In this document: positions 1-64,000 of the stretch, in pieces
Layout: each line of letters starts with the position of its first letter
Numbering within the stretch: position 1 is the stretch's first letter
Assembly: GCF_900104245.1 (NCBI RefSeq)
Contig: NZ_FMXN01000001.1
Span: 62,001 to 126,000, forward strand
DNA length: 64,000 nucleotides
Direction of reading: 5' to 3'
Source of the DNA: Pseudidiomarina indica
GTDB taxonomy: Bacteria; Pseudomonadota; Gammaproteobacteria; Enterobacterales; Alteromonadaceae
Notes under the pieces: model-generated
Databases searched by the model: none
Seen by the model: the letters and a program-made list of their open reading frames with translations, nothing else
What the model was told of the DNA's origin: nothing
Made by a program: the position numbers and the translations under genes

Positions 1-3000
1 CCCAAAATGCTGCTTGAAATGGGGTATGGCAGCCGTGAAAGCGGTCAACTCATTGGGCATACGCAACCTCGTCGGTTAGCCGCTCGTAGTGTGGCTGCGC
101 GTATCGCGCAGGAGTTACAGAGCGAATTGGGGCAGTTGGTAGGCTATAAGGTTCGCTTTCAAGATCAAACCGCGCCCGGCACCCGCATCAAACTAGTGAC
201 TGACGGCATGCTGTTGGCCGAACTGCAAAATGACCCGTTGCTGCGTCAGTATGATGCGTTAATCATTGACGAAGCTCATGAACGCAGCCTCAATATCGAT
301 TTTTTATTGGGGGTATTGGCCACCATTTTACCGAAGCGGCCAGAGCTGAAACTGATTATTACGTCGGCCACCATCGAAACTGAACGCTTCGCTCAACATT
401 TTAATCAAGCGCCCATTATTACCGTCACTGGCCGAACTTATCCGGTTGAAATCCGTTATCGACCGCTGCATGACGCGGAACAAGGGCAGGATGATTCCGA
501 TAACGACGTGATCAGTGGGGTGACGCAGGCGGTCACAGAATTGATGCAAGAGCCGCCGGGCGATATTCTGATTTTCGCCAGTGGCGAGCGTGAAATTCGA
601 GATTTTGCTGAAGCGATTGGCGAGCTGGGGCTGCACCGAGTTGAGGTGTTGCCGTTGTACGCACGGTTGTCGGCGGCAGAACAAAATCGTATTTTCCAAC
701 CTCATCAGGCGGCGCGACGCATCGTGATTGCCACCAACGTGGCCGAAACCTCGTTAACGGTACCAGGAATCCGTTATGTGATTGACCCTGGTACTGCTCG
801 GATCAGCCGCTACAGCTACCGCACCAAAGTGCAGCGGCTGCCCATTGAAAAAATATCTCAAGCAAGCGCCAATCAACGGGCAGGACGTTGTGGGCGGGTG
901 GCACCTGGAATCTGTATTCGGTTGTACAGTGAAGAGGATTTCTTAGCCCGTCCTGAATACACGGATCCGGAGATTCTACGGACAAACTTGGCTGCTGTTA
1001 TTTTACAAATGACTGCGGCTAACTTAGGCGATATACGACACTTTCCATTTATTGATCGTCCAGACGAACGCTTCATTAATGATGGCATTCAGTTATTACA
1101 AGAATTAAATGCCACCACCCATGGGCGAGGGCAGCGAGCACGCCGCGGCGGCAAGCGTAGTACTAAGCTTACCCGTATTGGTCGGCAGCTGGCTCAGTTA
1201 CCCTTAGATCCGCGCTTGGCCCGGATGGTGCTTGCAGCCAATGAATTTGGTTGCATGCAAGAGGTGATGGTGATTACCGCTGCCATGAGTATTCAGGATC
1301 CGCGGGAACGCCCGCAACAACAGCGCCAAAAAGCGGACGAGTTGCATCAGCGGTTTCATGATAAAGATTCTGACTTTATTGCCTATTTGAAGTTATGGAA
1401 TTACCTACGGGAATGCCAACAAGAACTCTCGAAAACCCAATTCAGAAAGCGGGTGAAGCAAGAGTTTTTACATTTTTTGAGGATTCGTGAGTGGCAAGAT
1501 ATTTACACTCAAATTCGGCAAACCGTGCGTGGGCTAGGGCTGCGGATTAACCAAGAGTCGGCCAGTTATGAAGCCATTCATCGCGCCTTACTCACTGGCA
1601 TGTTGTCGCAAATTGGTCAGAAGCAAGAAGGGCATGAGTTTTTAGGTGCACGGAACCGAACGTTCTACATTTTCCCAGGGTCTGGCTTATTTAAAAAGTC
1701 ACCGAAATGGATCATGTCAGCGGAAATGGTGGAAACATCGCGGCTGTTTGCCCGCGTTAACGCACGAATTGAACCCGAATGGATCGAACCTGCTGCGATG
1801 CATTTGGTGAAACGCCAGTATTTTGATCCTCACTTTTCACGCCGCCAAGGCTCTGTGGTTGCCGATGAACAAGTGACTTTGTATGGCCTGATTGTGGTGC
1901 CACGGCGCAAGGTGCAATACGGGCCGATTGATGGCAAAGCAGCGCGCGATATTTTTATTCGAGAAGGCTTGGTACAAGCGCAATTAAAGCGAAAATTGCC
2001 TTTTATTCAACACAACACCGCATTGATTGATGACGTTAAAGCGTTGGAAGAAAAATCCCGTCGGCGTGATATTTTAGTGGACGATGATGCCTTATTCGAC
2101 GCCTATGATCGGGTGATTCCTGCAGATATCTATAATGAGCAATTGCTGGCTGGCTGGTGGCACAAAGCAGTGAAAGAGCAGCCGCAGTTGTTGTATTTCA
2201 CCCGCGATGACTTGATGGCGCAAAGTGCCGAGCATGTCACTGCCGCAGACTACCCCGAGACGTGGCAACAGCACTCGTTACGGTTGCCGTTGCGCTATGT
2301 GTTTGAGCCAACAGCGGCGGATGATGGAGTGACGGTGATGATTCCGGTGGCGCTGCTGAATCAAGTGACTCCAAGCGGCTTCGATTGGTTAATCCCAGCA
2401 CTGCGGCATGACTTAGTGGTCGCTTGGATTAAGTCGCTCCCAAAACCAATTCGCCGGAACTTTGTGCCTGCGCCAAACTACGCGGCGGCATTTTTGGCTG
2501 ACTGTAGCGCAGAAACCATCGCCACCCAGCCGTTGTTAAAGGCTTTATCGGATAAATTGCGACGGATGACTGGGGTGACCATCGACCCTGACGCCTGGGA
2601 TGCTGACCAGCTGCCTCATCATTTACGTATGAACTTTGAAGTGGTGGATGAACAAGGGAAATCCTTGGGCATGGGGCGCGATTTGGTGCACTTGCAGCAG
2701 CAGCTGCAAGGCACGGTAAAACAGGCCATTCAACGGGCTGTCGAGCAGCCTGAAGCCGCGCCTCAAAGTGTGAATGAATGGGCATTTGGCAGTTTGCCGA
2801 CCACGTTAGAAAAAAATCAGCATGGCTATGCAATTAAGGCGTATCCTGCGATTACTCCGGCCAAAGACGGGGTCAAGCAGGAGTTATTTGATAGCGAACT
2901 GGAAGCCCAGCATGCCCATCAACAAGGGTTGCGGCAGTTATTATTGATTCAATTGCCATCCCCGATCCGTCATTTGCAGCAATCCTTGTCGAACAAAGCC

Positions 3001-3618
3001 AAGTTAGCGATGTATTACAACCCGTGGGGGCAAGTGAACGAGCTGATTCAAGATTGTGTTGTTGCGGCCTTGGATGAATTTATTCAAGCGAACCCAGCAC
3101 GAGACGCCACGGCGTATCAGCAACTGTATGATACAGCTCGAGCGGAGTTGAATGAGCGGGTGACCGCCATTGCGACCTTGGTAGAACCCTGTTTGGTGCT
3201 AAGCCAAGCCATTCGTAAGCGCATTAAAGGCAAGGTGACGCTTGACCAAGTGCAAGCCCATGCTGATATTAAATCCCAACTGGATGGATTGATTTTTCCT
3301 GGCTTCGTTAGTGACATTGGTGCCCAACGTTTACCCGATGTGGTGCGTTACTTAACGGCCATTGAACGCCGGTTGGAGAAATTACCATTGGATCCCACCA
3401 AAGATCGCGCGCATTTGGTTGTGTTGACGCAATTGCAGCAAAATTATCGGGAATTGTTGCAAAAAGTACCGAAAGGGCAGCCGGTACCGAGTGAGTTAAT
3501 CGAGGTGCGTTGGATGATTGAGGAATTACGGGTGAGCTTTTTTGCGCAAACCTTGGGCACCCGTTTCCCAATCTCTGAAAAACGGGTGCGGCAGGCGTTA
3601 GCTCGCGTACAACTCTAA
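1..3618 (+). CDS. hrpA: ATP-dependent RNA helicase HrpA (5' end outside window)
   Basis: This is a DEAH-box RNA helicase acting on RNA in the cytoplasm. The reading frame is open from base 1 (Pro-Lys before the first Met at 7), so the N-terminus with the Walker A motif lies outside the window. Visible motifs are DEAH (IIDEAHERS, near residue 88 of the visible part), motif III SAT (TSATIE) and motif VI QRAGRCGR (near residue 290). A long C-terminal region of the HrpA-specific type follows. About 1205 residues are present, against roughly 1300 in E. coli HrpA, so only about 90 to 100 are missing. Its 3' end overlaps the convergent grxA by 21 bases. Confidence 0.95.
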   Translation, partial: PKMLLEMGYGSRESGQLIGHTQPRRLAARSVAARIAQELQSELGQLVGYKVRFQDQTAPGTRIKLVTDGMLLAELQNDPLLRQYDALIIDEAHERSLNIDFLLGVLATILPKRPELKLIITSATIETERFAQHFNQAPIITVTGRTYPVEIRYRPLHDAEQGQDDSDNDVISGVTQAVTELMQEPPGDILIFASGEREIRDFAEAIGELGLHRVEVLPLYARLSAAEQNRIFQPHQAARRIVIATNVAETSLTVPGIRYVIDPGTARISRYSYRTKVQRLPIEKISQASANQRAGRCGRVAPGICIRLYSEEDFLARPEYTDPEILRTNLAAVILQMTAANLGDIRHFPFIDRPDERFINDGIQLLQELNATTHGRGQRARRGGKRSTKLTRIGRQLAQLPLDPRLARMVLAANEFGCMQEVMVITAAMSIQDPRERPQQQRQKADELHQRFHDKDSDFIAYLKLWNYLRECQQELSKTQFRKRVKQEFLHFLRIREWQDIYTQIRQTVRGLGLRINQESASYEAIHRALLTGMLSQIGQKQEGHEFLGARNRTFYIFPGSGLFKKSPKWIMSAEMVETSRLFARVNARIEPEWIEPAAMHLVKRQYFDPHFSRRQGSVVADEQVTLYGLIVVPRRKVQYGPIDGKAARDIFIREGLVQAQLKRKLPFIQHNTALIDDVKALEEKSRRRDILVDDDALFDAYDRVIPADIYNEQLLAGWWHKAVKEQPQLLYFTRDDLMAQSAEHVTAADYPETWQQHSLRLPLRYVFEPTAADDGVTVMIPVALLNQVTPSGFDWLIPALRHDLVVAWIKSLPKPIRRNFVPAPNYAAAFLADCSAETIATQPLLKALSDKLRRMTGVTIDPDAWDADQLPHHLRMNFEVVDEQGKSLGMGRDLVHLQQQLQGTVKQAIQRAVEQPEAAPQSVNEWAFGSLPTTLEKNQHGYAIKAYPAITPAKDGVKQELFDSELEAQHAHQQGLRQLLLIQLPSPIRHLQQSLSNKAKLAMYYNPWGQVNELIQDCVVAALDEFIQANPARDATAYQQLYDTARAELNERVTAIATLVEPCLVLSQAIRKRIKGKVTLDQVQAHADIKSQLDGLIFPGFVSDIGAQRLPDVVRYLTAIERRLEKLPLDPTKDRAHLVVLTQLQQNYRELLQKVPKGQPVPSELIEVRWMIEELRVSFFAQTLGTRFPISEKRVRQALARVQL

Positions 3619-3864
3619 GTTGGCGCGGGCGTACGCTTCAAAGTCATCACAGCCACCAATGTGTTTTTCATCGATGAAAATTTGTGGCACGGTCAGTACG
3701 GGCTTGCCGACTGTTTTTTCTAAATCAGCTTTGCTAATACCTTCGGCGTGCATATCGATATAACGGAATTCGAAATCATCGCGTTGTTCCGCTAGTTTTT
3801 CTGCGATTTGTTGGGCACGAACGCAATAAGGGCAACCTGGGCGACCAAAAATAACCGTAAACAT
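3598..3864 (-). CDS. grxA: Glutaredoxin 1 (GrxA)
   Basis: Small glutathione-dependent thiol-disulfide oxidoreductase of 88 residues. The start MFTVIFGRPGCPYC carries the dithiol CPYC active site at residues 11-14, and TVPQIF with the cis-Pro and GG(C/Y)DDF binding segments follows. It aligns almost end to end with E. coli GrxA (85 residues) rather than GrxC. GrxA reduces class Ia ribonucleotide reductase, and nrdA/nrdB lie just downstream on the same strand, which supports that role here. Its 3' end overlaps the convergent hrpA. Confidence 0.92.
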   Translation of the reverse strand: MFTVIFGRPGCPYCVRAQQIAEKLAEQRDDFEFRYIDMHAEGISKADLEKTVGKPVLTVPQIFIDEKHIGGCDDFEAYARANLELYAS

Positions 3865-3971
3865 GAAAACTCCTGTGTTGAATATAATACGTCGTCAATC
3901 TGTCTATTTTCCTATATTCCGTGGTGACTTGCCAATGTGTTTCATGAATATAGTTAATCGACAAAAACGAT

Positions 3972-4235
3972 TTATTGCTTAATTTCAACGTCTGAGATGG
4001 GGGTACAGCAACAGGCCAAACAATCACCGGGACGAATGAAGGCTAAAGGATCGGTCAAGTAACTGACTTCCCCTTGAATGAGCTGCACCCGACAAGCGCC
4101 ACAAAAGCCATTACGACAGTGGTAATGAGGCTTTAAACCAGCTTGCTCCATGACTTCAAGCAATGTGGTCTGTTCGGATGGTTCAACGGTCAGCTGATGC
4201 TGACCGTTGACTGTTACTTTGTAGGAATCAGCCAT
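3972..4235 (-). CDS. yfaE: 2Fe-2S ferredoxin of the YfaE type, NrdB cofactor maintenance
   Basis: Plant-type [2Fe-2S] ferredoxin of 87 residues. The cluster ligands are visible as CRNGFCGAC, with a fourth cysteine in the later GDCLACCC segment. In E. coli YfaE sits directly after nrdB and supplies electrons to regenerate the diferric-tyrosyl radical of NrdB. Here it starts 6 bases after the nrdB stop, so the same operon and role are likely. Confidence 0.9.
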   Translation of the reverse strand: MADSYKVTVNGQHQLTVEPSEQTTLLEVMEQAGLKPHYHCRNGFCGACRVQLIQGEVSYLTDPLAFIRPGDCLACCCTPISDVEIKQ

Positions 4236-4241
4236 GGGGGA

Positions 4242-5372
4242 TTACAGTTCAAAGTCTCCCAAATCAGCAACACTCACTTCACTATCAATTTGGCCGACCA
4301 GATAGGAGGTGATTTCAGCTTCTTGTGGAGCAACTTGAACGTTGTCCGATACCAAGTACTTATTCATCCAGGGTAACGGGTTGCTCCGCTGCTCAAAGGG
4401 AGCATCGAAACCAAGAGCTTCCATTCGCATGTTGGCAATGTACTCGACATACTGACACAGCATTTCTTCGTTCAAGCCAATCATGGAGCCGTTACGGAAT
4501 AAGTAATGGGCCCATTCTTTTTCTTGTGCGACTGCGCTCATAAAGATATTGCGCGCTTCGTCACGGAGCTCTTCGGCAATTTCTTGCATTTCTGGGTCAT
4601 CTTTGCCGTATTGCCAGAGGTTCAGAATCTGCTGCGTTGACACTAAGTGAAGGTTTTCATCGCGCGCAATCAAGCGAATGATTTTGGAGTTTCCTTCCAT
4701 TAAATCACGCTCAGCAAAGGCAAAGGTACAGGCAAAACTAACGTAGAAGCGAATGGCTTCGAGCGCGTTGACTGAGTTCATGCATAAAAATAAGCGTTTT
4801 TTGAGCTCACGCAAATTGACGACGTGTTTTACCCCATCAATTTCCCATTCACCTTCGCCCAATGTTTGAGCTAACTGGGTGTAGAAAATCAGGTCGTCGT
4901 AATACTTTGAAATATCATTCGCTCGTTTTTGAATTTCAGTGTTGATCACAATGTCTTCAAAAACTTCACTGGGGTCGGTAAATAAGTTACGCAGAATATG
5001 CGTATACGACCGTGAGTGAATGGTTTCGAAAAACGACCAAGTCTCAATCCAAGTTTCGAGCTCTGGAATCGACACAATGGGTAAGAATGCTACGTTGGGA
5101 CTCCGACCTTGCACGGAATCGAGTAAGGTTTGATACTTTAGGTTTGAAATGAAAATGTGCTTTTCACTGTCAGTCAAACCTTGGAAGTCGACGCGGTCAC
5201 GACTGACGTCGACTTCTTCAGGACGCCAGAAGAAGCTGATTTGTTTTTCAATCAGCTTTTCAAAAATGGCGTGCTTCTGTTGGTCGTAACGGGCAACGTT
5301 AACTGGATTCCCAAAGAACATCGGTTCATGCAGGGGATTGACCTGATTCTGATTAAATGTTGAATATCTCAT
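4242..5372 (-). CDS. nrdB: Ribonucleoside-diphosphate reductase class Ia, beta subunit
   Basis: Small radical-generating subunit of class Ia ribonucleotide reductase, 376 residues like E. coli NrdB. The radical tyrosine lies in [10 protein letters not shown], and the iron ligands are in the helices around WRPEEVD, ETIHSRS and ARDENLH. The conserved C-terminus (LVGQIDSEV...DFEL) that docks into NrdA is present. A strong GGAGG ribosome binding site precedes the ATG. It lies 32 bases after nrdA and 6 before the ferredoxin, forming a nrdA-nrdB-yfaE operon. Confidence 0.97.
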
Positions 5373-5404
5373 AAGTTAGCGCACCTCCATTCCTGCCAAT
5401 CACA

Positions 5405-7744
5405 TTAAATTTTACAAGCACCGCCGGCACAGTCATCATCTTCTTCAATGACAGCAACTGTGGCTTGTTGGTTTTCTTCAGCTTGTGTTTTGGCATCAGC
5501 TTTATCGCGAAGATCGACTTGGTTATCCGATGCTCCATCGCGGGTATTGTGGTAGTACAAGGTTTTCACACCCAGTTTGTACGCATACAACAAGTCTTGT
5601 AACAGCTGCGTCATGGGAACTTTACCACCCTCGAATTTACTTGGGTCGTAGTTGGTGTTCGCAGAAATGGTTTGGTCAACAAACTTTTGCATGATCCCAA
5701 CCAACTGCAAGTACCCTTTGTTATTCGGAATTTGCCAGAGCAATTCATAAGCGTCTTTTAAGCGCTCGTACTCAGGCACCACTTGCTTGGTAATGCCATC
5801 TTTAGAAGCTTTAACACTAATGTGGCCCCGCGGCGGTTCGATGCCGTTGGTGGCGTTCGAAATTTGCGACGACGTTTCTGAAGGCATTAATGCCGACAGG
5901 GTCGAGTTCCGCATGCCGTATTTTTTAACATCCTCACGTAAGGCGTCCCAATCAAGCTGCAATGGCTCGCTACAAACAGCGTCAACATCGCGCTTGTAGG
6001 TATCAATGGGCATGATGCCTTTCGCATAGGTGGTTTCGTTAAACTTCGGACAGGCACCGAGCTCTTTGGCCAAGTTCATGGACGCCTTCATTAAGTAGTA
6101 CTGAATGGCTTCAAAGGTACGGTGGGTGAGGGCATTGGCCGACCCATCGGAGTAACGTACCCCATTTTTTGCCAAATAGTAGGCGTAGTTGATCACACCA
6201 ATACCTAACGTACGGCGGCCCATGGTTGCATTGTAGGCAGCTGGCACTGGGTATTCTTGGTAATCCAGTAAGCTATCTAAGGCACGCACCGCTAGATTCG
6301 CAAGTTCTTCAAGCTCATCCAGTGAATCAATGGCGCCAAGGTTAAAGGCTGATAAGGTACACAGCGCAATTTCACCTTCTTCATCGTTCACGTGTGATAA
6401 CGGCTTGGTAGGCAAGGCGATTTCTAAGCACAAGTTGCTTTGACGAATTGGGGCAACGGCCGGGTCAAATGGACTGTGGGTGTTACAGTGGTCCACGTTT
6501 TGTAAGTAAATTCGGCCGGTGCTCGCACGCTCTTGCATGAATAAGCTAAATAGTTCGATAGCACGGATACGTTTTTTACGAATACTCTCATCCGCCTCGT
6601 ATTGGGTGTACAAGCGCTCAAAGGTGTCTTGATCAGCAAAGAATGCATCGTATAAGCCAGGAACATCCGATGGGCTGAATAGGGTGATGTAATCGTCTTT
6701 GATTAAGCGCTGGTACATTAAGCGGTTAAATTGCACACCGTAATCCAAATGACGGACACGGTTTTCTTCCACCCCACGGTTATTTTTCAGCACTAATAAG
6801 CTTTCTACTTCTAAGTGCCAAATAGGGTAGAACAAGGTTGCTGCACCACCGCGCACACCGCCTTGTGAACAGCTTTTCACCGCTGTTTGGAAATACTTAT
6901 AAAACGGAATACAGCCTGTATGGAATGCTTCACCACCGCGAATTGGGCTGCCTAAGGCGCGAATACGGCCGGCGTTGATCCCAATCCCTGCACGTTGTGA
7001 GACATACTTCACAATGGCACTGGCCGTGGCGTTAATAGAGTCGAGGCTGTCATCGGTTTCAATTAACACACAGGAGCTGAACTGTCGGGTGGGTGTCCGA
7101 ACACCAGCCATGATGGGCGTCGGCAAAGAAATTTTAAACAGTGACGCGGCATCATAGAAACGCTGGATGTAATCCATCCGAGTTTCTTTGGGGTAGTTCG
7201 CAAACAAGCAGGCAGCCACAAGTACATACAGGAACTGCGCGCTTTCGTAAATTTCACCGGTCACCCGGTTTTGCACCAGGTATTTCCCTTCTAATTGTTT
7301 CACGGCAGCGTAGGAGAAGTTTAAATCGCGCCCGTGATCAATAAAGGCGTTCATTTGCTCGAATTCTTCACGGGTGTAATCCGTGAGCAAATGACGGTCA
7401 TAACGGCCCGCTTCAACCATCTTGGTAACTTGGTCGTACAAGTGAGGTGCTTCAAACTGGCCGTAGGCTAATTTACGTAAATGGAAGATGGCAAGCCGAG
7501 CTGCCAAATATTGGTAGTCGGGTGCTTCTTCAGAAATGAGATCGGCCGCTGCTTTAATGATGGTTTCATGAATATCTTCAGTTTTAATGCCATCATAAAA
7601 CTGAATGCGAGATTTAATTTCGACTTGAGAGACCGAAACATTATTCAGGCCTTCAGCGGCCCAGCTGATCACACGATGGATTTTGTCTAAATCGAGAGGT
7701 TCGCGTTGACCGCTGCGTTTGGTGACGAAGAGCTGTTGATTCAT
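5405..7744 (-). CDS. nrdA: Ribonucleoside-diphosphate reductase class Ia, alpha subunit
   Basis: Large catalytic subunit reducing NDPs to dNDPs. The start MNQQLFVTKRSGQ at 7744 matches E. coli NrdA (MNQNLLVTKRDG); a further in-frame ATG at 7789 would add 15 unconserved residues. The N-terminal ATP-cone (HRVISWAAEG..., residues 10-95) provides overall activity control. Active-site cysteines lie in FSSCVL and in SNLCLEIALPT with the finger-loop cysteine, and the C-terminal redox pair is CAGGACKI. Length is 779 residues, compared with 761 in E. coli. Two NrdR-like boxes lie upstream. Confidence 0.96.
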   Translation of the reverse strand: MNQQLFVTKRSGQREPLDLDKIHRVISWAAEGLNNVSVSQVEIKSRIQFYDGIKTEDIHETIIKAAADLISEEAPDYQYLAARLAIFHLRKLAYGQFEAPHLYDQVTKMVEAGRYDRHLLTDYTREEFEQMNAFIDHGRDLNFSYAAVKQLEGKYLVQNRVTGEIYESAQFLYVLVAACLFANYPKETRMDYIQRFYDAASLFKISLPTPIMAGVRTPTRQFSSCVLIETDDSLDSINATASAIVKYVSQRAGIGINAGRIRALGSPIRGGEAFHTGCIPFYKYFQTAVKSCSQGGVRGGAATLFYPIWHLEVESLLVLKNNRGVEENRVRHLDYGVQFNRLMYQRLIKDDYITLFSPSDVPGLYDAFFADQDTFERLYTQYEADESIRKKRIRAIELFSLFMQERASTGRIYLQNVDHCNTHSPFDPAVAPIRQSNLCLEIALPTKPLSHVNDEEGEIALCTLSAFNLGAIDSLDELEELANLAVRALDSLLDYQEYPVPAAYNATMGRRTLGIGVINYAYYLAKNGVRYSDGSANALTHRTFEAIQYYLMKASMNLAKELGACPKFNETTYAKGIMPIDTYKRDVDAVCSEPLQLDWDALREDVKKYGMRNSTLSALMPSETSSQISNATNGIEPPRGHISVKASKDGITKQVVPEYERLKDAYELLWQIPNNKGYLQLVGIMQKFVDQTISANTNYDPSKFEGGKVPMTQLLQDLLYAYKLGVKTLYYHNTRDGASDNQVDLRDKADAKTQAEENQQATVAVIEEDDDCAGGACKI

Positions 7745-7785
7745 GAGGCACATCCATATTCTGTCGTTAATTATTCTGTAGAGAG

Positions 7786-7842
7786 CCACAAGATATGGTG
7801 GGACTTGGGGTTGTTCGTGTAATTTTCACACAATATCTTGGG
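7786..7842. promoter_or_regulatory. Two candidate NrdR boxes upstream of nrdA
   Basis: CACAAGATATGGTG (7787-7800) and CACAATATCTTGGG (7829-7842) resemble the imperfectly palindromic NrdR box (ACACWATATAYWTGTGT-like). Their starts are 42 bases apart, about four helical turns, on the same face of the DNA. NrdR boxes commonly occur as phased pairs in front of nrd operons. The 7745-8004 intergenic region holds no other feature I can support. Confidence 0.55.
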
Positions 7843-8004
7843 GTGCTGCATTTATCAGTATCCTAGCAGTTATCGCCCTATGATCAAGCCCAATTATGTA
7901 AAAGGTAGGGTAGTTTTATGACAAAAAAGTACTTGCTTTCGCTGTAACGCTTATCAGCTGTGAGTCATAGAAATTTGCGGTCGCTAAAAAAATAAACCGT
8001 CAGC

Positions 8005-8676
8005 CTATGACCAGAGTTGAAGTAATTCGAGGGGGTGGTGAATGTGCTTGTCAGCTCCCCATTGTGCCGGTTGGTCGTCCTCACTGAGATACCCATAGGC
8101 GGCTAACACGGTGGTCATTTGAGCGCGTTGACCGGCTTCAATATCGCGTTGTGCATCGCCCACATACCAGCACTGTTGCGCTGGAATCGCGAGTTGCTCA
8201 GCGGCGAAGAGGAGAGGTTCAGGATGTGGTTTCGCCACCGCCAGGGTATCGCCACTAACCACCACCTCAATGGCCGCCAGTTGTGGGAAGTAGGGCAGCA
8301 ATTGGTTGGTCAGCGCGCTGGGCTTGTTGGTGACAATGGCCACCGCAATCTGTTGTTCGACCAGCTTGTTGAGCAAGTGAGATACGCCATCGAACAGCCG
8401 CGTATGTTTCGCAATCGCCGTGGAGTACGCGGTTAAAAATGCGCGGCGCAGTTCTTCTTGGCGCGCGTCAAACTCTTCACCGAAAGCGTGCTTTAATAAG
8501 CGCACCGAACCATGGGACGCCAGCGGGGTGTATTCTTTTGCGGTCACTTCAGGACGTTGTTCCGCCCGCAGCACAGCATTCAGTGCCGCACCTAAGTCGG
8601 GGGCGGTATCCAATAAGGTGCCGTCCAGATCGAACAGAACGGCACGAGGTGGGGTTAAGCTGGTTTGCGTAAACAT
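8005..8676 (-). CDS. HAD-superfamily phosphatase, MupP/Gph type
   Basis: HAD subfamily IA phosphatase of 223 residues. Motif I is FDLDGTLLDT (nucleophile Asp), motif II is VTNKPS, and the motif III/IV region is KPHPEPL followed by VGDAQRDIEAG. Gph removes phosphate from 2-phosphoglycolate; MupP acts on N-acetylmuramate 6-phosphate. Its length, the C-terminal GYLSEDD..WGAD..HPLEL pattern and its place directly after ubiG near gyrA resemble Pseudomonas mupP more than E. coli gph. The exact substrate cannot be fixed from sequence alone. It overlaps the ubiG 3' end by 22 bases. Confidence 0.85.
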   Translation of the reverse strand: MFTQTSLTPPRAVLFDLDGTLLDTAPDLGAALNAVLRAEQRPEVTAKEYTPLASHGSVRLLKHAFGEEFDARQEELRRAFLTAYSTAIAKHTRLFDGVSHLLNKLVEQQIAVAIVTNKPSALTNQLLPYFPQLAAIEVVVSGDTLAVAKPHPEPLLFAAEQLAIPAQQCWYVGDAQRDIEAGQRAQMTTVLAAYGYLSEDDQPAQWGADKHIHHPLELLQLWS

Positions 8677-9365
8677 ACGATATAGTTGACATCCACGTTG
8701 TTGGAATCAAGGTAGAAACCACGCCAAGGCAAGTAATGAATACCTGTCATTGCAAATGGCTCAAGCCCAGCCGCATCGGTCATCCGTAATAATTCGGCCG
8801 GTTGGATAAACTTTTGGTGTTGATGGGTACCTTTGGGAACCCAGCCCAGCACGTACTCAGCAGCCACAATCCCCAGTAACCATGATTTAATGTTGCGGTT
8901 CAGCGTCGAGAAAAAGACATAACCACCGGGTTTCACGGCATCCGCTGCGGCTTGTACAATGGCGTTTGGGTCAGGCACATGCTCAAGCATTTCTAAGCAG
9001 GTGACCAAATCAAACTGCGCCGGATGGGCCGCCGCAAACTGCTCGGCAGCAATCAGCTGATAGTCAATCGTCAGCTGGCTTTCGAGGGCGTGTAAGCGGG
9101 CAACTTGCAGGGCTTGCTCGGCTAAATCAATGCCGGTTACCTGAGCACCAGCCTGGGCTAAGCCTTCGCTGACCAAACCGCCACCACAGCCGATATCAAG
9201 GGCAACTTTACCGAACACACCGTCACATTGTTGGGCGATATAATCGAGTCGTAACGGGTTGATTAAGTGCAGGGGTTTAAACTCACCTTGCGGATCCCAC
9301 CAACGGGATGCGATGACACTAAATTTCTCAATTTCAACAGGATCTACATTCGATTTATAAGTCAT
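8655..9365 (-). CDS. ubiG: Ubiquinone biosynthesis O-methyltransferase UbiG
   Basis: SAM-dependent methyltransferase carrying out both O-methylations in ubiquinone synthesis. The SAM-binding motif I is LDIGCGGGLVSEGLA, and the family signatures WWDPQGEFKPLHLINPLRLDYI and EMLEHVPDP are present. The start at 9365 (MTYKSNVDPVEIEKF) matches the family; the in-frame ATG at 9413 adds 16 residues with no counterpart. It is 236 residues long (E. coli 240). It diverges from gyrA, a common arrangement in Gammaproteobacteria. Confidence 0.95.
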   Translation of the reverse strand: MTYKSNVDPVEIEKFSVIASRWWDPQGEFKPLHLINPLRLDYIAQQCDGVFGKVALDIGCGGGLVSEGLAQAGAQVTGIDLAEQALQVARLHALESQLTIDYQLIAAEQFAAAHPAQFDLVTCLEMLEHVPDPNAIVQAAADAVKPGGYVFFSTLNRNIKSWLLGIVAAEYVLGWVPKGTHQHQKFIQPAELLRMTDAAGLEPFAMTGIHYLPWRGFYLDSNNVDVNYIVCLRKPA

Positions 9366-9504
9366 AGGGCTTCTGCTACGGCCAAAAAGTCGGTACAGTG
9401 TACTCAACCTCACAAGATAAAAAAAGATGCGAGAGTGGCCTGCTACGGGTACAATGCGCTATTAGACGATAATAAAGAAGACCAGAGCTTTTAGGGATAT
9501 AACG

Positions 9505-12162
9505 ATGATGAGTGATCTCGCTAGAGAAGTCGTTCCGGTAAATATTGAAGATGAACTGAAGAGTTCATACCTCGATTACGCCATGAGCGTAATTGTCGGG
9601 CGTGCATTACCGGACGTACGTGATGGGCTCAAACCTGTTCATCGCCGCGTATTGTTTGCGATGAACGAATTACGTAACGATTACAACAAGCCATACAAGA
9701 AATCAGCGCGGATTGTAGGTGACGTGATTGGTAAGTATCACCCTCATGGTGATATCGCGGTCTACGACACGATTGTCCGTATGGCCCAGCCGTTTTCATT
9801 GCGCTATATGCTTGTTGATGGCCAAGGTAACTTTGGTTCCGTTGACGGGGACTCTGCAGCAGCCATGCGTTATACCGAAATTCGGATGGCGAAAATTGCT
9901 GGCGAATTGCTGTCAGATCTAGAAAAGGAAACCGTCGACTTTGTTCCTAACTACGACGGCACAGAACAAATTCCAGAAGTCTTACCGACTCGGGTTCCCA
10001 ACTTATTGGTGAACGGTTCATCCGGGATTGCAGTCGGTATGGCGACCAATATTCCTCCGCATAACTTAACTGAAGTCGTCAATGGCTGTTTAGCCATGAT
10101 TGATAACCCAGCCATTGAGCTGGAAGAGTTAATGGAGTACATCCCAGGGCCTGACTTCCCAACTGCAGCCAGTATTTCAGGCCGTGCAGGCATTATTGAA
10201 GCCTACAAAACCGGCCGGGGCCGTATTCACTTACGTGCCAAAGCCGACATTGAAACCGATAGCAGTGGTCGCGAAGCCATTATCGTGACTGAAATTCCTT
10301 ACCAGGTAAACAAAGCTCGACTGATTGAAAAAATTGCCGAGTTGGTGAAGGAAAAGCGTTTGGAAGGCATCAGCGGTCTACGCGATGAGTCTGACAAAGA
10401 CGGCATGCGTATTGTGATTGAGCTGAAACGTGGCGAAGTTGCAGAAGTAGTGTTGAACCATTTGTATGCGAACACTCAAATGCAAGTGGTGTTTGGCATC
10501 AACATGGTGGCATTGGATAAAAACCAGCCGCGCTTGTTCAACTTACGTGACATGCTGGAATGCTTTATTCTGCACCGTCGTGAAGTGGTTACCCGCCGCT
10601 CGGTGTTTGAATTGCGCAAAGCGCGTGAACGCGCTCATATCCTAGAAGGTTTGGCCATTGCGTTAGCGAATATTGACGATGTGATTGAATTGATTCGTCG
10701 TTCACAAACAGCCGCGGAAGCCAAGCAGGCCTTATTGGGTCGCGCCTGGGTGCTGGGCAATGTTGCTGCCATGCTGGAACGCGCGGGTGTTGACGCTGCG
10801 CGGCCAGAGCATTTAAGTGCCGAATTTGGAATTCGCGACGGTCAATATTACCTGACTGAAGAACAAGCCCAAGCCATTCTTGACTTGCGTTTGCATCGCC
10901 TGACTGGCCTTGAGCATGAGAAGATTTTGGATGAGTACAAAAATCTTCTGCAACAAATTGAAGAATTACTGCATATTTTGAATAGTTCTGAGCGGTTGAT
11001 GGAAGTCATTCGTGAAGAGCTTGAGCAAGTGAAAGCTGAATATGGCGATGCGCGGCGGACGGAAATTACCGCAGCTGCTCACGATATCAGCATGGAAGAC
11101 TTGATCAATGAAGAAGACGTGGTGGTGACCCTGTCACACCACGGCTACGTGAAGTATCAGCCGCTGACCGAGTATGAAGCTCAGCGTCGTGGGGGCAAAG
11201 GAAAATCTGCGACCCGCATGAAGGATGAAGACTTCATTGAACGGTTATGGGTGGCCAACACGCACGATACCATTCTCTGTTTCTCAACCCGTGGCCGTAT
11301 CTACTGGATGAAGGTGTACCAGTTGCCGTTAGCAACCCGTACTTCACGTGGACGCCCGATTGTGAACTTGCTGCCGCTGGAAGAAGGCGAGCGGATTACT
11401 GCTATTTTGCCAACCCGTGATTATCCAGAAGATAAATACGTGTTTATGGCAACCCGTCAAGGCGTGGTCAAGAAAACGCCAATGGAGGCTTATTCACGGC
11501 CACGTAATGGCGGGATTATTGCGCTGAACTTAAATGATGGCGATGAACTGATTGGGGTGGATGTGACCACCGAAGGCGACGAGATCATGTTGTTCTCTGA
11601 TGCTGGTAAAGTGGTGCGCTTCAGCCAAGAACAAGTTCGTTCCATGGGGCGGACGGCCACTGGTGTCCGTGGTATTCGTTTGGATGAAGGCCAGCAAGTG
11701 GTGTCATTGGTGGTACCGCGTGGTAGCGAAACCGATGAAATGCCATGCATTTTGACCGTGACTGAAAATGGTTTCGGAAAACGCACGCCGATTGTTGATT
11801 ATCCAGCGAAGAGCCGTGCAACCAAAGGTGTGGTTTCGATTAAAGTGAGCGAGCGTAATGGTGCCGTGGTCGGTGCCATGGAAGTTCTCGACGCCAACCA
11901 AATCATGCTGATTAGTGACAAAGGAACACTGGTTCGTACCCGTGTTAGCGAAGTCTCCGTTGTGGGTCGAAATACCCAAGGGGTACGGTTAATTCGTACC
12001 GGTGAGGACGAGCACGTGGTTGGCATGCAACGCATTGATGAGGTTGATGAAGACGACGAAACCGATGTGTTGCTCAACGAGCCCGTCGAAGGTGACGACA
12101 ACCACGAGCCGCTTGATGATGAAGCGGATGAGGATGTGGTTGACGACGATAGCGAGGAATAA
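9505..12162 (+). CDS. gyrA: DNA gyrase subunit A, with Ile at the Ser83-equivalent position
   Basis: Breakage-reunion subunit of DNA gyrase, which introduces negative supercoils. The catalytic tyrosine lies in AAMRYTE, and the GyrA-box QRRGGKG marks the DNA-wrapping C-terminal domain. The tail is very acidic. Start may be ATG 9505 or 9508; the second matches MSDLARE of other GyrA proteins, and an AGGGA motif precedes both. In the quinolone-resistance region the sequence is [10 protein letters not shown]: codon ATC at 9754-9756 gives Ile where E. coli has Ser83, while Asp87 is kept. Confidence 0.97.
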
Positions 12163-12166
12163 CGCC

Positions 12167-13249
12167 ATGAGTGCCCCGTTTAATTTTTCTGCGGGGCCGG
12201 CCATGTTGCCGGCAGAGGTCATGCAACAAGCCCAAGAGGAATTCCTCAATTGGAACCAATTGGGCATTTCCGTGATGGAAATTAGTCATCGGGACCCGGT
12301 GTTTGTACGAATGGCGGAGCAAGCCGAGCAAGATTTGCGTGAGCTGATGGCCATTCCAGAAAATTACCGAGTGTTGTTTATGCACGGTGGTGGGCGCGGA
12401 CAGTTTACCGCTGTGCCGCAAAATATCGCCGGTCCAGAAGACACGGTTGATTATCTTGACAGTGGCATTTGGTCGGAATTTGCCATTCGTGAGGCGAAAA
12501 AGTACGTCAAGCACGTCAATGTGGTGGCGGGTGCGGTAACCACCGAACAAGGGAAAGCCATTGCTGCGGTCAACGATTGGCAGCTTTCGCCTCAAGCCGC
12601 TTATTTTCACTATTGTCCCAATGAAACTGTGGATGGGATTGCACTGCACGGTGTACCGGATGTGAACGTTCCCATCGTCGCAGATATGTCCTCTAATATC
12701 TTATCGGAGCCCCTCGATGTGAGCCGCTTTGGCGTGATTTACGCTGGTGCTCAAAAAAATATTGGGCCATCGGGATTTGCGATAGCGATTGTGCGTGATG
12801 ATTTATTAGGTCGAGCCCAAGGGAATACCTCCACCATCATGGATTACACGGTGCAAGCCGCTGAAAACTCCATGTATAACACGCCCAATACCTTTGCTTG
12901 GTACTTGGCTGGGTTGGTCTTTCAATGGCTAAAACGTCAGGGTGGGGTTGCCGCTATGGGCCGTCTCAACCAGGCCAAAGCTGCGAAGTTATACGATTAT
13001 ATTGATCAATCATCGTTTTACCGTAATCCCGTTCATCCAGCATATCGTTCCATGATGAACGTACCGTTTTTGTTGGCTGATGAAGCACTGAATGATGCAT
13101 TTTTGGCGCAAGCCGAAGCTGCGGGGTTGCTGGGCCTGAAAGGGCATCGTTTTGTGGGCGGGATGCGAGCTAGTATCTACAACGCGATGCCGATGGCTGG
13201 CATTGATGCCTTGATCGAGTTTATGCGTGAGTTTGAGCGAAACGCCTAA
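12167..13249 (+). CDS. serC: Phosphoserine aminotransferase
   Basis: PLP-dependent transaminase converting 3-phosphohydroxypyruvate to phosphoserine; it also serves pyridoxal 5'-phosphate synthesis. The family start [15 protein letters not shown] fits ATG 12167, four bases after the gyrA stop. The open frame extends further upstream inside gyrA but that part is not conserved. The PLP lysine is in [12 protein letters not shown], and GGGRGQF binds phosphate. It is 360 residues, against 362 in E. coli. It begins a run with hisC and aroA, so it belongs to an amino-acid biosynthesis cluster. Confidence 0.96.
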
Positions 13250-13291
13250 CCATAAAAAATAATAATTATCCAGAACAACAAGTAGGTCATC

Positions 13292-14392
13292 ATGAGTTCA
13301 TTTAAAGCAGTTGATTTAGCGAACCCAGGTGTTCGTACCTTAAGCCCTTATCAAGCGGGCAAACCCATTGAAGAAGTTGAGCGGGAGCTGGGCATCAAAA
13401 ATATCATTAAACTGGCGTCCAACGAAAATCCATTAGGCTTGAGTCGCCAAGTGAAAGCGGCCTTGCAAGAGACGCTGGCCGGGTTAGCTCGTTATCCTGA
13501 TGCCAACGGCTTCTATTTAAAATCAAAATTAGCAGCCAAGCATCAGGTGGCAGCGAATCAAATCACCTTGGGTAATGGCTCCAATGATGTGTTGGAACTG
13601 GTCGCGCGCACCTACGTCAGCGCCGATCATGAAGTAATTTTTGCGCAGCACGCATTCGTAGTTTACCCTTTGGTCACGCAAGCCATTGGCGCAACCGGTG
13701 TGGCCGTACCAGCAAAAAATTATGGGCATGATTTGCCGGCCATGCTGCAAGCCATCACGCCGCGCACGCGGATGATCTTTATTGCCAACCCCAACAACCC
13801 AACAGGCACCTTTTTAACGGCCAGCGAGCTGTATGAATTCTTACAGCAAGTGCCAGCCAATGTGCTGGTGGTGTTGGATGAAGCCTATTATGAATACGTG
13901 GACGAAGCCGAGCGTGCCCCTTCCATTCAATGGATTGCGGAGTTCCCGAATTTAGTGGTGTGTCGCACGTTCTCGAAAGCCTACGGGTTAGCGGGGTTAC
14001 GAGCGGGTTATGCGGTGACTCATGCGGATGTTGCCGATTATATGAACCGGGTACGACAGCCGTTTAATATGAATAGCTTGAGTTTGAAAGCTGCCGAAGT
14101 GGCGTTGGATGATGTCGAGTATTTGGCGGAATCCATTCGCTTGAACCAATTAGGGATGGCGCAACTGGTAGAGTTTTGTGAGAGCAAAGGGCTGCCTTAT
14201 ATTCCGTCCCATGGCAACTTTTTAACCATTGAAGTGGGCGATAACGCGGCAAAAATCTATCAGCAGCTGCTGCAAGCTGGCGTCATTGTTCGGCCGGTTG
14301 CGGGCTATGAATTACCGCGGCATTTACGCGTTAGTATTGGTTTGAAACATGAGAACCAAGCCTTTATCGATGCGATGTCAGCGCTGTTGTAA
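13292..14392 (+). CDS. hisC: Histidinol-phosphate / aromatic aminotransferase (HisC2 type)
   Basis: Class I/II PLP aminotransferase of 366 residues. Visible motifs are KLASNENPLG, NPNNPTG, the DEAYYEY aspartate and the PLP lysine in RTFSKAYGLAGLRAGY. The family makes histidinol phosphate. Copies placed between serC and aroA (HisC2) are thought to transaminate prephenate or aromatic keto acids, which would suit its place here. No other his gene is in the window, which also favours the second role. It follows serC by 42 bases. Confidence 0.88.
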   Translation: MSSFKAVDLANPGVRTLSPYQAGKPIEEVERELGIKNIIKLASNENPLGLSRQVKAALQETLAGLARYPDANGFYLKSKLAAKHQVAANQITLGNGSNDVLELVARTYVSADHEVIFAQHAFVVYPLVTQAIGATGVAVPAKNYGHDLPAMLQAITPRTRMIFIANPNNPTGTFLTASELYEFLQQVPANVLVVLDEAYYEYVDEAERAPSIQWIAEFPNLVVCRTFSKAYGLAGLRAGYAVTHADVADYMNRVRQPFNMNSLSLKAAEVALDDVEYLAESIRLNQLGMAQLVEFCESKGLPYIPSHGNFLTIEVGDNAAKIYQQLLQAGVIVRPVAGYELPRHLRVSIGLKHENQAFIDAMSALL

Positions 14393-14413
14393 CCCTGACA
14401 AGAAGGTGGCAGT

Positions 14414-15724
14414 GTGAATACCGAGTGGGCTGAAATTACCTTAAAAAACCTACGCCAATGCCAGGGAGAAGTGATTTTGCCTGGCTCTAAAAGCATTGCG
14501 AACCGCGCGTTGCTAATGGCTGCGTTGTGTGACCAAGGGCAACGAACCACGCTCACTAACGTTCTACGTAGCGATGACACCGACCGCATGATCGAAGCAT
14601 TGCAAGCGCTCGGGGTTCGGTTAGAAGTTGAGTCGGCGACCAGCACCACCGTGCATGTGCATGGCTGTGGCGGACATTGGCCGCAGCAGCCGGCAGAACT
14701 TGATTTAGGCAATGCCGGAACGGCGATGCGGCCGTTGTTGGCGGTATTGAGTGCCACGTGGCAGGCCGACGCTCGAATCACCTTAACCGGCGACGCTCGT
14801 ATGCAAGAACGTCCCGTTGCGGCATTGGTTGATGCCTTAGTGCAGGGCGGCGCGCCACTTCAATGTTCGTCTCAGTGGGGCTATCCACCGGTTCGTATCG
14901 CCGCTGGGTTACAAGGCGGCACCTTTACTATTGATGGCTCCGCATCAAGCCAATATATCTCTGCGTTACTCATGGCCCTACCATTATTGCCACAAGATTC
15001 CGTCCTACGGTTAGTTGGGGAAGTGGTATCGCGTCCATACATTGAATTGACCTTGGCCATGTTAGCCCGCTTTGGCATTGATATTATCGTGCAAAACGAC
15101 CATCAATTCCTGATCGCTGGAGGCCAACGTTATCAAAGCCCAGGTCACTATTGGGTGGAAGGGGATGCCAGTGCTGCATCCTATTGGTTGGCTGCCGCTG
15201 CCATTGCGGGCGGACCGCTCACGATTCGTGGTGTGGGACGGTTAAGTATTCAAGGGGATGTGGCCTTTGCCGATTGCGTGGCACAGATGGGCGCCAAGGT
15301 TACTATCCATGACGAATACATTGAAGTGGAAGGGGCGGCCTTGTACGCTCTCGATGCCGACTATAATGCCATTCCCGATGCCGCCATGACCATGGCCACT
15401 TTAGGCTTGTTCGCGACTGGCACCACGCACATTCGTAACGTTGCCAACTGGCGGATTAAAGAAACCGACCGCTTGGCGGCAATGGCCACTGAGTTGCGCA
15501 AAGTGGGGGCGCAAGTCGAAGAAACTGCCAGTAGCATTCATATTACGCCCCCCGCCGAGCTTCGTCATGGCGTGATTGATACCTATCATGACCACCGCAT
15601 GGCAATGTGCTTTGCCTTGTTGGGTTTCAGCAACGCTGGAGTGACCATTCGTGATCCGTTGTGCTGTGCTAAAACCTATCCGACATTCTTCGACGAATTA
15701 CTGCGTTTAACCGCAGCTGAGTAA
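14414..15724 (+). CDS. aroA: 3-phosphoshikimate 1-carboxyvinyltransferase (EPSP synthase)
   Basis: Sixth step of the shikimate pathway, joining shikimate 3-phosphate and PEP. Recognisable motifs are LPGSKSIANRALLMAAL (substrate-binding Lys and Arg), LGNAGTAMRPL and the C-terminal IKETDRL and DHRMAM segments. Protein length is 436 residues. The first codon is GTG at 14414 with an AAGGTGG ribosome binding site 5 bases or so upstream, giving MNTEWAEITL. It lies 21 bases after hisC and probably shares its transcript. Confidence 0.95.
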   Translation: MNTEWAEITLKNLRQCQGEVILPGSKSIANRALLMAALCDQGQRTTLTNVLRSDDTDRMIEALQALGVRLEVESATSTTVHVHGCGGHWPQQPAELDLGNAGTAMRPLLAVLSATWQADARITLTGDARMQERPVAALVDALVQGGAPLQCSSQWGYPPVRIAAGLQGGTFTIDGSASSQYISALLMALPLLPQDSVLRLVGEVVSRPYIELTLAMLARFGIDIIVQNDHQFLIAGGQRYQSPGHYWVEGDASAASYWLAAAAIAGGPLTIRGVGRLSIQGDVAFADCVAQMGAKVTIHDEYIEVEGAALYALDADYNAIPDAAMTMATLGLFATGTTHIRNVANWRIKETDRLAAMATELRKVGAQVEETASSIHITPPAELRHGVIDTYHDHRMAMCFALLGFSNAGVTIRDPLCCAKTYPTFFDELLRLTAAE

Positions 15725-15749
15725 GCTTATTCACCTATCCTTAACCAAA

Positions 15750-15782
15750 TTGAGATGCAATTTTTTACTAAAAACGTATAAT
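15750..15782 (+). promoter_or_regulatory. Possible promoter for cmk-rpsA
   Basis: A perfect -10 hexamer TATAAT lies at 15777-15782, 30 bases before the cmk start. The best upstream match, TTGAGA at 15750-15755, is 21 bases away, longer than ideal, so the -35 assignment is weak. The AT-rich gap after aroA suggests a new transcription unit begins here. Confidence 0.45.
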
Positions 15783-15811
15783 TGCGGCGCTCATTCTTGG
15801 TAGGGGACCCC

Positions 15812-16513
15812 ATGAATAAAAACATTCCAGTGATTACCATCGACGGACCTAGTGGTGCCGGTAAGGGAACTGTTTGTCGCTTGTTAGCCGAGCAGTTAGG
15901 CTGGCATCTGTTGGACAGCGGAGCGATTTATCGCGTGTTGGCATTAGCTGCAATTCACCATGGCTTTGCTGCGGATGACGAAGAAAGTTTAGCAGCCTTA
16001 GCAGGGACTCTGGATGTCAAATTTGATGTGGAAGAAAACCCAGCGCTAACGCACATTATTTTAGAAGGCGAAGATGTGACCATGGCCATTCGCACCCAAG
16101 AAGTAGCGAACATGGCGTCTAAAGTAGCTGCTTTACCGCGAGTTCGGGAAGCGTTGCTACGCCGCCAACGTGCCTTTAAAGAACTGCCAGGATTGGTGGC
16201 CGATGGGCGCGATATGGGAACCGTGGTGTTCCCGGATGCTGCGGCCAAAATTTTCTTAACGGCCAGTGCTGAAGAACGTGCCGAACGTCGCTTTAAGCAA
16301 TTGCAGGAAAACGGAATCGATGCTAAAATTGACCAATTAATCACCGAGATTCGTGAGCGTGATGAACGTGACACGAATCGCTCTGTTGCTCCTTTGCGGG
16401 CGGCAGAAGGTGCACTTTACATTGATTCGACAGATTTAAGTGTCGAGCAAGTCATGGATCAAATTTTGCAGTTTGCCCACGGTAGACTGACACAAACTGA
16501 GACAGGCACCTAA
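15812..16513 (+). CDS. cmk: Cytidylate kinase
   Basis: Phosphorylates CMP and dCMP. The P-loop is [11 protein letters not shown] at residues 9-19, DSGAIYR and [11 protein letters not shown] are the nucleoside-binding and lid-associated motifs, and RDERDTNR is near the C-terminus. The start at 15812 follows a GGTAGGGGACCCC leader with a good ribosome binding site; 10 extra residues upstream in the same frame are not conserved. It is 233 residues long. cmk precedes rpsA as in most proteobacteria. Confidence 0.95.
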
Positions 16514-16628
16514 TTAACAAGGGGCCGGCTTCGGGGTCTGTAGCAAGGAAAGCTCACAGATTAACTTTAACAACCCCGCCAATCGGGACTGCTTGGTGGA
16601 CGTACTTAACTTATAGTAGTTAAACTTT

Positions 16629-18305
16629 ATGATCGAAAATTTTGCACAACTGTTTGAAGAAAGCCTCAAAGAGGTTGAAACCCGTCCAGGTTCTATCGTT
16701 AAAGGAACCATCGTAGCCATCAACCGTGATGTTGTTCTTGTTGATGCCGGCCTGAAGTCTGAAAGTGCTATCCCTGTTGAACAATTCCGTAACGCTGACG
16801 GCGAGTTGGAAGTTCAAGTAGGTGACGAAATTGATGTGGCTTTAGACGCGGTTGAAGACGGATTTGGTGAAACCATTCTGTCACGCGAGAAAGCGAAGCG
16901 CTACGAGGCTTGGTTAGTACTAGAAAAAGCTTACGAAGACCAAGAAACTGTTATCGGTTTAATTAGCGGTAAAGTGAAAGGCGGCTTCACAGTTGATTTA
17001 GGTGGTGTTCGTGCGTTCTTACCAGGTTCATTGGTAGACGTTCGTCCAGTGCGTGAAACCACACACTTAGAAAACAAAGAATTAGAGTTCAAAGTTATCA
17101 AGCTTGACCAGAAGCGCAACAACGTTGTTGTTTCACGTCGTGCAGTGATTGAAACTGAGAACAGTGCAGAGCGTGATGAACTGCTTGAGAACCTACAAGA
17201 AGGCCAAGAAGTTAAGGGTATCGTTAAGAACTTAACTGACTACGGCGCATTCGTAGACTTAGGCGGTGTTGACGGCTTGCTGCACATCACTGACATGGCT
17301 TGGAAGCGTGTGAAGCACCCAAGCGAAGTAGTGAACGTTGGTGATGAAATTAACGTTAAAGTATTGAAGTTCGATCGTGAGCGTACGCGTGTGTCTTTAG
17401 GTCTGAAGCAATTAGGCGCAGATCCATGGGCAGATATCGCTGCACGTTACCCAGAAGGCCACCGCTTGACGGGTCGTGTGACCAACTTAACAGACTACGG
17501 CTGTTTCGTTGAGATCGAAGAAGGCGTTGAAGGCTTAGTTCACGTTTCTGAAATGGATTGGACAAACAAAAACGTTCACCCATCTAAAGTTGTGAACTTA
17601 GACGACGTTGTTGAAGTGATGGTGCTTGAAATTGATGAAGAGCGTCGTCGTATTTCTCTGGGTCTGAAGCAGTGTAAACCAAACCCATGGGAAGAGTTTG
17701 CGAAAAACTTCAACAAAGGCGACAAAGTTTCTGGCAAAATCAAGTCAATCACTGATTTCGGTATCTTCATCGGTTTAGATGGTGGTATTGACGGTCTGGT
17801 TCATTTGTCAGATATCAGCTGGAACGCAACTGGCGAAGAAGCGGTACGTGACTTCAAAAAAGGCGAAGAAGTAACAGCAGTCGTTCTGCAAGTTGACGCA
17901 GAGCGTGAGCGTATTTCTTTAGGTATCAAGCAACTTGAAGAAGATCCGTTTAACAATTACCTAGCAGCGAATAAAAAAGGTGCTATTGTTAAAGGCAAGG
18001 TAATCGAAGTCGATGCCAAGGGTGCTAAAGTTGAGTTAGCTGATAGCGTTGAAGGTTACATTCGTGCTGCCGACATTTCACGTGACCGCGTTGAAGACGC
18101 GAGCACTGAATTGAAAGTAGGCGACGAAGTTGAAGCTCGTTTCATGGGCGTAGACCGTAAAAACCGTACCTTAAGCCTGTCAATTCGTGCTAAAGACGAA
18201 GTTGAAGAGAAAGAAGCGATTGAGTCAGTGAATAAGCAGCAAGACGAAGCTGACTTCACTAACGCAATGGCTGAAGCTTTCAAAGCGGCTAAAAACGACG
18301 AGTAA
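16629..18305 (+). CDS. rpsA: 30S ribosomal protein S1
   Basis: RNA-binding ribosomal protein needed to bring most mRNAs to the 30S subunit. Length is 558 residues and six S1 domains can be followed, at about residues 21-87, 105-171, 192-260, 277-347, 364-434 and 451-520. Codon use is strongly biased, as expected for very high expression. The start has no good Shine-Dalgarno sequence (TTAAACTTTATG). That agrees with known rpsA genes, where S1 represses its own translation through a structured leader; here the leader would be the 115 bases after cmk. Confidence 0.97.
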
Positions 18306-18356
18306 TTCGACTAAACGTGGGCTTGATGCATTGACGCATAAACAAGGAGCAATGTG

Positions 18357-18641
18357 ATGACAAAATCGGAACTGATTAACCAGTTGACGAAGTCGTACCC
18401 AGAGCTGTCTTCGCGTCAAGTAGAAGAGGCAGTGAAGGAAATTATCGAACAGATGGCCCAACAAATGGCCGCTGGTGGACGTATTGAGATACGTGGCTTC
18501 GGCAGTTTCTCTCTGCACTATCGGGCTCCACGCGAAGGGCGTAATCCGAAAACTGGTGAAAAAGTTCAATTGGACGCGAAATACGTGCCTCACTTTAAAC
18601 CAGGAAAAGAACTGCGCGAGCGGGTCAACAATATCGGATAA
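18357..18641 (+). CDS. ihfB: Integration host factor subunit beta
   Basis: DNA-bending protein that works as a heterodimer with IhfA. The sequence of 94 residues has the HU/IHF pattern: MTKSELI start, [14 protein letters not shown], then the DNA-inserting RNPKTGE beta arm and [18 protein letters not shown] at 18343-18348 sets the start at ATG 18357; a GTG three bases earlier is less well spaced. IHF commonly serves tyrosine integrases, so it could take part in movement of the element at 52 kb. A terminator follows. Confidence 0.96.
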
Positions 18642-18660
18642 TTTAACGTCGAGATAATAA

Positions 18661-18695
18661 AAACGGCATGCTATATTAAGCATGCCGTTTTTTTA
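18661..18695 (+). terminator. Rho-independent terminator after ihfB
   Basis: AAACGGCATGC (18661-18671) and GCATGCCGTTT (18680-18690) form an 11-bp stem around an 8-base loop, followed by a run of T. It separates the rpsA-ihfB unit from lapA. Confidence 0.85.
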
Positions 18696-18717
18696 TGAGC
18701 GCCAAACAGGAAAGGTT

Positions 18718-18978
18718 ATGATCCGATTCATTTTTATAGGTCTTCCGCTACTTATCTTATTCTTTATTGCGTTAGCTTTTGGCGCGCTGAATAAGCAGGT
18801 GGTGGCGGTGGATTTTATTATCCTGCAGCAACAACTCAATTTGGCAACCGTCGCCGTGGCCTTTCTTATTTTAGGTTTTATTATTGGTTTGCTCAGCATG
18901 TTCGGGGCTTATTGGGTCGCTCGCCGCGAAGTCCGGCAATTAAAAAAACAGTGGGCGAAGGCTAAGAGCGCGAGTTAA
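18718..18978 (+). CDS. lapA: LPS assembly protein A (LapA, DUF1049)
   Basis: Small inner-membrane protein of 86 residues with two membrane segments (about residues 3-22 and 38-62) separated by a short loop containing VVAVDFIILQQQL, and a basic C-terminal tail. This is the LapA/YciS layout. AGGAAAGG just before ATG 18718 fixes the start; the upstream extension runs into the ihfB terminator. The TAA overlaps the lapB start by one base, so the two are translated together. With LapB it controls LpxC turnover in E. coli. Confidence 0.9.
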   Translation: MIRFIFIGLPLLILFFIALAFGALNKQVVAVDFIILQQQLNLATVAVAFLILGFIIGLLSMFGAYWVARREVRQLKKQWAKAKSAS

Positions 18979-20135
18979 TGTTAGAGCTATTGTTTCTATT
19001 GCTACCTGTTGCCGCTGCCTATGGCTGGTTCATGGGGCGGAATAGTGTACGCAATGAGAATCGGAAAGAGCATGAGCAATTCTCTCGCCAATATGTGACT
19101 GGCTTACATCTTTTGCTTTCTGATCAGCCTGACAAAGCGGTTGATCTCTTTATTGAACTCCTTGATGTCGACTCTGACACCTTAGAAACCCATTGGGCCT
19201 TAGGAAAGCTGTTTCGCCGACGCGGTGAATTAGAACGGGCCATCAAAATCCATCAAAACCTTACCTCACGACCCACCATTTCGGACCACGAGCGGCGCCA
19301 AGCCATGTTCGAACTGGGGTTGGATTATCTTGCGGCAGGCATTTATGACCGGGCCGAAGAAATGCTGCTGGCATTGCAGCAAGACAAACAATTCAGCGAA
19401 GCCTGTTTACGCCACTTAGTAGAACTTTATGAGTCGACTCACGAGTGGGATAAAGCCATTCGCGTTGCGCTGAAACTACTCCGCTATGATGCCTCGGTGG
19501 GCGTAGTGGTGGCGCAGCTATATTGTGAATTGGCGGAACTCCAAAACGAGTCGGAACAAGCAGAAAAGTTCTATTTAAAAGCTCGTAAATACGATCCCCA
19601 TTGTGTTCGAGCCGCATTGGCATTAGGGCGGATGTGGTATAATCAAGGCGCTTATCGGAAGGCTCAAGCTATCTTAATTGGCATCCTTGAAGATGATCCA
19701 GAATTCTTAAGTGAAGCCTTGCCGTTAATTAAGGCCTGTTATGAAGAAATGGATGATTTAGGCGGGCTTATTTGGTTCCTACAACGAGGAGTCAAAGAAG
19801 CAAAATCCACCACGGCTGCCATGATGCTGTCGGAAATGATTGCCCATGAGAATGGACTAGAAGCGGCAGAACAGTTTATTCAAGCCACTTTGCTGGAAAA
19901 CCCGACCATGCGAGGTTTCCATAAGTTAATGGACTTTCATATCCGCACCGCGGATATGGGGAAAGCACGCGATAGTTTGAAAATGTTGCAACGAATGGTG
20001 CAACAACAAATTCAACAACGGCCGAAGTATCGTTGTCGTAACTGTGGATTTTCTGGGAGTACCTTGTATTGGCAGTGTCCCTCGTGTCGGACATGGGGTG
20101 ATATCAAGCCCATCATCGGTTTAGACGGAGAATAA
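18978..20135 (+). CDS. lapB: LPS assembly protein B (LapB)
   Basis: Inner-membrane anchored TPR protein that coordinates lipopolysaccharide synthesis and FtsH degradation of LpxC. Residues 1-17 form the membrane anchor, several TPR repeats fill residues 70-330, and the C-terminus has a rubredoxin-like metal site: CRNCGFSG followed by CPSCRTWG. Length is 385 residues (E. coli 389). Its regulator partner YejM/LapC is encoded at 61-62.7 kb. pyrF begins directly after the stop. Confidence 0.94.
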   Translation: MLELLFLLLPVAAAYGWFMGRNSVRNENRKEHEQFSRQYVTGLHLLLSDQPDKAVDLFIELLDVDSDTLETHWALGKLFRRRGELERAIKIHQNLTSRPTISDHERRQAMFELGLDYLAAGIYDRAEEMLLALQQDKQFSEACLRHLVELYESTHEWDKAIRVALKLLRYDASVGVVVAQLYCELAELQNESEQAEKFYLKARKYDPHCVRAALALGRMWYNQGAYRKAQAILIGILEDDPEFLSEALPLIKACYEEMDDLGGLIWFLQRGVKEAKSTTAAMMLSEMIAHENGLEAAEQFIQATLLENPTMRGFHKLMDFHIRTADMGKARDSLKMLQRMVQQQIQQRPKYRCRNCGFSGSTLYWQCPSCRTWGDIKPIIGLDGE

Positions 20136-20834
20136 ATGAGTCAGCAGCCCATCATTTGTATTGCTTTAGATTACCCCGATGCCGCCTCAGCGTGGCCACT
20201 TATCGATCAACTGGAACCGCAGCACTGTGCCTTAAAAGTCGGTAAAGAGTTATTTACCAGTGCGGGACCTGATTTTGTGCGAGAGTTGGTCGCGCGTGGG
20301 TTTAAGGTGTTTTTAGACCTGAAATTTCATGATATTCCAACCACGGTGCACAACGCCGTGCGGGCGGCGGCGGAACTCGGTGTCTGGATGGTGAACGTAC
20401 ATGCAAGTGGCGGACGCCGAATGTTGGAGGCGGCCGTTGCGGCGGTGGCCGATGTCAAACAGCGCCCCTATGTGATTGCGGTGACGGTATTGACCAGCAT
20501 GACCGCAGAGGACTTGGCAGAAGTCGGCATTACGGCGGCACCAGCAACTCACGTGCTTGAACTTGCTAAACTCGCGCAAACTGCGGGCTTAGATGGGGTG
20601 GTCTGTTCAGCCCAGGAAGCAGCCGCTATTGCACAGCAATGTGGTGCAGGTTTCTTGCGGGTAACGCCTGGCATTCGCCCAGCCGGAGCGGCACAAGGCG
20701 ACCAGCGGCGCATTATGACGCCACCTGAAGCGGCGGCCCTTGGTATCGAAGTATTAGTGATTGGCCGACCGATTACCCAAGCCGCTGACCCGGTCGCGGC
20801 ATTACTGGAAATTAAGCAATCACTGATGGCTTAA
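20136..20834 (+). CDS. pyrF: Orotidine 5'-phosphate decarboxylase
   Basis: Final step of UMP synthesis. The catalytic signature [13 protein letters not shown] is at residues 59-71, with ALDYPD at the N-terminus, TPGIRP and VIGRPITQA for phosphate binding. It has 232 residues. The ATG follows the lapB stop with no gap, as in E. coli, where the two are also adjacent. Confidence 0.96.
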
Positions 20835-20883
20835 TCCGAGCTATTTATTCGTATTCAACACCATTCCTTCCTAAACTTTTAAG

Positions 20884-20913
20884 GTAGCTCACCGCGATAT
20901 AGCGGTGGGCTAC
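20884..20913. repeat. Stem-loop between pyrF and the ComEA-like gene
   Basis: GTAGCTCACCGC and GCGGTGGGCTAC are inverted copies (11 of 12 positions pair, one T-G wobble) around the loop GATATA. No T-run follows on the plus strand, so it is not a typical intrinsic terminator. It may stabilise the 3' end of the pyrF transcript or act in the leader of the next gene. Confidence 0.6.
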
Positions 20914-20971
20914 AGGCAACTAACAGGTCAACCCAATGCATAGGTTGATGAGCTTAAGGAGGAAGGAGTTT

Positions 20972-21274
20972 ATGTTACGGATGACAACGCTTGCTGCGAG
21001 TCTTGGCCTCGCTTTGTTGTTAGCGATGAACCCCGCTCAGGCATCACCGTTGGTGGCCGGGGTGATTGCGCAACAGCTGGCAACGGTGAACATCAATACC
21101 GCCGATGCCGAGCAATTGGCGCAAGGTTTAACCGGAGTTGGTCTAAAACGGGCCCAAGATATCATTAAGTTACGTGATGAACTGGGGCAGTTCACTGATA
21201 TCCATCAATTGATGCAAGTGAAAGGAATTGGGCCGCGGGTGATTGAACTCAACAAAGAACGAATTGTGCTTTAG
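20972..21274 (+). CDS. ComEA-family helix-hairpin-helix protein
   Basis: Short exported DNA-binding protein of 100 residues. It starts with a signal peptide (MLRMTTLAASLGLALLLA...AQA), then has the ComEA helix-hairpin-helix module VNINTADAEQLAQGLTGVG and a second hairpin LMQVKGIGPRVIE. AAGGAGGAAGGAG directly before ATG 20972 sets the start; 12 upstream residues in the same frame lack support. ComEA proteins bind incoming DNA in the periplasm during natural transformation. Short versions like this exist in many non-competent bacteria. Its stop overlaps the convergent rhombosortase gene. Confidence 0.88.
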   Translation: MLRMTTLAASLGLALLLAMNPAQASPLVAGVIAQQLATVNINTADAEQLAQGLTGVGLKRAQDIIKLRDELGQFTDIHQLMQVKGIGPRVIELNKERIVL

Positions 21275-21897
21275 TGAGGTGAACGCTGTGCTGGCTTCGA
21301 TTGCTTGGCAATTGAAGCCAGATACCGACGGTGTAAGCGCCACGCAATTAATCCGCCCAGAATTCCCGCTGCATGAATATAGCCAAAGTCAGCGCCAGCA
21401 TTAAGCAGCAAACTGCTCTGCATTAAACCGGCAATTTCCAACACGACTTTAACCACCAATAAGGCCAGTACCGTTGGGAGCAGCCATTGTGAACGATGGT
21501 ATTGGTGACTGCCCCAGTCCAGTAATAGCCCCGTGACAAACAAGCCATGAATAACCCCAGACAAGCCAACAAAACGGCTGGGAGCGCCCCAGAGCCAGAT
21601 AATGATGCTGGTACTAGCCGCAATGATGATGAAAGCATTGAGCCAGGTTCGGACGGTAAAGTGTCGTAAAAAAAATACGGTGGGTAAGAGAACCCCAATG
21701 GCATTGCTAATGGCATGTTGGGTATCAAGATGGAACAAATGAGCGCTGAATATCCGCCAGGGTTCAGCCCAGAGTACCGCCGCGTCAAAATCAAATTGAT
21801 CCAGCAATGACTGAGTTTCTAACTGATAAAACTGGAGCCAAATGACGATGGCTGCAAGTAATAATGCCGTGATGAGTACTTGGATTCGCTCGAACAT
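21271..21897 (-). CDS. rrtA: Rhombosortase (rhomboid-family intramembrane protease)
   Basis: Intramembrane serine protease of 208 residues with about six membrane segments. The catalytic serine is in GLSGVIHG and the histidine in YIHAAG; WRIFSAHLFHLDTQHAISN is the family N-terminal motif. Rhombosortases process proteins with a GlyGly-CTERM tail for surface release. I see no GlyGly-CTERM protein in this window, so its substrates would be elsewhere. ATG 21897 is chosen because AAAGG precedes it and the hydrophobic segment starts there; the frame runs 27 codons further upstream. Confidence 0.82.
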   Translation of the reverse strand: MFERIQVLITALLLAAIVIWLQFYQLETQSLLDQFDFDAAVLWAEPWRIFSAHLFHLDTQHAISNAIGVLLPTVFFLRHFTVRTWLNAFIIIAASTSIIIWLWGAPSRFVGLSGVIHGLFVTGLLLDWGSHQYHRSQWLLPTVLALLVVKVVLEIAGLMQSSLLLNAGADFGYIHAAGILGGLIAWRLHRRYLASIAKQSKPAQRSPH

Positions 21898-22010
21898 GGT
21901 GGACCTTTTGCTGATTGTTCTCCTGAAGCGGTGGCCGTATGATAGAGATTCGGGGAAAAGGGTGCAAACCCTTCTCATGCTGAATCCCTAGAAGGTAAGG
22001 ACAGTGACTT

Positions 22011-23768
22011 ATGCGTTATTCTATTCTAGCAGTGCTATTTACGCTAACGGCATGCCACAGTGCGCCCTCAACGCCACCGGCCAGCCCGCTCAATTACGAT
22101 CCTGAAGCCGCCACGGGGCTGACCCAGAAAACCGGTGTATTCGCCCATCACTATATGGTCTCAGCGGCAACGCCAGCTGCTGCGCAAGCAGGGGCAGAAA
22201 TTTTAGCACAAGGAGGCAGTGCGGCAGATGCGGCGGTAGCGGTCCAAGCCATGTTAACACTCACCGAGCCCCAATCTTCAGGAATTGGGGGCGGGGGCTT
22301 CATTTTGTACTGGGATGCGGCGACTAAGCAGTTGTACACCATTGATGCACGTGAAACTGCCCCACAAGCTGCGACACCAGATTTATTTCTTGATGAGAAT
22401 GGCCAGCCACCGCAACATTTTATGGCGGCAGTCACGGGCGGTCGCTCGGTGGGAACGCCTGGTGCGTTGCGTGGCTTAGAGCTTGCCCAGCAGCGGTGGG
22501 GGAAGTTGCCATGGGAAGAGTTATTTACCACAACGATCACGAAAGCCGAGCAAGGTTTTGTGGTCTCCCCTCGGCTACAACGCTTGTTGGAAATTGAAAT
22601 GAGCCCAGGGTTATTAGAGCTGTCACCGGGCAAAGAGTACTTTTATCCTGACGGGAAACCGTTACAAGCCGGTACCATCAAGCGAAACCCTGAACTGGCC
22701 CACACCCTAAGGCTCATTGCGAAAGGAGGCGCTGATGCGTTTTATCACGGGGAATTGGCTGAGCTGATAGCCCAGGCGGTGCAGCAGTCTCAGCTTCATC
22801 CAGGGCGTTTGCAAGCAGCGGATCTCGCCAATTATGAGGCCATTGTTCGCGCCCCCGTCTGCGTTGAATACCGAGTATATGATGTTTGTGGCATGCCACC
22901 GCCAAGTTCTGGTGGTATCACTATTTTGCAAATGCTCGGAATGTTAGAACACTTTCCAATGGCAGAGTTAGACGTTAACTCAGCCGCAGCCATTCATTAC
23001 TTCACTCAGGCATCGCGGTTGGCGTTTGCGGATCGCGACCGCTATATTGGCGACCCTGCATTTACCGATGTGCCGGTGGCAGAGATGCTGGATCGGGACT
23101 ACTTAAAACGTCGGGCAGCACTTATTAGCGAACAGGATATGGGGCGTGCAACGGCGGGTGAGTTTGCGGCCTATGCCTATGCTGACGGAGTCACGCCAGA
23201 ATTACCAAGCACCACACATTTTTCGATTGTGGATGGTGAGGGAAATATTTTTGCCATGACGTCCAGTATCGAAATGGGCTTTGGCTCGGCGGTGATGGTC
23301 GGGGGCTTTTTACTGAATAACCAATTAACCGACTTTTCGCTGGTGCCTGAAGTGGATGGGGTGCCGGTAGCGAATCGGGTGGAGCCCGGAAAGCGGCCAC
23401 GCAGTTCCATGGCTCCGGTGATGATTTTCAATGATCAAGGGCAGCCCATTCATGCCTTAGGGTCGCCCGGTGGCGCGCGGATCATCAACTATGTGGCGCA
23501 AACCATTATTGCTTTATTGGATTGGGACTTGGACATGCAAGCGGCGATTGACTTGCCTCATGTGACTAACCTGAATGGAGTGACGGCGTTGGAGCAGGGC
23601 ACAACATTAGAAGCATTGGCGGATGATTTACGGCAGCGTGGGCATGAGATTCGCATTCAAGACCTTAATAGTGGCTTGCATGGGATCACAATTTTACCGG
23701 ATGGTCGGTTGTTTGGCGGGGCAGATCCGCGGCGGGAAGGCCAAGTAATTGGCGACCCCGCACACTAA
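22011..23768 (+). CDS. ggt: Gamma-glutamyltransferase, lipoprotein
   Basis: Hydrolyses or transfers the gamma-glutamyl group of glutathione. The precursor cleaves itself before a threonine, seen here as STTHFSIVDGEG near residue 400, which becomes the small-subunit nucleophile. The large subunit holds GSAADAAVAVQAMLTLTEPQSSG and IDARETAP; the small subunit holds RPRSSMAP and LGSPGGARI. The N-terminus has a lipobox LTAC at residues 12-15, predicting membrane anchoring, whereas E. coli Ggt is periplasmic and soluble. Length 585 residues. It diverges from the rhombosortase gene. Confidence 0.93.
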   Translation: MRYSILAVLFTLTACHSAPSTPPASPLNYDPEAATGLTQKTGVFAHHYMVSAATPAAAQAGAEILAQGGSAADAAVAVQAMLTLTEPQSSGIGGGGFILYWDAATKQLYTIDARETAPQAATPDLFLDENGQPPQHFMAAVTGGRSVGTPGALRGLELAQQRWGKLPWEELFTTTITKAEQGFVVSPRLQRLLEIEMSPGLLELSPGKEYFYPDGKPLQAGTIKRNPELAHTLRLIAKGGADAFYHGELAELIAQAVQQSQLHPGRLQAADLANYEAIVRAPVCVEYRVYDVCGMPPPSSGGITILQMLGMLEHFPMAELDVNSAAAIHYFTQASRLAFADRDRYIGDPAFTDVPVAEMLDRDYLKRRAALISEQDMGRATAGEFAAYAYADGVTPELPSTTHFSIVDGEGNIFAMTSSIEMGFGSAVMVGGFLLNNQLTDFSLVPEVDGVPVANRVEPGKRPRSSMAPVMIFNDQGQPIHALGSPGGARIINYVAQTIIALLDWDLDMQAAIDLPHVTNLNGVTALEQGTTLEALADDLRQRGHEIRIQDLNSGLHGITILPDGRLFGGADPRREGQVIGDPAH

Positions 23769-23788
23769 ACCTGCATGGCTACAGGGAC

Positions 23789-24232
23789 TTATTTAACGTA
23801 TTTAATCCAGTCGCTGTAGCCGCGCTCGGCCATTTCTTCCAATGGAATAAACTCCACGGCGGCTGAGTTGACACAATGACGAGTGCCTAATGGAAGAGGG
23901 CCATCGTCGAACACATGGCCTAAATGAGAGTCGGCAGTCGCACTTCGAATTTCGGTTCGAATCATCCCGAACTTCAGATCTTTACGGGTGGTGAGTAGCT
24001 CATCGTCAATGGCTTTGGTAAAGCTGGGCCAGCCGCAGCTGGAAGCGAACTTGTCGGCCGACGAATATAAGGGTTCACCACTCACAATGTCCACGTAGAT
24101 ACCCGGGCGCGTTTCGTTCCAATAGGCGTTCTGAAACGGTGGTTCGGTGCCATCTTCTTGGGTGACATGATATTGCATGTCGGTGAGCCGCTGTTTCAGT
24201 TCTTCGGGGCTAGGCTTTTGAAATTTACTCAT
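23789..24232 (-). CDS. msrB: Peptide-methionine (R)-S-oxide reductase MsrB, zinc-less form
   Basis: Reduces methionine-R-sulfoxide in proteins. Family motifs are [36 protein letters not shown] and the catalytic cysteine in [11 protein letters not shown]. The two CxxC pairs that bind zinc in E. coli MsrB are absent: VDIVSGEPL and SATADSHLG stand in their place. ATG 24232 is preferred because the upstream ATG at 24268 lies inside the HIT gene and adds unconserved residues. It lies 4 bases downstream of the HIT gene, so they share a transcript. Confidence 0.92.
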
Positions 24233-24236
24233 GGGC

Positions 24237-24608
24237 TTACCCAGCTGATTTTGGCTGATGGTTGGCAAACGGCGGCCAGCCCATGGTCACCCCAGCAAGC
24301 ATGTGCAGATGCAGGTGGTAGACGGTTTGGCCACCATCTTGGTTGCAATTCATCACCACCCGATAGCCATCACTGGCGAAACCAAATTGTTGGGCCAACC
24401 GAGCGGCAACGACATAGAGATGCCCAACCACTTCACGATCCTCTTCTTGAATGTCGTTAATGGTTGCAATGCGCCGCTTCGGGATGATCAGAACATGAAA
24501 CGGGGCCTGCGGGTTAATGTCTTTAAACGCTAGGCTTAATTCATCTTCATAGACAATGTCAGCGGGTATTTCTTTGGCAATAATTTTGTCAAATATCGTT
24601 GCGCTCAT
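24237..24608 (-). CDS. hinT: HIT-family purine nucleoside phosphoramidase (HinT)
   Basis: Small hydrolase of 123 residues acting on adenosine phosphoramidates. It has the start [22 protein letters not shown], the [16 protein letters not shown] segment and the histidine triad HLHLHMLAG near the C-terminus. GGAGGAAATT precedes the ATG. It lies between metG and msrB on the same strand with gaps of 11 and 4 bases. Confidence 0.92.
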
Positions 24609-24619
24609 AATTTCCTCCG

Positions 24620-26647
24620 TTATTTGATTCGCATGCCAGGCTGTGCCCCCTCATGCGGATTCAGAATATAGAGCTCTTCACCACCAGGACCAGCCGCTAA
24701 CACCATGCCTTCAGATAAGCCGAAGCGCATTTTCCGTGGTGCTAAGTTGGCGACCATGACGGTGTGTTGGCCAATCAATTTTTCTGGGGAATAGGCTGAT
24801 TTGATGCCGGCAAACACAGTGCGGGTTTCGCCTCCTAAATCAAGGGTGAGCTTCAGCAGCTTATCGGCCCCTTCCACATGTTCAGCGTTGGCGATCAGAG
24901 CGACCCGCAAATCCACTTTGGCAAAGTCATCAAACTGGATTTCTGGGCTGATTGGATCCCGTTCTAATTCACCGTTACCGGTACTTACCGGTGCTTCATT
25001 TTGTTGCTTTGAATCTTCAATCATTGCGTTTACTTTTTCCATATCAATACGTTGTAATAATGCATTAAACGGACGAACTGTGTGGTTCGTTAAAATTGAT
25101 TGATGACTCTCCCACTGGAATTCTTCATTCAGGAACTCTTGCACGCGCTGAGCCAAAGTTGGCACCACCGGAGTCAGATAAATCATCAGCAAGCGGAACA
25201 GGTTGATGCCGATAGAGCAGATTTCATGAACTTCTGCTGCCCTAGCAGGATCTTTAATAAGTTGCCAAGGCTCTTTCTCGGCAATGTAGAAATTGGCTTT
25301 GTCAGCTAAGGCCATAACTTCTCGCATGGCTTTGGCAAATTCACGTTTCTCAAAAGCATCGGCGATAGGCTCTGCGGCTGCTTGGAATTCATTCAGCAGG
25401 GAATGGTCATGAATTTCGGCGGCTAATTTGCCGTCAAATTTCTTGCTAATAAAGCTGGCACAGCGGCTTGCAATATTCACCACTTTCCCGACTAAGTCCG
25501 CGTTCACGCGTTGGGCGAAGTCGGTTAAGTTCAAATCTAAATCATCGATACGACTGGTGAGCTTGGCCGCAAAATAATAGCGCAAATAATCCGGATCTAA
25601 ATGATCAAGATAGGTGCGCGCCATAATGAAAGTGCCTTTCGACTTCGACATTTTGGTGCCGTTCACGGTAATGAAACCGTGCGCCCACACGTTGGTCGGC
25701 TGGCGGAAATTTGCGCCCTTTAACATGGCCGGCCAAAAGAGGCTGTGGAAATAGATAATATCTTTGCCAATAAAGTGATACAGCTCAGCGTCGCTATCGA
25801 GCTGCCAGTACTGGTCAAAGTTGGCTTTTTGGGTGGTATCGCAGTAGTGCTTGAAGCTACTCATGTAACCAATAGGAGCATCGAGCCAAACATAGAAGTA
25901 CTTACCCGGGGCATCGGGAATCTCGAAGCCAAAATAGGGCGCATCACGGCTGATATCCCACATTTGGAGGCCAGACTCAAACCATTCATTGAGTTTGTTG
26001 GCCATTTCTTCTTGCAAGGAACCTGAGCGCGTCCATTCTTTCAGCATGGACTCAAAGGCGGGCAAATCGAAAAAGTAATGTTCCGACTGGCGCAATTCCG
26101 GCGTTGCACCAGAAACGGCTGATTTCGGATTGAGTAACTCCGTCGGTGAATAGGTGGCACCACAGACGTCACAGTTGTCACCGTATTGCTCGGTTGCTCC
26201 ACATTTAGGGCAATCACCTTTGACAAAGCGGTCTGGCAAAAACATTTGTTTTTGCGGATCATAGAGTTGTTCAATGGTTTTGGTATGAATGTAACCTTGC
26301 TCACGCAAGCGACCATAAATCAGCTCTGATAATTCACGGTTCTCGTCACTGTGCGTGGAGTGGTAATTATCAAATTCAATATGGAAGTCAGCAAAATCCG
26401 CTTGGTGTGCTTGTTTGACTTCTGCAATTAACTGTTCTGGCTCAATGCCTAATTGCTGCGCTTTGAGCATAATAGGCGTACCATGTGCGTCATCAGCACA
26501 AACATAGTGGCATTCATGACCACGGAATTTTTGAAAGCGAACCCATATATCCGCTTGGATATATCCCAACATATGGCCAATGTGGATCGGGCCATTGGCG
26601 TAGGGAAGCGCATTAGTGACCAGTATTTTACGAGTTGCTGTTGGCAT
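24620..26647 (-). CDS. metG: Methionyl-tRNA synthetase
   Basis: Class I synthetase of 675 residues. HIGH is seen in [17 protein letters not shown] in [11 protein letters not shown], and the zinc knuckle in [21 protein letters not shown]. The C-terminal EMAP/Trbp111-like tRNA-binding domain starts near residue 575 ([16 protein letters not shown]) and serves dimerisation. The start [19 protein letters not shown] at 26647 matches the family; ATG 26659 would add four residues. It diverges from apbC, a common gammaproteobacterial arrangement. Confidence 0.96.
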
Positions 26648-26763
26648 GTAAGGTTCCATTCATTCAACGTTACTGAAAGCCTTGGAGTGTACCTGAATCG
26701 GCGCTGGCAATCCAGTTACACACACCGTATCATGCGGCTTTATGCCCGCATAGGGAGACAATC

Positions 26764-27828
26764 ATGTTCGGTCGTTTTAGAACCTCAAAAAGCACAAAAA
26801 AGCAGTCCATGCCGACCCCGATGGTCGATGCCCTCGCGCAACTAACCAGTCCTTATTTTCCCCATGGCGTGCCGGCCGAATGGGTTCAGTTAGATGACGC
26901 CAAAACGGCTTGTTTAACGTTACCTTTTGCCGCCGATAATACCATTTTAGAGCCGTTTACCACGCATCCGGAATTAGGCCAGTATCAATGGCGCTTGGCC
27001 ATCAACATTGCCAAATTACCCAATTCACAGCCGGAACTGCCGATGACCTTTGGTAATGTCATTATGGTGTCATCGGGAAAAGGCGGCGTTGGCAAGTCAT
27101 CGGTGAGCGTGCAGTTAGCGATTGCGCTGCAGCAACTGGGGGCAACGGTGGGGCTGCTCGACGCCGATATTTATGGCCCCTCACTACCAACCATGCTGGG
27201 CGGGCAAGAGCAGAAACTTGAAATTAATGAGCAAAATAAAATGATTCCCCACCAGCGCCATGGGGTGTGGGTGAGTTCGTTAGGCTACTTAACCGAAGCA
27301 AAAGATGCGGCCATTTGGCGCGGTCCGATGGCCAGTGCAGCCCTGCAACAGCTGTTTCGTGATACCAAGTGGCCACGATTAGATTACTTGGTGGTGGACA
27401 TGCCACCCGGCACCGGTGATATTCAACTCACCTTTGCACAAAAGCTACCAATTACCGGCGCTGTGATTGTGACCACGCCCCAAACCGTGGCCTTGGCGGA
27501 TGCGGAAAAGGGCATTAGCATGTTCCGCAAAGTTAGCGTTCCCATTACCGGCTTGGTGGAAAATATGAGTTATTACCAATGTAGCCAGTGTGGGCATCAA
27601 GATGCTATCTTTGGGGACGGCGGTGGTGTGGCGGTTGCGGCACGTGAACAAGTACCAGTGTTAGGTCAATGGCCCTTGGATGCACGGTTGCGAGCAGCGC
27701 TGGATGAAGGACAGCCTTGGCTGGCACAACATCCCACCGATCCATTGAGTCAGCTCATGCGCACGAGTGCAATGCGACTTGCCAGCGAGTTGTATTGGCA
27801 AGTGCAAGCCAAGTCAAAGGAATCTTAA
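26764..27828 (+). CDS. apbC: Iron-sulfur cluster carrier ApbC/Mrp
   Basis: P-loop ATPase that carries and delivers Fe-S clusters. The deviant Walker A is [14 protein letters not shown] near residue 105, and the cluster-binding CxxC is YQCSQCGHQ near residue 276. Segments [10 protein letters not shown] and [12 protein letters not shown] are typical. The N-terminal 90 residues are a diverged MIP18-like domain. It is 354 residues. GGGAGA precedes the ATG. dcd follows after 23 bases. Confidence 0.94.
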
Positions 27829-27851
27829 AATACAATGAGGGTAGCAGTGGC

Positions 27852-28442
27852 ATGCGTTTAACCGATCGACAAATCGAACAATACTTAGATGATGGGCGCA
27901 TTGTTTTAGAACCGCGGCCGAGCGTTGATGACATTAGTGGGGTGACGGTTGATATTCACCTGGGTAATGAGTTTCGTGTATTGCAAGATCACGCGGCGCC
28001 ATTTATTGATATTAGTGGGCCGCGGGAAGAAATTGAACGCGCCATTCAGTCGGTCATGAGTGAACCGATTACGTTAACCCCTGAGCAAGCATTTTTTATT
28101 CATCCCGGTGAATTTGCATTGGCGGTCACCCATGAATCGGTCACCTTACCGGCCAATATGGTGGGCTGGTTGGACGGCCGTTCTTCTCTTGCACGATTGG
28201 GATTAATGGTCCACGTCACCGCACACCGGATTGATCCGGGCTGGTCAGGGCAGGTGGTGTTAGAGTTCTACAACAGTGGGAAATTACCCTTGGCGTTGCG
28301 ACCGATGATGAAAATCGGTGCCTTAAGTTTCGAACTGTTGGAAGAAGACTGCTTGCGCCCTTATAGCAAGCGAAAAGACGCTAAGTATAAAGGGCAGCGT
28401 GGCGCCGTTGCGTCTCGCATTGGCGCCGATAAAACCGATTAA
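27852..28442 (+). CDS. dcd: dCTP deaminase
   Basis: Converts dCTP to dUTP in pyrimidine deoxynucleotide synthesis. The start [23 protein letters not shown] aligns with E. coli Dcd (193 residues; here 196), which fixes ATG 27852; the open frame upstream overlaps apbC. Catalytic and substrate-binding segments are [14 protein letters not shown] and [19 protein letters not shown]. It ends 4 bases before the convergent M14 peptidase gene. Confidence 0.96.
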
Positions 28443-28446
28443 ACCA

Positions 28447-31107
28447 TTAGCGCAGTGGGGTGGCGTGTGCCGCCCCACCGAAAATCGCATTCAGGAGCAA
28501 CACATTGAGCCCATCAAGATACGCCCGATAGGTCGGCTCTTGGGTGAAGCTGATCACCATTCCTTGGCGTCGTGGTTGCCACATTAAAAAAGGCTTATGG
28601 CGCAATTGCTGTTGATTTTCTGCCCACAGGTAGCCGCTGGCTAACACGTCATCACTATAGCTAACAATGTTACGACCATGCTGAATATTCAGCGGGCGAT
28701 AGATCTTGTTGCCCACGGTGACATTGATGAGATGCGGTTTCACGCCTGCGCTCAACCAATGTTCTTGATCCACGTCAAGTTTGGCTAACACACCTGAAGT
28801 CCAATACGGGTCAACATCGGCCGGGGTGATGTAATGCTGCCATTGGGCTTTGGAATCAAACACCAAGGCATCAACATACTTCTCGTCACCATGGCGGTTG
28901 GCTGGTTCGCTGATAGCGCGTTCTAAGGCGCTGCTGAGCAAGTCTTCTTGAACTGCCCATTCCGTAGCATTGCCTAAGGTGATTAACACCCCTCCTTGTT
29001 CCACCCAGCGGGTGAGGCTCGCGGTGCCATGCTCGCCTAGTACCTGTGATAACGAGCCCGCGAGGGCGGGCAAGATCACCACTTGGTAATGGGCCAAGTT
29101 GGCGGCTCGTAATTGTTGGGCGCGCATCGCCGTCACTGGATAGCCGAACTGTTGCTCAATGACATAGCGGGTATGACCGGCGCTAAGGCTTTGCACGGGT
29201 TCATCCCACAACAGCAAAATATTGGGGGCATGAATTTTCTTGTTCTGGTTGGAACCAAAATTCGGGCCAGCGGTGACCCAACTGGTATCCACGCCATGAA
29301 CTTGAGCGCCAGTTTGTGCCGCAAGGCTTTCAATCTGTTGACGCAGTTGCGGGTTGTCAGCATGGGTTAAAATTAAACTGCCGGCGGGGTAATTGGTGCC
29401 GTTTTTATGGGTGAAGCTTGCGCCTGCACGTTTAACCGTGAATCCAGCACGTAGGGCGGCCGTTAAGAAACGTCCGGCGTTCATATCTCCCCAAGGCACC
29501 AGGTAGCCGACCTTGGCATCCACGTGCTGCACTTGCCCCGGTTTGATGAAGTCGCGTGTGGCTGGCACGCTGGCAACTTTGGGAGCTTGGGCACAGGTTT
29601 GATAATCAAGATTAAACATCAGTGGCAAGGACCATGCCGTGACGTCATATATCTGATCAGGAAGGTTGTTGGCGCGGCGCCGCTCTTGCTCCGCTAAAAA
29701 CTCGTCATCCATGGCAATATCACTATCTAAGAGCGTGCGCACCATATAGTGAGCGGGTTGCGCCGAGTCGACCCAGAAGGTGCCGGCAGGATAATTGACG
29801 CCACATAGCTTAAAGGCTTGTTTGGCTTGGTTCACTTGCACCCCATGGCGAGTGAGCAGTGCTGCTAACCGCTGGGCACCGGCGCGGTCATCCGTGCCCG
29901 GGAATAAATAGGTGCGTTGTTTGCTTTTTGCCCCGAGACGAATACCTTGCTGGCGATATTGCCAAAAGTTTTCTAGTAAGGCTTGGCGTTGCTGTGACAC
30001 ACTTTCAATGGTGGCCAAGGACGCAATAAAGTGCCGTTGGACACCGTCGCCGTAGGTCAAAATGGTACCATCTTTGGTACGGAAGTGGTGGCCACGCGCT
30101 GAGGCCATTTCATAAGTCATTGAAATGGAGCCGTGGTAAAGCGGCCAGCTGGCACCATAGCCTGGATAAAAGGCATCAAAAATTTCCCGCGTAAAGTAAT
30201 CATACCCCTGGGCATCAAACCAGCGCGCATTGTTTTCACCAATATCCCATAACGACTGTCGCTGCTTGGGCGTGATCAAGGGGTTATAGGGATCGGCTTC
30301 AGGAGTGAAGTAGTAGCTGGTATCACCGCCCATTTCGTGCAGATCAACATACACGAGAGGCATGTTCACGAGCAAGGTATCCACCTGACCGCTAATTTCG
30401 GGTTGAGTTAATGCCAGCCAATCACGGTTTAAATCGAATAAGTAATGATTGGAGCGGCCACTGGGCCATGGCTCATTGTGCTCGGCAGAGAAGCGGTCGG
30501 CACTGTGCTCTAAGCCCGCGGTCATATAATAGCGACTGACGAAGCGTGCGCGCCCATCGGGGTTTTGCAAGGGATCAATAAATACGATGGTGTTGTTCAG
30601 ATAGCCTTGCGTTTGTTCATCGGTTGCGGCCAACAGGTGATAAGCAGTGAGTAGCGCCGCTTCTGGGGATGAAATTTCATTCCCATGAACACCATAAGAT
30701 AGCCAAATGCTGGCGGGCAGGGTGTTGATCAGTTGCTGGGCTTCACGCTCACTGGTGGTATCGGCGGCGCTGAGTTGCTGCATGCCGCGTTGAAAGGCTT
30801 CAAAATTGTTCATATTCGCGGCACTAGAAAGGGCGATCACGTACAAATTACGGCCTTCCCAGCTTTGCCCGTAATGAATCATGCGGACCTGTTCGGGAAA
30901 CTGCGCTGCTAACTGATTAAAATAGTGTTCAATTGCGTCAGGGCTACTAATACGGCTGGCGATAGGGTAACCGAGTACCTCTGCTGGGCTTGGGGTAGAG
31001 GTTGAATAGGTGGTTGATGCCAGCCCAAGTTCTTGGGCGGATAACGCAGGATGCCATTGACTGACTGTTGCGACCAAGAATGACGCAACCAGATGTTTCA
31101 AACGCAT
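28447..31107 (-). CDS. Secreted M14-family zinc carboxypeptidase
   Basis: Large exported metallopeptidase of 886 residues. A signal peptide MRLKHLVASFLVATVSQWHPALSAQ starts the protein. The M14 domain covers about residues 45-350, with zinc ligands in YGVHGNEISSP (HxxE) and YVDLHEMGGD; NPDGRARF is also typical. The remaining 500 residues include a region resembling a glutamine-amidotransferase-like fold (residues 640-740) with no assigned role. AAGGA 7 bases before ATG 31107 sets the start. It lies 9 bases or so after the YvcK-like gene, in an operon. Confidence 0.88.
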   Translation of the reverse strand: MRLKHLVASFLVATVSQWHPALSAQELGLASTTYSTSTPSPAEVLGYPIASRISSPDAIEHYFNQLAAQFPEQVRMIHYGQSWEGRNLYVIALSSAANMNNFEAFQRGMQQLSAADTTSEREAQQLINTLPASIWLSYGVHGNEISSPEAALLTAYHLLAATDEQTQGYLNNTIVFIDPLQNPDGRARFVSRYYMTAGLEHSADRFSAEHNEPWPSGRSNHYLFDLNRDWLALTQPEISGQVDTLLVNMPLVYVDLHEMGGDTSYYFTPEADPYNPLITPKQRQSLWDIGENNARWFDAQGYDYFTREIFDAFYPGYGASWPLYHGSISMTYEMASARGHHFRTKDGTILTYGDGVQRHFIASLATIESVSQQRQALLENFWQYRQQGIRLGAKSKQRTYLFPGTDDRAGAQRLAALLTRHGVQVNQAKQAFKLCGVNYPAGTFWVDSAQPAHYMVRTLLDSDIAMDDEFLAEQERRRANNLPDQIYDVTAWSLPLMFNLDYQTCAQAPKVASVPATRDFIKPGQVQHVDAKVGYLVPWGDMNAGRFLTAALRAGFTVKRAGASFTHKNGTNYPAGSLILTHADNPQLRQQIESLAAQTGAQVHGVDTSWVTAGPNFGSNQNKKIHAPNILLLWDEPVQSLSAGHTRYVIEQQFGYPVTAMRAQQLRAANLAHYQVVILPALAGSLSQVLGEHGTASLTRWVEQGGVLITLGNATEWAVQEDLLSSALERAISEPANRHGDEKYVDALVFDSKAQWQHYITPADVDPYWTSGVLAKLDVDQEHWLSAGVKPHLINVTVGNKIYRPLNIQHGRNIVSYSDDVLASGYLWAENQQQLRHKPFLMWQPRRQGMVISFTQEPTYRAYLDGLNVLLLNAIFGGAAHATPLR

Positions 31108-31116
31108 ACACATTCC

Positions 31117-32046
31117 TTAATAAAAATGACTGACCGCAGCGTTAATTGATGCGAGCAGTGCTTCTGGGTCGTGGTGATGAGGAGTGCTTAAATTGTTTGC
31201 CTGATACAGGAACACAGGAATTTCGAGCTGGGGTTGTGGGGACTGGCTGATGGCCGCATCCACAAGATCCAATTGGAACAGGTCGCGCATCCATTGCAAA
31301 CGCTCGGCTAAGCTTAACTCTCCCGCAGGGCTGTGCTCAGGCACTAGGTTATCAATAAATAGTACGGGAGCCTTAGATTCTTTAATGGCTTGGGCAAAGT
31401 TTGCGACCAGCAGCGGTGGCATAATGGAGGTCAGAAAGCTGCCTGGCCCAAGAATAATTAAATCGCTGCGGCGAAGGTGATTCAGTGCCTCAGGGGGCGG
31501 TGTTACATGATGCGATAGGGTGAGTTTGCGTGGCATTTTTAAGAGCCGATCCACGTGCAGTTCTCCGAAACACTCCAACCCTTCATGGGTTGAAGCCACC
31601 AAATCAACCGGTGTTTCGGACATGGGGAGAATGCGCGTATTAATGTTTAAAAAGCGACTGAGCAGTTGAATGCTTTCTAACGGACGCGCACTGATCTTAT
31701 CCAGGGTATACAGGATCAGGTTGCCGAGATTATGTCCTTTGAGTTCATGGTTGGAATCAAAGCGAAAATTGAGCACATCGGCCGCCAGTGGTTGCTGGGC
31801 AAGCTGGGTTAAACAATTGCGAATATCGCCCCATGCAATGCAATCGTGGTTGCGCCGCAATAAGCCGCTTGCCCCCCCATCATCGGTGGTTGCGACAATG
31901 CCAATTAAACGCCGTTCAAGAAATGAGAGCGTTGACAGTACACGCCCTAAACCATGTCCTCCACCAATGGCGGTGACGCATTTTAATTGCGAAATAGCAT
32001 CGGTGGCAGGTAAGGCGGCAGTGACTGGCAGTGTGTTTAGGTTCAT
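31117..32046 (-). CDS. YvcK/YbhK-type protein (CofD-like fold)
   Basis: Protein of 309 residues similar to E. coli YbhK and Bacillus YvcK (gluconeogenesis factor), which is needed for cell shape on gluconeogenic carbon sources and binds UDP-sugars. Signatures are AIGGGHGLGRVLSTL, ATTDDGGASGLLRR, AWGDIRNCLTQL and LGPGSFLTSIMPPLL. The biochemical activity is not established for this subfamily. The M14 peptidase gene follows directly. The 193-base stretch upstream (32047-32239) is AT-rich and probably holds divergent promoters, but I cannot place them firmly. Confidence 0.88.
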   Translation of the reverse strand: MNLNTLPVTAALPATDAISQLKCVTAIGGGHGLGRVLSTLSFLERRLIGIVATTDDGGASGLLRRNHDCIAWGDIRNCLTQLAQQPLAADVLNFRFDSNHELKGHNLGNLILYTLDKISARPLESIQLLSRFLNINTRILPMSETPVDLVASTHEGLECFGELHVDRLLKMPRKLTLSHHVTPPPEALNHLRRSDLIILGPGSFLTSIMPPLLVANFAQAIKESKAPVLFIDNLVPEHSPAGELSLAERLQWMRDLFQLDLVDAAISQSPQPQLEIPVFLYQANNLSTPHHHDPEALLASINAAVSHFY

Positions 32047-32239
32047 GTTAGGTTCGTGTTATTTTAATAAACTGCGCTACTTTAAGCGTTAATGCCGTTA
32101 CAATCAATGATTGAGGGCCTTTACAGGGTTCATTTAGCGTCAAGTTTAGCTCATTATATAAGAAATACTTGGAGTTGCTTTTTTTCTCGAAGCAGACAAG
32201 CGATACTGACAGCGTACCAGCTCATCTAGGAATGGAAGT

Positions 32240-32686
32240 ATGAAGAAGTTAATGTTTGCCGCACTCGGCTTAATGGCAACGCCAGCCATGGCGACGACGG
32301 TAGACCTTTGTGTGGCTGACCATCCACATCAAATTACGGTTGAAGTAGCGGATACCTTTGAGTCACGCGCGCGGGGCTTAATGGGCCGCGACCATTTACC
32401 TGAACATGCAGGGATGTGGTTTGTGTATGACGAACAACGACCTGGGGATGCAGGGTTTTGGATGTACAACACGTACATTCCGTTGGATATTGCTTATTTG
32501 AATGAGAACATGGAAATTGTTTCTATTATTACGATGGAGCCTTGTCCCAGTATTATTCCAGAGCAGTGTCCGGGATATCGACCGAATGTTCCTTATTATG
32601 GTGCCATCGAACTCAATAAAAACTATTTTAAACGCTACGGGATTGGTTTAGGTCGCCAATTTAAGCTTTGTGACATGGGGGAATAA
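32240..32686 (+). CDS. DUF192 exported protein
   Basis: Exported protein of 148 residues with a signal peptide ending near AMATT (residue 20). The DUF192 pattern is clear: EVADTFESRARGLMGRDHLPEHAGMWF then FWMYNTYIPLDIAYLN. No enzyme activity is known for the family. GGAATGGAAG precedes the ATG. The M28 peptidase gene starts 2 bases after the stop, so the two are co-transcribed. Confidence 0.88.
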   Translation: MKKLMFAALGLMATPAMATTVDLCVADHPHQITVEVADTFESRARGLMGRDHLPEHAGMWFVYDEQRPGDAGFWMYNTYIPLDIAYLNENMEIVSIITMEPCPSIIPEQCPGYRPNVPYYGAIELNKNYFKRYGIGLGRQFKLCDMGE

Positions 32687-32688
32687 TC

Positions 32689-34371
32689 ATGCATAAGTAC
32701 CTGCCTTATTTGGCAATGACAGGGTTGCTGGTGGCTGCGTGCAGCCCAAATAAACCGACGCAACCCATCGAACCAGACACTGGGTCTGCGGCGGTGATGG
32801 TGGATCAATATTCGTTCAATGAGAACTTCTCAAGTTATCTTGAAACCTTGAGCTCGGATGAGTTTGAGGGGCGCGCGCCGGCTTCGGAAGGTGAGCGTAA
32901 AACGGTGGAGTTTGTTGAAGGAAAATTCCGCGAGTGGGGCTTGAAGCCGTACGATGCGGAGCAGGGTAACTACCAGCAGCAAGTACCACTGGTGCGTATT
33001 ATGCCCACACAAGTTTCATCCATGACCTTTGATAGCGATGACTTGGGTGAATTTGAATACCGTTCACAAATGTACGCCTGGACACCTCGCGTCCAAGATT
33101 CGGTGTCCTTAGAAAATAGTGAATTAGTATTCGTCGGGTTTGGTATTGTCGCCCCAGAATACGGTTGGAATGATTACGAAGGGCTCGATGTGGAAGGTAA
33201 AACTGTGGTCATTTTAGTCAATGACCCGGGCTATGATACTCGTGATCCGGAAGTCTTTAATGGCTATGCCATGACCTACTATGGTCGTTGGACCTATAAG
33301 TTTGAAGAAGCCGCCCGTCAAGGCGCCGCTGGAGCCCTAGTCATTCATGACACCGGCCCAGCTGGTTATGGTTGGGGTGTGGTCGCAGGCGGTTCGCCGA
33401 TGCGCTTTGACTTAGCCCGAGAAAACAAAAACATGGATCGGGCGCAGATTGAAGGCTGGTTAACCAAAGAAAGTGCTGATCAACTGTTCGCACGCCTTGG
33501 GGCCAGTTATGCTGAAATGCGTGAAGCAGCGTTAGCTCCTGATTTTAAACCCGTGCCATTAAACACCAGCATGTCGATTCAGGTGAACAACAAGTTCGAT
33601 TACCTGAACTCACCGAACTTGATTGGTTATATTGAAGGTAAGTCTAAGCCTGAAGAACATGTGATTTACATGGCCCATTGGGACCACTTGGGCGTAGACC
33701 CGGTGAATCCAGATGATGGGATCTTTAACGGAGCACAAGACAACGCCAGTGGCACTGCTGGGGTCATGGCTTTGGCCGAGTTCTTTGTGAGTCAACCGCA
33801 ACCAGAACGGACCATTGTGTTTGCGCTAGTTACCGCTGAAGAGCGTGGCTTATTGGGCTCAGATTGGTATGCCGATAATCCGATGTTGCCGTTAAGCAAA
33901 GCGGTGGGTGGCATTAACATGGATGTGCTCAACGTGTATGGTCCCATGCGTGATGTGGTGGTTGTAGGACGCGGAAACTCTGAATTAGAAGACTATTTAG
34001 AAAAGTATGCGGTATTACAAGATCGCTATTTAGCCGCCGAGCCAAACCCTGAAGTAGGCTCGTTCTATCGCTCAGATCATTTCAACTTAGCCAAACGTGG
34101 CGTGCCAATGTTGTACGCTAAAGGCGGTAACGATCATATCGAATTAGGCCGCGCTTATGGCGAAGAAATGCGAGCGATTTATACCCGCGACGCGTATCAT
34201 AAACCGGCTGACGAATTTGATCCGAACTGGGATTTACGTGGTATTCAACAAGACCTATGGTTGTTCTATTCCATCGGTCATGAACTGGCAAACTCTGATG
34301 CTTGGCCCAATTGGCACGCAGGCAACGAATTCCGTGCAATTCGTGATGCCAGTGCCAGTGAGCGGCAGTAA
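32689..34371 (+). CDS. M28-family metallopeptidase, lipoprotein
   Basis: Aminopeptidase of the M28 family with an inserted PA domain, 560 residues. The lipobox is LLVAAC (Cys at 18), so it is probably attached to the outer membrane. The PA domain is near residues 145-260. Zinc ligands and catalytic residues lie in MAHWDHLGVDP, FNGAQDNASGTAG, TAEERGLLGS and the later FYRSDHF. The substrate is not predictable. A terminator follows. Confidence 0.93.
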   Translation: MHKYLPYLAMTGLLVAACSPNKPTQPIEPDTGSAAVMVDQYSFNENFSSYLETLSSDEFEGRAPASEGERKTVEFVEGKFREWGLKPYDAEQGNYQQQVPLVRIMPTQVSSMTFDSDDLGEFEYRSQMYAWTPRVQDSVSLENSELVFVGFGIVAPEYGWNDYEGLDVEGKTVVILVNDPGYDTRDPEVFNGYAMTYYGRWTYKFEEAARQGAAGALVIHDTGPAGYGWGVVAGGSPMRFDLARENKNMDRAQIEGWLTKESADQLFARLGASYAEMREAALAPDFKPVPLNTSMSIQVNNKFDYLNSPNLIGYIEGKSKPEEHVIYMAHWDHLGVDPVNPDDGIFNGAQDNASGTAGVMALAEFFVSQPQPERTIVFALVTAEERGLLGSDWYADNPMLPLSKAVGGINMDVLNVYGPMRDVVVVGRGNSELEDYLEKYAVLQDRYLAAEPNPEVGSFYRSDHFNLAKRGVPMLYAKGGNDHIELGRAYGEEMRAIYTRDAYHKPADEFDPNWDLRGIQQDLWLFYSIGHELANSDAWPNWHAGNEFRAIRDASASERQ

Positions 34372-34386
34372 GCGAGTCGTTAATGG

Positions 34387-34419
34387 AAGCGGTAGTGGGA
34401 AACCATTACCGCTTTTTTT
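34387..34419 (+). terminator. Rho-independent terminator after the M28 peptidase
   Basis: AAGCGGTAGTGG (34387-34398) and CCATTACCGCTT (34403-34414) pair around GAAA and are followed by seven or so T. It ends about 11 bases before the next start codon. Confidence 0.88.
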
Positions 34420-34430
34420 ATGGGTGATCT

Positions 34431-34928
34431 GTGATATCTACGGCTGAACTCTTTGGCCTTTGTGCCATTATTATTAACTTTATCGCGTATCGGCAAAGTA
34501 ACGCCAATCGATATCGCTGGATCAGTGCTTTGGCGCTGGCGGCGTTGTCGATCCATTTTTTGTTGATGGGAGCGATAGCGGGTTGTGTGGTGACCGCCAT
34601 TGCAGTGGCTCGTAATTTTATTGCCATACGCTGGCGCGGCTCGATCGTGCTCTGGACCTTTGTGGCAATTAATCTGGGCTTTTTAGCCTGGGAAATAACC
34701 ACTCCCGCTACTTGGATTGCCTTGTTTTTCGCTTATAGTTCATCGCTCATTTTTACCGTCGGGGCCATTCGCCTGAATGATGCCCAGCAAATCAGACGCT
34801 GGTTTTTGTTAGCCGAATTGCTTGGCTTGTGTTACGCCATTTATGTTGGCAGTGTAAGCGGAACTGTTTTTAATCTGTTTAATCTAACCAGTATCATTTT
34901 AAAATTATTGCAAGATCGGCGAGGCTAA
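34431..34928 (+). CDS. YgjV-family inner membrane protein
   Basis: Integral membrane protein of 165 residues with about six hydrophobic segments filling the sequence, resembling E. coli YgjV, which has no known function. The conserved end SGTVFNLFNLTSIILKL is similar to the YgjV C-terminus. The start codon GTG at 34431 is only 11 bases after the T-run of a terminator and has no clear ribosome binding site. A later start is possible, but the first residues are already membrane-like. Confidence 0.7.
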   Translation: MISTAELFGLCAIIINFIAYRQSNANRYRWISALALAALSIHFLLMGAIAGCVVTAIAVARNFIAIRWRGSIVLWTFVAINLGFLAWEITTPATWIALFFAYSSSLIFTVGAIRLNDAQQIRRWFLLAELLGLCYAIYVGSVSGTVFNLFNLTSIILKLLQDRRG

Positions 34929-34997
34929 CGCTTGTCTGCCGTCAAACCATCCCCATATCTAAGGGGACATTATTTTATGATGGAATAAGTGACTTCA

Positions 34998-35333
34998 ATG
35001 TTGATATATATTCGCCACTGGCAAGAAAAGGTAAAACCACGTCCTAATGCCAATCTGTTGATGGTTATTGTCAGCTGGTTGTTATTCGGTTTATTGCTGC
35101 TTGTAGGGTTATTTATCGGCCTTATTGTTTTGCTATTTGGCTGGATTCTGATGTTACCGACCCTGTGGCGTCGCCGCCATGAGTTGAAGCAAATGTGGCA
35201 ATTTACGAAAGCGGCTCGTGCGGCCCAACGTGATGCTCATCAATATGCTCGCAAACAACACGAATATCGGCAAAATCAAGCCGATGATTCAGTGATTGAA
35301 GGCGAGTTTAAAGTGAAAGATCGCGACCAGTAG
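34998..35333 (+). CDS. Hypothetical membrane protein
   Basis: Protein of 111 residues (114 if the in-frame GTG at 34989 is used). A strongly hydrophobic region at about residues 19-50 (two close membrane segments, rich in Leu, Gly and Phe) is followed by a charged C-terminal tail with RRRHELKQMW and many Gln, Arg and His. I do not recognise a family. The 3' end overlaps the convergent DUF2937 gene by 26 bases. Confidence 0.65.
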   Translation: MLIYIRHWQEKVKPRPNANLLMVIVSWLLFGLLLLVGLFIGLIVLLFGWILMLPTLWRRRHELKQMWQFTKAARAAQRDAHQYARKQHEYRQNQADDSVIEGEFKVKDRDQ

Positions 35334-35847
35334 GGCGATGCTTACGCCGTATGCGCCGTATGCGACGTATGACCATACGGCATCCTCCTGTTACGATATC
35401 CAGTAACAGCACCACCACTAGGGCAGCGACCACGCCGGTGATGACCGCGCGTTGGTTGAGTGGCACATTAAAACTATACATGCGCCAAGTATGTTCCCGT
35501 AGCTCTGGGCTGGCGGCGGTGGCAACAAACCATAGCTGCTGCAAATACCCTTGTTGCAGCTGAGATTGTTCATACTGGAACCGTTGCACGCGTTCCACTA
35601 ATTGGCGTAGTGGTACGGCCTCATCTTGAAATACTGGGTTCTCACTCGTTTCATGCAGCGTGATGAGCGCCGTCATATCCCCGTCAAAATACTTATCTGC
35701 AATTCGTTGATACTCATTGTAGTACACCAGTGCCTCGGTGAGCTGAGCATCGAGCCGTTGTTGGTATTGCGTGAGGTAATTAGGAATTTGCACACCAATG
35801 AGTGCGGCGGCAATGGCGAGGGCAATGATGAAGTAGCGATAGAGCAT
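35308..35847 (-). CDS. DUF2937 family protein
   Basis: Protein of 179 residues with a membrane segment at each end (about 3-22 and 135-155) and a helical middle predicted to face the periplasm. GVQIPNYLTQYQQRLDAQL near the N-terminus is the DUF2937 hallmark. The C-terminal tail is a basic cluster of Arg-rich repeats (RRIRRIRRKHR). Start ATG 35847 fits the family but lies directly against the T-run of a terminator for the upstream RND operon; ATG 35889 would put the hairpin inside the coding region. Confidence 0.72.
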   Translation of the reverse strand: MLYRYFIIALAIAAALIGVQIPNYLTQYQQRLDAQLTEALVYYNEYQRIADKYFDGDMTALITLHETSENPVFQDEAVPLRQLVERVQRFQYEQSQLQQGYLQQLWFVATAASPELREHTWRMYSFNVPLNQRAVITGVVAALVVVLLLDIVTGGCRMVIRRIRRIRRKHRPTGRDLSL

Positions 35848-35883
35848 AAAAAAAAGGTTGAGTGATGAAACACCACTCAACCT
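35848..35883 (-). terminator. Rho-independent terminator after the RND operon
   Basis: On the minus strand AGGTTGAGTG pairs perfectly with CACTCAACCT (35855-35864 and 35874-35883, 9-base loop), followed by eight T. It lies 24 bases after the RND pump stop, with the DUF2937 start immediately beyond it. Confidence 0.85.
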
Positions 35884-35906
35884 TAGCATGTCTTTAATTC
35901 AATTGA

Positions 35907-38900
35907 CTAGTCTTCATAGGGCGGCTTCGGTGGGAAGAAGCGACGCACAATGTAGAACAATAATGGAACGAAGAAGATCGCCAGAATGGTACCACCGACC
36001 ATGCCTCCAATGACCCCAGTACCGATGGCTTGACGGCTCACCGCACCGGCACCGCTTGACGTTGCAAGTGGGAGTACGCCGAAGGTAAAGGCCAGAGACG
36101 TCATCAGAATTGGGCGGAGACGTAACCGGACCGCTTCAAGCGTTGCTTGTAACAACTCTTTGCCTTGAGCTTGTAAATCTTTGGCAAACTCAACAATCAA
36201 AATAGCGTTACGCGCTGATACCCCGACGGTGGTCAACAAGCCAACCTGGAAGTACACGTCATTTTCAAGCCCACGCATGGTTGCTGCAATGACGGCACCT
36301 AGAATACCCAACGGTACCACTAACATGACTGAGAACGGAATCGACCAGCTCTCATACAGAGCCGAGAGACACAGGAACACAATCAGCAGCGACAGGGCAT
36401 AAAGCAGTGGCGCTTGGTCACCCGAGGTACGTTCTTCCAAGGAGATTCCCGTCCATTCATATCCAATTCCCGTAGGCAATTGGCTGATCAGCTCTTCCAT
36501 TTTCAGCATGGCATCACCCGATGAATACCCTGGGGCAGCTTCCCCTTGAATATTCATGGCTGGAACACCGTTATAACGCTCTAGACGCTGCGGGCCGAAA
36601 TCCCAGTGGGTGGTAGCAAATGATGCAAAGGAGACCATTTCGCCGTTGTTGTTACGGACATACCACTTATTGAGATCTTCAGGGCTCATCCGAGCTTCTG
36701 GCACCCCTTGCAGGTAAACCTTTTTCACCCGGCCACGGTCAACGAAGTCGTTCACGTAGGTGGTTCCGAAAGCGTGGGTGAGCGTTGCGTTAATATCGCC
36801 AATGGACAAGCCGAGTGCTTTGGCTTTCTCATAATCGACATCAATCCGTAACTGTGCGGTATCTTCCATGCCGTTAGGGCGGACGCCGACCAACGTTGGT
36901 TCTTGAGCTGCCATACCAAGTAATTGGTTACGGGCTTCTAAGAGACCTGCGTGACCGAGACCTGCACGGTCCTGGATATACAAGTTAAAGCCACTGGCCG
37001 TTCCTAACTCAGGAATTGATGGCAAGTTAAACGCAAACACCATGGCTTCACGAATGGTCGAAAAGTATGCAAACGCATTGCCGATAATGGCATCAATTTG
37101 CAATTCAGGAGTCGTCCGCTCGCTCCAATCGTCCATCCGTACGAAGGCAACCCCGGCGTTTTGGCCTTGGCCACTGAAACTAAACCCAACCACACTAAAG
37201 ATTGAGCTCACACCTTCGGCTTGATCCAAGAAGTAATCTTCGATTTTTGCCATGGTTTGCAGTGATTGCTCTTGGGTTGCTCCAGACGGAAGCTGCATTT
37301 GTGTTAGGAATACCCCTCGGTCCTCGTTCGGAATAAAGGAGCTGGGCATACGTGCAAACAAGAAGCCTAATACCACAATCAAGCCCAAATAGATCAACAC
37401 AAAACGACCGCTGCGTTGAATGATATTTTGGACCGACGTGGTGTAGCGTTTGGTGCTGCGCTCAAGGGTGCGGTTAAACCAACCCAGTGGACCACGCTGT
37501 GCTTTTTCATGAGGTGTGGCCTTAAGAATGGTCGCACACAGTGACGGGGTAAAGATAATTGCCACCAAGACCGATAAGCCCATGGCGGAAATAATCGTAA
37601 TTGAGAACTGACGATAAACCGCCCCTGTGGAACCACCAAAGAAGGCCATTGGGACGAATACTGCCGCCATGACCAAGCCGATTGCCACAAGCGCACCGGT
37701 GATTTGTTGCATGGACTTAATGGTTGCTTGACGAGGAGACAGTTTCTCTTCGGTCATTAAGCGTTCGACGTTCTCTACCACAACAATGGCGTCATCCACC
37801 AGTAGACCAATCGCTAACACCAAACCGAACATGGTGAGGGTGTTAATCGAAAAGCCTAAGGCCGACATAATACCGAAGGTCCCGAGGAGTACGACGGGAA
37901 TGGCAAGGGTCGGGATAATGGTCGCGCGCAGGTTTTGCAGGAACAAGAACATCAATAAGAAGACCAAAATAATGGCTTCAAATAGAATCTTGACAACTTC
38001 TTGAATCGAAATCTCAACGAACGGGGTGGTGTCGTATGGAATCACCAGCTCAACGCCTTGCGGGAAGAACTGTTCCAACTCAGCCAAACGCTCTTTGACC
38101 AATTTCGCGGTATCCAGCGCGTTTGCGCCGGTGGCCAAGTTAATCGCTAACCCGGTGGATGGCTGACGGTTATAGCGCGCAACAATGTTGTAGTTTTGCC
38201 CGCCTAACTCAACGTAAGCAACATCACCCACAGTGACTTTTGAGCCATCTGCGTTGACCCGCAGTAAGATGTTTTCAAATTGCTCAACGGTTTCTAACCG
38301 TGTTTGAGCAATGATTGACGCGGTCAAACGTTGGTTTTCAATGGCTGGAGTACCACCGACTTGTCCTGCTGCAACTTGGTTGTTCTGCTCACGTAACGCC
38401 AGCACGACATCAGTTGTACTCATGTTAAACCGAACCAATTTGGCTGGGTCGAGCCAAATCCGCATGGAGTATGGAGCACCGAACAGTTGGACGTTACCAA
38501 CGCCAGGGGTACGGCTAATGGGGTCTTGGATATTACTAGCGATGTAATCCCCAAGGTCAATTTGGCCCACCTCTGGGTTCTTTGATACCAGTGCCGCAAC
38601 CATTAAGAACGAGTTGTTCGACTTGGCAACCACTAACCCTTGGTCTTGCACTTCTTGCGGGAGCAGGGGCAGGGCAAGTTGAAGCTTGTTCTGCACTTGT
38701 ACCTGCGCAATATCGGCATCGGTGCCAGACTCGAAGGTCAGGGTGATACTGGCGTTACCCGCCGAATCACTGGTTGATGAAAAGTATTTGAGGTTATCAA
38801 TACCGTTCATGTTTTGTTCAATCACCTGCGTCACGCTCTCTTCCAAGGTGGCCGCAGTGGCACCCGGATAGGTTGCGTTAATTTGCACCGATGGTGGCGC

Positions 38901-39014
38901 AATTTCAGGGTATTGCTCAACCGGGAGTTGGGTAATCGCCAACCCACCCGCTAGCATGATAACGATAGCGATAACCCACGCAAATATTGGGCGATCGATG
39001 AAAAATTTTGCCAT
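35907..39014 (-). CDS. RND multidrug efflux permease (AcrB/MexB type)
   Basis: Proton-driven inner-membrane transporter of the HAE1 group, 1035 residues. [21 protein letters not shown] is the usual start with TM1. The proton-relay aspartates are in [14 protein letters not shown] near residues 405-406, and a lysine/arginine partner is expected in TM10. Two large periplasmic loops (about 40-330 and 565-870) fit the porter and docking domains. It lies 3 bases after its membrane fusion partner. No TolC-type channel is encoded nearby, so an unlinked one must serve. Confidence 0.94.
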
Positions 39015-39017
39015 GGT

Positions 39018-40163
39018 TTACTTCACTTCTTCAGTTTTGACAGTCATACCTGGTTGAATTTTTTGCAGTCCTTCGACCACGATTTTTTCGCCGGGCTGTA
39101 AGCCGCTGGTGACAACCCAGTTGCTACCCATGGTTTGATCGACCTCGATAAAGCGCTGTTCAATGACGTTGTCACCGTTCACCACAAAGACCATTGCACG
39201 GCCGCGCGGGTCACGAGTTACGCCTGACTGTGGCGCTAACAGGGCGTTCTGAAGGTTCCCAGTGTCCACCTCAGCGCGGACAAACATGCCAGGTAAAATC
39301 ACATGATCTGGGTTTTCAAGACGCGCACGTAGGGTAATGGCACTGGTTAATGGATCCACGGTCACTTCATTAAATAACAGCTCACCGGTGGCAGCGTAAC
39401 CTTCCGATTCGCCCAAGCGAACGGTCACTTGAGCCCGGTTATCCGCATCCGTGACGATTCGGCCTGACGCCATCAATTGCTGTAAACGCAGGTAATCGTT
39501 GGAGCTTTGTGAAATATCAATGTAAATCGGGTCCAATTGTGTGATGGTTGTTAGCGGCTGTGCTTGACCCACACTCAACAAGGCTCCTTCAGTTAACTGC
39601 GAACGACCAATGCGACCGGAAATAGGGGCTTTTACTTGTGTGTATTCAAGGTTTAATTCAGCACGGGCTAAATTTGCTTGCGCCACTTTTAGTTGAGCTT
39701 CGGCTTGCAAATAGCTGGCTTCAGCTTCGTCAAAGTCTTGCTGACTAATGGCATTGTCACTCAGCAACCCTTTGCTTCGTTCAAATCGTGATTTGGTTGC
39801 TTTCACCGCCGCATTGGCTCTGGCAATTTCTGCCTGAGCACTGGCAAGCTCCGCTTCGTACATGGACGCATCAATTTGATACAACTGCTCACCAGCAGTC
39901 ACCATGGCGCCTTCATCGAATAACCGTTTTTCTAAGATCCCATTCACCTGTGGCCGTACTTCAGCGACACGATAGGCGCTTGCACGACCGGGTAGGGTGG
40001 TGGTTAAATCGATGTTCTGTGGTTGAATGGTAACAATACCGACCGTCATTAGTTGTTCTTGTCCAGCGGCAGGAGCAGCAGGCCCTGACTCACTGCAACT
40101 AGCAAGAAAAATACTAGTGGCTATCACCGATACGAACAACGGCTTACGGAAACGTTGTTGCAT
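39018..40163 (-). CDS. RND efflux periplasmic adaptor, lipoprotein (AcrA/MexA type)
   Basis: Membrane fusion protein of 381 residues linking the RND pump to an outer-membrane channel. The lipobox is IFLASC (Cys near 23). A lipoyl half-motif VRPQVNGILEKRLFDEGAMVTAGEQLYQID starts at about residue 68, a coiled-coil hairpin covers 95-170, and the second lipoyl half is VKAPISGRIGRSQLTEGALL. The gene is first in the operon, with an AcrR-like operator 47 bases upstream of its start. Confidence 0.93.
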   Translation of the reverse strand: MQQRFRKPLFVSVIATSIFLASCSESGPAAPAAGQEQLMTVGIVTIQPQNIDLTTTLPGRASAYRVAEVRPQVNGILEKRLFDEGAMVTAGEQLYQIDASMYEAELASAQAEIARANAAVKATKSRFERSKGLLSDNAISQQDFDEAEASYLQAEAQLKVAQANLARAELNLEYTQVKAPISGRIGRSQLTEGALLSVGQAQPLTTITQLDPIYIDISQSSNDYLRLQQLMASGRIVTDADNRAQVTVRLGESEGYAATGELLFNEVTVDPLTSAITLRARLENPDHVILPGMFVRAEVDTGNLQNALLAPQSGVTRDPRGRAMVFVVNGDNVIEQRFIEVDQTMGSNWVVTSGLQPGEKIVVEGLQKIQPGMTVKTEEVK

Positions 40164-40209
40164 GAAACTACCTCATTTATTGTTAATGGTTTTATACTGC
40201 CCCAAATTA

Positions 40210-40233
40210 TACATACATTGGTGTATGTTTGTA
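40210..40233. promoter_or_regulatory. AcrR-like operator upstream of the RND operon
   Basis: A 24-bp imperfect palindrome has half-sites TACATACATT and TATGTTTGTA. It matches the E. coli acrAB operator recalled as TACATACATT..TGAATGTATGTA at about 21 of 24 positions. TetR-family AcrR/TtgR repressors bind such sites. No TetR-type gene is found beside it. Confidence 0.65.
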
Positions 40234-40300
40234 AGATACTCGGCGCATTAAGTTCACGTGTTAAAATACCAAAATTCACTTAGACGATGAGATTAAGAAT

Positions 40301-40738
40301 ATGCCAAAACCCTGGCGAAAGCCCATGCTTATTAGTATTTTCACCATTTTAGTTGTTGGTATTTTGGCTCTTCAATGGAATCGCGATGACGATCCTTACT
40401 CTGTAAAAAATCGTAACGATTTGTATCAAACGTTAATCGAACGCTCTGGCATCCTGAATCGAGACTTACCGAAACTCATCGATATGAATACCCGTTTCGA
40501 GCGTGCCGAGGTGGTTGATTATGGCATGCGCTACATTTATAGCTTGGTGAAAGTGGATCGTTACCAGCATGACATTCCATCGATTCAGGCACAAGTGGAG
40601 CCTGTTTTAACAGACTATTATTGCACCTTAGAGTCGATGGCCTTTTACCGGACCCAAGCTGACCATTTCACCGTGCGCTATTTGGACCGTCAAGGAGCCA
40701 CTTTGTTCGAACTTCGGTTAACCCCAAGCCAATGCTAA
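40301..40738 (+). CDS. Hypothetical membrane-anchored protein
   Basis: Protein of 145 residues with one N-terminal membrane segment (about residues 9-24, LISIFTILVVGILALQW) and a soluble, probably periplasmic, domain of 120 residues ending in Cys. Two cysteines (near 108 and the last residue) could form a disulfide. No known family is recognised. It diverges from the RND operon and is followed by an ABC transporter after 48 bases. It is not a TetR-type regulator. Confidence 0.7.
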   Translation: MPKPWRKPMLISIFTILVVGILALQWNRDDDPYSVKNRNDLYQTLIERSGILNRDLPKLIDMNTRFERAEVVDYGMRYIYSLVKVDRYQHDIPSIQAQVEPVLTDYYCTLESMAFYRTQADHFTVRYLDRQGATLFELRLTPSQC

Positions 40739-40786
40739 GGCATCTGTGTTACTTTACAGCATCCGATTAGAAGTTAAGGATTGATT

Positions 40787-42613
40787 ATGTTTCGTTGGTT
40801 TGAACAACGTCTGAACCCATTTCCAGATGAACAGCCACGGCAACCACCCTCCAGCTTAGTGGCATTTTGTTTGTATTACTCCAAAGGTGCTTGGCCATTT
40901 ATTTTTGTTGCCGGGTTATTAATGACGCTTATTGCCATTACCGAAGTCTGGTTATTTAGCTTTATTGGGAACTTGGTGGATTGGTTGTCAGAGCAAAGTC
41001 GCACCACCTTTGTGGACGACCAGCTGTGGTACTTAATCGGGATGGCGGCGGTGGTGTTAATCGGGCTGCCGTTGCTGGTGATTGGTCATTCCTTTATTAC
41101 CTACCAAAGCTTGCTGGGAAATTATCCCATGCGAATTCGTTGGTTAGTGCATCAATATTTACTGAATCAATCGGTCACCTTCTATCAGGATGAATTTGCC
41201 GGACGCATCGCAACGAAAGTCATGCAAACAGCATTGGCCGTACGCGAATGCGTGATCAAACTGTTTGATGTGTTGAACTACGTTTCCGTCTATTTCATTG
41301 GTACGGTCATCATTATTGGCACGGCGGATTGGCGACTGGCGATTCCGCTGGTGATTTGGCTGGTATTTTACATTGTGTTATTGCGCTACTTTGTGCCGCG
41401 ATTAGGGCAGGTGGCAGCGCAGCAAGCGGACGCTCGCTCGGTGATGACTGGGCGAATTGTGGATAGCTATACCAATATCCAGACAGTAAAACTGTTTTCT
41501 CACGCGCAGCGAGAGCTCGATTTTGCCAAAGAAGGCATGGATGGCTTTTTAGGCACGGTTTACCGCCAAATGCGATTGGTCACAAAGCTCTATACCTGCT
41601 TGTACTTGTTGAACTCGCTGTTGCTGTTTAGCGTGGCGGCCACGGCAATTTATTTGTGGGTCGGCGATTTAATTTCGGTGGGCGCCATTGCGGTGGCACT
41701 CAGCTTAGTGCTGCGGTTATGGGGCATGAGCCAGTGGATTATGTGGGAAATCTCGGCCCTGTTTGAAAACATTGGGACGGTGCAAGACGGCATTAAAACC
41801 GTGGCGGTGCCGCAAGCAATTCAAGATGCGCCAAATGCTCAGCCGTTGGTTGTTAGGCAAGGAGCCATTGAATTCAAAGACATTAACTTTGCTTATCATG
41901 ACGATCAGCCGATCCTTCGGCAATTAAATCTCACCATTCAACCGGGTGAAAAAATTGGGTTAGTGGGGCGCTCAGGGGCGGGTAAATCCACCTTAGTGAA
42001 TTTGTTATTGCGGTTTTACGAATTAACGGATGGCAAAATCACCATTGACGGACAAGACATTGCGACGGTGACCCAAGACAGCCTGCGGCAGAATATTGGC
42101 ATGGTGACGCAAGATACCTCACTGCTGCATCGTTCTGTGCGTGGTAATATTGCTTATGGTCGGCCGGATGCCACCCAAGCGATGATTGAGCAAGCGGCAC
42201 GCCGAGCCGAAGCAGAAACCTTTATTGCACAATTAGAGGACGCAGAAGGAAGACGTGGCTATGATGTGCATGTGGGCGAGCGGGGCGTGAAACTTTCTGG
42301 GGGGCAGCGCCAGCGGATTGCGATTGCGCGCGTCATGTTAAAAGATGCGCCCATTCTCATTCTCGATGAGGCCACTTCGGCGTTGGACTCAGAAGTTGAA
42401 GCAGCGATTCAGGAAAACCTGTATCGGCTGATGGAAGGTAAAACCGTGATTGCAATTGCCCACCGATTGTCGACCATTGCTGCCATGGATCGCTTGGTGG
42501 TGATGGATCAGGGGCAAATTGTTGAGCAAGGCACTCACGACGAATTACTTGCCCAAGGTGGGCTCTATGCGCAGCTGTGGGCACGTCAGTCGGGTGGCTT
42601 TTTGGCGGAATAA
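40787..42613 (+). CDS. ABC exporter, fused permease and ATPase
   Basis: Half-transporter of the MsbA/Lipid-MDR type, 608 residues. Six membrane helices fill residues 30-310; the ATPase domain follows with Walker A GRSGAGKST near 395, ABC signature LSGGQRQRIAIARVM near 505, Walker B ILILDEATSALD and the switch histidine in AIAHRLST. TAAGGA 7 bases before ATG 40787 sets the start. The substrate is unknown; MsbA itself is unlikely because lpxK is not linked. The DUF2868 gene starts 2 bases after the stop. Confidence 0.92.
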   Translation: MFRWFEQRLNPFPDEQPRQPPSSLVAFCLYYSKGAWPFIFVAGLLMTLIAITEVWLFSFIGNLVDWLSEQSRTTFVDDQLWYLIGMAAVVLIGLPLLVIGHSFITYQSLLGNYPMRIRWLVHQYLLNQSVTFYQDEFAGRIATKVMQTALAVRECVIKLFDVLNYVSVYFIGTVIIIGTADWRLAIPLVIWLVFYIVLLRYFVPRLGQVAAQQADARSVMTGRIVDSYTNIQTVKLFSHAQRELDFAKEGMDGFLGTVYRQMRLVTKLYTCLYLLNSLLLFSVAATAIYLWVGDLISVGAIAVALSLVLRLWGMSQWIMWEISALFENIGTVQDGIKTVAVPQAIQDAPNAQPLVVRQGAIEFKDINFAYHDDQPILRQLNLTIQPGEKIGLVGRSGAGKSTLVNLLLRFYELTDGKITIDGQDIATVTQDSLRQNIGMVTQDTSLLHRSVRGNIAYGRPDATQAMIEQAARRAEAETFIAQLEDAEGRRGYDVHVGERGVKLSGGQRQRIAIARVMLKDAPILILDEATSALDSEVEAAIQENLYRLMEGKTVIAIAHRLSTIAAMDRLVVMDQGQIVEQGTHDELLAQGGLYAQLWARQSGGFLAE

Positions 42614-42615
42614 GC

Positions 42616-43941
42616 ATGACGAACTGGTTTCAGCGTTTTAATCGTGTTTGGTTAGTGGAAGTGGTGCGGCGCTATGAGTTAGAGCATGGCACCCTGCATG
42701 ATGAGTCCATTAACCAGACCGCTTGGGCACCAACACAGCTGACCGAACGACTTGCCGTGCGCGCTGAACTGCTTGCGGAGAAACTGGGCCTTGCTCGCAC
42801 CGCCCAACAGTGGCAACAGCTTTACCGGATGGTGTGGGGAGCTTTGTTGTTGCTGGCCGTGGTGAGTGCGGTGGCGATCGTGCGCAGCGCCTTGGTCATT
42901 CAGCAACCCATTTCATTAAGTTATGCGTTATTGGTGTTATTGGGATTGCAACTGGCGATGTTTGTGTTGTGGTTGCTGAGCCTTCCGTTTAAATCTCATC
43001 TTAGTGCGATCGGGCGGCTGCTGCTATGGCTCTATCGCCGCTTAGGACGTGATCCTTTGCGCCAGCAACGACAGAATACGTTTCTGAGTGTGCTGAACCA
43101 GCATGGTTTAACCACGCCGCTAGCCGCAGTGCTTTCTCATGGCTACTGGTTATTGGTGATGTTGGCCGTGTGGCTGCTATTGGCCTTGCACTTAAGTACC
43201 GATGCCTATCGATTCACCTGGGCCACCACCATTCTGGCACCCAGTACGTTGCAAACGATTGTGGATAGCATTCATTGGCTGCCGCAACAATTAGGTGTTA
43301 CCGCACCTTCTATTACCGCATTATGGAATGAACCTGATGCCCGGTTGCAACTGACCGCAGGGCGTTGGTTGTTGAGTTGTGTGTTTTGGTATGGCGTGGC
43401 ATGGCGCGGGCTATGGTGGTTAGGCTCCTTGCTGGTGCTGCTGTACAAACTGCGACGGCTGCGCATTGATGTGCAGTTGCCGGGCTTCGCCGCCGCGTTG
43501 CGCCAATTGCAAGATAGCTCATCCACAACAGTGGTCGATGCTGATACTGGTACTGACGCAAGGCATGAACAGAAAACTCCCACAACCTCCTTGATAGGCG
43601 CGGGCACTCGGGTGCTAAGTTTGGATTATGAGGCAGATAGCCAATGGTTGACTGCACACCAGCAGCACCCCAACTATTTGGGAGTGATTGCGAGCCATCA
43701 CGACAAACAGCAGGTACTGGAACAGTTGCGGCATCAGCCGGTGACGCAATTAACCGTCCGGATCAACACGCAACTGTCACCGGATAGAGCTACGTTGCGT
43801 TATCTAAATCAGTTGCAGCAGTTCACGGAAGCGTTACAGGTGCATTTTGTGCAACCACAGGGCGGGGATATGACGCGACTGCAACACTGGCAGCAGCAAC
43901 TCACCACGGAGGCGATTCCATGGCAACTTCAGCCCCATTAA
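42616..43941 (+). CDS. DUF2868 membrane protein
   Basis: Protein of 441 residues with about four membrane segments between residues 70 and 290 and a cytoplasmic C-terminal domain of 140 residues. The first section (WLVEVVRRYELEHG) and membrane layout fit DUF2868, a family nearly always encoded next to a DUF3482 GTPase. ATG 42616 follows the ABC gene; the open frame further upstream is overlap. It shares 22 bases with the GTPase gene, strongly suggesting coupled translation and joint function. The role is not known. Confidence 0.82.
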   Translation: MTNWFQRFNRVWLVEVVRRYELEHGTLHDESINQTAWAPTQLTERLAVRAELLAEKLGLARTAQQWQQLYRMVWGALLLLAVVSAVAIVRSALVIQQPISLSYALLVLLGLQLAMFVLWLLSLPFKSHLSAIGRLLLWLYRRLGRDPLRQQRQNTFLSVLNQHGLTTPLAAVLSHGYWLLVMLAVWLLLALHLSTDAYRFTWATTILAPSTLQTIVDSIHWLPQQLGVTAPSITALWNEPDARLQLTAGRWLLSCVFWYGVAWRGLWWLGSLLVLLYKLRRLRIDVQLPGFAAALRQLQDSSSTTVVDADTGTDARHEQKTPTTSLIGAGTRVLSLDYEADSQWLTAHQQHPNYLGVIASHHDKQQVLEQLRHQPVTQLTVRINTQLSPDRATLRYLNQLQQFTEALQVHFVQPQGGDMTRLQHWQQQLTTEAIPWQLQPH

Positions 43942-45332
43942 AGCTTGCGGTGGTCGGTCATACCAATACCGGGAAAACATCGTTATTACGAACGCTTCTG
44001 CACGATGCACAATTTGGAGTGGTGGATTCGCGACCGAGCACCACCCGCGAGGTGATTCAAACGGATGTTAAAATTGCCCAGCAGGTGTTGCTGCAATTAT
44101 TTGATACGCCTGGGCTGGAAGCGGGAACCGACTTATACGATGCGTTAAACCAATTGACGGAGCAGCATCGCCATGATGGCCCTGCGCAAGTACAGGTATT
44201 TTTATCCTCCCCAGCAGCCAGCGAAGCGTATGAGCAAGAAGCAAAAGTTTTACGCCAGCTATTGCAGTCGGATGCTGCTTTGTACGTGATTGATGTGCGT
44301 GATCCTGTATTACCTAAGTTTCAAGATGAATTAGCGGTATTGGCGCGTTGTGGCAAGCCCATTCTGCCAATTTTGAACTTCGTGGCGCAACAACCGAACC
44401 ATCGCGCCGCCTGGCAGCAGGCATTGAATCACGTGCATCTGCATGTGCAAATTGAGTTCGATGCGGTGACCCCGCCCGTTGAAGGAGAAGAAATTCTCTG
44501 CCAGCGATTAATTGCCTTAGTGCCGGAATTTGAGCCGCAATTGCAGGCCTTCGCCCAGGCGCGCCAGCAGCAACGACAGCAACGATGGCTCGTCGGGTCG
44601 CAGCAGATTGCCGAATTATTAGTGGATGTCGCCGCGTACCAGTATCGGGTGCAAGGCCACGAAACGAGCGAAGAACATCACGAATTCCTGATGCGCCAAG
44701 TGCAGGAGCGGGTCAAACAGCGCGAGCAACAATGTGTGCAGGAATTGCTTGCCTTGTATGCGTTTGAATTAACCGCCGTTGAATTACCCCAATTGAATCG
44801 TCAAACCGGTCAATGGCGTGATGACTTATTTGCGGCGCAAACATTTGCTGATTTTGGGATCAAAACTGGGCTAGGGCTGGGCAGTGGCGCAGCGATGGGC
44901 GCAGGCGTCGACGTGCTTGTTGGGGGCCTGAGCTTAGGTGCCGGTACGGCGATCGGAGCCTTGGTGGGAGGCGTCTGGCAAGGCTGGAATCATTACGGCA
45001 AACGCTTAGTCGGCCACTTGAAAGGGGAACGTGAGCTCATTGTTGAGGATAAGGTGTTGCAGTTGCTGTGCTTGCGGCAATTGGCGCTGATCCAACAGCT
45101 GGCGCAACGAGGGCACGGAGCCCAACACATTGTGCAGGTGGCAGATGCCCAGCCGCTGCAGCAAGAATGGTTGCGGCAGGTGCTCCAACTGTTGCATAAA
45201 GCACGGAAAAAACCGTATTGGTCGAGCATGGTTCCTGCGCAATTTGTGGTCGGCAAAGAACGGCATCAATGCGTTACTAAACTCCAGCAGCTCCTGCAGG
45301 ACAATGTAAAGTTTTTATTAATTCGCAATTGA
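43920..45332 (+). CDS. DUF3482 GTPase (Era-like)
   Basis: GTP-binding protein of 470 residues. G1 is VGHTNTGKTSLLRTL near residue 12, G2 is the STTREV threonine, G3 is LFDTPGLEAG, and a G4-like PILNFV segment follows. The C-terminal half contains a glycine-rich hydrophobic stretch (TGLGLGSGAAMGAGVDVLVGGLSLGAGTAIGALVGG split over about 36 residues), likely membrane-inserting. It pairs with the upstream DUF2868 gene. Function is not established. Confidence 0.85.
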   Translation: MATSAPLKLAVVGHTNTGKTSLLRTLLHDAQFGVVDSRPSTTREVIQTDVKIAQQVLLQLFDTPGLEAGTDLYDALNQLTEQHRHDGPAQVQVFLSSPAASEAYEQEAKVLRQLLQSDAALYVIDVRDPVLPKFQDELAVLARCGKPILPILNFVAQQPNHRAAWQQALNHVHLHVQIEFDAVTPPVEGEEILCQRLIALVPEFEPQLQAFAQARQQQRQQRWLVGSQQIAELLVDVAAYQYRVQGHETSEEHHEFLMRQVQERVKQREQQCVQELLALYAFELTAVELPQLNRQTGQWRDDLFAAQTFADFGIKTGLGLGSGAAMGAGVDVLVGGLSLGAGTAIGALVGGVWQGWNHYGKRLVGHLKGERELIVEDKVLQLLCLRQLALIQQLAQRGHGAQHIVQVADAQPLQQEWLRQVLQLLHKARKKPYWSSMVPAQFVVGKERHQCVTKLQQLLQDNVKFLLIRN

Positions 45333-45333
45333 C

Positions 45334-45352
45334 AATGAGAATCATTCTCATT
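45334..45352. promoter_or_regulatory. Fur box
   Basis: AATGAGAATCATTCTCATT is a perfect 9-1-9 palindrome matching the 19-bp Fur-box layout. It begins one base after the GTPase stop codon and about 35 bases before the lipoprotein start, where it would cover the promoter. Iron-dependent repression of the three genes that follow is inferred. Confidence 0.85.
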
Positions 45353-45387
45353 ACGATCTGAGCCCTTATTACAAGGGGGGAATGATC

Positions 45388-48087
45388 GTGCTTAAAAAAT
45401 CATTAATACAGTGGCTCATCATCGCAACCAGTGTGCTATTAGTGGCATGTGGGGGCAGTGATGAGGATGAGGTTGAACAGGTTGTATTGAATGTCACTCT
45501 TGCGCAGGGCAGCTCCTGGCAGCAAGATTTAGACTTAGGGAATTTTGCGGCGATTATCAGCGCACCAAAGCATGGGGTGTTATCGCTGAATAATAACCGT
45601 GTGAGTTATGTGCCTTATCAATCCTATCGCGGCACCGACCAAGCGCGGATTGAAGGCAGTCGTAATGTTTATACCATTCAATTTACGGTGACTGCGGTTA
45701 ACCAGCCACCGATCCTACAAAATACCGAAATTGAAGTGGTCGCGAGTCGCGAAATTACCGGTCACTTGGTCGTCTATGATCAAGATAATGACCCCATTCA
45801 ATTCGAGCTGGTTACCCCGCCTGAGAGTGGTGAGTTTGAGCTTCATCAGGACGGTCGCTTTCGTTATCTTTTGGATGATTTGATTTTACCCAACGCGACT
45901 TTTACCGTGAGCCTGAGCGATGGCGTGAATCAGCCCGTGATTGAAGACGTGCTACTGTTGCCGGCTTACACCACCAATGAAGAGAAAGCGGCGTACTACT
46001 ACTTTTCAAACGCTTCACATTTATCGGCCAGTGAACGTCGGCTCGCTGAGATTCAGTCATCGTTGGATACGGAAACAGCGTATCAAAGTGTTGCCTTGGG
46101 CTATGTTGGCGCAAGCTTAGACGATGAAGTGCAGCGCATTCTAACCAATTACATTCAGTCGCAGGCGGAACAAGCGAATACCTTGAAAGCCTTAGCCAAT
46201 GCCTATGACGAGCGCAATGAAAGTGATAAAGCAGCCCAATTTCGTCAGCTTGCGTTAGAAACCCACGTTCAAATGGTGCTGGATAATGGCATCGAGAACA
46301 TGGTCAACGCAGATGGGCGTTATTATTTAGGCTTATTGCGGGATGCATTAGCGGCGCAGGATGATGTTCTTGCCAATCGTATTATTCACCAAGTGAACCT
46401 TTATTTGGATGCATTAGCTGGCGGCGTGTATAAAAATGCCATTGGGTTTATTGCCCAAACGGCTCGCACCAACTCCGTTGAATTGGCCTCGGCTTACTTG
46501 AAAAGTGGGGATCAAGAGCTGCTCGAGCAAGCCATCGAAAACCTCGATATTATGGCGCGTGCTGCCGCATCGGCAGGGTACCAAGAGTTTTCAAATCGCC
46601 CAACGCACTATCGGTTAGCGCCGTTATACTATGTTTGGGCGGCCGAGCAGTATTTCTACATTGGCGAAATTGACAAGGCGAAACACGCCTTAGCTGAAAC
46701 TTTAGCGTACTACGGTCCGGTGGATTATGATCCAAACTTGGTGTTGCCAGCGAAAAACTTTGCTGAAAACACCGTGGATCAATATCGTGCGCCGCTGACC
46801 GAAGCATCGGCTCTGTTCTCAGCGTTATATCCGAACTCGGCAAACTATCCGCAGCAGATTTTAGCCACCTACGGAACCGCTCGAGAGCAGGAAAGTGCAG
46901 AGCGTAGCGTGCAAGCCATGACGTATTTTCTGCGGGTATTGAACGATGGCACGGGAACCAACGCCATCGAACAAGTATTGGCTGATATGGCGACCGCCTA
47001 CGGCAGCAATCCGCGCACCTTCGTATCAGAAATTATTGAATCATCGGAGCAATTCCCGAAACTTGCCGCCTTGTTGTGGCGTTACAATCGTCAAGATGAA
47101 GCCCGAGTTGCTTACCAATATGCTCTCGACATAGTCGCTTCGGATGCCTATGCCCAACAAAACGCGAACACCCCAGCGTTCTACACCGGGAATAATGGCT
47201 GTTTTAGAATTGTGAACCGCATTTTGGGGAATAACGACGTGGCCTTTGCCCAGCAAGCAGCGAATCAATGTGCCGGCTTGTTGAATCATGTTTCTTCGAA
47301 CCATTTCGCGCATTTAAGCAATGTGATCAAAATGCAACATGCGGTCGGCCAATCGAACTTAGCGGAACCATTGTTTATGCAGGCAAGTGCGGTGATTGAA
47401 ACCGAACTCACTACCGAAATCAGTCAAGCCAATGCCTGGTTTGATCTTGCGAAGCTGAGCGCCAATGCGAAACGCTACCATGAAGTTTTAGCTTATGTGG
47501 AGCAGGGCTTTGCGCAGCTGAACGAAGCCCCAAGAGTGACAGTGAATGAGTTCAAAGGGGTGCTGACGGCGCTGGATAAAATCATGTCGATTAGCACGAG
47601 CACGACGGTTTATGAGCCGGCCGTTGCGGTGTTAACAGAATTACGCAGCCATGCGTATAACGACAGTCAATATCAGACCTTGCTGACGGATATTCAAGCA
47701 CCTCTCAATACCTTGCTTACCACCTTAGATAGTGAGTTAAAGCAACGTCCAGTAGTGGAGCAGGGTGACTTGATTTTCGATTTAGTCGAAGCCTTGGCGC
47801 AAGTTCGCCACTACACCTTGGCGGAACAAACCATTCAAGCTCTGGATATCGGTACAGCCGAGAAGTTTGCAAGCCTTGCCGTGCTATCCGAGCTCCAAGC
47901 CTTGCAAGATGATTTCCCAGCGAGCCCTATTGCGACCGTGGATACGGACCAAGACGGCAAAGCGAACTTCTTTGCCATTGCAGCGACCCCAGAGCAGTTG
48001 GCAAATACCGATATTGAATTAGATGATGACGCAGATGGTGATGGAGTTGCTGATGAAGAAGATCCGCAGCCACTTGGCTCCCTATAA
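45388..48087 (+). CDS. Large Fur-controlled lipoprotein with Ca-binding-like tail
   Basis: Lipoprotein of 899 residues, lipobox LLVAC near residue 20. Residues 30-190 look like two beta-sandwich (cadherin/VCBS-like) domains: NQPPILQNTEIEV and DQDNDPIQFELV are typical. Residues 200-850 are helical and TPR-like. The C-terminus has Asp-rich repeats DTDQDGKANF and DDDADGDGVADEEDPQP, like thrombospondin type-3 calcium sites. GTG 45388 is spaced better from AAGGGGGG than ATG 45382. It lies behind a Fur box and overlaps the TonB receptor gene. No family with known function is recognised. Confidence 0.8.
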   Translation: MLKKSLIQWLIIATSVLLVACGGSDEDEVEQVVLNVTLAQGSSWQQDLDLGNFAAIISAPKHGVLSLNNNRVSYVPYQSYRGTDQARIEGSRNVYTIQFTVTAVNQPPILQNTEIEVVASREITGHLVVYDQDNDPIQFELVTPPESGEFELHQDGRFRYLLDDLILPNATFTVSLSDGVNQPVIEDVLLLPAYTTNEEKAAYYYFSNASHLSASERRLAEIQSSLDTETAYQSVALGYVGASLDDEVQRILTNYIQSQAEQANTLKALANAYDERNESDKAAQFRQLALETHVQMVLDNGIENMVNADGRYYLGLLRDALAAQDDVLANRIIHQVNLYLDALAGGVYKNAIGFIAQTARTNSVELASAYLKSGDQELLEQAIENLDIMARAAASAGYQEFSNRPTHYRLAPLYYVWAAEQYFYIGEIDKAKHALAETLAYYGPVDYDPNLVLPAKNFAENTVDQYRAPLTEASALFSALYPNSANYPQQILATYGTAREQESAERSVQAMTYFLRVLNDGTGTNAIEQVLADMATAYGSNPRTFVSEIIESSEQFPKLAALLWRYNRQDEARVAYQYALDIVASDAYAQQNANTPAFYTGNNGCFRIVNRILGNNDVAFAQQAANQCAGLLNHVSSNHFAHLSNVIKMQHAVGQSNLAEPLFMQASAVIETELTTEISQANAWFDLAKLSANAKRYHEVLAYVEQGFAQLNEAPRVTVNEFKGVLTALDKIMSISTSTTVYEPAVAVLTELRSHAYNDSQYQTLLTDIQAPLNTLLTTLDSELKQRPVVEQGDLIFDLVEALAQVRHYTLAEQTIQALDIGTAEKFASLAVLSELQALQDDFPASPIATVDTDQDGKANFFAIAATPEQLANTDIELDDDADGDGVADEEDPQPLGSL

Positions 48088-50792
48088 TTATCTGCGAATG
48101 CTGATTCGTTTAAGCTTATCGTTACCGCTATTAGCGGTAGCGGCAAGTAGCCAGGCCTCCGTCTCCCTCGATAAGGAGACGGCGGCTGTTCGTGACGGGG
48201 CGGGCGAACAGGTCGAGCAAAAAGATGATGCAGAGAAAACTGCCAAGGGTAAAAAGAAGCACCGGGCAATGGAGCGTATCAGTGTTTATGGTCGGCGGTG
48301 GCTCCCACAAACGCATCGGGCGGAAGGCAGCTATACGTTGAATCGTGAGTTCATTGATAACGCATTAAAAGGCAATGGCAACATCACCGATATGTTGCTG
48401 TTTTTACCTGGTGTTCAGGGTTCTGAAGACGCATTGGACGTGAATCAGCAGGCTGAAATCCGAAGCAAACTCATTTCTATTTCTGGGGCGCAGCCTTGGC
48501 AGACCTCCTTTTTGTTAGATGGGGTGAGCAACAACTCCATGCTTGACCCGGGGAGTTTTAGTCGCTCAGTGACCGCTCAGAACGATGTGCAGGGGCACCC
48601 AGAAGCAAGCTTTATTAACCAAGAACTGATTGAATCAGTGACCGTGTATGACAGCAATATACCTGCTCGTTATGGTTCTTTTGGTGGCGGCGTGGTGGAC
48701 ATGCAACTCCGTGAACCCACGCGTAAACCACGTTTCAGCGTGAATTATCGGCGCTCCCACAGTGATTGGGGCAGCTATCGTTATCTCGATTTGCGTGAGT
48801 ACAATGAGGATGCCGAAGCATCCGCAAAAGATGTGAATTGGCCCGAAGAACCCAACTTCACTAAAGAAACGATCAGTTTTACGGCCAGCGCGCCCATCAC
48901 TAAGAAGCAGTCTGTGACGCTCTCCGTGGCGCGTACGACGTCCACTATTACGGATATCTCCTTACAAGATGCCGTCGAAACCGACCGCGAATCGATAAGT
49001 ATGGCAGCAACCTATGTGATTGATGATTGGCTGGTGGACCGCATTCGGATTCAAGCCAGTCATGCGCCTTATACGGGGCGTCACATTCTATCGAACGTCT
49101 GGAACTCAAACTTTGAGCTAAAGGGCGGTGGGCAGCGTTTGTCCTTACAATTAGAGGACACCCTGTGGGGCGGGGAATGGAACGCAACCCTGGCCTATAA
49201 CCGCAGCGAGAATAGCCGCAAGGCACCGGGGGTATTTCTACCTTGGATTCGGGCGAAAGGGAAAGAATGGGGCATCGATAGCGGCGAACCGCCATTAAGC
49301 GTGGAAGGTGGCTATGGTGACCTAGAGAAAACTCAGCAGAGCTGGTTAGCGCGAGGCCATTTGACGCTGCCATTAGGCATGAATTGGGGGGCCGAACATC
49401 AGTTAGAAGTTGGGGGAGCACTCCAGTATCTCGAGGTGCAACGTGAACGCCCAGAAGCGACCGCAATCTATTCATCGGCATTTCGTGATGCCAATTTAAA
49501 CTGTCAGGGGCAATCGCTGGACTGTATTGAACAGCAGTACGCCATGCCGTTGGATGAGTTGGCTCTTGAGTTAGGGGGCACCATTGACTTTACCAACCCC
49601 GAGCATGTGCAAGCATACTTAGATAACTTGTTAGCGCGAGGGCAATTCTTCCGCTATCGTCGCATTTATCTGGAAGAGTTTATCGACGTTGGGCTGTATC
49701 AAACGGATCTCTACGCTGAATATAGCGCACAGTGGGACCGCGTTGATCTCAGTTTGGGGGCGCGGTTGGACTATGATGACTTTTTAGGAAATCTGAATCC
49801 TTCTTTTAGAAGTCGTATTAGTATTGATGTGTTTGGCGATGATCGCACTCGTATTCATAGTGGTCTTAATCGGTATTACGCGACCAATTTATTGACCTAT
49901 AAGTTGCGTGAAGGGCAGCGACCCTATCTGACTCAGTACCGATTAATGCAGGACGGAAAGGTAGGGGATTGGGTTACTTCTTCCGCTGCTGCTCGTTTTA
50001 CCTATCGTTTTGACGACGTTAAAACACCTTATTCGGATGAGGTGGTATTTGGGGTGAAACAGCGCGTGTTCGATCATGGCTTAGTGAGCTTGAACTATGT
50101 GTATCGCCAAAGTCACGATCAGATCACCCGGGGTGAGTCAGAACTCATTGATGGCATTACCCACCTTTATCAGACCAACGAAGGTGAAAGTAAGCATCAA
50201 CGGGTGTCATTGTCATACACTCATGCATGGCGCAAACATGCCCTGAATTTTAATGTGAACTACACCGAAAATACCTCATCCGCGGAATCCTACGACAACA
50301 CGGTGCTGAATGTGCCAGAGGATGAATTGGTGGTACTGCGTGACTTAAACGGCAATCACCGTTTAGTGAGCTATGACGATTTAACGCGTCGCCAACTCGA
50401 TTTTAGTCGCCCACTTACCGCCAACTTGGTCTGGAATGCTCAATGGGGACGTCAATTAAATACAACGTTAACAGCTAATTATGTGAACCGATTTGATACG
50501 GTTGTTGACTTGGGCATGCAGTATGAAGTGGATCGTAGCGATTTAATTCTGTGCCCGCAGTGCGATATTAATCAATTAACCTACCCGCTTGTTCAGCGAA
50601 ACAGAAAAACCGGGACGTGTGTTATTTGGTGGGCGAGTGGCGTATGAAATTCCAGTCTCCCAAAAGTTGGATTTAGGGGTCAACCTTGAAATCAGTAACC
50701 TCTTTAATCAACGGACGTATGCGGTCAGTGAAGGAATGGCCGGCATTGAAGTGGGTCGTGAGTTTTGGTTAGGTGTGCAATTAAAATGGTAA
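48053..50792 (+). pseudogene. TonB-dependent receptor broken by a one-base frameshift near the 3' end
   Basis: Outer-membrane receptor with signal peptide (SLPLLAVAASSQA), a TonB-box-like ERISVYG stretch, a plug domain (LLFLPGVQG..., SFLLDGVSNN, ARYGSFGGGVVDM) and a beta-barrel. The first frame ends at 50647 with un-barrel-like residues. The next frame (plus one) from about 50580 to 50792 encodes the expected barrel end: GGRVAYEIPV, EISNLFNQRTY and final FWLGVQLKW. Removing one C from CCC at 50584-50586 would join them. ATG 48053 has GGAG at 48043; ATG 48098 is another choice. The peroxidase ATG overlaps the true stop. Confidence 0.78.
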
Positions 50793-51874
50793 AACAATCA
50801 CGCAGTTTTGTTGTCGCAGTGGTGGTTTTTTGTGTTGCGGCTGCCGCTAGCGTACAGGGTGCGCAGAATGTGGCAGAGAGCACTGTAAGCCAAGCGTATC
50901 TCCAGCCCGTGTCTGATTGGCCCGCGTTGCATCCCAATGCTGCGGGAGAACTTGCGGCATTACCTGAGCCACTTCCTGTGGATGAGACCTTAGTTCGCAT
51001 TGGTGAACGTTTATTCCACGATCCAAAGCTCTCGAAAGACGGCACCATTAGTTGCGCAAGTTGCCATAAATCCAATCATCACTTTGCGGATAACGTGCGC
51101 ATTTCTCCCGGCGTCGCGGGAAAAGAAGGCCGCCGTACCGCACAGATGCTGCGCTTGGTTGGGCATTGGGACAAGTTGTTTTGGGATGGCCGAGTTTCAC
51201 AGTTAAAAGAACTGGTTGAGCAACCACTGACTGATCCGGTCGAAATGGCTAGTAGCATTGAGCATGTGATGGCGTACGTGATGGCAAAACCCGGTTATCA
51301 TGATGCGCTGGCGGATTACTTTAAAGAGGACCTACAGTGGGAGCAGGTGGCATCAGCGATTGCTGAATACATTATGAGCTTGGATGCCCCCATGCGTCGG
51401 TTTGATTACTTTATGCAAGCCATCGCTGCCGGCGATATGGCGCAAGCAGCCAATTACCTGTCTGAGGAAGAACGTTGGGGCATGCATTTATTCCGCACCA
51501 AGGCGGGGTGTGTTCAATGTCACGCAGGGCCGCTGTTTTCTGATCAGCAACTGCATAACATCGGGCTTGCTTACTATGGTCGCCACTTTGAAGACTTGGG
51601 CCATTATCGGGTTAGTGGGCAAGCGGAACACGTCGGTGCTTTTCGGACGCCATCGCTCCGTTATGTCAGTGAACGTCCGCACCTGATGCACAATGGGTTA
51701 TTCAACGATCTGAATGGCATTGTACGAATGTACCGTCATGGCGGGCCGCGTCCACGCCCCAAAGGCGATCAGGTCAACGATCCATTATTCCCAGAAACAT
51801 CGCCCTTACTGGTGCCATTTGAGTTATCCCAAGAAGAAGAAAATGCCATCGTGAGTTTTCTGAAAACGCTGTAA
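50786..51874 (+). CDS. Di-heme cytochrome c peroxidase / MauG family protein
   Basis: Periplasmic protein of 362 residues with a signal peptide (MVKQSRSFVVAVVVFCVAAAASVQG). Two heme c attachment motifs are visible: CASCH near residue 90 and CVQCH near 243. ERLFHDPKLSKDGTISC and FRTPSLRYV are typical of the family, which includes hydrogen peroxide reductases and MauG/MbnH-like oxidases. ATG 50786 overlaps the stop of the receptor's second frame. As the third gene behind a Fur box it may modify a metal ligand or protect against peroxide; this is inference. Confidence 0.87.
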   Translation: MVKQSRSFVVAVVVFCVAAAASVQGAQNVAESTVSQAYLQPVSDWPALHPNAAGELAALPEPLPVDETLVRIGERLFHDPKLSKDGTISCASCHKSNHHFADNVRISPGVAGKEGRRTAQMLRLVGHWDKLFWDGRVSQLKELVEQPLTDPVEMASSIEHVMAYVMAKPGYHDALADYFKEDLQWEQVASAIAEYIMSLDAPMRRFDYFMQAIAAGDMAQAANYLSEEERWGMHLFRTKAGCVQCHAGPLFSDQQLHNIGLAYYGRHFEDLGHYRVSGQAEHVGAFRTPSLRYVSERPHLMHNGLFNDLNGIVRMYRHGGPRPRPKGDQVNDPLFPETSPLLVPFELSQEEENAIVSFLKTL

Positions 51875-51878
51875 CAAA

Positions 51879-51910
51879 AAAGGGGCTTAGATTTTTGTCT
51901 AAGCCCCTTT
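51879..51910. terminator. Bidirectional terminator; former tRNA-Pro terminator
   Basis: A perfect 13-bp stem (AAAGGGGCTTAGA and TCTAAGCCCCTTT) with a 6-base loop is flanked by an A-run on the left and T-rich sequence on the right, so it can act on both strands. On the plus strand it ends the peroxidase operon. On the minus strand it lies 15 bases after the displaced tRNA-Pro 3' end and was presumably its terminator before the element integrated. Confidence 0.88.
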
Positions 51911-51924
51911 CTTATTAAATTTGT

Positions 51925-51969
51925 TGGTCGGCGTGATAGGATTTGAACCTACGACCCCTGACACCCCAT
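51925..51969 (-). repeat. Displaced 3' part of tRNA-Pro (attL)
   Basis: Minus-strand sequence equals the 3' 45 bases of tRNA-Pro: 3' half of the anticodon loop and stem, variable loop, T-arm GTAGG-TTCAAAT-CCTAT, acceptor CACGCCG, A and CCA. The 5' half is missing. The last 18 bases (51952-51969) are identical to 60920-60937 in the intact tRNA and define the crossover core. The T-stem differs from that of the intact gene by compensatory changes. Confidence 0.88.
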
Positions 51970-52075
51970 AGCTGCCACGTCGAATGGCTGAAAGCCGCAT
52001 AAATAAAGGGTTTGACCAGTATTTATAAGGGCTGCAGCTTGATTGGTGATTGCTTTTAATGTTACCGTTTGTAGC

Positions 52076-52139
52076 TTGATGTAGCCATTTATTGCGTTAT
52101 ACTGGCTACATATCGGCTACACGGAATAAGGCGGCTACA
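52076..52139 (+). promoter_or_regulatory. Integrase promoter flanked by integrase arm-type repeats
   Basis: TTGATG (52076-52081) and TATACT (52098-52103), 16 bases apart, form a likely promoter. The heptamer GGCTACA occurs at 52104, 52115 and 52133, and as its complement TGTAGCC at 52080. GGCTACATATCGGCTACACG (52104-52123) recurs exactly at 60799-60818 near the other end, as arm sites of a tyrosine integrase do. The overlap suggests the integrase limits its own transcription. Confidence 0.65.
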
Positions 52140-53542
52140 TGAAAACTTCAATCAGTACCACAGCAGCGAACCAGTTTGCTAAGACAGCAAGCGAGCGCCA
52201 GCAACTATCATGCAAAGTTATAAAAGGCTTTCACTTGCTACGCTTGAAATGCGTTTCATCGTGGCGTTATCGGTACACTGACGCGGCAGGAAAGCGCAAG
52301 ACGCTAACTATTGGTGAATACCCAGCATTAAAGCCACAGGAAGCCGCGCAAATCGCCCTAGAATGGCGCGTAGGGATCACAAAGGGCGAAGCTGACCCGA
52401 TTGCTAAGCGGCAAGCGATAGCAGCGCAGAAACGCGCACAGGAGCAGCTGCAAGCACAGAGAGAAAACCTAAAGCTAGGGCGCTTTTTTGAGCATTACAG
52501 CAAAGTGCTAAAAGACAGCCCGGACGTGCTAGGCAAAATTAGCCTTGCTTTTAGTTTTCTGTTTGAGCGTGACATGGACATGATAACGCCACACGACATA
52601 GATAAATGGTATCAAGAAAAACGCGAAGCTGGGCTAAAGCGTTCAACCCTTGTGGGCTACTTTGGTGCATTAAAAGCTATGCTCAATTATGCCGCTGGCA
52701 CTAAAAAAGGCCAGTCAAACCATGAGCCAGTTTTAACGGTGAACCCATTAGCCGGGTACACGTTGCCACAGCTAACCAAAGAGGAACGCAAAGCACTGCG
52801 CCAAGAAGATAATAAAATGATGGCCATGCGCGACATATTCAGCCCCGAAGTAAAGGCCGCCATTCTCAAAGGGCTAGATAGCTACGCAGAGGAATTAAGA
52901 GCCAAGCGCCGCCGTAGTTTACGCCTTGCAAAAAACCAGCACTTACCCAGCCTTGATGATGTGGCTTTTCCGCATTGGTTTATACCATTCACGCAAATAG
53001 CCATGATGACAGGCATGCGCCCCGGTGATATTTACGCCCTTAGATGGGAAAACCTTGATCACAACCCTTTTAACGGCAAGTACACGCTAATTTATACGCC
53101 GAAGAAAACAGAGCATAAAGGTGATGACCCGATAAAGGTAATCTTTAATTTAGGCACACAGCACCCCCTTATTGATACGCTGACGACTTGGCGCAAACAG
53201 CAAGGCAACCCAAAGACCGGGCTTATATTCCCGTCCGAGCGCGTTAGCGGTGAGATGGATAGAAAAGCCCACCTAAAGCACTGGAAGCACGTTAAAGAGC
53301 TTGGCGGCGTTCCTGATGGGCTGCAGTTCTATTCATTCCGTCATAACTTTATCAGCGACTTAGTACGCAAAGGGAAATCACCAGAGCTTATTCGTAAGCT
53401 AGTAGGCCACGCTGACACCAGCATGATTACTAAAAACTACATGAGAACGGACGATCACGACATGGAAGCATTAACCGCGCTTGCAGCCGATAGCTGGGGC
53501 AATCATACAACAAGCCCGGCTAAGGCCGTGGGGGGCGAATGA
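52139..53542 (+). CDS. int: Tyrosine integrase
   Basis: Site-specific recombinase of 467 residues that integrates the element at tRNA-Pro. The N-terminal 90 residues are an arm-binding domain (WRYRYTDAAGKRKTLTIGEYPAL), followed by a core-binding domain. Catalytic residues are visible: Arg in TGMRPGDIYALRW, Arg in FYSFRHNFISDL (the usual first His of the HxxR box is Tyr), His in LVGHAD and nucleophile Tyr in TKNYMR. AAGG lies 8 bases before ATG 52139. The next gene overlaps the stop by 4 bases. Confidence 0.93.
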   Translation: MKTSISTTAANQFAKTASERQQLSCKVIKGFHLLRLKCVSSWRYRYTDAAGKRKTLTIGEYPALKPQEAAQIALEWRVGITKGEADPIAKRQAIAAQKRAQEQLQAQRENLKLGRFFEHYSKVLKDSPDVLGKISLAFSFLFERDMDMITPHDIDKWYQEKREAGLKRSTLVGYFGALKAMLNYAAGTKKGQSNHEPVLTVNPLAGYTLPQLTKEERKALRQEDNKMMAMRDIFSPEVKAAILKGLDSYAEELRAKRRRSLRLAKNQHLPSLDDVAFPHWFIPFTQIAMMTGMRPGDIYALRWENLDHNPFNGKYTLIYTPKKTEHKGDDPIKVIFNLGTQHPLIDTLTTWRKQQGNPKTGLIFPSERVSGEMDRKAHLKHWKHVKELGGVPDGLQFYSFRHNFISDLVRKGKSPELIRKLVGHADTSMITKNYMRTDDHDMEALTALAADSWGNHTTSPAKAVGGE

Positions 53543-53973
53543 TGAATAACGAGCAGTTAAAGGAAAGCCTTTTACAGTTAAATTTAGAAGAAGCAATAAA
53601 AATGCTGACCCAGTATGGCGATAAACAGCCCCTAATCGATATTGGTAAAACCGATATGCTGCGAATAGCCAGCCACGACAAAGGCCATGAGCTTTTAATG
53701 AGGGCTTTAGATGGTCAAAGGCTAGGTAAAGAGGGGCGCGGAGCAGCCAAACAGCAGCCAACAGAAATAAAGCACCTAGAAATACTTTGCTATTTGTATT
53801 TTCTCAAAGGGCAAGGCGTACCTATTAAGGGAGAGTACAAAAACGGGAAAGAAACAGCTTTTCAGTTAGCCGCAGACAAGTTCCATAAGTCTGAAAGCCA
53901 AATCGGGGCTATATGGAAAAAGCGCAAAGAAACACTGAAACATATCGCGTTATTCAACCGCGAAAACAATTAG
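53539..53973 (+). CDS. Hypothetical protein coupled to the integrase
   Basis: Protein of 144 residues starting at ATG 53539 inside the integrase stop (ATGATGA; ATG 53542 is equally possible). The first 35 residues are helical and leucine-rich. The end (AFQLAADKFHKSESQIGAIWKKRKET) looks like a helix-turn-helix, so DNA binding is possible. No family is recognised. Tight coupling with the integrase hints at a role in element control or excision, which is inference. Confidence 0.7.
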   Translation: MMNNEQLKESLLQLNLEEAIKMLTQYGDKQPLIDIGKTDMLRIASHDKGHELLMRALDGQRLGKEGRGAAKQQPTEIKHLEILCYLYFLKGQGVPIKGEYKNGKETAFQLAADKFHKSESQIGAIWKKRKETLKHIALFNRENN

Positions 53974-54003
53974 GGGTTACTAATTAGCTTAATTGATAAC
54001 CCC
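53973..54003. repeat. Imperfect inverted repeat between the integrase unit and alpA
   Basis: GGGGTTA...TAATTA and TAATT...TAACCCC pair over about 13 positions with a 3-base loop and one mismatch. No T-run follows. Its place just before the alpA-type gene suits an operator or a weak terminator. Confidence 0.5.
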
Positions 54004-54064
54004 ACGAATAAGGTAGCCAAATTGAAAAACTAGCCATGTAACAACCAGCAACTAGAGGTTAAAC

Positions 54065-54265
54065 ATGGCTACTACCAACCCCACACCAGCAAGCGATTTA
54101 TTGCGGCCTGAACAGGCCGCTAACTTTCTGAATATGCACCGGGTAACGCTTCACCGATTAAGTGAACGTGATCCAACATTCCCACGAAAAATAAAAGCCA
54201 GTGCGCGCCTTTGCTATTACCGCAAAAGCGAATTAGAAGCATGGCTAGCAAGTCGGGAGGTGTAA
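54065..54265 (+). CDS. AlpA-family transcriptional regulator / excisionase-like
   Basis: Protein of 66 residues with the MerR-like AlpA helix-turn-helix: LLRPEQAANFLNMHRVTLHRLSERDPTFPRKI, then the wing YYRKSELEAWLASR. AlpA proteins activate the integrase or replication genes of P4-like elements, and related Xis proteins direct excision. AGAGG lies before the ATG. The next gene begins 1 base after the stop. Confidence 0.88.
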   Translation: MATTNPTPASDLLRPEQAANFLNMHRVTLHRLSERDPTFPRKIKASARLCYYRKSELEAWLASREV

Positions 54266-54266
54266 C

Positions 54267-54581
54267 ATGGAATTTACCGTTCCCGATAGCTACGACCTAC
54301 GCCCAAGTCGCCGCAAGTGGCTTAAAGAAGCAATGAAGCTTAAGAACGCAAATTCAGCACTTTTGAGTTTTATTGTTTGTCGTTTAAGTGCTGGAAATTT
54401 GACGCTTAAAACAATCCTCAAACTTTGTTCAAAGCAGGGCTTTACACCTAGCGAAGCCCGACACGCTCTAGGGCGCTTAATGGAAGCTGGCTTGATCGAA
54501 TACAGCCATATTGAGCCTGATATTTTCGTGAGCTTTAACGAAGCTGGCAAGAAGTTCGCGCAGGAGGTGGGTAATGAGTAA
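54267..54581 (+). CDS. Winged-helix-like DNA-binding protein, unnamed
   Basis: Protein of 104 residues. The middle (TLKTILKLCSKQGFTPSEARHALGRLMEAGLIEY) reads as a winged helix, with the recognition helix at SEARHALGRLMEAG and a wing ending EPDIFVSFNEAG. A regulator or replication accessory protein is likely but no family is recognised. GGGAGG precedes the ATG, and the gene overlaps the next by 8 bases. Confidence 0.7.
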   Translation: MEFTVPDSYDLRPSRRKWLKEAMKLKNANSALLSFIVCRLSAGNLTLKTILKLCSKQGFTPSEARHALGRLMEAGLIEYSHIEPDIFVSFNEAGKKFAQEVGNE

Positions 54582-54819
54582 CAGCACCGTAAAAGCCTTT
54601 CTAAAGCGAATCAATACTACTGATCACTTCTGCGACACCAAAGCAGCGCAAAGCACCCTAGATGCGCTTCTGAAGGCTCAACAGTCTTTCTACTGTCACA
54701 GCAACAGCGGCAACGCAAAAGCCGCACATGATGCTTGGAAGAACGTAGAAATGCTGGCGTATGAAGTGGAACAGCTTGTTCTCGGTGGCGTGATCGAATT
54801 GTACGAGGGGGACGAATAA
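54574..54819 (+). CDS. Hypothetical small acidic protein
   Basis: Protein of 81 residues, largely helical, with an acidic end (IELYEGDE). AGGAGGTGG precedes ATG 54574 inside the previous gene, and the TAA shares one base with the next ATG, so the three genes 54267-57335 are translated as a coupled set. No family is recognised. Confidence 0.7.
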   Translation: MSNSTVKAFLKRINTTDHFCDTKAAQSTLDALLKAQQSFYCHSNSGNAKAAHDAWKNVEMLAYEVEQLVLGGVIELYEGDE

Positions 54820-57335
54820 TGTACACACAAAAAAAAGCCCCGGCGGCAACCGAGGCTCAATGCAAAGAGGTAAACTTTGATAGTTCAAATATTAACCTAT
54901 GTTCGGGCTTTGGGCAATTCCACAGCACCAATAATAAGCGCGAGCCAAAGCCCTACGTAGGGATCACACTTGCACAGGTGGCCGATATGCTCGCGACCCC
55001 ACCAAGTACGGCTAAAGAGCATGGCCAATGGGCTATTTTCTCGAACCTTGCGAGCCGTGACGTTATCGAGCAGCGCAATAGTGGCGAGTTTTACGCGCTA
55101 TGGGCTGACATTGACGATCCAGACGGTAAACCTTTCAAAGATATGTTTAGCCTTGCTTGTAAGGTGCTAGGCGTTGATTTGATGGGCTACACCAGCCGCA
55201 GTGCTACCGAGGATAAGCAGAAATGCCGCTTCATTGTTCCGCTGGCGCACCCGGTGAACGGTAACGACTTTGAGATCATGCAAAAGATACTCAATGACAA
55301 GTTAGAAGCCGCTGGAATAGCACCAGACCGCAAAACTGAAACCGCTAACCAGATTTGCTACCTACCGAACAAAGGCGAGTTTTACGACTTTATGGAAAAC
55401 CCATTTAGCGGCCTGTTATCGGTTGATAGCTGGGGCGATGAGTTCCACGCAGAGCTAGAAGCCCTAGAAGCTGCAGAGCGCGAACGTAAGCAACGCTTAG
55501 AGCAAAGCAAGCGTAAGGCATACGAGCGTATGCAAAGCGGCGTAAAAAGCCCGATAGAAGCCTTTAATGCGGCCTATAGCGCCGTAGATTTACTACCCGG
55601 CTATGGTGGCAAGGTTAAAGGCAATCGAGCCGTATCGCCCTTGTCTGAAAGCGGCAACTACCAAATTCAGATACAGCCGGACGGTAAGCTATTAAGCCAC
55701 CACGGTAGCGACATGGAAGCCGGAATAGGGAAGCTCACCCAAAGCAACAAAGCCCGGCTAATTGATGCTTGGGATTTATTCAAGTTCTTTGAGCATGGCA
55801 ACGATGAAGCCGCAGCACTTAAAGCCGCTGGCGCTATGTTCAAGGACGAAAACGGCGTAAGTATTACCAAGCAAAACCAGCGCGACTACATGGCAAACCA
55901 GAGCGCAAGCCCAGAAGCTATTGCAGCGGTTAAGGCTATGTTTGATAAGGCCGAGGACGAACCAAGCGAACAGTTAGAACCACCTAGCCCAGCTGATGTT
56001 GATATAGACAATCCCCCGGGGCTTGCTGGCGATATATGCCGCTTAATGCAACTCGAAGCGCGGCGGCTACGCCCAGAGCTTTACCCCCTTGCGGCGCTTC
56101 ACTTAATGGCGCTAATGGGGCGCAAGCGCAAAAGCGTTTACACAAGCAAGCTAAACCTAATAACGCTAGGCATAGCTGAAACTGCAGCCGGAAAGGAAAC
56201 GGCGCAGAACGTTATTAAAAAGCTGGCTAACGATATGTACGCTTCACGCTATATTCACGGCAACGCTGGCAGCTTTAAGGATTTAATCGAAAACCTTATT
56301 GAGGGCGAAGGCACTAGCCTTTATATCGTTGACGAAATCCACAGCTTTCTAGACTCAATGAAAAGCCAAAAGGCGGCAACCTATGAAACCAAAATGGAAG
56401 CCGAAATATTGGTAATGAGCAGCACCGAGCTTTACACGTTCCGAGGTATGGAAAAGCGCCAAATACTCAAAACCAAAAGCAAGGACGTAAGCGAACTAGA
56501 AAACAAGCTAGATAAGCTGGGCGACAATGACAGCGAAGAAAAGCGCAAGCTAGAACGTGCGCTAGAAAAGACTAAGCTAGTTATTGAGTACCTGAAAAAT
56601 GGCTGGCCTGATCCGTTTTTCTCAATCATGGGGCATAGCGTACCAGATCGGCTAGATAGCTTTGCAAGCCTTGAAAACATAGCCAGCGGCTTCATTGGTC
56701 GAACCATAATAAGACGTTGCCCAGAACGCCGCGAGAAGCTACGCAGAACGCAATTAAACAGCGCAGAAGTGGCTAGATTGCATGGCGCAATAATCTGGGG
56801 CTTTGAGCAAATGCAAGCCAGCCACGGCGTGGTAGACGTTACACCAGAAGCCGAAGCCTACTTAAATGCTTGCGTGGATTGGTACGACGACGACGACCAG
56901 CTAAACCATTCAATAGTAGGCGGCGTTTACGCCAGAGCGCCAGAGCAGCTATTTAAGGTGGCAAGCATACTAGGGCTGGACGGTGGCACGATCACGCTAG
57001 AACACGCCAAATACGCCCACGCTTTGGTAAAAAACTCGGTTGATGATGTTAAGTACCTTATTCTTAAGTCATACGCCGAACGTGCCGAAGCTGGCGAGGT
57101 CGAAATAATGGCAGCCGCTAAGCAAACCGTTCTACGCAACTGTAAAGGGCAAGGCCTAGCACCTAGCAAACTTAGGGAAAAGGTAAGCAAGCCCAAAAGC
57201 TGGCAGCAATTACAACAAGCGAACCAAAAGCGCGACTATTTCCAAGAGCTAATAGAACGCTTGTTACAATCCGGTGAGCTTGAGCTAATAGAAAACGGTC
57301 GGCGGCAGCGATACGTTTCAAGGGCGGTAGTTTAA
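54819..57335 (+). CDS. Primase/helicase-like replication protein (DUF3987-like)
   Basis: Protein of 838 residues, probably the element's replication initiator. The first 230 residues contain ALWADIDDPDGKPF and KCRFIVPLAHPV, like the acidic and basic motifs of archaeo-eukaryotic-type primases. The second half is an ATPase domain resembling DUF3987/YfjI proteins: a Walker A variant ETAAGKET near residue 455 (usual Gly replaced) and Walker B SLYIVDEIHSFL near 500. The layout recalls phage P4 alpha, which joins primase, helicase and origin binding. A terminator and a repeat-rich candidate origin lie directly downstream. Confidence 0.82.
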   Translation: MYTQKKAPAATEAQCKEVNFDSSNINLCSGFGQFHSTNNKREPKPYVGITLAQVADMLATPPSTAKEHGQWAIFSNLASRDVIEQRNSGEFYALWADIDDPDGKPFKDMFSLACKVLGVDLMGYTSRSATEDKQKCRFIVPLAHPVNGNDFEIMQKILNDKLEAAGIAPDRKTETANQICYLPNKGEFYDFMENPFSGLLSVDSWGDEFHAELEALEAAERERKQRLEQSKRKAYERMQSGVKSPIEAFNAAYSAVDLLPGYGGKVKGNRAVSPLSESGNYQIQIQPDGKLLSHHGSDMEAGIGKLTQSNKARLIDAWDLFKFFEHGNDEAAALKAAGAMFKDENGVSITKQNQRDYMANQSASPEAIAAVKAMFDKAEDEPSEQLEPPSPADVDIDNPPGLAGDICRLMQLEARRLRPELYPLAALHLMALMGRKRKSVYTSKLNLITLGIAETAAGKETAQNVIKKLANDMYASRYIHGNAGSFKDLIENLIEGEGTSLYIVDEIHSFLDSMKSQKAATYETKMEAEILVMSSTELYTFRGMEKRQILKTKSKDVSELENKLDKLGDNDSEEKRKLERALEKTKLVIEYLKNGWPDPFFSIMGHSVPDRLDSFASLENIASGFIGRTIIRRCPERREKLRRTQLNSAEVARLHGAIIWGFEQMQASHGVVDVTPEAEAYLNACVDWYDDDDQLNHSIVGGVYARAPEQLFKVASILGLDGGTITLEHAKYAHALVKNSVDDVKYLILKSYAERAEAGEVEIMAAAKQTVLRNCKGQGLAPSKLREKVSKPKSWQQLQQANQKRDYFQELIERLLQSGELELIENGRRQRYVSRAVV

Positions 57336-57337
57336 TC

Positions 57338-57363
57338 AAAGGGGGCGTAAAGCCCCTTTTTTT
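57338..57363 (+). terminator. Rho-independent terminator after the replication gene
   Basis: GGGGC (57342-57346) and GCCCC (57352-57356) pair around GTAAA, with flanking A and T runs extending the stem, followed by seven T. It closes the alpA-replication transcript 3 bases after the stop. Confidence 0.82.
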
Positions 57364-57370
57364 GTGTTTA

Positions 57371-57644
57371 ACGTTCTACCGTTCCCCAACTTTCTACCAA
57401 CTCGGGGGAACGTACAGCCCTTATCTAGCCTAGCTTTGGGGCTAACTTTCTACTTTCTACCAAAAACCTAAGACAAATAAAAAAGCACAAATAATTGGAA
57501 GAAAAAAATAGGAATTATCTATATTGGTAGAAAATAAGGCTTTACCCCTTTATTTATAAGGCTTTGACGTTCCCCCAAGACGGTAGAACGTGGTAGAAAA
57601 TAAGCCCTAAAGCCTTATATGGCGCGGCCTTGACGTTCCCCCAA
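57371..57644. other. Candidate replication origin with two sets of short repeats
   Basis: TTCTACC occurs three times on the plus strand (57374, 57392, 57455), then three times as its complement GGTAGAA (57526, 57582, 57592), around an AT-rich stretch (57462-57525). A second motif, CGTTCCCC(C)AA, occurs at 57380, 57568 and 57634, and inverted at 57404. Iterons beside an AT-rich segment next to a replication gene are typical of origins such as P4 ori. The rest of this gene-free stretch, 57645-57832, shows nothing I can name. Confidence 0.65.
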
Positions 57645-57832
57645 CCAAGCTGGGCTAAAACAGAGCAGAACACCGAGCGAGTAAAGGGGGAAAATATCCA
57701 GCCTCAGAACCCGACTACCCCCTAAAAATGACCCAAAACACCCTGTAACTAGCGCCCCCTGTCTGTAAATGGCAGTTTGTAACGCTTTCAACCTATTGTA
57801 TTTATTGTTTTTGTTGTTTCTGTTTGTAGTCG

Positions 57833-57852
57833 TGTAGCCAATATGTAGCCAA
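57833..57852. repeat. Inverted copies of the integrase arm-type heptamer
   Basis: TGTAGCC occurs at 57833 and 57844, the complement of the GGCTACA motif found at both ends of the element, with the same 11-base spacing. It lies about 50 bases before the packaging genes and may let the integrase or a regulator control them; AT-rich hexamers (TAAAAT at 57860) could be a promoter -10. Confidence 0.5.
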
Positions 57853-57898
57853 TTAGCGCTAAAATATAAGGCATATACCAACCAAATAGGCGGCAATT

Positions 57899-58009
57899 AT
57901 GAGCAAAGCAGACCTAAAAGAAGTAGCACTTCATTCATTCTTTGGCCTTGTCATTGGCGCGTCATTCGTTGCAATCACGACTGCAGCCGTTGTGGTGTTC
58001 AGCGCATGA
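57899..58009 (+). CDS. 36-residue membrane peptide
   Basis: A short frame encodes 36 residues: an amphipathic start MSKADLKEVALHSF and one membrane segment GLVIGASFVAITTAAVVV ending FSA. The TGA overlaps the next ATG (ATGA), so it looks translated and coupled to the packaging genes. AGGCGG lies 6 bases before the ATG. Its small size and membrane nature resemble phage holin-like or superinfection peptides, but no function can be assigned. Confidence 0.55.
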   Translation: MSKADLKEVALHSFFGLVIGASFVAITTAAVVVFSA

Positions 58010-58359
58010 GCAAGACCCGCACCCCACCAGAGAAGTTTACCGCTAACTGGCTGCAGTCATTGGACAAGCGCACCGCCGTTGCACAAGAGCTACAACAGCG
58101 CCATAAGTTGCTAACCGATGACTTAGGCGGCATCGACCAGTTGAGCTACCAGCAACGCGCATTAGTTGAACGTGCCTTGTGGCTTGAATATCACTTGCAA
58201 CAGGAAGAACAAAAACTAGCCAGCGGCCAAGAGTTCGACAGCGGCAAGTGGACGCAATCATGCAACGCCTTGCAAGGTATTCTCACCAAGCTAGGGCTAA
58301 ACCGAGTAGCCAAGACGATCCCAGCGCTGCAGACCTACGTTAAAGGCGGTGGCAAATGA
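58006..58359 (+). CDS. Possible terminase small subunit
   Basis: Protein of 117 residues, mostly helical, directly upstream of the large terminase and overlapping it by 4 bases (ATGA). It contains DDLGGIDQLSYQQRALVERALWLEYHL and a C-terminal SCNALQGILTKLGLNRVAKTI segment. Position and size fit a small terminase subunit, which selects DNA for packaging. No clear N-terminal helix-turn-helix is seen, so the call rests mostly on context. Confidence 0.55.
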   Translation: MSKTRTPPEKFTANWLQSLDKRTAVAQELQQRHKLLTDDLGGIDQLSYQQRALVERALWLEYHLQQEEQKLASGQEFDSGKWTQSCNALQGILTKLGLNRVAKTIPALQTYVKGGGK

Positions 58360-59750
58360 ATATCATCGAAGCCATGCACGATGAGAACTTATTTGCTCAC
58401 CAGTTCAGCGGTGAAAGCTGGCGTGCTTGGCGCGTTCTGCTTAGCGCGTTCTATGGCTTGCCGATTGCTGATGATGACCTAGCACTATATCAAGAGCTAA
58501 CCGGCCGCCAGAAGCCACCAGAAGCCCCTCACAACGAGTTATGGCTACCAGTTGGAAGAAGGGGCGGAAAATCGAATACAGCGGCTTTAATCGCCGTTTA
58601 TGAAGCCTTTTTTAATGACTATTCAGACAAGCTGGCTGCAGGTGAAGTAGCCACGGTGATGGTAATTGCCGCCGACCGCAAGCAAGCGCGTTCAGTGATG
58701 CGTTACATTCGCGGCCTTGTGGACGGTAGCCCGATGTTAAAGCAAATGGTGCTGCGCGAAACAACAGAATCCATCGAGTTGGTAAACCGTTGCGTTATCG
58801 AGATCACAACCGCGAGCATGAGAGCAACGCGAGGTTATACGGCCAGTTGCATTATTGCCGATGAAATAGCGTTTTGGTTGACCGATGGGGCGAACCCTGA
58901 CAAGGAAATCATCAACGCTTTGCGCCCCTCGCTGGCCACCTTGAACGGCAAGTTGATTGCGCTTAGCTCACCGTATGCGCGGCGCGGTGTACTTTGGGAA
59001 AATTACCGCCGTTACTTTGGCAAGGACAACCAGCGCGTGCTAGTTGCTCAAGCGCCCACGTTGACGATGAACCCCACGCTATCGCCTGAAATAGTTGCAG
59101 CGGCCTATGAGGAAGACGCGCAAGCAGCATCGGCAGAATACGGCGCACAGTTCCGTAGTGACGTTGAAAGCTATATCAGCCGCGAAGCCGTGGAAGCGGT
59201 AACAATCCCAGACCGCTACGAGTTAGCGCCAGCGAGTTCAAATCATTACTTTGCATTCGTTGATGCGGCTGGCGGCAGTGGCAAAGACGCTATGACGTGC
59301 GCGATTGCTCACCAAGATAAAGAAATCATCATAGTTGACGTGCTGCGCGTGATGAAACCGCCGTTCAGCCCTGAATATGTGGTTGAGCAGTTCTGCGACC
59401 TACTCAAGATGTACCGCATTAACTATGTAGTTGGCGACCGTTGGGGCGGTGACTTTGTGCGCGAACAGTTCACCAAGCGCGGCATTTACTACGAGTTAAG
59501 CGAAAAGAACAAATCAGAGATTTACGGCGAGATGTTGCCGCTTATCAATTCCAAGCGCGTGGAGTTGCCAGATCACAAACAGTTATTTGATGAGCTAGTC
59601 GGACTTGAGCGCAAGACTAGTTCAACAGGTAAAGACCGCATCGACCATGCACCGGGCATGCACGATGACGCAGTGAACGCCGTTGCTGGTGTTTGCGTGG
59701 TAGCCAGTCAATACAGACCCTACTGCGCCGCACCTAGAATCGGCTTTTAA
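58356..59750 (+). CDS. Phage terminase large subunit
   Basis: DNA-packaging motor of 464 residues with both domains intact. ATPase: Walker A LPVGRRGGKSNTA near 66, Walker B CIIADEIAFW near 167 and a coupling SSPYARRG motif near 207. RNase H-like nuclease: AFVDAAGGSGKD near 301, VVGDRWGGDF near 360 and MHDDAVNAVAG near 436. In phages this protein docks on a portal, but none is encoded in the element, so packaging would need another phage's procapsids. It follows the possible small subunit and precedes a coiled-coil protein. Confidence 0.9.
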   Translation: MNIIEAMHDENLFAHQFSGESWRAWRVLLSAFYGLPIADDDLALYQELTGRQKPPEAPHNELWLPVGRRGGKSNTAALIAVYEAFFNDYSDKLAAGEVATVMVIAADRKQARSVMRYIRGLVDGSPMLKQMVLRETTESIELVNRCVIEITTASMRATRGYTASCIIADEIAFWLTDGANPDKEIINALRPSLATLNGKLIALSSPYARRGVLWENYRRYFGKDNQRVLVAQAPTLTMNPTLSPEIVAAAYEEDAQAASAEYGAQFRSDVESYISREAVEAVTIPDRYELAPASSNHYFAFVDAAGGSGKDAMTCAIAHQDKEIIIVDVLRVMKPPFSPEYVVEQFCDLLKMYRINYVVGDRWGGDFVREQFTKRGIYYELSEKNKSEIYGEMLPLINSKRVELPDHKQLFDELVGLERKTSSTGKDRIDHAPGMHDDAVNAVAGVCVVASQYRPYCAAPRIGF

Positions 59751-59777
59751 TTTTTAATGCAAAATGAGGTTATAACC

Positions 59778-60500
59778 ATGAACAAACGCACCAGAGTAAA
59801 AAGCCCTGTATTCAGTGGCGACATTTTCGAGCGTAATTTAGGCGACTTTGCACAGCGTGACGAAATGCGCGACATAAAGCGCCAGATTGAACGCTTTGGC
59901 CAGTTGGTTGAGGGACTTGCTGAAATGCGCGAGAAGCCCGATCCATTTAAGACACAGGCACAAATTAACGTGGAGTATGGCAAGCGCTACGAAGAAGCAC
60001 TTAGCGCGGCTAAACGAAGCGTTGAAAAGAGCATTGAACGGTTAGTTGACGCACAAGACAAAGCGCGGCGTAACATGATCGTAAAAACCAAACTCGATAG
60101 AGTCGTGCCAGACGCGCAAGAGATACGCGCACACTTGCGAGGTATGACGGACAAGCAGCGCCGCGAGTTTATTGCAAAGTCGATTGATCACGGCCGCTTT
60201 GAGGTTATTTCAGCCATCGTGAACACTAGCCTACCTGAATTGGCTGGCTTAACGCCTGAATTGGTCACACAGTATCAAATGGCATACGTTGAAAAGGTAG
60301 CGCCTGAATACTTGGAAGAAGAAAAAGCAATTCAGACCGCCGAGCAAATGCTAGGCATGGCTTTCGATAGTTTCCGCAAGCAAGCCGAAGAAATGCGCGA
60401 TCCACACTTAGAGGTTGAAGCGATCAAAATGAAAGAGCAAGCAGACGCGGCAGACGCAGCCTTTAAGCAAGCGCTAAATGCTGATGCAAGAGCCGAGTAA
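59778..60500 (+). CDS. Hypothetical coiled-coil protein downstream of the terminase
   Basis: Protein of 240 residues, highly charged and helical, with coiled-coil stretches near residues 30-100 and 180-235. GAGG 9 bases before ATG 59778 favours this start over ATG 59757. Segments GDIFERNLGDFAQRDEM and TDKQRREFIAKSID are distinctive but match no family I know. Its place after the terminase and its helical nature could fit a scaffold- or adaptor-like packaging helper, which is speculation. Confidence 0.7.
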   Translation: MNKRTRVKSPVFSGDIFERNLGDFAQRDEMRDIKRQIERFGQLVEGLAEMREKPDPFKTQAQINVEYGKRYEEALSAAKRSVEKSIERLVDAQDKARRNMIVKTKLDRVVPDAQEIRAHLRGMTDKQRREFIAKSIDHGRFEVISAIVNTSLPELAGLTPELVTQYQMAYVEKVAPEYLEEEKAIQTAEQMLGMAFDSFRKQAEEMRDPHLEVEAIKMKEQADAADAAFKQALNADARAE

Positions 60501-60783
60501 TGCACCGATAACGAGTGCAGACGTGCTACCAGAGATGAAGCTGGTACGCGCTGCGCTCGACCTTTTCATAAAAGACGCTATCGACTACCTGACAGCTTGT
60601 GAACGGCCACCAGCGAAGTTTAACGAGCTATTCCATGACCAGCAGCAAGCCTTTAACGACTTGTGCCGTTGTGGGCGGATCACGAAGCGCCTTGCTCACC
60701 TGAACGACCTAGACCCGCACTATATCAGTGAGCGCTTTCGTCGTTATGTTCGGCGGTACTATTCAGAACAACAGCCCGGCTAG
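60478..60783 (+). CDS. Hypothetical protein, last gene of the element
   Basis: Protein of 101 residues (99 if ATG 60484 is used), overlapping the previous gene by 23 bases. It is helical with a basic end ERFRRYVRRYYSEQQPG and the segment FHDQQQAFNDLCRCGRITKRL. No family is recognised. It ends 15 bases before the right arm-type repeats. Confidence 0.62.
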   Translation: MLMQEPSNAPITSADVLPEMKLVRAALDLFIKDAIDYLTACERPPAKFNELFHDQQQAFNDLCRCGRITKRLAHLNDLDPHYISERFRRYVRRYYSEQQPG

Positions 60784-60798
60784 TATGTAACGTAAAAC

Positions 60799-60818
60799 GG
60801 CTACATATCGGCTACACG
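60799..60818. repeat. Right arm-type repeat of the element
   Basis: GGCTACATATCGGCTACACG is an exact 20-bp copy of 52104-52123, near the other end, in the same orientation. Each copy holds two GGCTACA motifs spaced 11 bases apart. It lies about 100 bases inside attR, the usual position for integrase arm sites. Confidence 0.7.
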
Positions 60819-60842
60819 TTATAAAAAAATATTCTAAGAAAT

Positions 60843-60874
60843 AAAAAAGGGGCTTGAACAATCGCTCAAACCCC
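60843..60874 (-). terminator. Element-supplied terminator of tRNA-Pro
   Basis: On the minus strand GGGGTTTGAGC and GTTCAAGCCCC pair with two mismatches, followed by six T. It lies 19 bases after the tRNA CCA end, inside the element, and replaces the host terminator now stranded at 51879-51910. Confidence 0.75.
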
Positions 60875-60892
60875 TGATTTATATTGATTTTT

Positions 60893-60969
60893 TGGTCGGC
60901 GTGACTGGATTTGAACCAGCGACCCCTGACACCCCATGACAGTGCGCTACCAAGCTGCGCCACACGCCG
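60893..60969 (-). tRNA. tRNA-Pro (anticodon GGG), host-element hybrid
   Basis: Complete 77-base cloverleaf on the minus strand: acceptor CGGCGTG/CACGCCG, D-arm GCGC-AGCTTGGTA-GCGC, anticodon arm CTGTC-ATGGGGT-GTCAG with anticodon GGG, T-arm GCTGG-TTCAAAT-CCAGT, discriminator A and encoded CCA. It closely resembles E. coli proL. The 5' half is host sequence and everything 3' of the core comes from the integrated element, which rebuilt a functional gene. The T-stem differs by two compensated base pairs from the displaced host copy. Confidence 0.95.
60920..60937 (-). repeat. attR core
   Basis: CGACCCCTGACACCCCAT is identical to 51952-51969. It covers the 3' half of the anticodon loop and stem, the variable loop and the first T-stem base of tRNA-Pro. 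Strand exchange took place within it. Confidence 0.85.
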
Positions 60970-60981
60970 ACCGAGGGCGCT

Positions 60982-61009
60982 ATATTACTGAATCTTGCCG
61001 ATTTGGCAA
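60982..61009 (-). promoter_or_regulatory. tRNA-Pro promoter
   Basis: On the minus strand TTGCCA and TAATAT lie 16 bases apart, and the start region before the tRNA is GC-rich (AGCGCCCTC), as in stringently controlled stable-RNA promoters. It is host sequence, so the element's restored tRNA stays under its native promoter. Confidence 0.65.
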
Positions 61010-61033
61010 GGGGTAATCGAATCAACTGCTGGT

Positions 61034-62653
61034 TTATTCGTCAACTGGGTTGATTTCTCGCTCTTGGCTAAAGCGTTTTAACTTCCGGATGCCATCAACC
61101 AACACGGGGGTTGCCGGAGTGACGCCAGGTAAGGGTGTCAAACTGGTAGTATCAAACGAGTGAATCACCGCATCAGCATGAATCACTGAGGTGATTTGCT
61201 GATCGTACACCACCAAATCATCCCCATAACTGGTCATGACGGGAAGTCGGCGGGGTTTGCTCGTCAAGTCCACTCCAATTGAATACGCTTTCGCATCATC
61301 CACACAGTTTAAGTAGCTGGCGAGTACGGTTGGCATGATATCGGTTAACAGTGCCAAGGGATGAGCTTGGAGCGGGATATATTCGCTATACAGCAGGTTC
61401 ACTTGCATTGCTTGTTGGGCGTAACCTTGTTCACCTTTCGCCTGGTGGGGGGTTAAACCAACGACGAAAATTTGGTTACCACGTTCCAGTTGTTGCTGGA
61501 TGAGCTGCTGGAGCTCGGGCGACCATTGGCCCGTAGTGATGATTTCAATGGTCGCGCTTGGATTGGGTCGTTGCTGAGTATCAAAGTCAGTTAACGCGGC
61601 GGGTGAACGCTCGGTGGGCAACTGTTGCGTGAGAATCACATCAATTTGGTAATCGCGTAATGCCTCGATGTAGACTGGCGGTAACTGGGCGTTAGCAATG
61701 GCCGGTAAATAGAGGTCAGGCAAGGCGTAGAGCAACTCAAACAAGGCACTCTCAAGGTTACGATGGCCGAGGATTGGTTGTTGATACGCTGTCAGCGTCG
61801 CGAATTCTTGTTGCACCGCACGCGCTGTTTGGTCGTCAAACTGTGCCAAGCCGACAATGAGGGTATTCGGCGCTTGTGGTACACGGGCGCACTGTAATTC
61901 CCGGGCTGGGTAGGTGAGGTGAATGTCGGTGCCATGGCGAATCAGATTCTCGGTGGCTTCTTGCCGTTGTTCTTCCAGCAAGCCATGTTTACTCATGAGA
62001 GTTTTCGCGGTGGTTGGATAGCTGAGAGGGAACATATCATCTTGTTTGGTAATGGGCGTATAGAACACTGCATCGGCCCAAATATGTAGGCTATGACTGC
62101 CTAAGAAGCAGGCAACAAACACCGCACTTAAACTGGGCCCCCAATACTTCGCTTGCAGCCGATCCAAGCGTTTCCAAGCAATATTGGCAAGCCCGAGCTC
62201 AAAAATCAGCAGGACGACAAAAACTAATAATAACCCGATAAGAATCACAAAACTGGCACCGGCAAAGACGGTTTCAGCATCCATGGCCAGCTGGGAAAGG
62301 GAATAGGTGTTGAGGTGATAACCATACTGGCGATAAAACAGCGCATCGGCAACTAATGCGATTAAGCCAAAGGATGCGACCAGGGTGCCGATACCGCGTA
62401 AGACACGGGTGTAGGGCAACACTAAACAAAACGGGAAAATAAGGATAATAAAGAACACAAAGGGCAAAAAGGCGAAGTGTCCCAGCCAATTGATGATGAG
62501 GTAAAGCACCCCTAATGCCGAGCCGGGGGCTTCGGTTGCTTCAATGTAGAGCGTACCGATGGCGAGGACCAGTAGGATGTTAAAGAAGGTGAACCAGTGG
62601 CCCCAACTGATTAAGCGCGCAATTTTATCGCGACGTTGTTTTAGCTGTTTCAT
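61034..62653 (-). CDS. yejM: YejM/LapC/PbgA-type inner membrane protein
   Basis: Membrane protein of 539 residues with five N-terminal membrane helices (about residues 15-180) and a periplasmic domain of the sulfatase/DUF3413 type without apparent catalytic residues. E. coli YejM (586 residues) senses periplasmic-leaflet LPS and relieves LapB-driven LpxC degradation; lapB is encoded at 19 kb here. YADAVFYTPITKQDDMFPLSYPTT and VVYDQQITS are recognisable. The gene diverges from yejK; the small yejL gene usually between them is not seen. Confidence 0.87.
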   Translation of the reverse strand: MKQLKQRRDKIARLISWGHWFTFFNILLVLAIGTLYIEATEAPGSALGVLYLIINWLGHFAFLPFVFFIILIFPFCLVLPYTRVLRGIGTLVASFGLIALVADALFYRQYGYHLNTYSLSQLAMDAETVFAGASFVILIGLLLVFVVLLIFELGLANIAWKRLDRLQAKYWGPSLSAVFVACFLGSHSLHIWADAVFYTPITKQDDMFPLSYPTTAKTLMSKHGLLEEQRQEATENLIRHGTDIHLTYPARELQCARVPQAPNTLIVGLAQFDDQTARAVQQEFATLTAYQQPILGHRNLESALFELLYALPDLYLPAIANAQLPPVYIEALRDYQIDVILTQQLPTERSPAALTDFDTQQRPNPSATIEIITTGQWSPELQQLIQQQLERGNQIFVVGLTPHQAKGEQGYAQQAMQVNLLYSEYIPLQAHPLALLTDIMPTVLASYLNCVDDAKAYSIGVDLTSKPRRLPVMTSYGDDLVVYDQQITSVIHADAVIHSFDTTSLTPLPGVTPATPVLVDGIRKLKRFSQEREINPVDE

Positions 62654-62843
62654 GAAGGAGGCTTACCTTTTTCCTTATTTTCCAACGATTGTAGCAGGAC
62701 TTTATCCGTTTGTTCAGTGATTTACTGTAACTCAATGAAGGCCTGCGATGCCATTGTATTTTTTTTTGCAGCGCATGGATTTCAACGCCAGCGTGGTAAA
62801 CTATCGGATTCATCGTATCACAGCGAATCAAAGAGGACACCGA

Positions 62844-63893
62844 GTGACTATGCAAGCCGATGTGAAACATAGCATTATCCATCAGTTTTATACCAATGAC
62901 GGGCAAATTGGGCTGCGGTTAGCGCCTGCTACCTTGGCCAATGATGAGGACGTTCATTTGCTCTTGTCAGAATTAACCGATGTCTATCACGCCAAACCCA
63001 GTAAAGGTTATGCGCGTTTCATAAACCCTGAGCACGATGATGTGGATACCGAGCAACTCAGTGAGTTTCCGCCGTTGTTACAGGCATGGCGGAAGGGAGA
63101 GGATGAGTTTGTGACGTTTTCGCAGCGCACCGCCCAAATTTTACATCAGCAGCTACAGCACTACGGCTTTTTGGAAAGTGGCTTTTTATTGATTGCTAGC
63201 TATTTAGAGCGCGGTCATGATCATTTGGTGGTGGCATTTCTTCCCAATAAAGAGGGTGTTGCCATTGCTCCCGATTTATCCGTGGACCGTTCTTCTCTGT
63301 TAGATATTAATCGGGTTTTCTTAGCCGCAACGATTAATTTATCGGAATGGCAAGAAGAGCCCGAATCCACCAGCTATATTTCATTCTTAAAAGGGCGAGT
63401 TGGGCGTAAGATTGCTGATTTCTTCCTCGACTTTTTAGGGTGCACCGAAGGCTACAACGTTAAAAAACAAACCCAGCAATTGGTTGAAACCGTTCAAAAT
63501 TACGTGCAAGAGCATGACTTAGAGCCGGCGCAAGCTCAAGCGGTGCGGCAGTCCGTGTATGAAATCTGTGATACTTCATGGAAGAATGATGAGCCAGTAC
63601 GGGTTGCCGATTTGTCTGAGCAGTTGGCTCAAGCGGTTACCACGGGGCAAAGTTTTGCCGACTATACCGCAAATTTAGCGCAACCATTGCCCGAGGAACT
63701 CCGTACAGATCGGAGCACCGTTCGTAAATTAGTGAAGTTTCAAGGGCAAGGCGGCGGCCTGAGCGTGGGCTTTGACCAGCAACTCCTCGGTGAGCGAGTG
63801 GAGTATCACCCGGCCACAGACACCTTGACGATTCGGGGCACGCCACCCAATTTGCGAGATCAATTGCGCCGCTATTTTGGGATTGATAGTTAG
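62844..63893 (+). CDS. yejK: Nucleoid-associated protein YejK
   Basis: DNA-associated protein of the NdpA/YejK family, 349 residues (E. coli 335). Shared segments include LLDINRVFLAATINLSEW, TSYISFLKGRVGRKIADFFLDFLG, DRSTVRKLVKFQGQGGGL and the end TLTIRGTPPNLRDQLRR. GTG 62844 is chosen because AGAGGAC lies 6 bases upstream; ATG 62850 is possible. The frame runs upstream to 62748 without conservation. A terminator follows. Confidence 0.92.
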   Translation: MTMQADVKHSIIHQFYTNDGQIGLRLAPATLANDEDVHLLLSELTDVYHAKPSKGYARFINPEHDDVDTEQLSEFPPLLQAWRKGEDEFVTFSQRTAQILHQQLQHYGFLESGFLLIASYLERGHDHLVVAFLPNKEGVAIAPDLSVDRSSLLDINRVFLAATINLSEWQEEPESTSYISFLKGRVGRKIADFFLDFLGCTEGYNVKKQTQQLVETVQNYVQEHDLEPAQAQAVRQSVYEICDTSWKNDEPVRVADLSEQLAQAVTTGQSFADYTANLAQPLPEELRTDRSTVRKLVKFQGQGGGLSVGFDQQLLGERVEYHPATDTLTIRGTPPNLRDQLRRYFGIDS

Positions 63894-63906
63894 CTCTTTA
63901 AATACA

Positions 63907-63932
63907 AAAACGCCGACCTAAGTCGGCGTTTT
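63907..63932 (+). terminator. Rho-independent terminator after yejK
   Basis: AAAACGCCGAC (63907-63917) and GTCGGCGTTTT (63922-63932) form a perfect 11-bp stem with a 4-base loop. The flanking A and T runs let it work in both directions. The last 68 bases of the window (63933-64000) hold no feature I can support. Confidence 0.88.
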
Positions 63933-64000
63933 ACTACAAGTGTACGATGGTCGTACTATTTGTCATTTTGTACTGGGATAATGTTTGTCGCGTGGAGACC

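Follow-up and report, generated by a model that had tools for sequence, protein, structure and literature searches.

The terminase and the portal are usually regarded as matched. DNA of the VEIME islands (Eppley 2022) is reportedly carried in marine virions as concatemers. Phage P4 encodes an integrase, an AlpA/Vis-like regulator and a primase and depends on a helper; the helper's terminase is described as packaging it, and its capsid size as being under Sid-type control (PMC10690885). The PICIs of Gram-negative bacteria, such as EcCICFT073, are 10-20 kb long and site-specific in their att sites, with the order int, alpA, primase, origin and late genes (PMC6092414, PMC10111431). Some of them carry terS, and 21 of the 29 reference elements have a capsid gene (PMC10111431); as described, they use the large terminase of the helper. 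The cfPICIs carry TerS and TerL together with capsid, protease, portal and connector genes, and obtain tails from the helper (as outlined in PMC10690885). According to the same source, MulchRoom and MiniFlayer satellites encode small and large terminases, portal and capsid proteins, and no recognisable primase. The PICMI elements of Vibrionaceae are small, contain int, AlpA and primase genes and no capsid-remodelling genes, lie next to fis, and occur as concatemeric DNA in helper particles, no packaging gene being identified in the account consulted (PMC10803314). The PLE of Vibrio cholerae supply chosen virion parts (TMP, TAC and BhuB), the remainder coming from the helper. These are tail parts, and the words 'terminase', 'TerL' and 'portal' are absent from the available text of PMC12987554.

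The window analysed here, a 64,000-nucleotide stretch of the Pseudidiomarina indica genome, contains an island of 8,968 bp inserted at tRNA-Pro and flanked by direct repeats. It encodes an integrase, AlpA, a primase/helicase, a TerS-like protein, an intact TerL and two genes of unknown function, on a single strand throughout. The features of the island are as follows.

51919-51969: attL, duplicated 3' half of tRNA-Pro, repeat of 60887-60937 (46/51) with the exact core at 51952-51969
52104-52121, plus strand: exact GGCTACA-N4-GGCTACA site before int, putative AlpA or integrase arm site
52139-53542, plus strand: tyrosine integrase, 467 aa (PF00589 1.2e-16, Arm-DNA-bind_3 1.4e-11, phrog_1 1.8e-40)
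53539-53973, plus strand: orf2, 144 aa, no family match; many relatives have a gene of 150-230 aa at the same place
54065-54265, plus strand: AlpA-type regulator, 66 aa (PF05930 1.3e-6, HTH_17 3.5e-8)
54267-54581, plus strand: orf4, 104 aa, homologue 38% identical in L009/L010 and 35% in L011
54574-54819, plus strand: orf5, 81 aa, homologue 79% identical in Aliidiomarina locus L014
54819-57335, plus strand: primase/helicase-like replication protein, 838 aa (PHROG DNA primases, best 3.5e-50)
57336-57898: candidate origin region after the primase, six TTCTACC repeats
57833-57850, minus strand: inverted GGCTACA-N4-GGCTACA copy upstream of the packaging operon; L010, L020 and L032 have the same layout
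57899-58009, plus strand: ORF of 36 aa with a single membrane span, overlapping the start of the TerS-like gene; L010 and L011 have a similar one
58006-58359, plus strand: TerS-like protein, 117 aa, directly preceding TerL, 80% identical in L009/L010
58356-59750, plus strand: TerL, 464 aa, with intact residues for ATPase and nuclease (phrog_2 5.6e-26)
59757-60500, plus strand: ORF9, 247 aa, putative accessory protein of packaging or of the virion; homologues 3' of TerL in 17 other loci
60478-60783, plus strand: ORF10, 101 aa, 49% identical in L009/L010; also in L011, L017, L022 and, weakly, L062
60799-60816, plus strand: right-end exact GGCTACA-N4-GGCTACA copy
60887-60937: attR, within tRNA-Pro, direct repeat with 51919-51969
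60893-60969, minus strand: intact target gene tRNA-Pro(GGG), Rfam match 60896-60969

The island resembles Gram-negative PICIs, to which we liken it by gene order, in its succession of int, alpA, primase and origin at an att site, the origin part being suggestive; it differs from them in carrying a TerS-like gene and an intact TerL. A small and a large terminase gene are common to it, the cfPICIs and the MulchRoom/MiniFlayer satellites; however, Pfam and PHROG searches at E 0.1 matched none of its ten proteins to portal, capsid, tail or lysis families, or to the protease and connectors of cfPICIs, and it has a primase. Unlike PICMI, it is located at tRNA-Pro with a TerL, and unlike PLE, the part that it would contribute is the motor. 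It shares integrase, regulator, primase and probable helper dependence with P4, and family searches gave no sid/psu-type Pfam or PHROG match among its ten proteins. The full set of portal, capsid, tail and lysis genes of a tailed prophage was found neither among the ten proteins of the island nor in the bounded relatives scanned. The initial annotation had called a satellite that supplies only a motor an unusual strategy: the carriage of TerL without a portal stands, whereas the layout itself is that described for Gram-negative PICIs (PMC6092414, PMC10111431).

A direct-repeat comparison showed 46 of 51 identical positions between the two ends, including an identical 18-bp core (51952-51969 and 60920-60937) whose outer limits coincide with the end points of the initial annotation. 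On the right, the copy makes up the 3' half of the intact tRNA-Pro(GGG). As a control, the left part of one locus was paired with the right part of another; each round, of at most 81 pairs, gave 0-2 tRNA-overlapping repeats, compared with 37 in true pairs. The matching att cores claimed earlier are upheld. In three genomes of the same genus (L155, L156 and L158), tRNA-Pro is single within roughly 3 kb, which gives weak empty-site support, the left neighbour gene of the window not adjoining it there. The initial description of a one-strand element under 9 kb with intact integrase, AlpA, primase/helicase-like protein and complete TerL agrees with the open plus-strand frames and the family matches. 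Its assignment of the primase to DUF3987 was not borne out, as the protein matches PHROG DNA primases and no Pfam DUF3987. A PHROG match of orf4 to 'terminase small subunit' was below threshold (E 0.065) and was set aside.

TTCTACC, a motif chosen by eye, occurs six times in 57336-57899, compared with a shuffle mean of 0.116. However, the commonest heptamer was equally frequent in 15 of 300 shuffles of the region, and the cluster is no more than suggestive of the candidate origin proposed earlier. The element GGCTACA-N4-GGCTACA has three exact copies in the window, all within the island, with 0.02 expected. Corresponding end and promoter sites passed an exact 7-mer test in 2 of 24 elements, and a looser 18-mer test found the shared layout in 7/24 (middle) and 8/24 (right end). 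These sites may be bound by AlpA.

The TerL protein contains the motifs GRRGGKS and DE and aspartates 303, 361, 437 and 438, which we take to be Walker A, Walker B and the four nuclease residues, respectively. The Walker A lysine, the Walker B Asp-Glu pair and the four aspartates are present wherever a row of the alignment is not gapped at the position (114-116 of 116 rows, including portal-bearing ones). Judged from its codons, TerL is under strong purifying selection: between the window and L010, dN is 0.23 and dS 3.8 (saturated) for TerL, and 0.14 and 1.4 for TerS. The best-scoring match of TerL among isolate phages is distant, at 28% identity. The TerS-like protein is so named from its position and conservation; it has no family match, profile searches were also empty, and tblastn found no match in 50,697 phage records. 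A search by TerS alone, independent of TerL, found it in 7 of 395 family genomes, with TerL adjoining in all seven. Of the 68 TerS-like ORFs tested, that of the window among them, 3 are accompanied by an ORF of the 36-aa type.

Scanning genomes yielded 136 relatives of TerL, and the 80 that were kept form, with the window, the 81 loci examined; the family was gathered by TerL, the presence of which is therefore by construction. Repeats overlapping a tRNA gene surround TerL in 41 of the 81 loci and delimit elements with a median size of 10.4 kb. A matched integrase is located inside 39 of these 41 elements and a TerS-like match in 30 (11 are without), while AlpA, as a small gene easily missed, was matched in only 14. 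Three portal HMMs gave no hit in any of the 41. Nor did a portal family emerge at E 1e-5 when 39 bounded relatives were scanned with Pfam, which covered 150 of their 153 downstream genes and 94 upstream genes. The TerL clade that includes the window has 39 rows, an SH-aLRT support of 98 and no portal-bearing row. Two relatives, L098 (9,705 bp) and L099 (9,338 bp), were assembled as circles or tandem copies, with a 698-aa gene whose frame continues through the contig junction, at a point that differs between the two. L015 is no longer read as an excised circle with one attP: the 51 bp repeated at its termini are simply the end of the tRNA gene, and an integrated copy cut at the att repeats fits equally. 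L076 and L111 were not counted as circles, since the former has no junction-spanning gene and the latter only ORFs without a known match.

The content after TerL differs among elements and comprises ORF9, a major capsid protein (L014, L016), a protease (L057) or a tape-measure protein (L020, L028). The best reading is that some family members add single virion parts to their own terminase. The earlier view of the island as supplying only a motor holds for this element in that no structural match was found among its proteins, but TerL has a TerS-like partner and conserved ORF9 and ORF10 beside it; as a rule for the family, it fails on these sister elements. ORF9 has an additional weak homologue in L063. 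Its profile searches gave weak coiled-coil-type PDB matches (best E 0.032) and four matches to one-member PHROGs (0.0005-0.007), and neither ORF9 nor its L102 homologue had a tblastn match in the 50,697 phage records.

We consider it likely that the island is an integrative phage satellite of PICI-like organisation whose own terminase docks on a helper portal. Alternatively, TerS and TerL could act against the helper, as a decoy on portals or by cutting its DNA, while the helper terminase packages the island by way of a pac or cos site that the island mimics. Satellites do disturb helper packaging, as SaPIs carry TerS and an interference protein against phage TerS (described in PMC10690885), and the fit of the island TerL to a helper portal is itself inferred. 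However, a simple decoy would not need the ATPase and nuclease residues, all of which are kept, and the TerS-like gene and TerL stay adjacent (7/7); we regard this explanation as unlikely. Somewhat less probable still is an ordinary PICI in which the TerS-like protein alone matters and TerL is a passenger, even though lone capsid genes of Gram-negative PICIs are reported as dispensable for transfer (PMC10111431). A passenger would decay, whereas TerL is constrained and retains its catalytic residues.

Many phages have the portal directly after TerL, the position that ORF9, without a recognised relative, occupies here. ORF9 or ORF10 might thus be a cryptic portal or connector and the element form part of its own head; but a portal of 247 aa would be a small one, and in L102 and L110 the ORF9 homologue sits between TerL and a separate portal gene, leaving this proposal a slim chance. 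The module may once have come from an element such as the viral contig L102, where the order is TerS-TerL-ORF9-portal, or L110, with TerL-ORF9-portal, and the island could then be a prophage remnant that lost its structural module. Against a remnant stand the recurrence of the compact layout at 14 kinds of tRNA gene in several bacterial phyla, the portal-free clade of 39 TerL rows and the constraint on TerL and TerS, and we find it very improbable. A full structural module, as expected if the island were a deletion derivative, was found in none of the bounded relatives scanned. With 136 TerL relatives, related islands are common, and the initial interpretation of the island as satellite-like, equipped with a motor of its own but lacking capsid genes, and not a remnant, is sustained.

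For the satellite with its own terminase, we propose that infection by a tailed phage activates AlpA, the route by which helper phages induce Gram-negative PICIs. The island would then leave tRNA-Pro by means of its integrase and replicate from the region after the primase. Its terminase, TerS-like protein and TerL, would recognise the island's own concatemers, plausibly dock on the helper portal and pump them into helper procapsids; tail and lysis functions would also come from the helper. A probable role for ORF9 and ORF10 is to adapt the assembly of the head or the motor. The host genome contains neither a PF04860 portal nor a PF05065 capsid, nor any TerL of phrog_2 type beyond that of the island, and therefore the helper would come from outside. 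A private motor would free the island from the packaging signal of the helper and allow survival when the helper's terminase is inhibited.

No description of a satellite with TerL and without a portal was found in the literature searched. As far as searched, a terminase without a portal is new, with precedents in the TerS of PICIs, in cfPICIs and in the chimeric tails described for PLE in 2026. More tentatively, and as a possibility rather than an expectation, we speculate that the island belongs to a large, bacteria-wide satellite family with a TerS-TerL core and no portal. Each lineage would add just one part or a few, namely capsid protein, protease, tape measure or ORF9, and these would set the content or look of the helper particle. 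Helper virions would thus be rebuilt piece by piece around a motor that belongs to the satellite and works on foreign portals. If true, motors acting on the portal of another virus would be widespread, and motor-portal compatibility would become directly testable. The family would also account for numerous islands of 9-13 kb that sit unlabelled at tRNA genes, and the strategy of replacing one virion part, as in PLE tails, would be extended to the DNA motor.

The island is a real element. It extends from attL to tRNA-Pro (51919-60937 in the window) and is delimited by att direct repeats that are 46/51 identical, contain an exact core of 18 bp and are spaced 8,968 bp apart. The plus strand of the island contains ten genes and a 36-residue membrane ORF; the integrase, AlpA, primase and large terminase (TerL, 58356-59750) have family matches. 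The matching att repeats at tRNA-Pro and the one-strand set of these four genes, both described in the initial annotation, are thus borne out. No family match above threshold was obtained for orf2, orf4, orf5, the TerS-like protein encoded just before TerL, or ORF9 and ORF10, encoded after it. The AT skew is 0.12-0.24 over the island, compared to -0.13 to 0.14 elsewhere in the window (1-kb steps), and the island G+C content is not unusual. The single-span 36-residue ORF (57899-58009, plus strand) overlaps the start of the TerS-like gene and could encode a small membrane effector. Similar ORFs of 33-34 residues occur in related loci L010 and L011 (three of the 68 TerS-like ORFs tested, window included). 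Parts of the replication protein (54819-57335) show similarity to proteins encoded by enterobacterial and Vibrio phages of 45-48 kb, a possible hint at the helper type. Of the 267 matches, the ten listed have 27-36% identity across 40-54% of the protein length.

TerL matched seven of 50,697 phage records, the best-scoring of which is 28% identical. Scanning genomes with an alignment of four TerL sequences yielded 136 relatives, the best 80 of which were analyzed, and a scan of viral contigs yielded 55. The prevalence of TerL is low, at 2/195 genomes of relatives and 4/369 genomes of the class; TerS was found in 7/395 genomes of the family (own genome included in each count). Because the 80 loci were picked by TerL, its presence in them is by construction; in the family search, which was independent of TerL, TerL directly follows TerS in all seven TerS matches. 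A 74% identical TerL is encoded in an Alteromonadaceae genome, in the same gene order but at tRNA-Leu, by an element whose integrase and primase do not match those of the window. TerL also matches nine plasmid records, at 48-52% identity in Methylobacterium, Komagataeibacter and, for a partial copy, Roseomonas. These alphaproteobacterial plasmids (L005, L006, L007; the Roseomonas copy is partial) in some cases carry a protease or ORF9, and the Komagataeibacter plasmid has a second module with its TerL split in two pieces.

In 41 of 81 loci (80 genome loci and the window), TerL is flanked by identical repeats of 14 nt or more that overlap a tRNA; among the remaining 40 are short contigs and loci that lack such a repeat. 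The repeats of the 41 bounded elements are 14-63 nt long, and the elements measure 8.6-18.0 kb (median 10.4 kb) and occupy 14 kinds of tRNA. When the left part of one locus was joined to the right part of a different one, each round of up to 81 pairs yielded 0-2 repeats; true pairs, counted in the same way, yielded 37. The bounded elements encode an integrase (39), TerS-like protein (30), AlpA (14) and ORF9 (10, one weak). Cargo in L024, L064 and L066 includes DNA methyltransferases and an internal-virion-protein-like gene. The same tRNA-Pro is occupied in one same-genus genome (L157 in G006, 601-16282) by a different 15.6-kb island. This island has a 42% identical integrase, a gene resembling AlpA and no TerL match, and visual inspection suggests that it also contains a primase-like gene and a set of type I restriction genes.

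All three window copies of the motif GGCTACA-TATN-GGCTACA lie inside the island (0.02 copies expected):
upstream of int
upstream of the TerS operon, inverted
at the island right end
The same left, inverted middle and right layout is present in L010, L020 and L032. The sites are putative AlpA or integrase arm sites that would tie excision to the packaging operon.

Terminal repeats are present in five contigs. Two of them, L098 (9,705 bp) and L099 (9,338 bp), are related, come from two metagenomes and each carry genes for integrase, AlpA, TerL and tape measure. The same 698-residue gene is open across the junction in both, at different points, as in circular or tandem DNA. L015 is a complete att-to-att element of 7,822 bp with a tRNA 3' end at its start and end; these ends fix its borders but do not demonstrate excision, and its reading as an excised circle was dropped. 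For the satellite reading, this loss is balanced by L098 and L099 and by the seven TerS matches with TerL directly after them.

HMMs from three portal groups matched none of the 41 bounded elements and 20 of the 126 loci in the TerL tree, every one a viral contig. No portal family was found (Pfam, E 1e-5) in 39 bounded relatives, either among same-strand genes after TerL (at least 55 residues; 150 of 153 scanned, three integrases dropped) or among 94 before it (at least 120 residues; integrases and TerS excluded). L089 lies outside both scans because the gene caller missed its TerL.

The TerL tree is a quick tree of 126 rows, with a root for drawing only. It excludes copies (L001, L008, L009), near-copies (L113-L115, L122), distant L139, the short ORF of L007, and loci with TerL missed by the gene caller (L038, L085, L089, L101, L119, L140, L141). 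The window belongs to a starred five-row set and to a 39-row set (support 98) of 22 att-bounded, 11 integrase-only and 6 other rows, none with a portal. Portal rows require 6 changes, against a shuffled mean of 18.9, although a portal could be missed in some rows because flanks are short. Among the 116 closer rows, 12 of them portal-bearing, every row with a residue at the relevant position retains the Lys of Walker A, the Asp-Glu of Walker B and the four Asp of the nuclease. Between the window and L010, dN is 0.23 for TerL and 0.14 for TerS, whereas dS is high and in part saturated; the divergence of ORF9 and ORF10 precludes a dS estimate.

Virion parts occupy a variable slot after TerL. Among bounded elements, a major capsid protein was matched, individually or by cluster, in L014, L016, L044 and L071, a tape-measure protein in L020, L028, L044 (partial), L051, L065, L067, L071 and L088, and a DUF2213 protease in L057. 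The near branches L014, L015 and L016 have the order TerS-TerL-HK97 capsid protein, without a portal match. The tape-measure proteins are about 550-1250 residues long, with few further recognisable tail genes in their islands. The 150 downstream genes, whose PHROG tally covers the first 25 of 138 families, include single Pfam matches to a baseplate plug (Pam3_gp18), a prohead protease S78 and a Gp13-like capsid protein, and L066 has a gene resembling an internal virion protein with an endolysin domain (2.8e-49). These matches count against a strict reading that the elements carry no virion parts. Members of the ORF9 family are present, after merging of duplicates, in the window and 17 other loci, with a weak member in L063 and two tandem copies in L011. 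In L102 and L110 the ORF9 homologue follows TerL and is itself followed by a separate portal gene, so ORF9 probably belongs to a module for packaging or for the virion rather than being the portal. These two loci, the latter with a 1044-residue tape-measure match further on, could be either phages or satellites with a portal.

Gram-negative PICIs are laid out like the island but take TerL from the helper (PMC6092414, PMC10111431). According to the account in PMC10690885, cfPICIs encode a complete head set, and PMC10803314 identifies no packaging gene in PICMI. A satellite with a terminase but without a portal was not found in the literature searched, the coverage of which lacks key papers. A figure legend in PMC12987554 mentions putative tmp genes in other satellites, so such genes are not new in satellites. 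The same paper describes PLEs that place their own tape measure and hub in otherwise helper-made tails, a tested precedent for virion-part replacement by a satellite. The island would likely dock its own motor on a helper portal.
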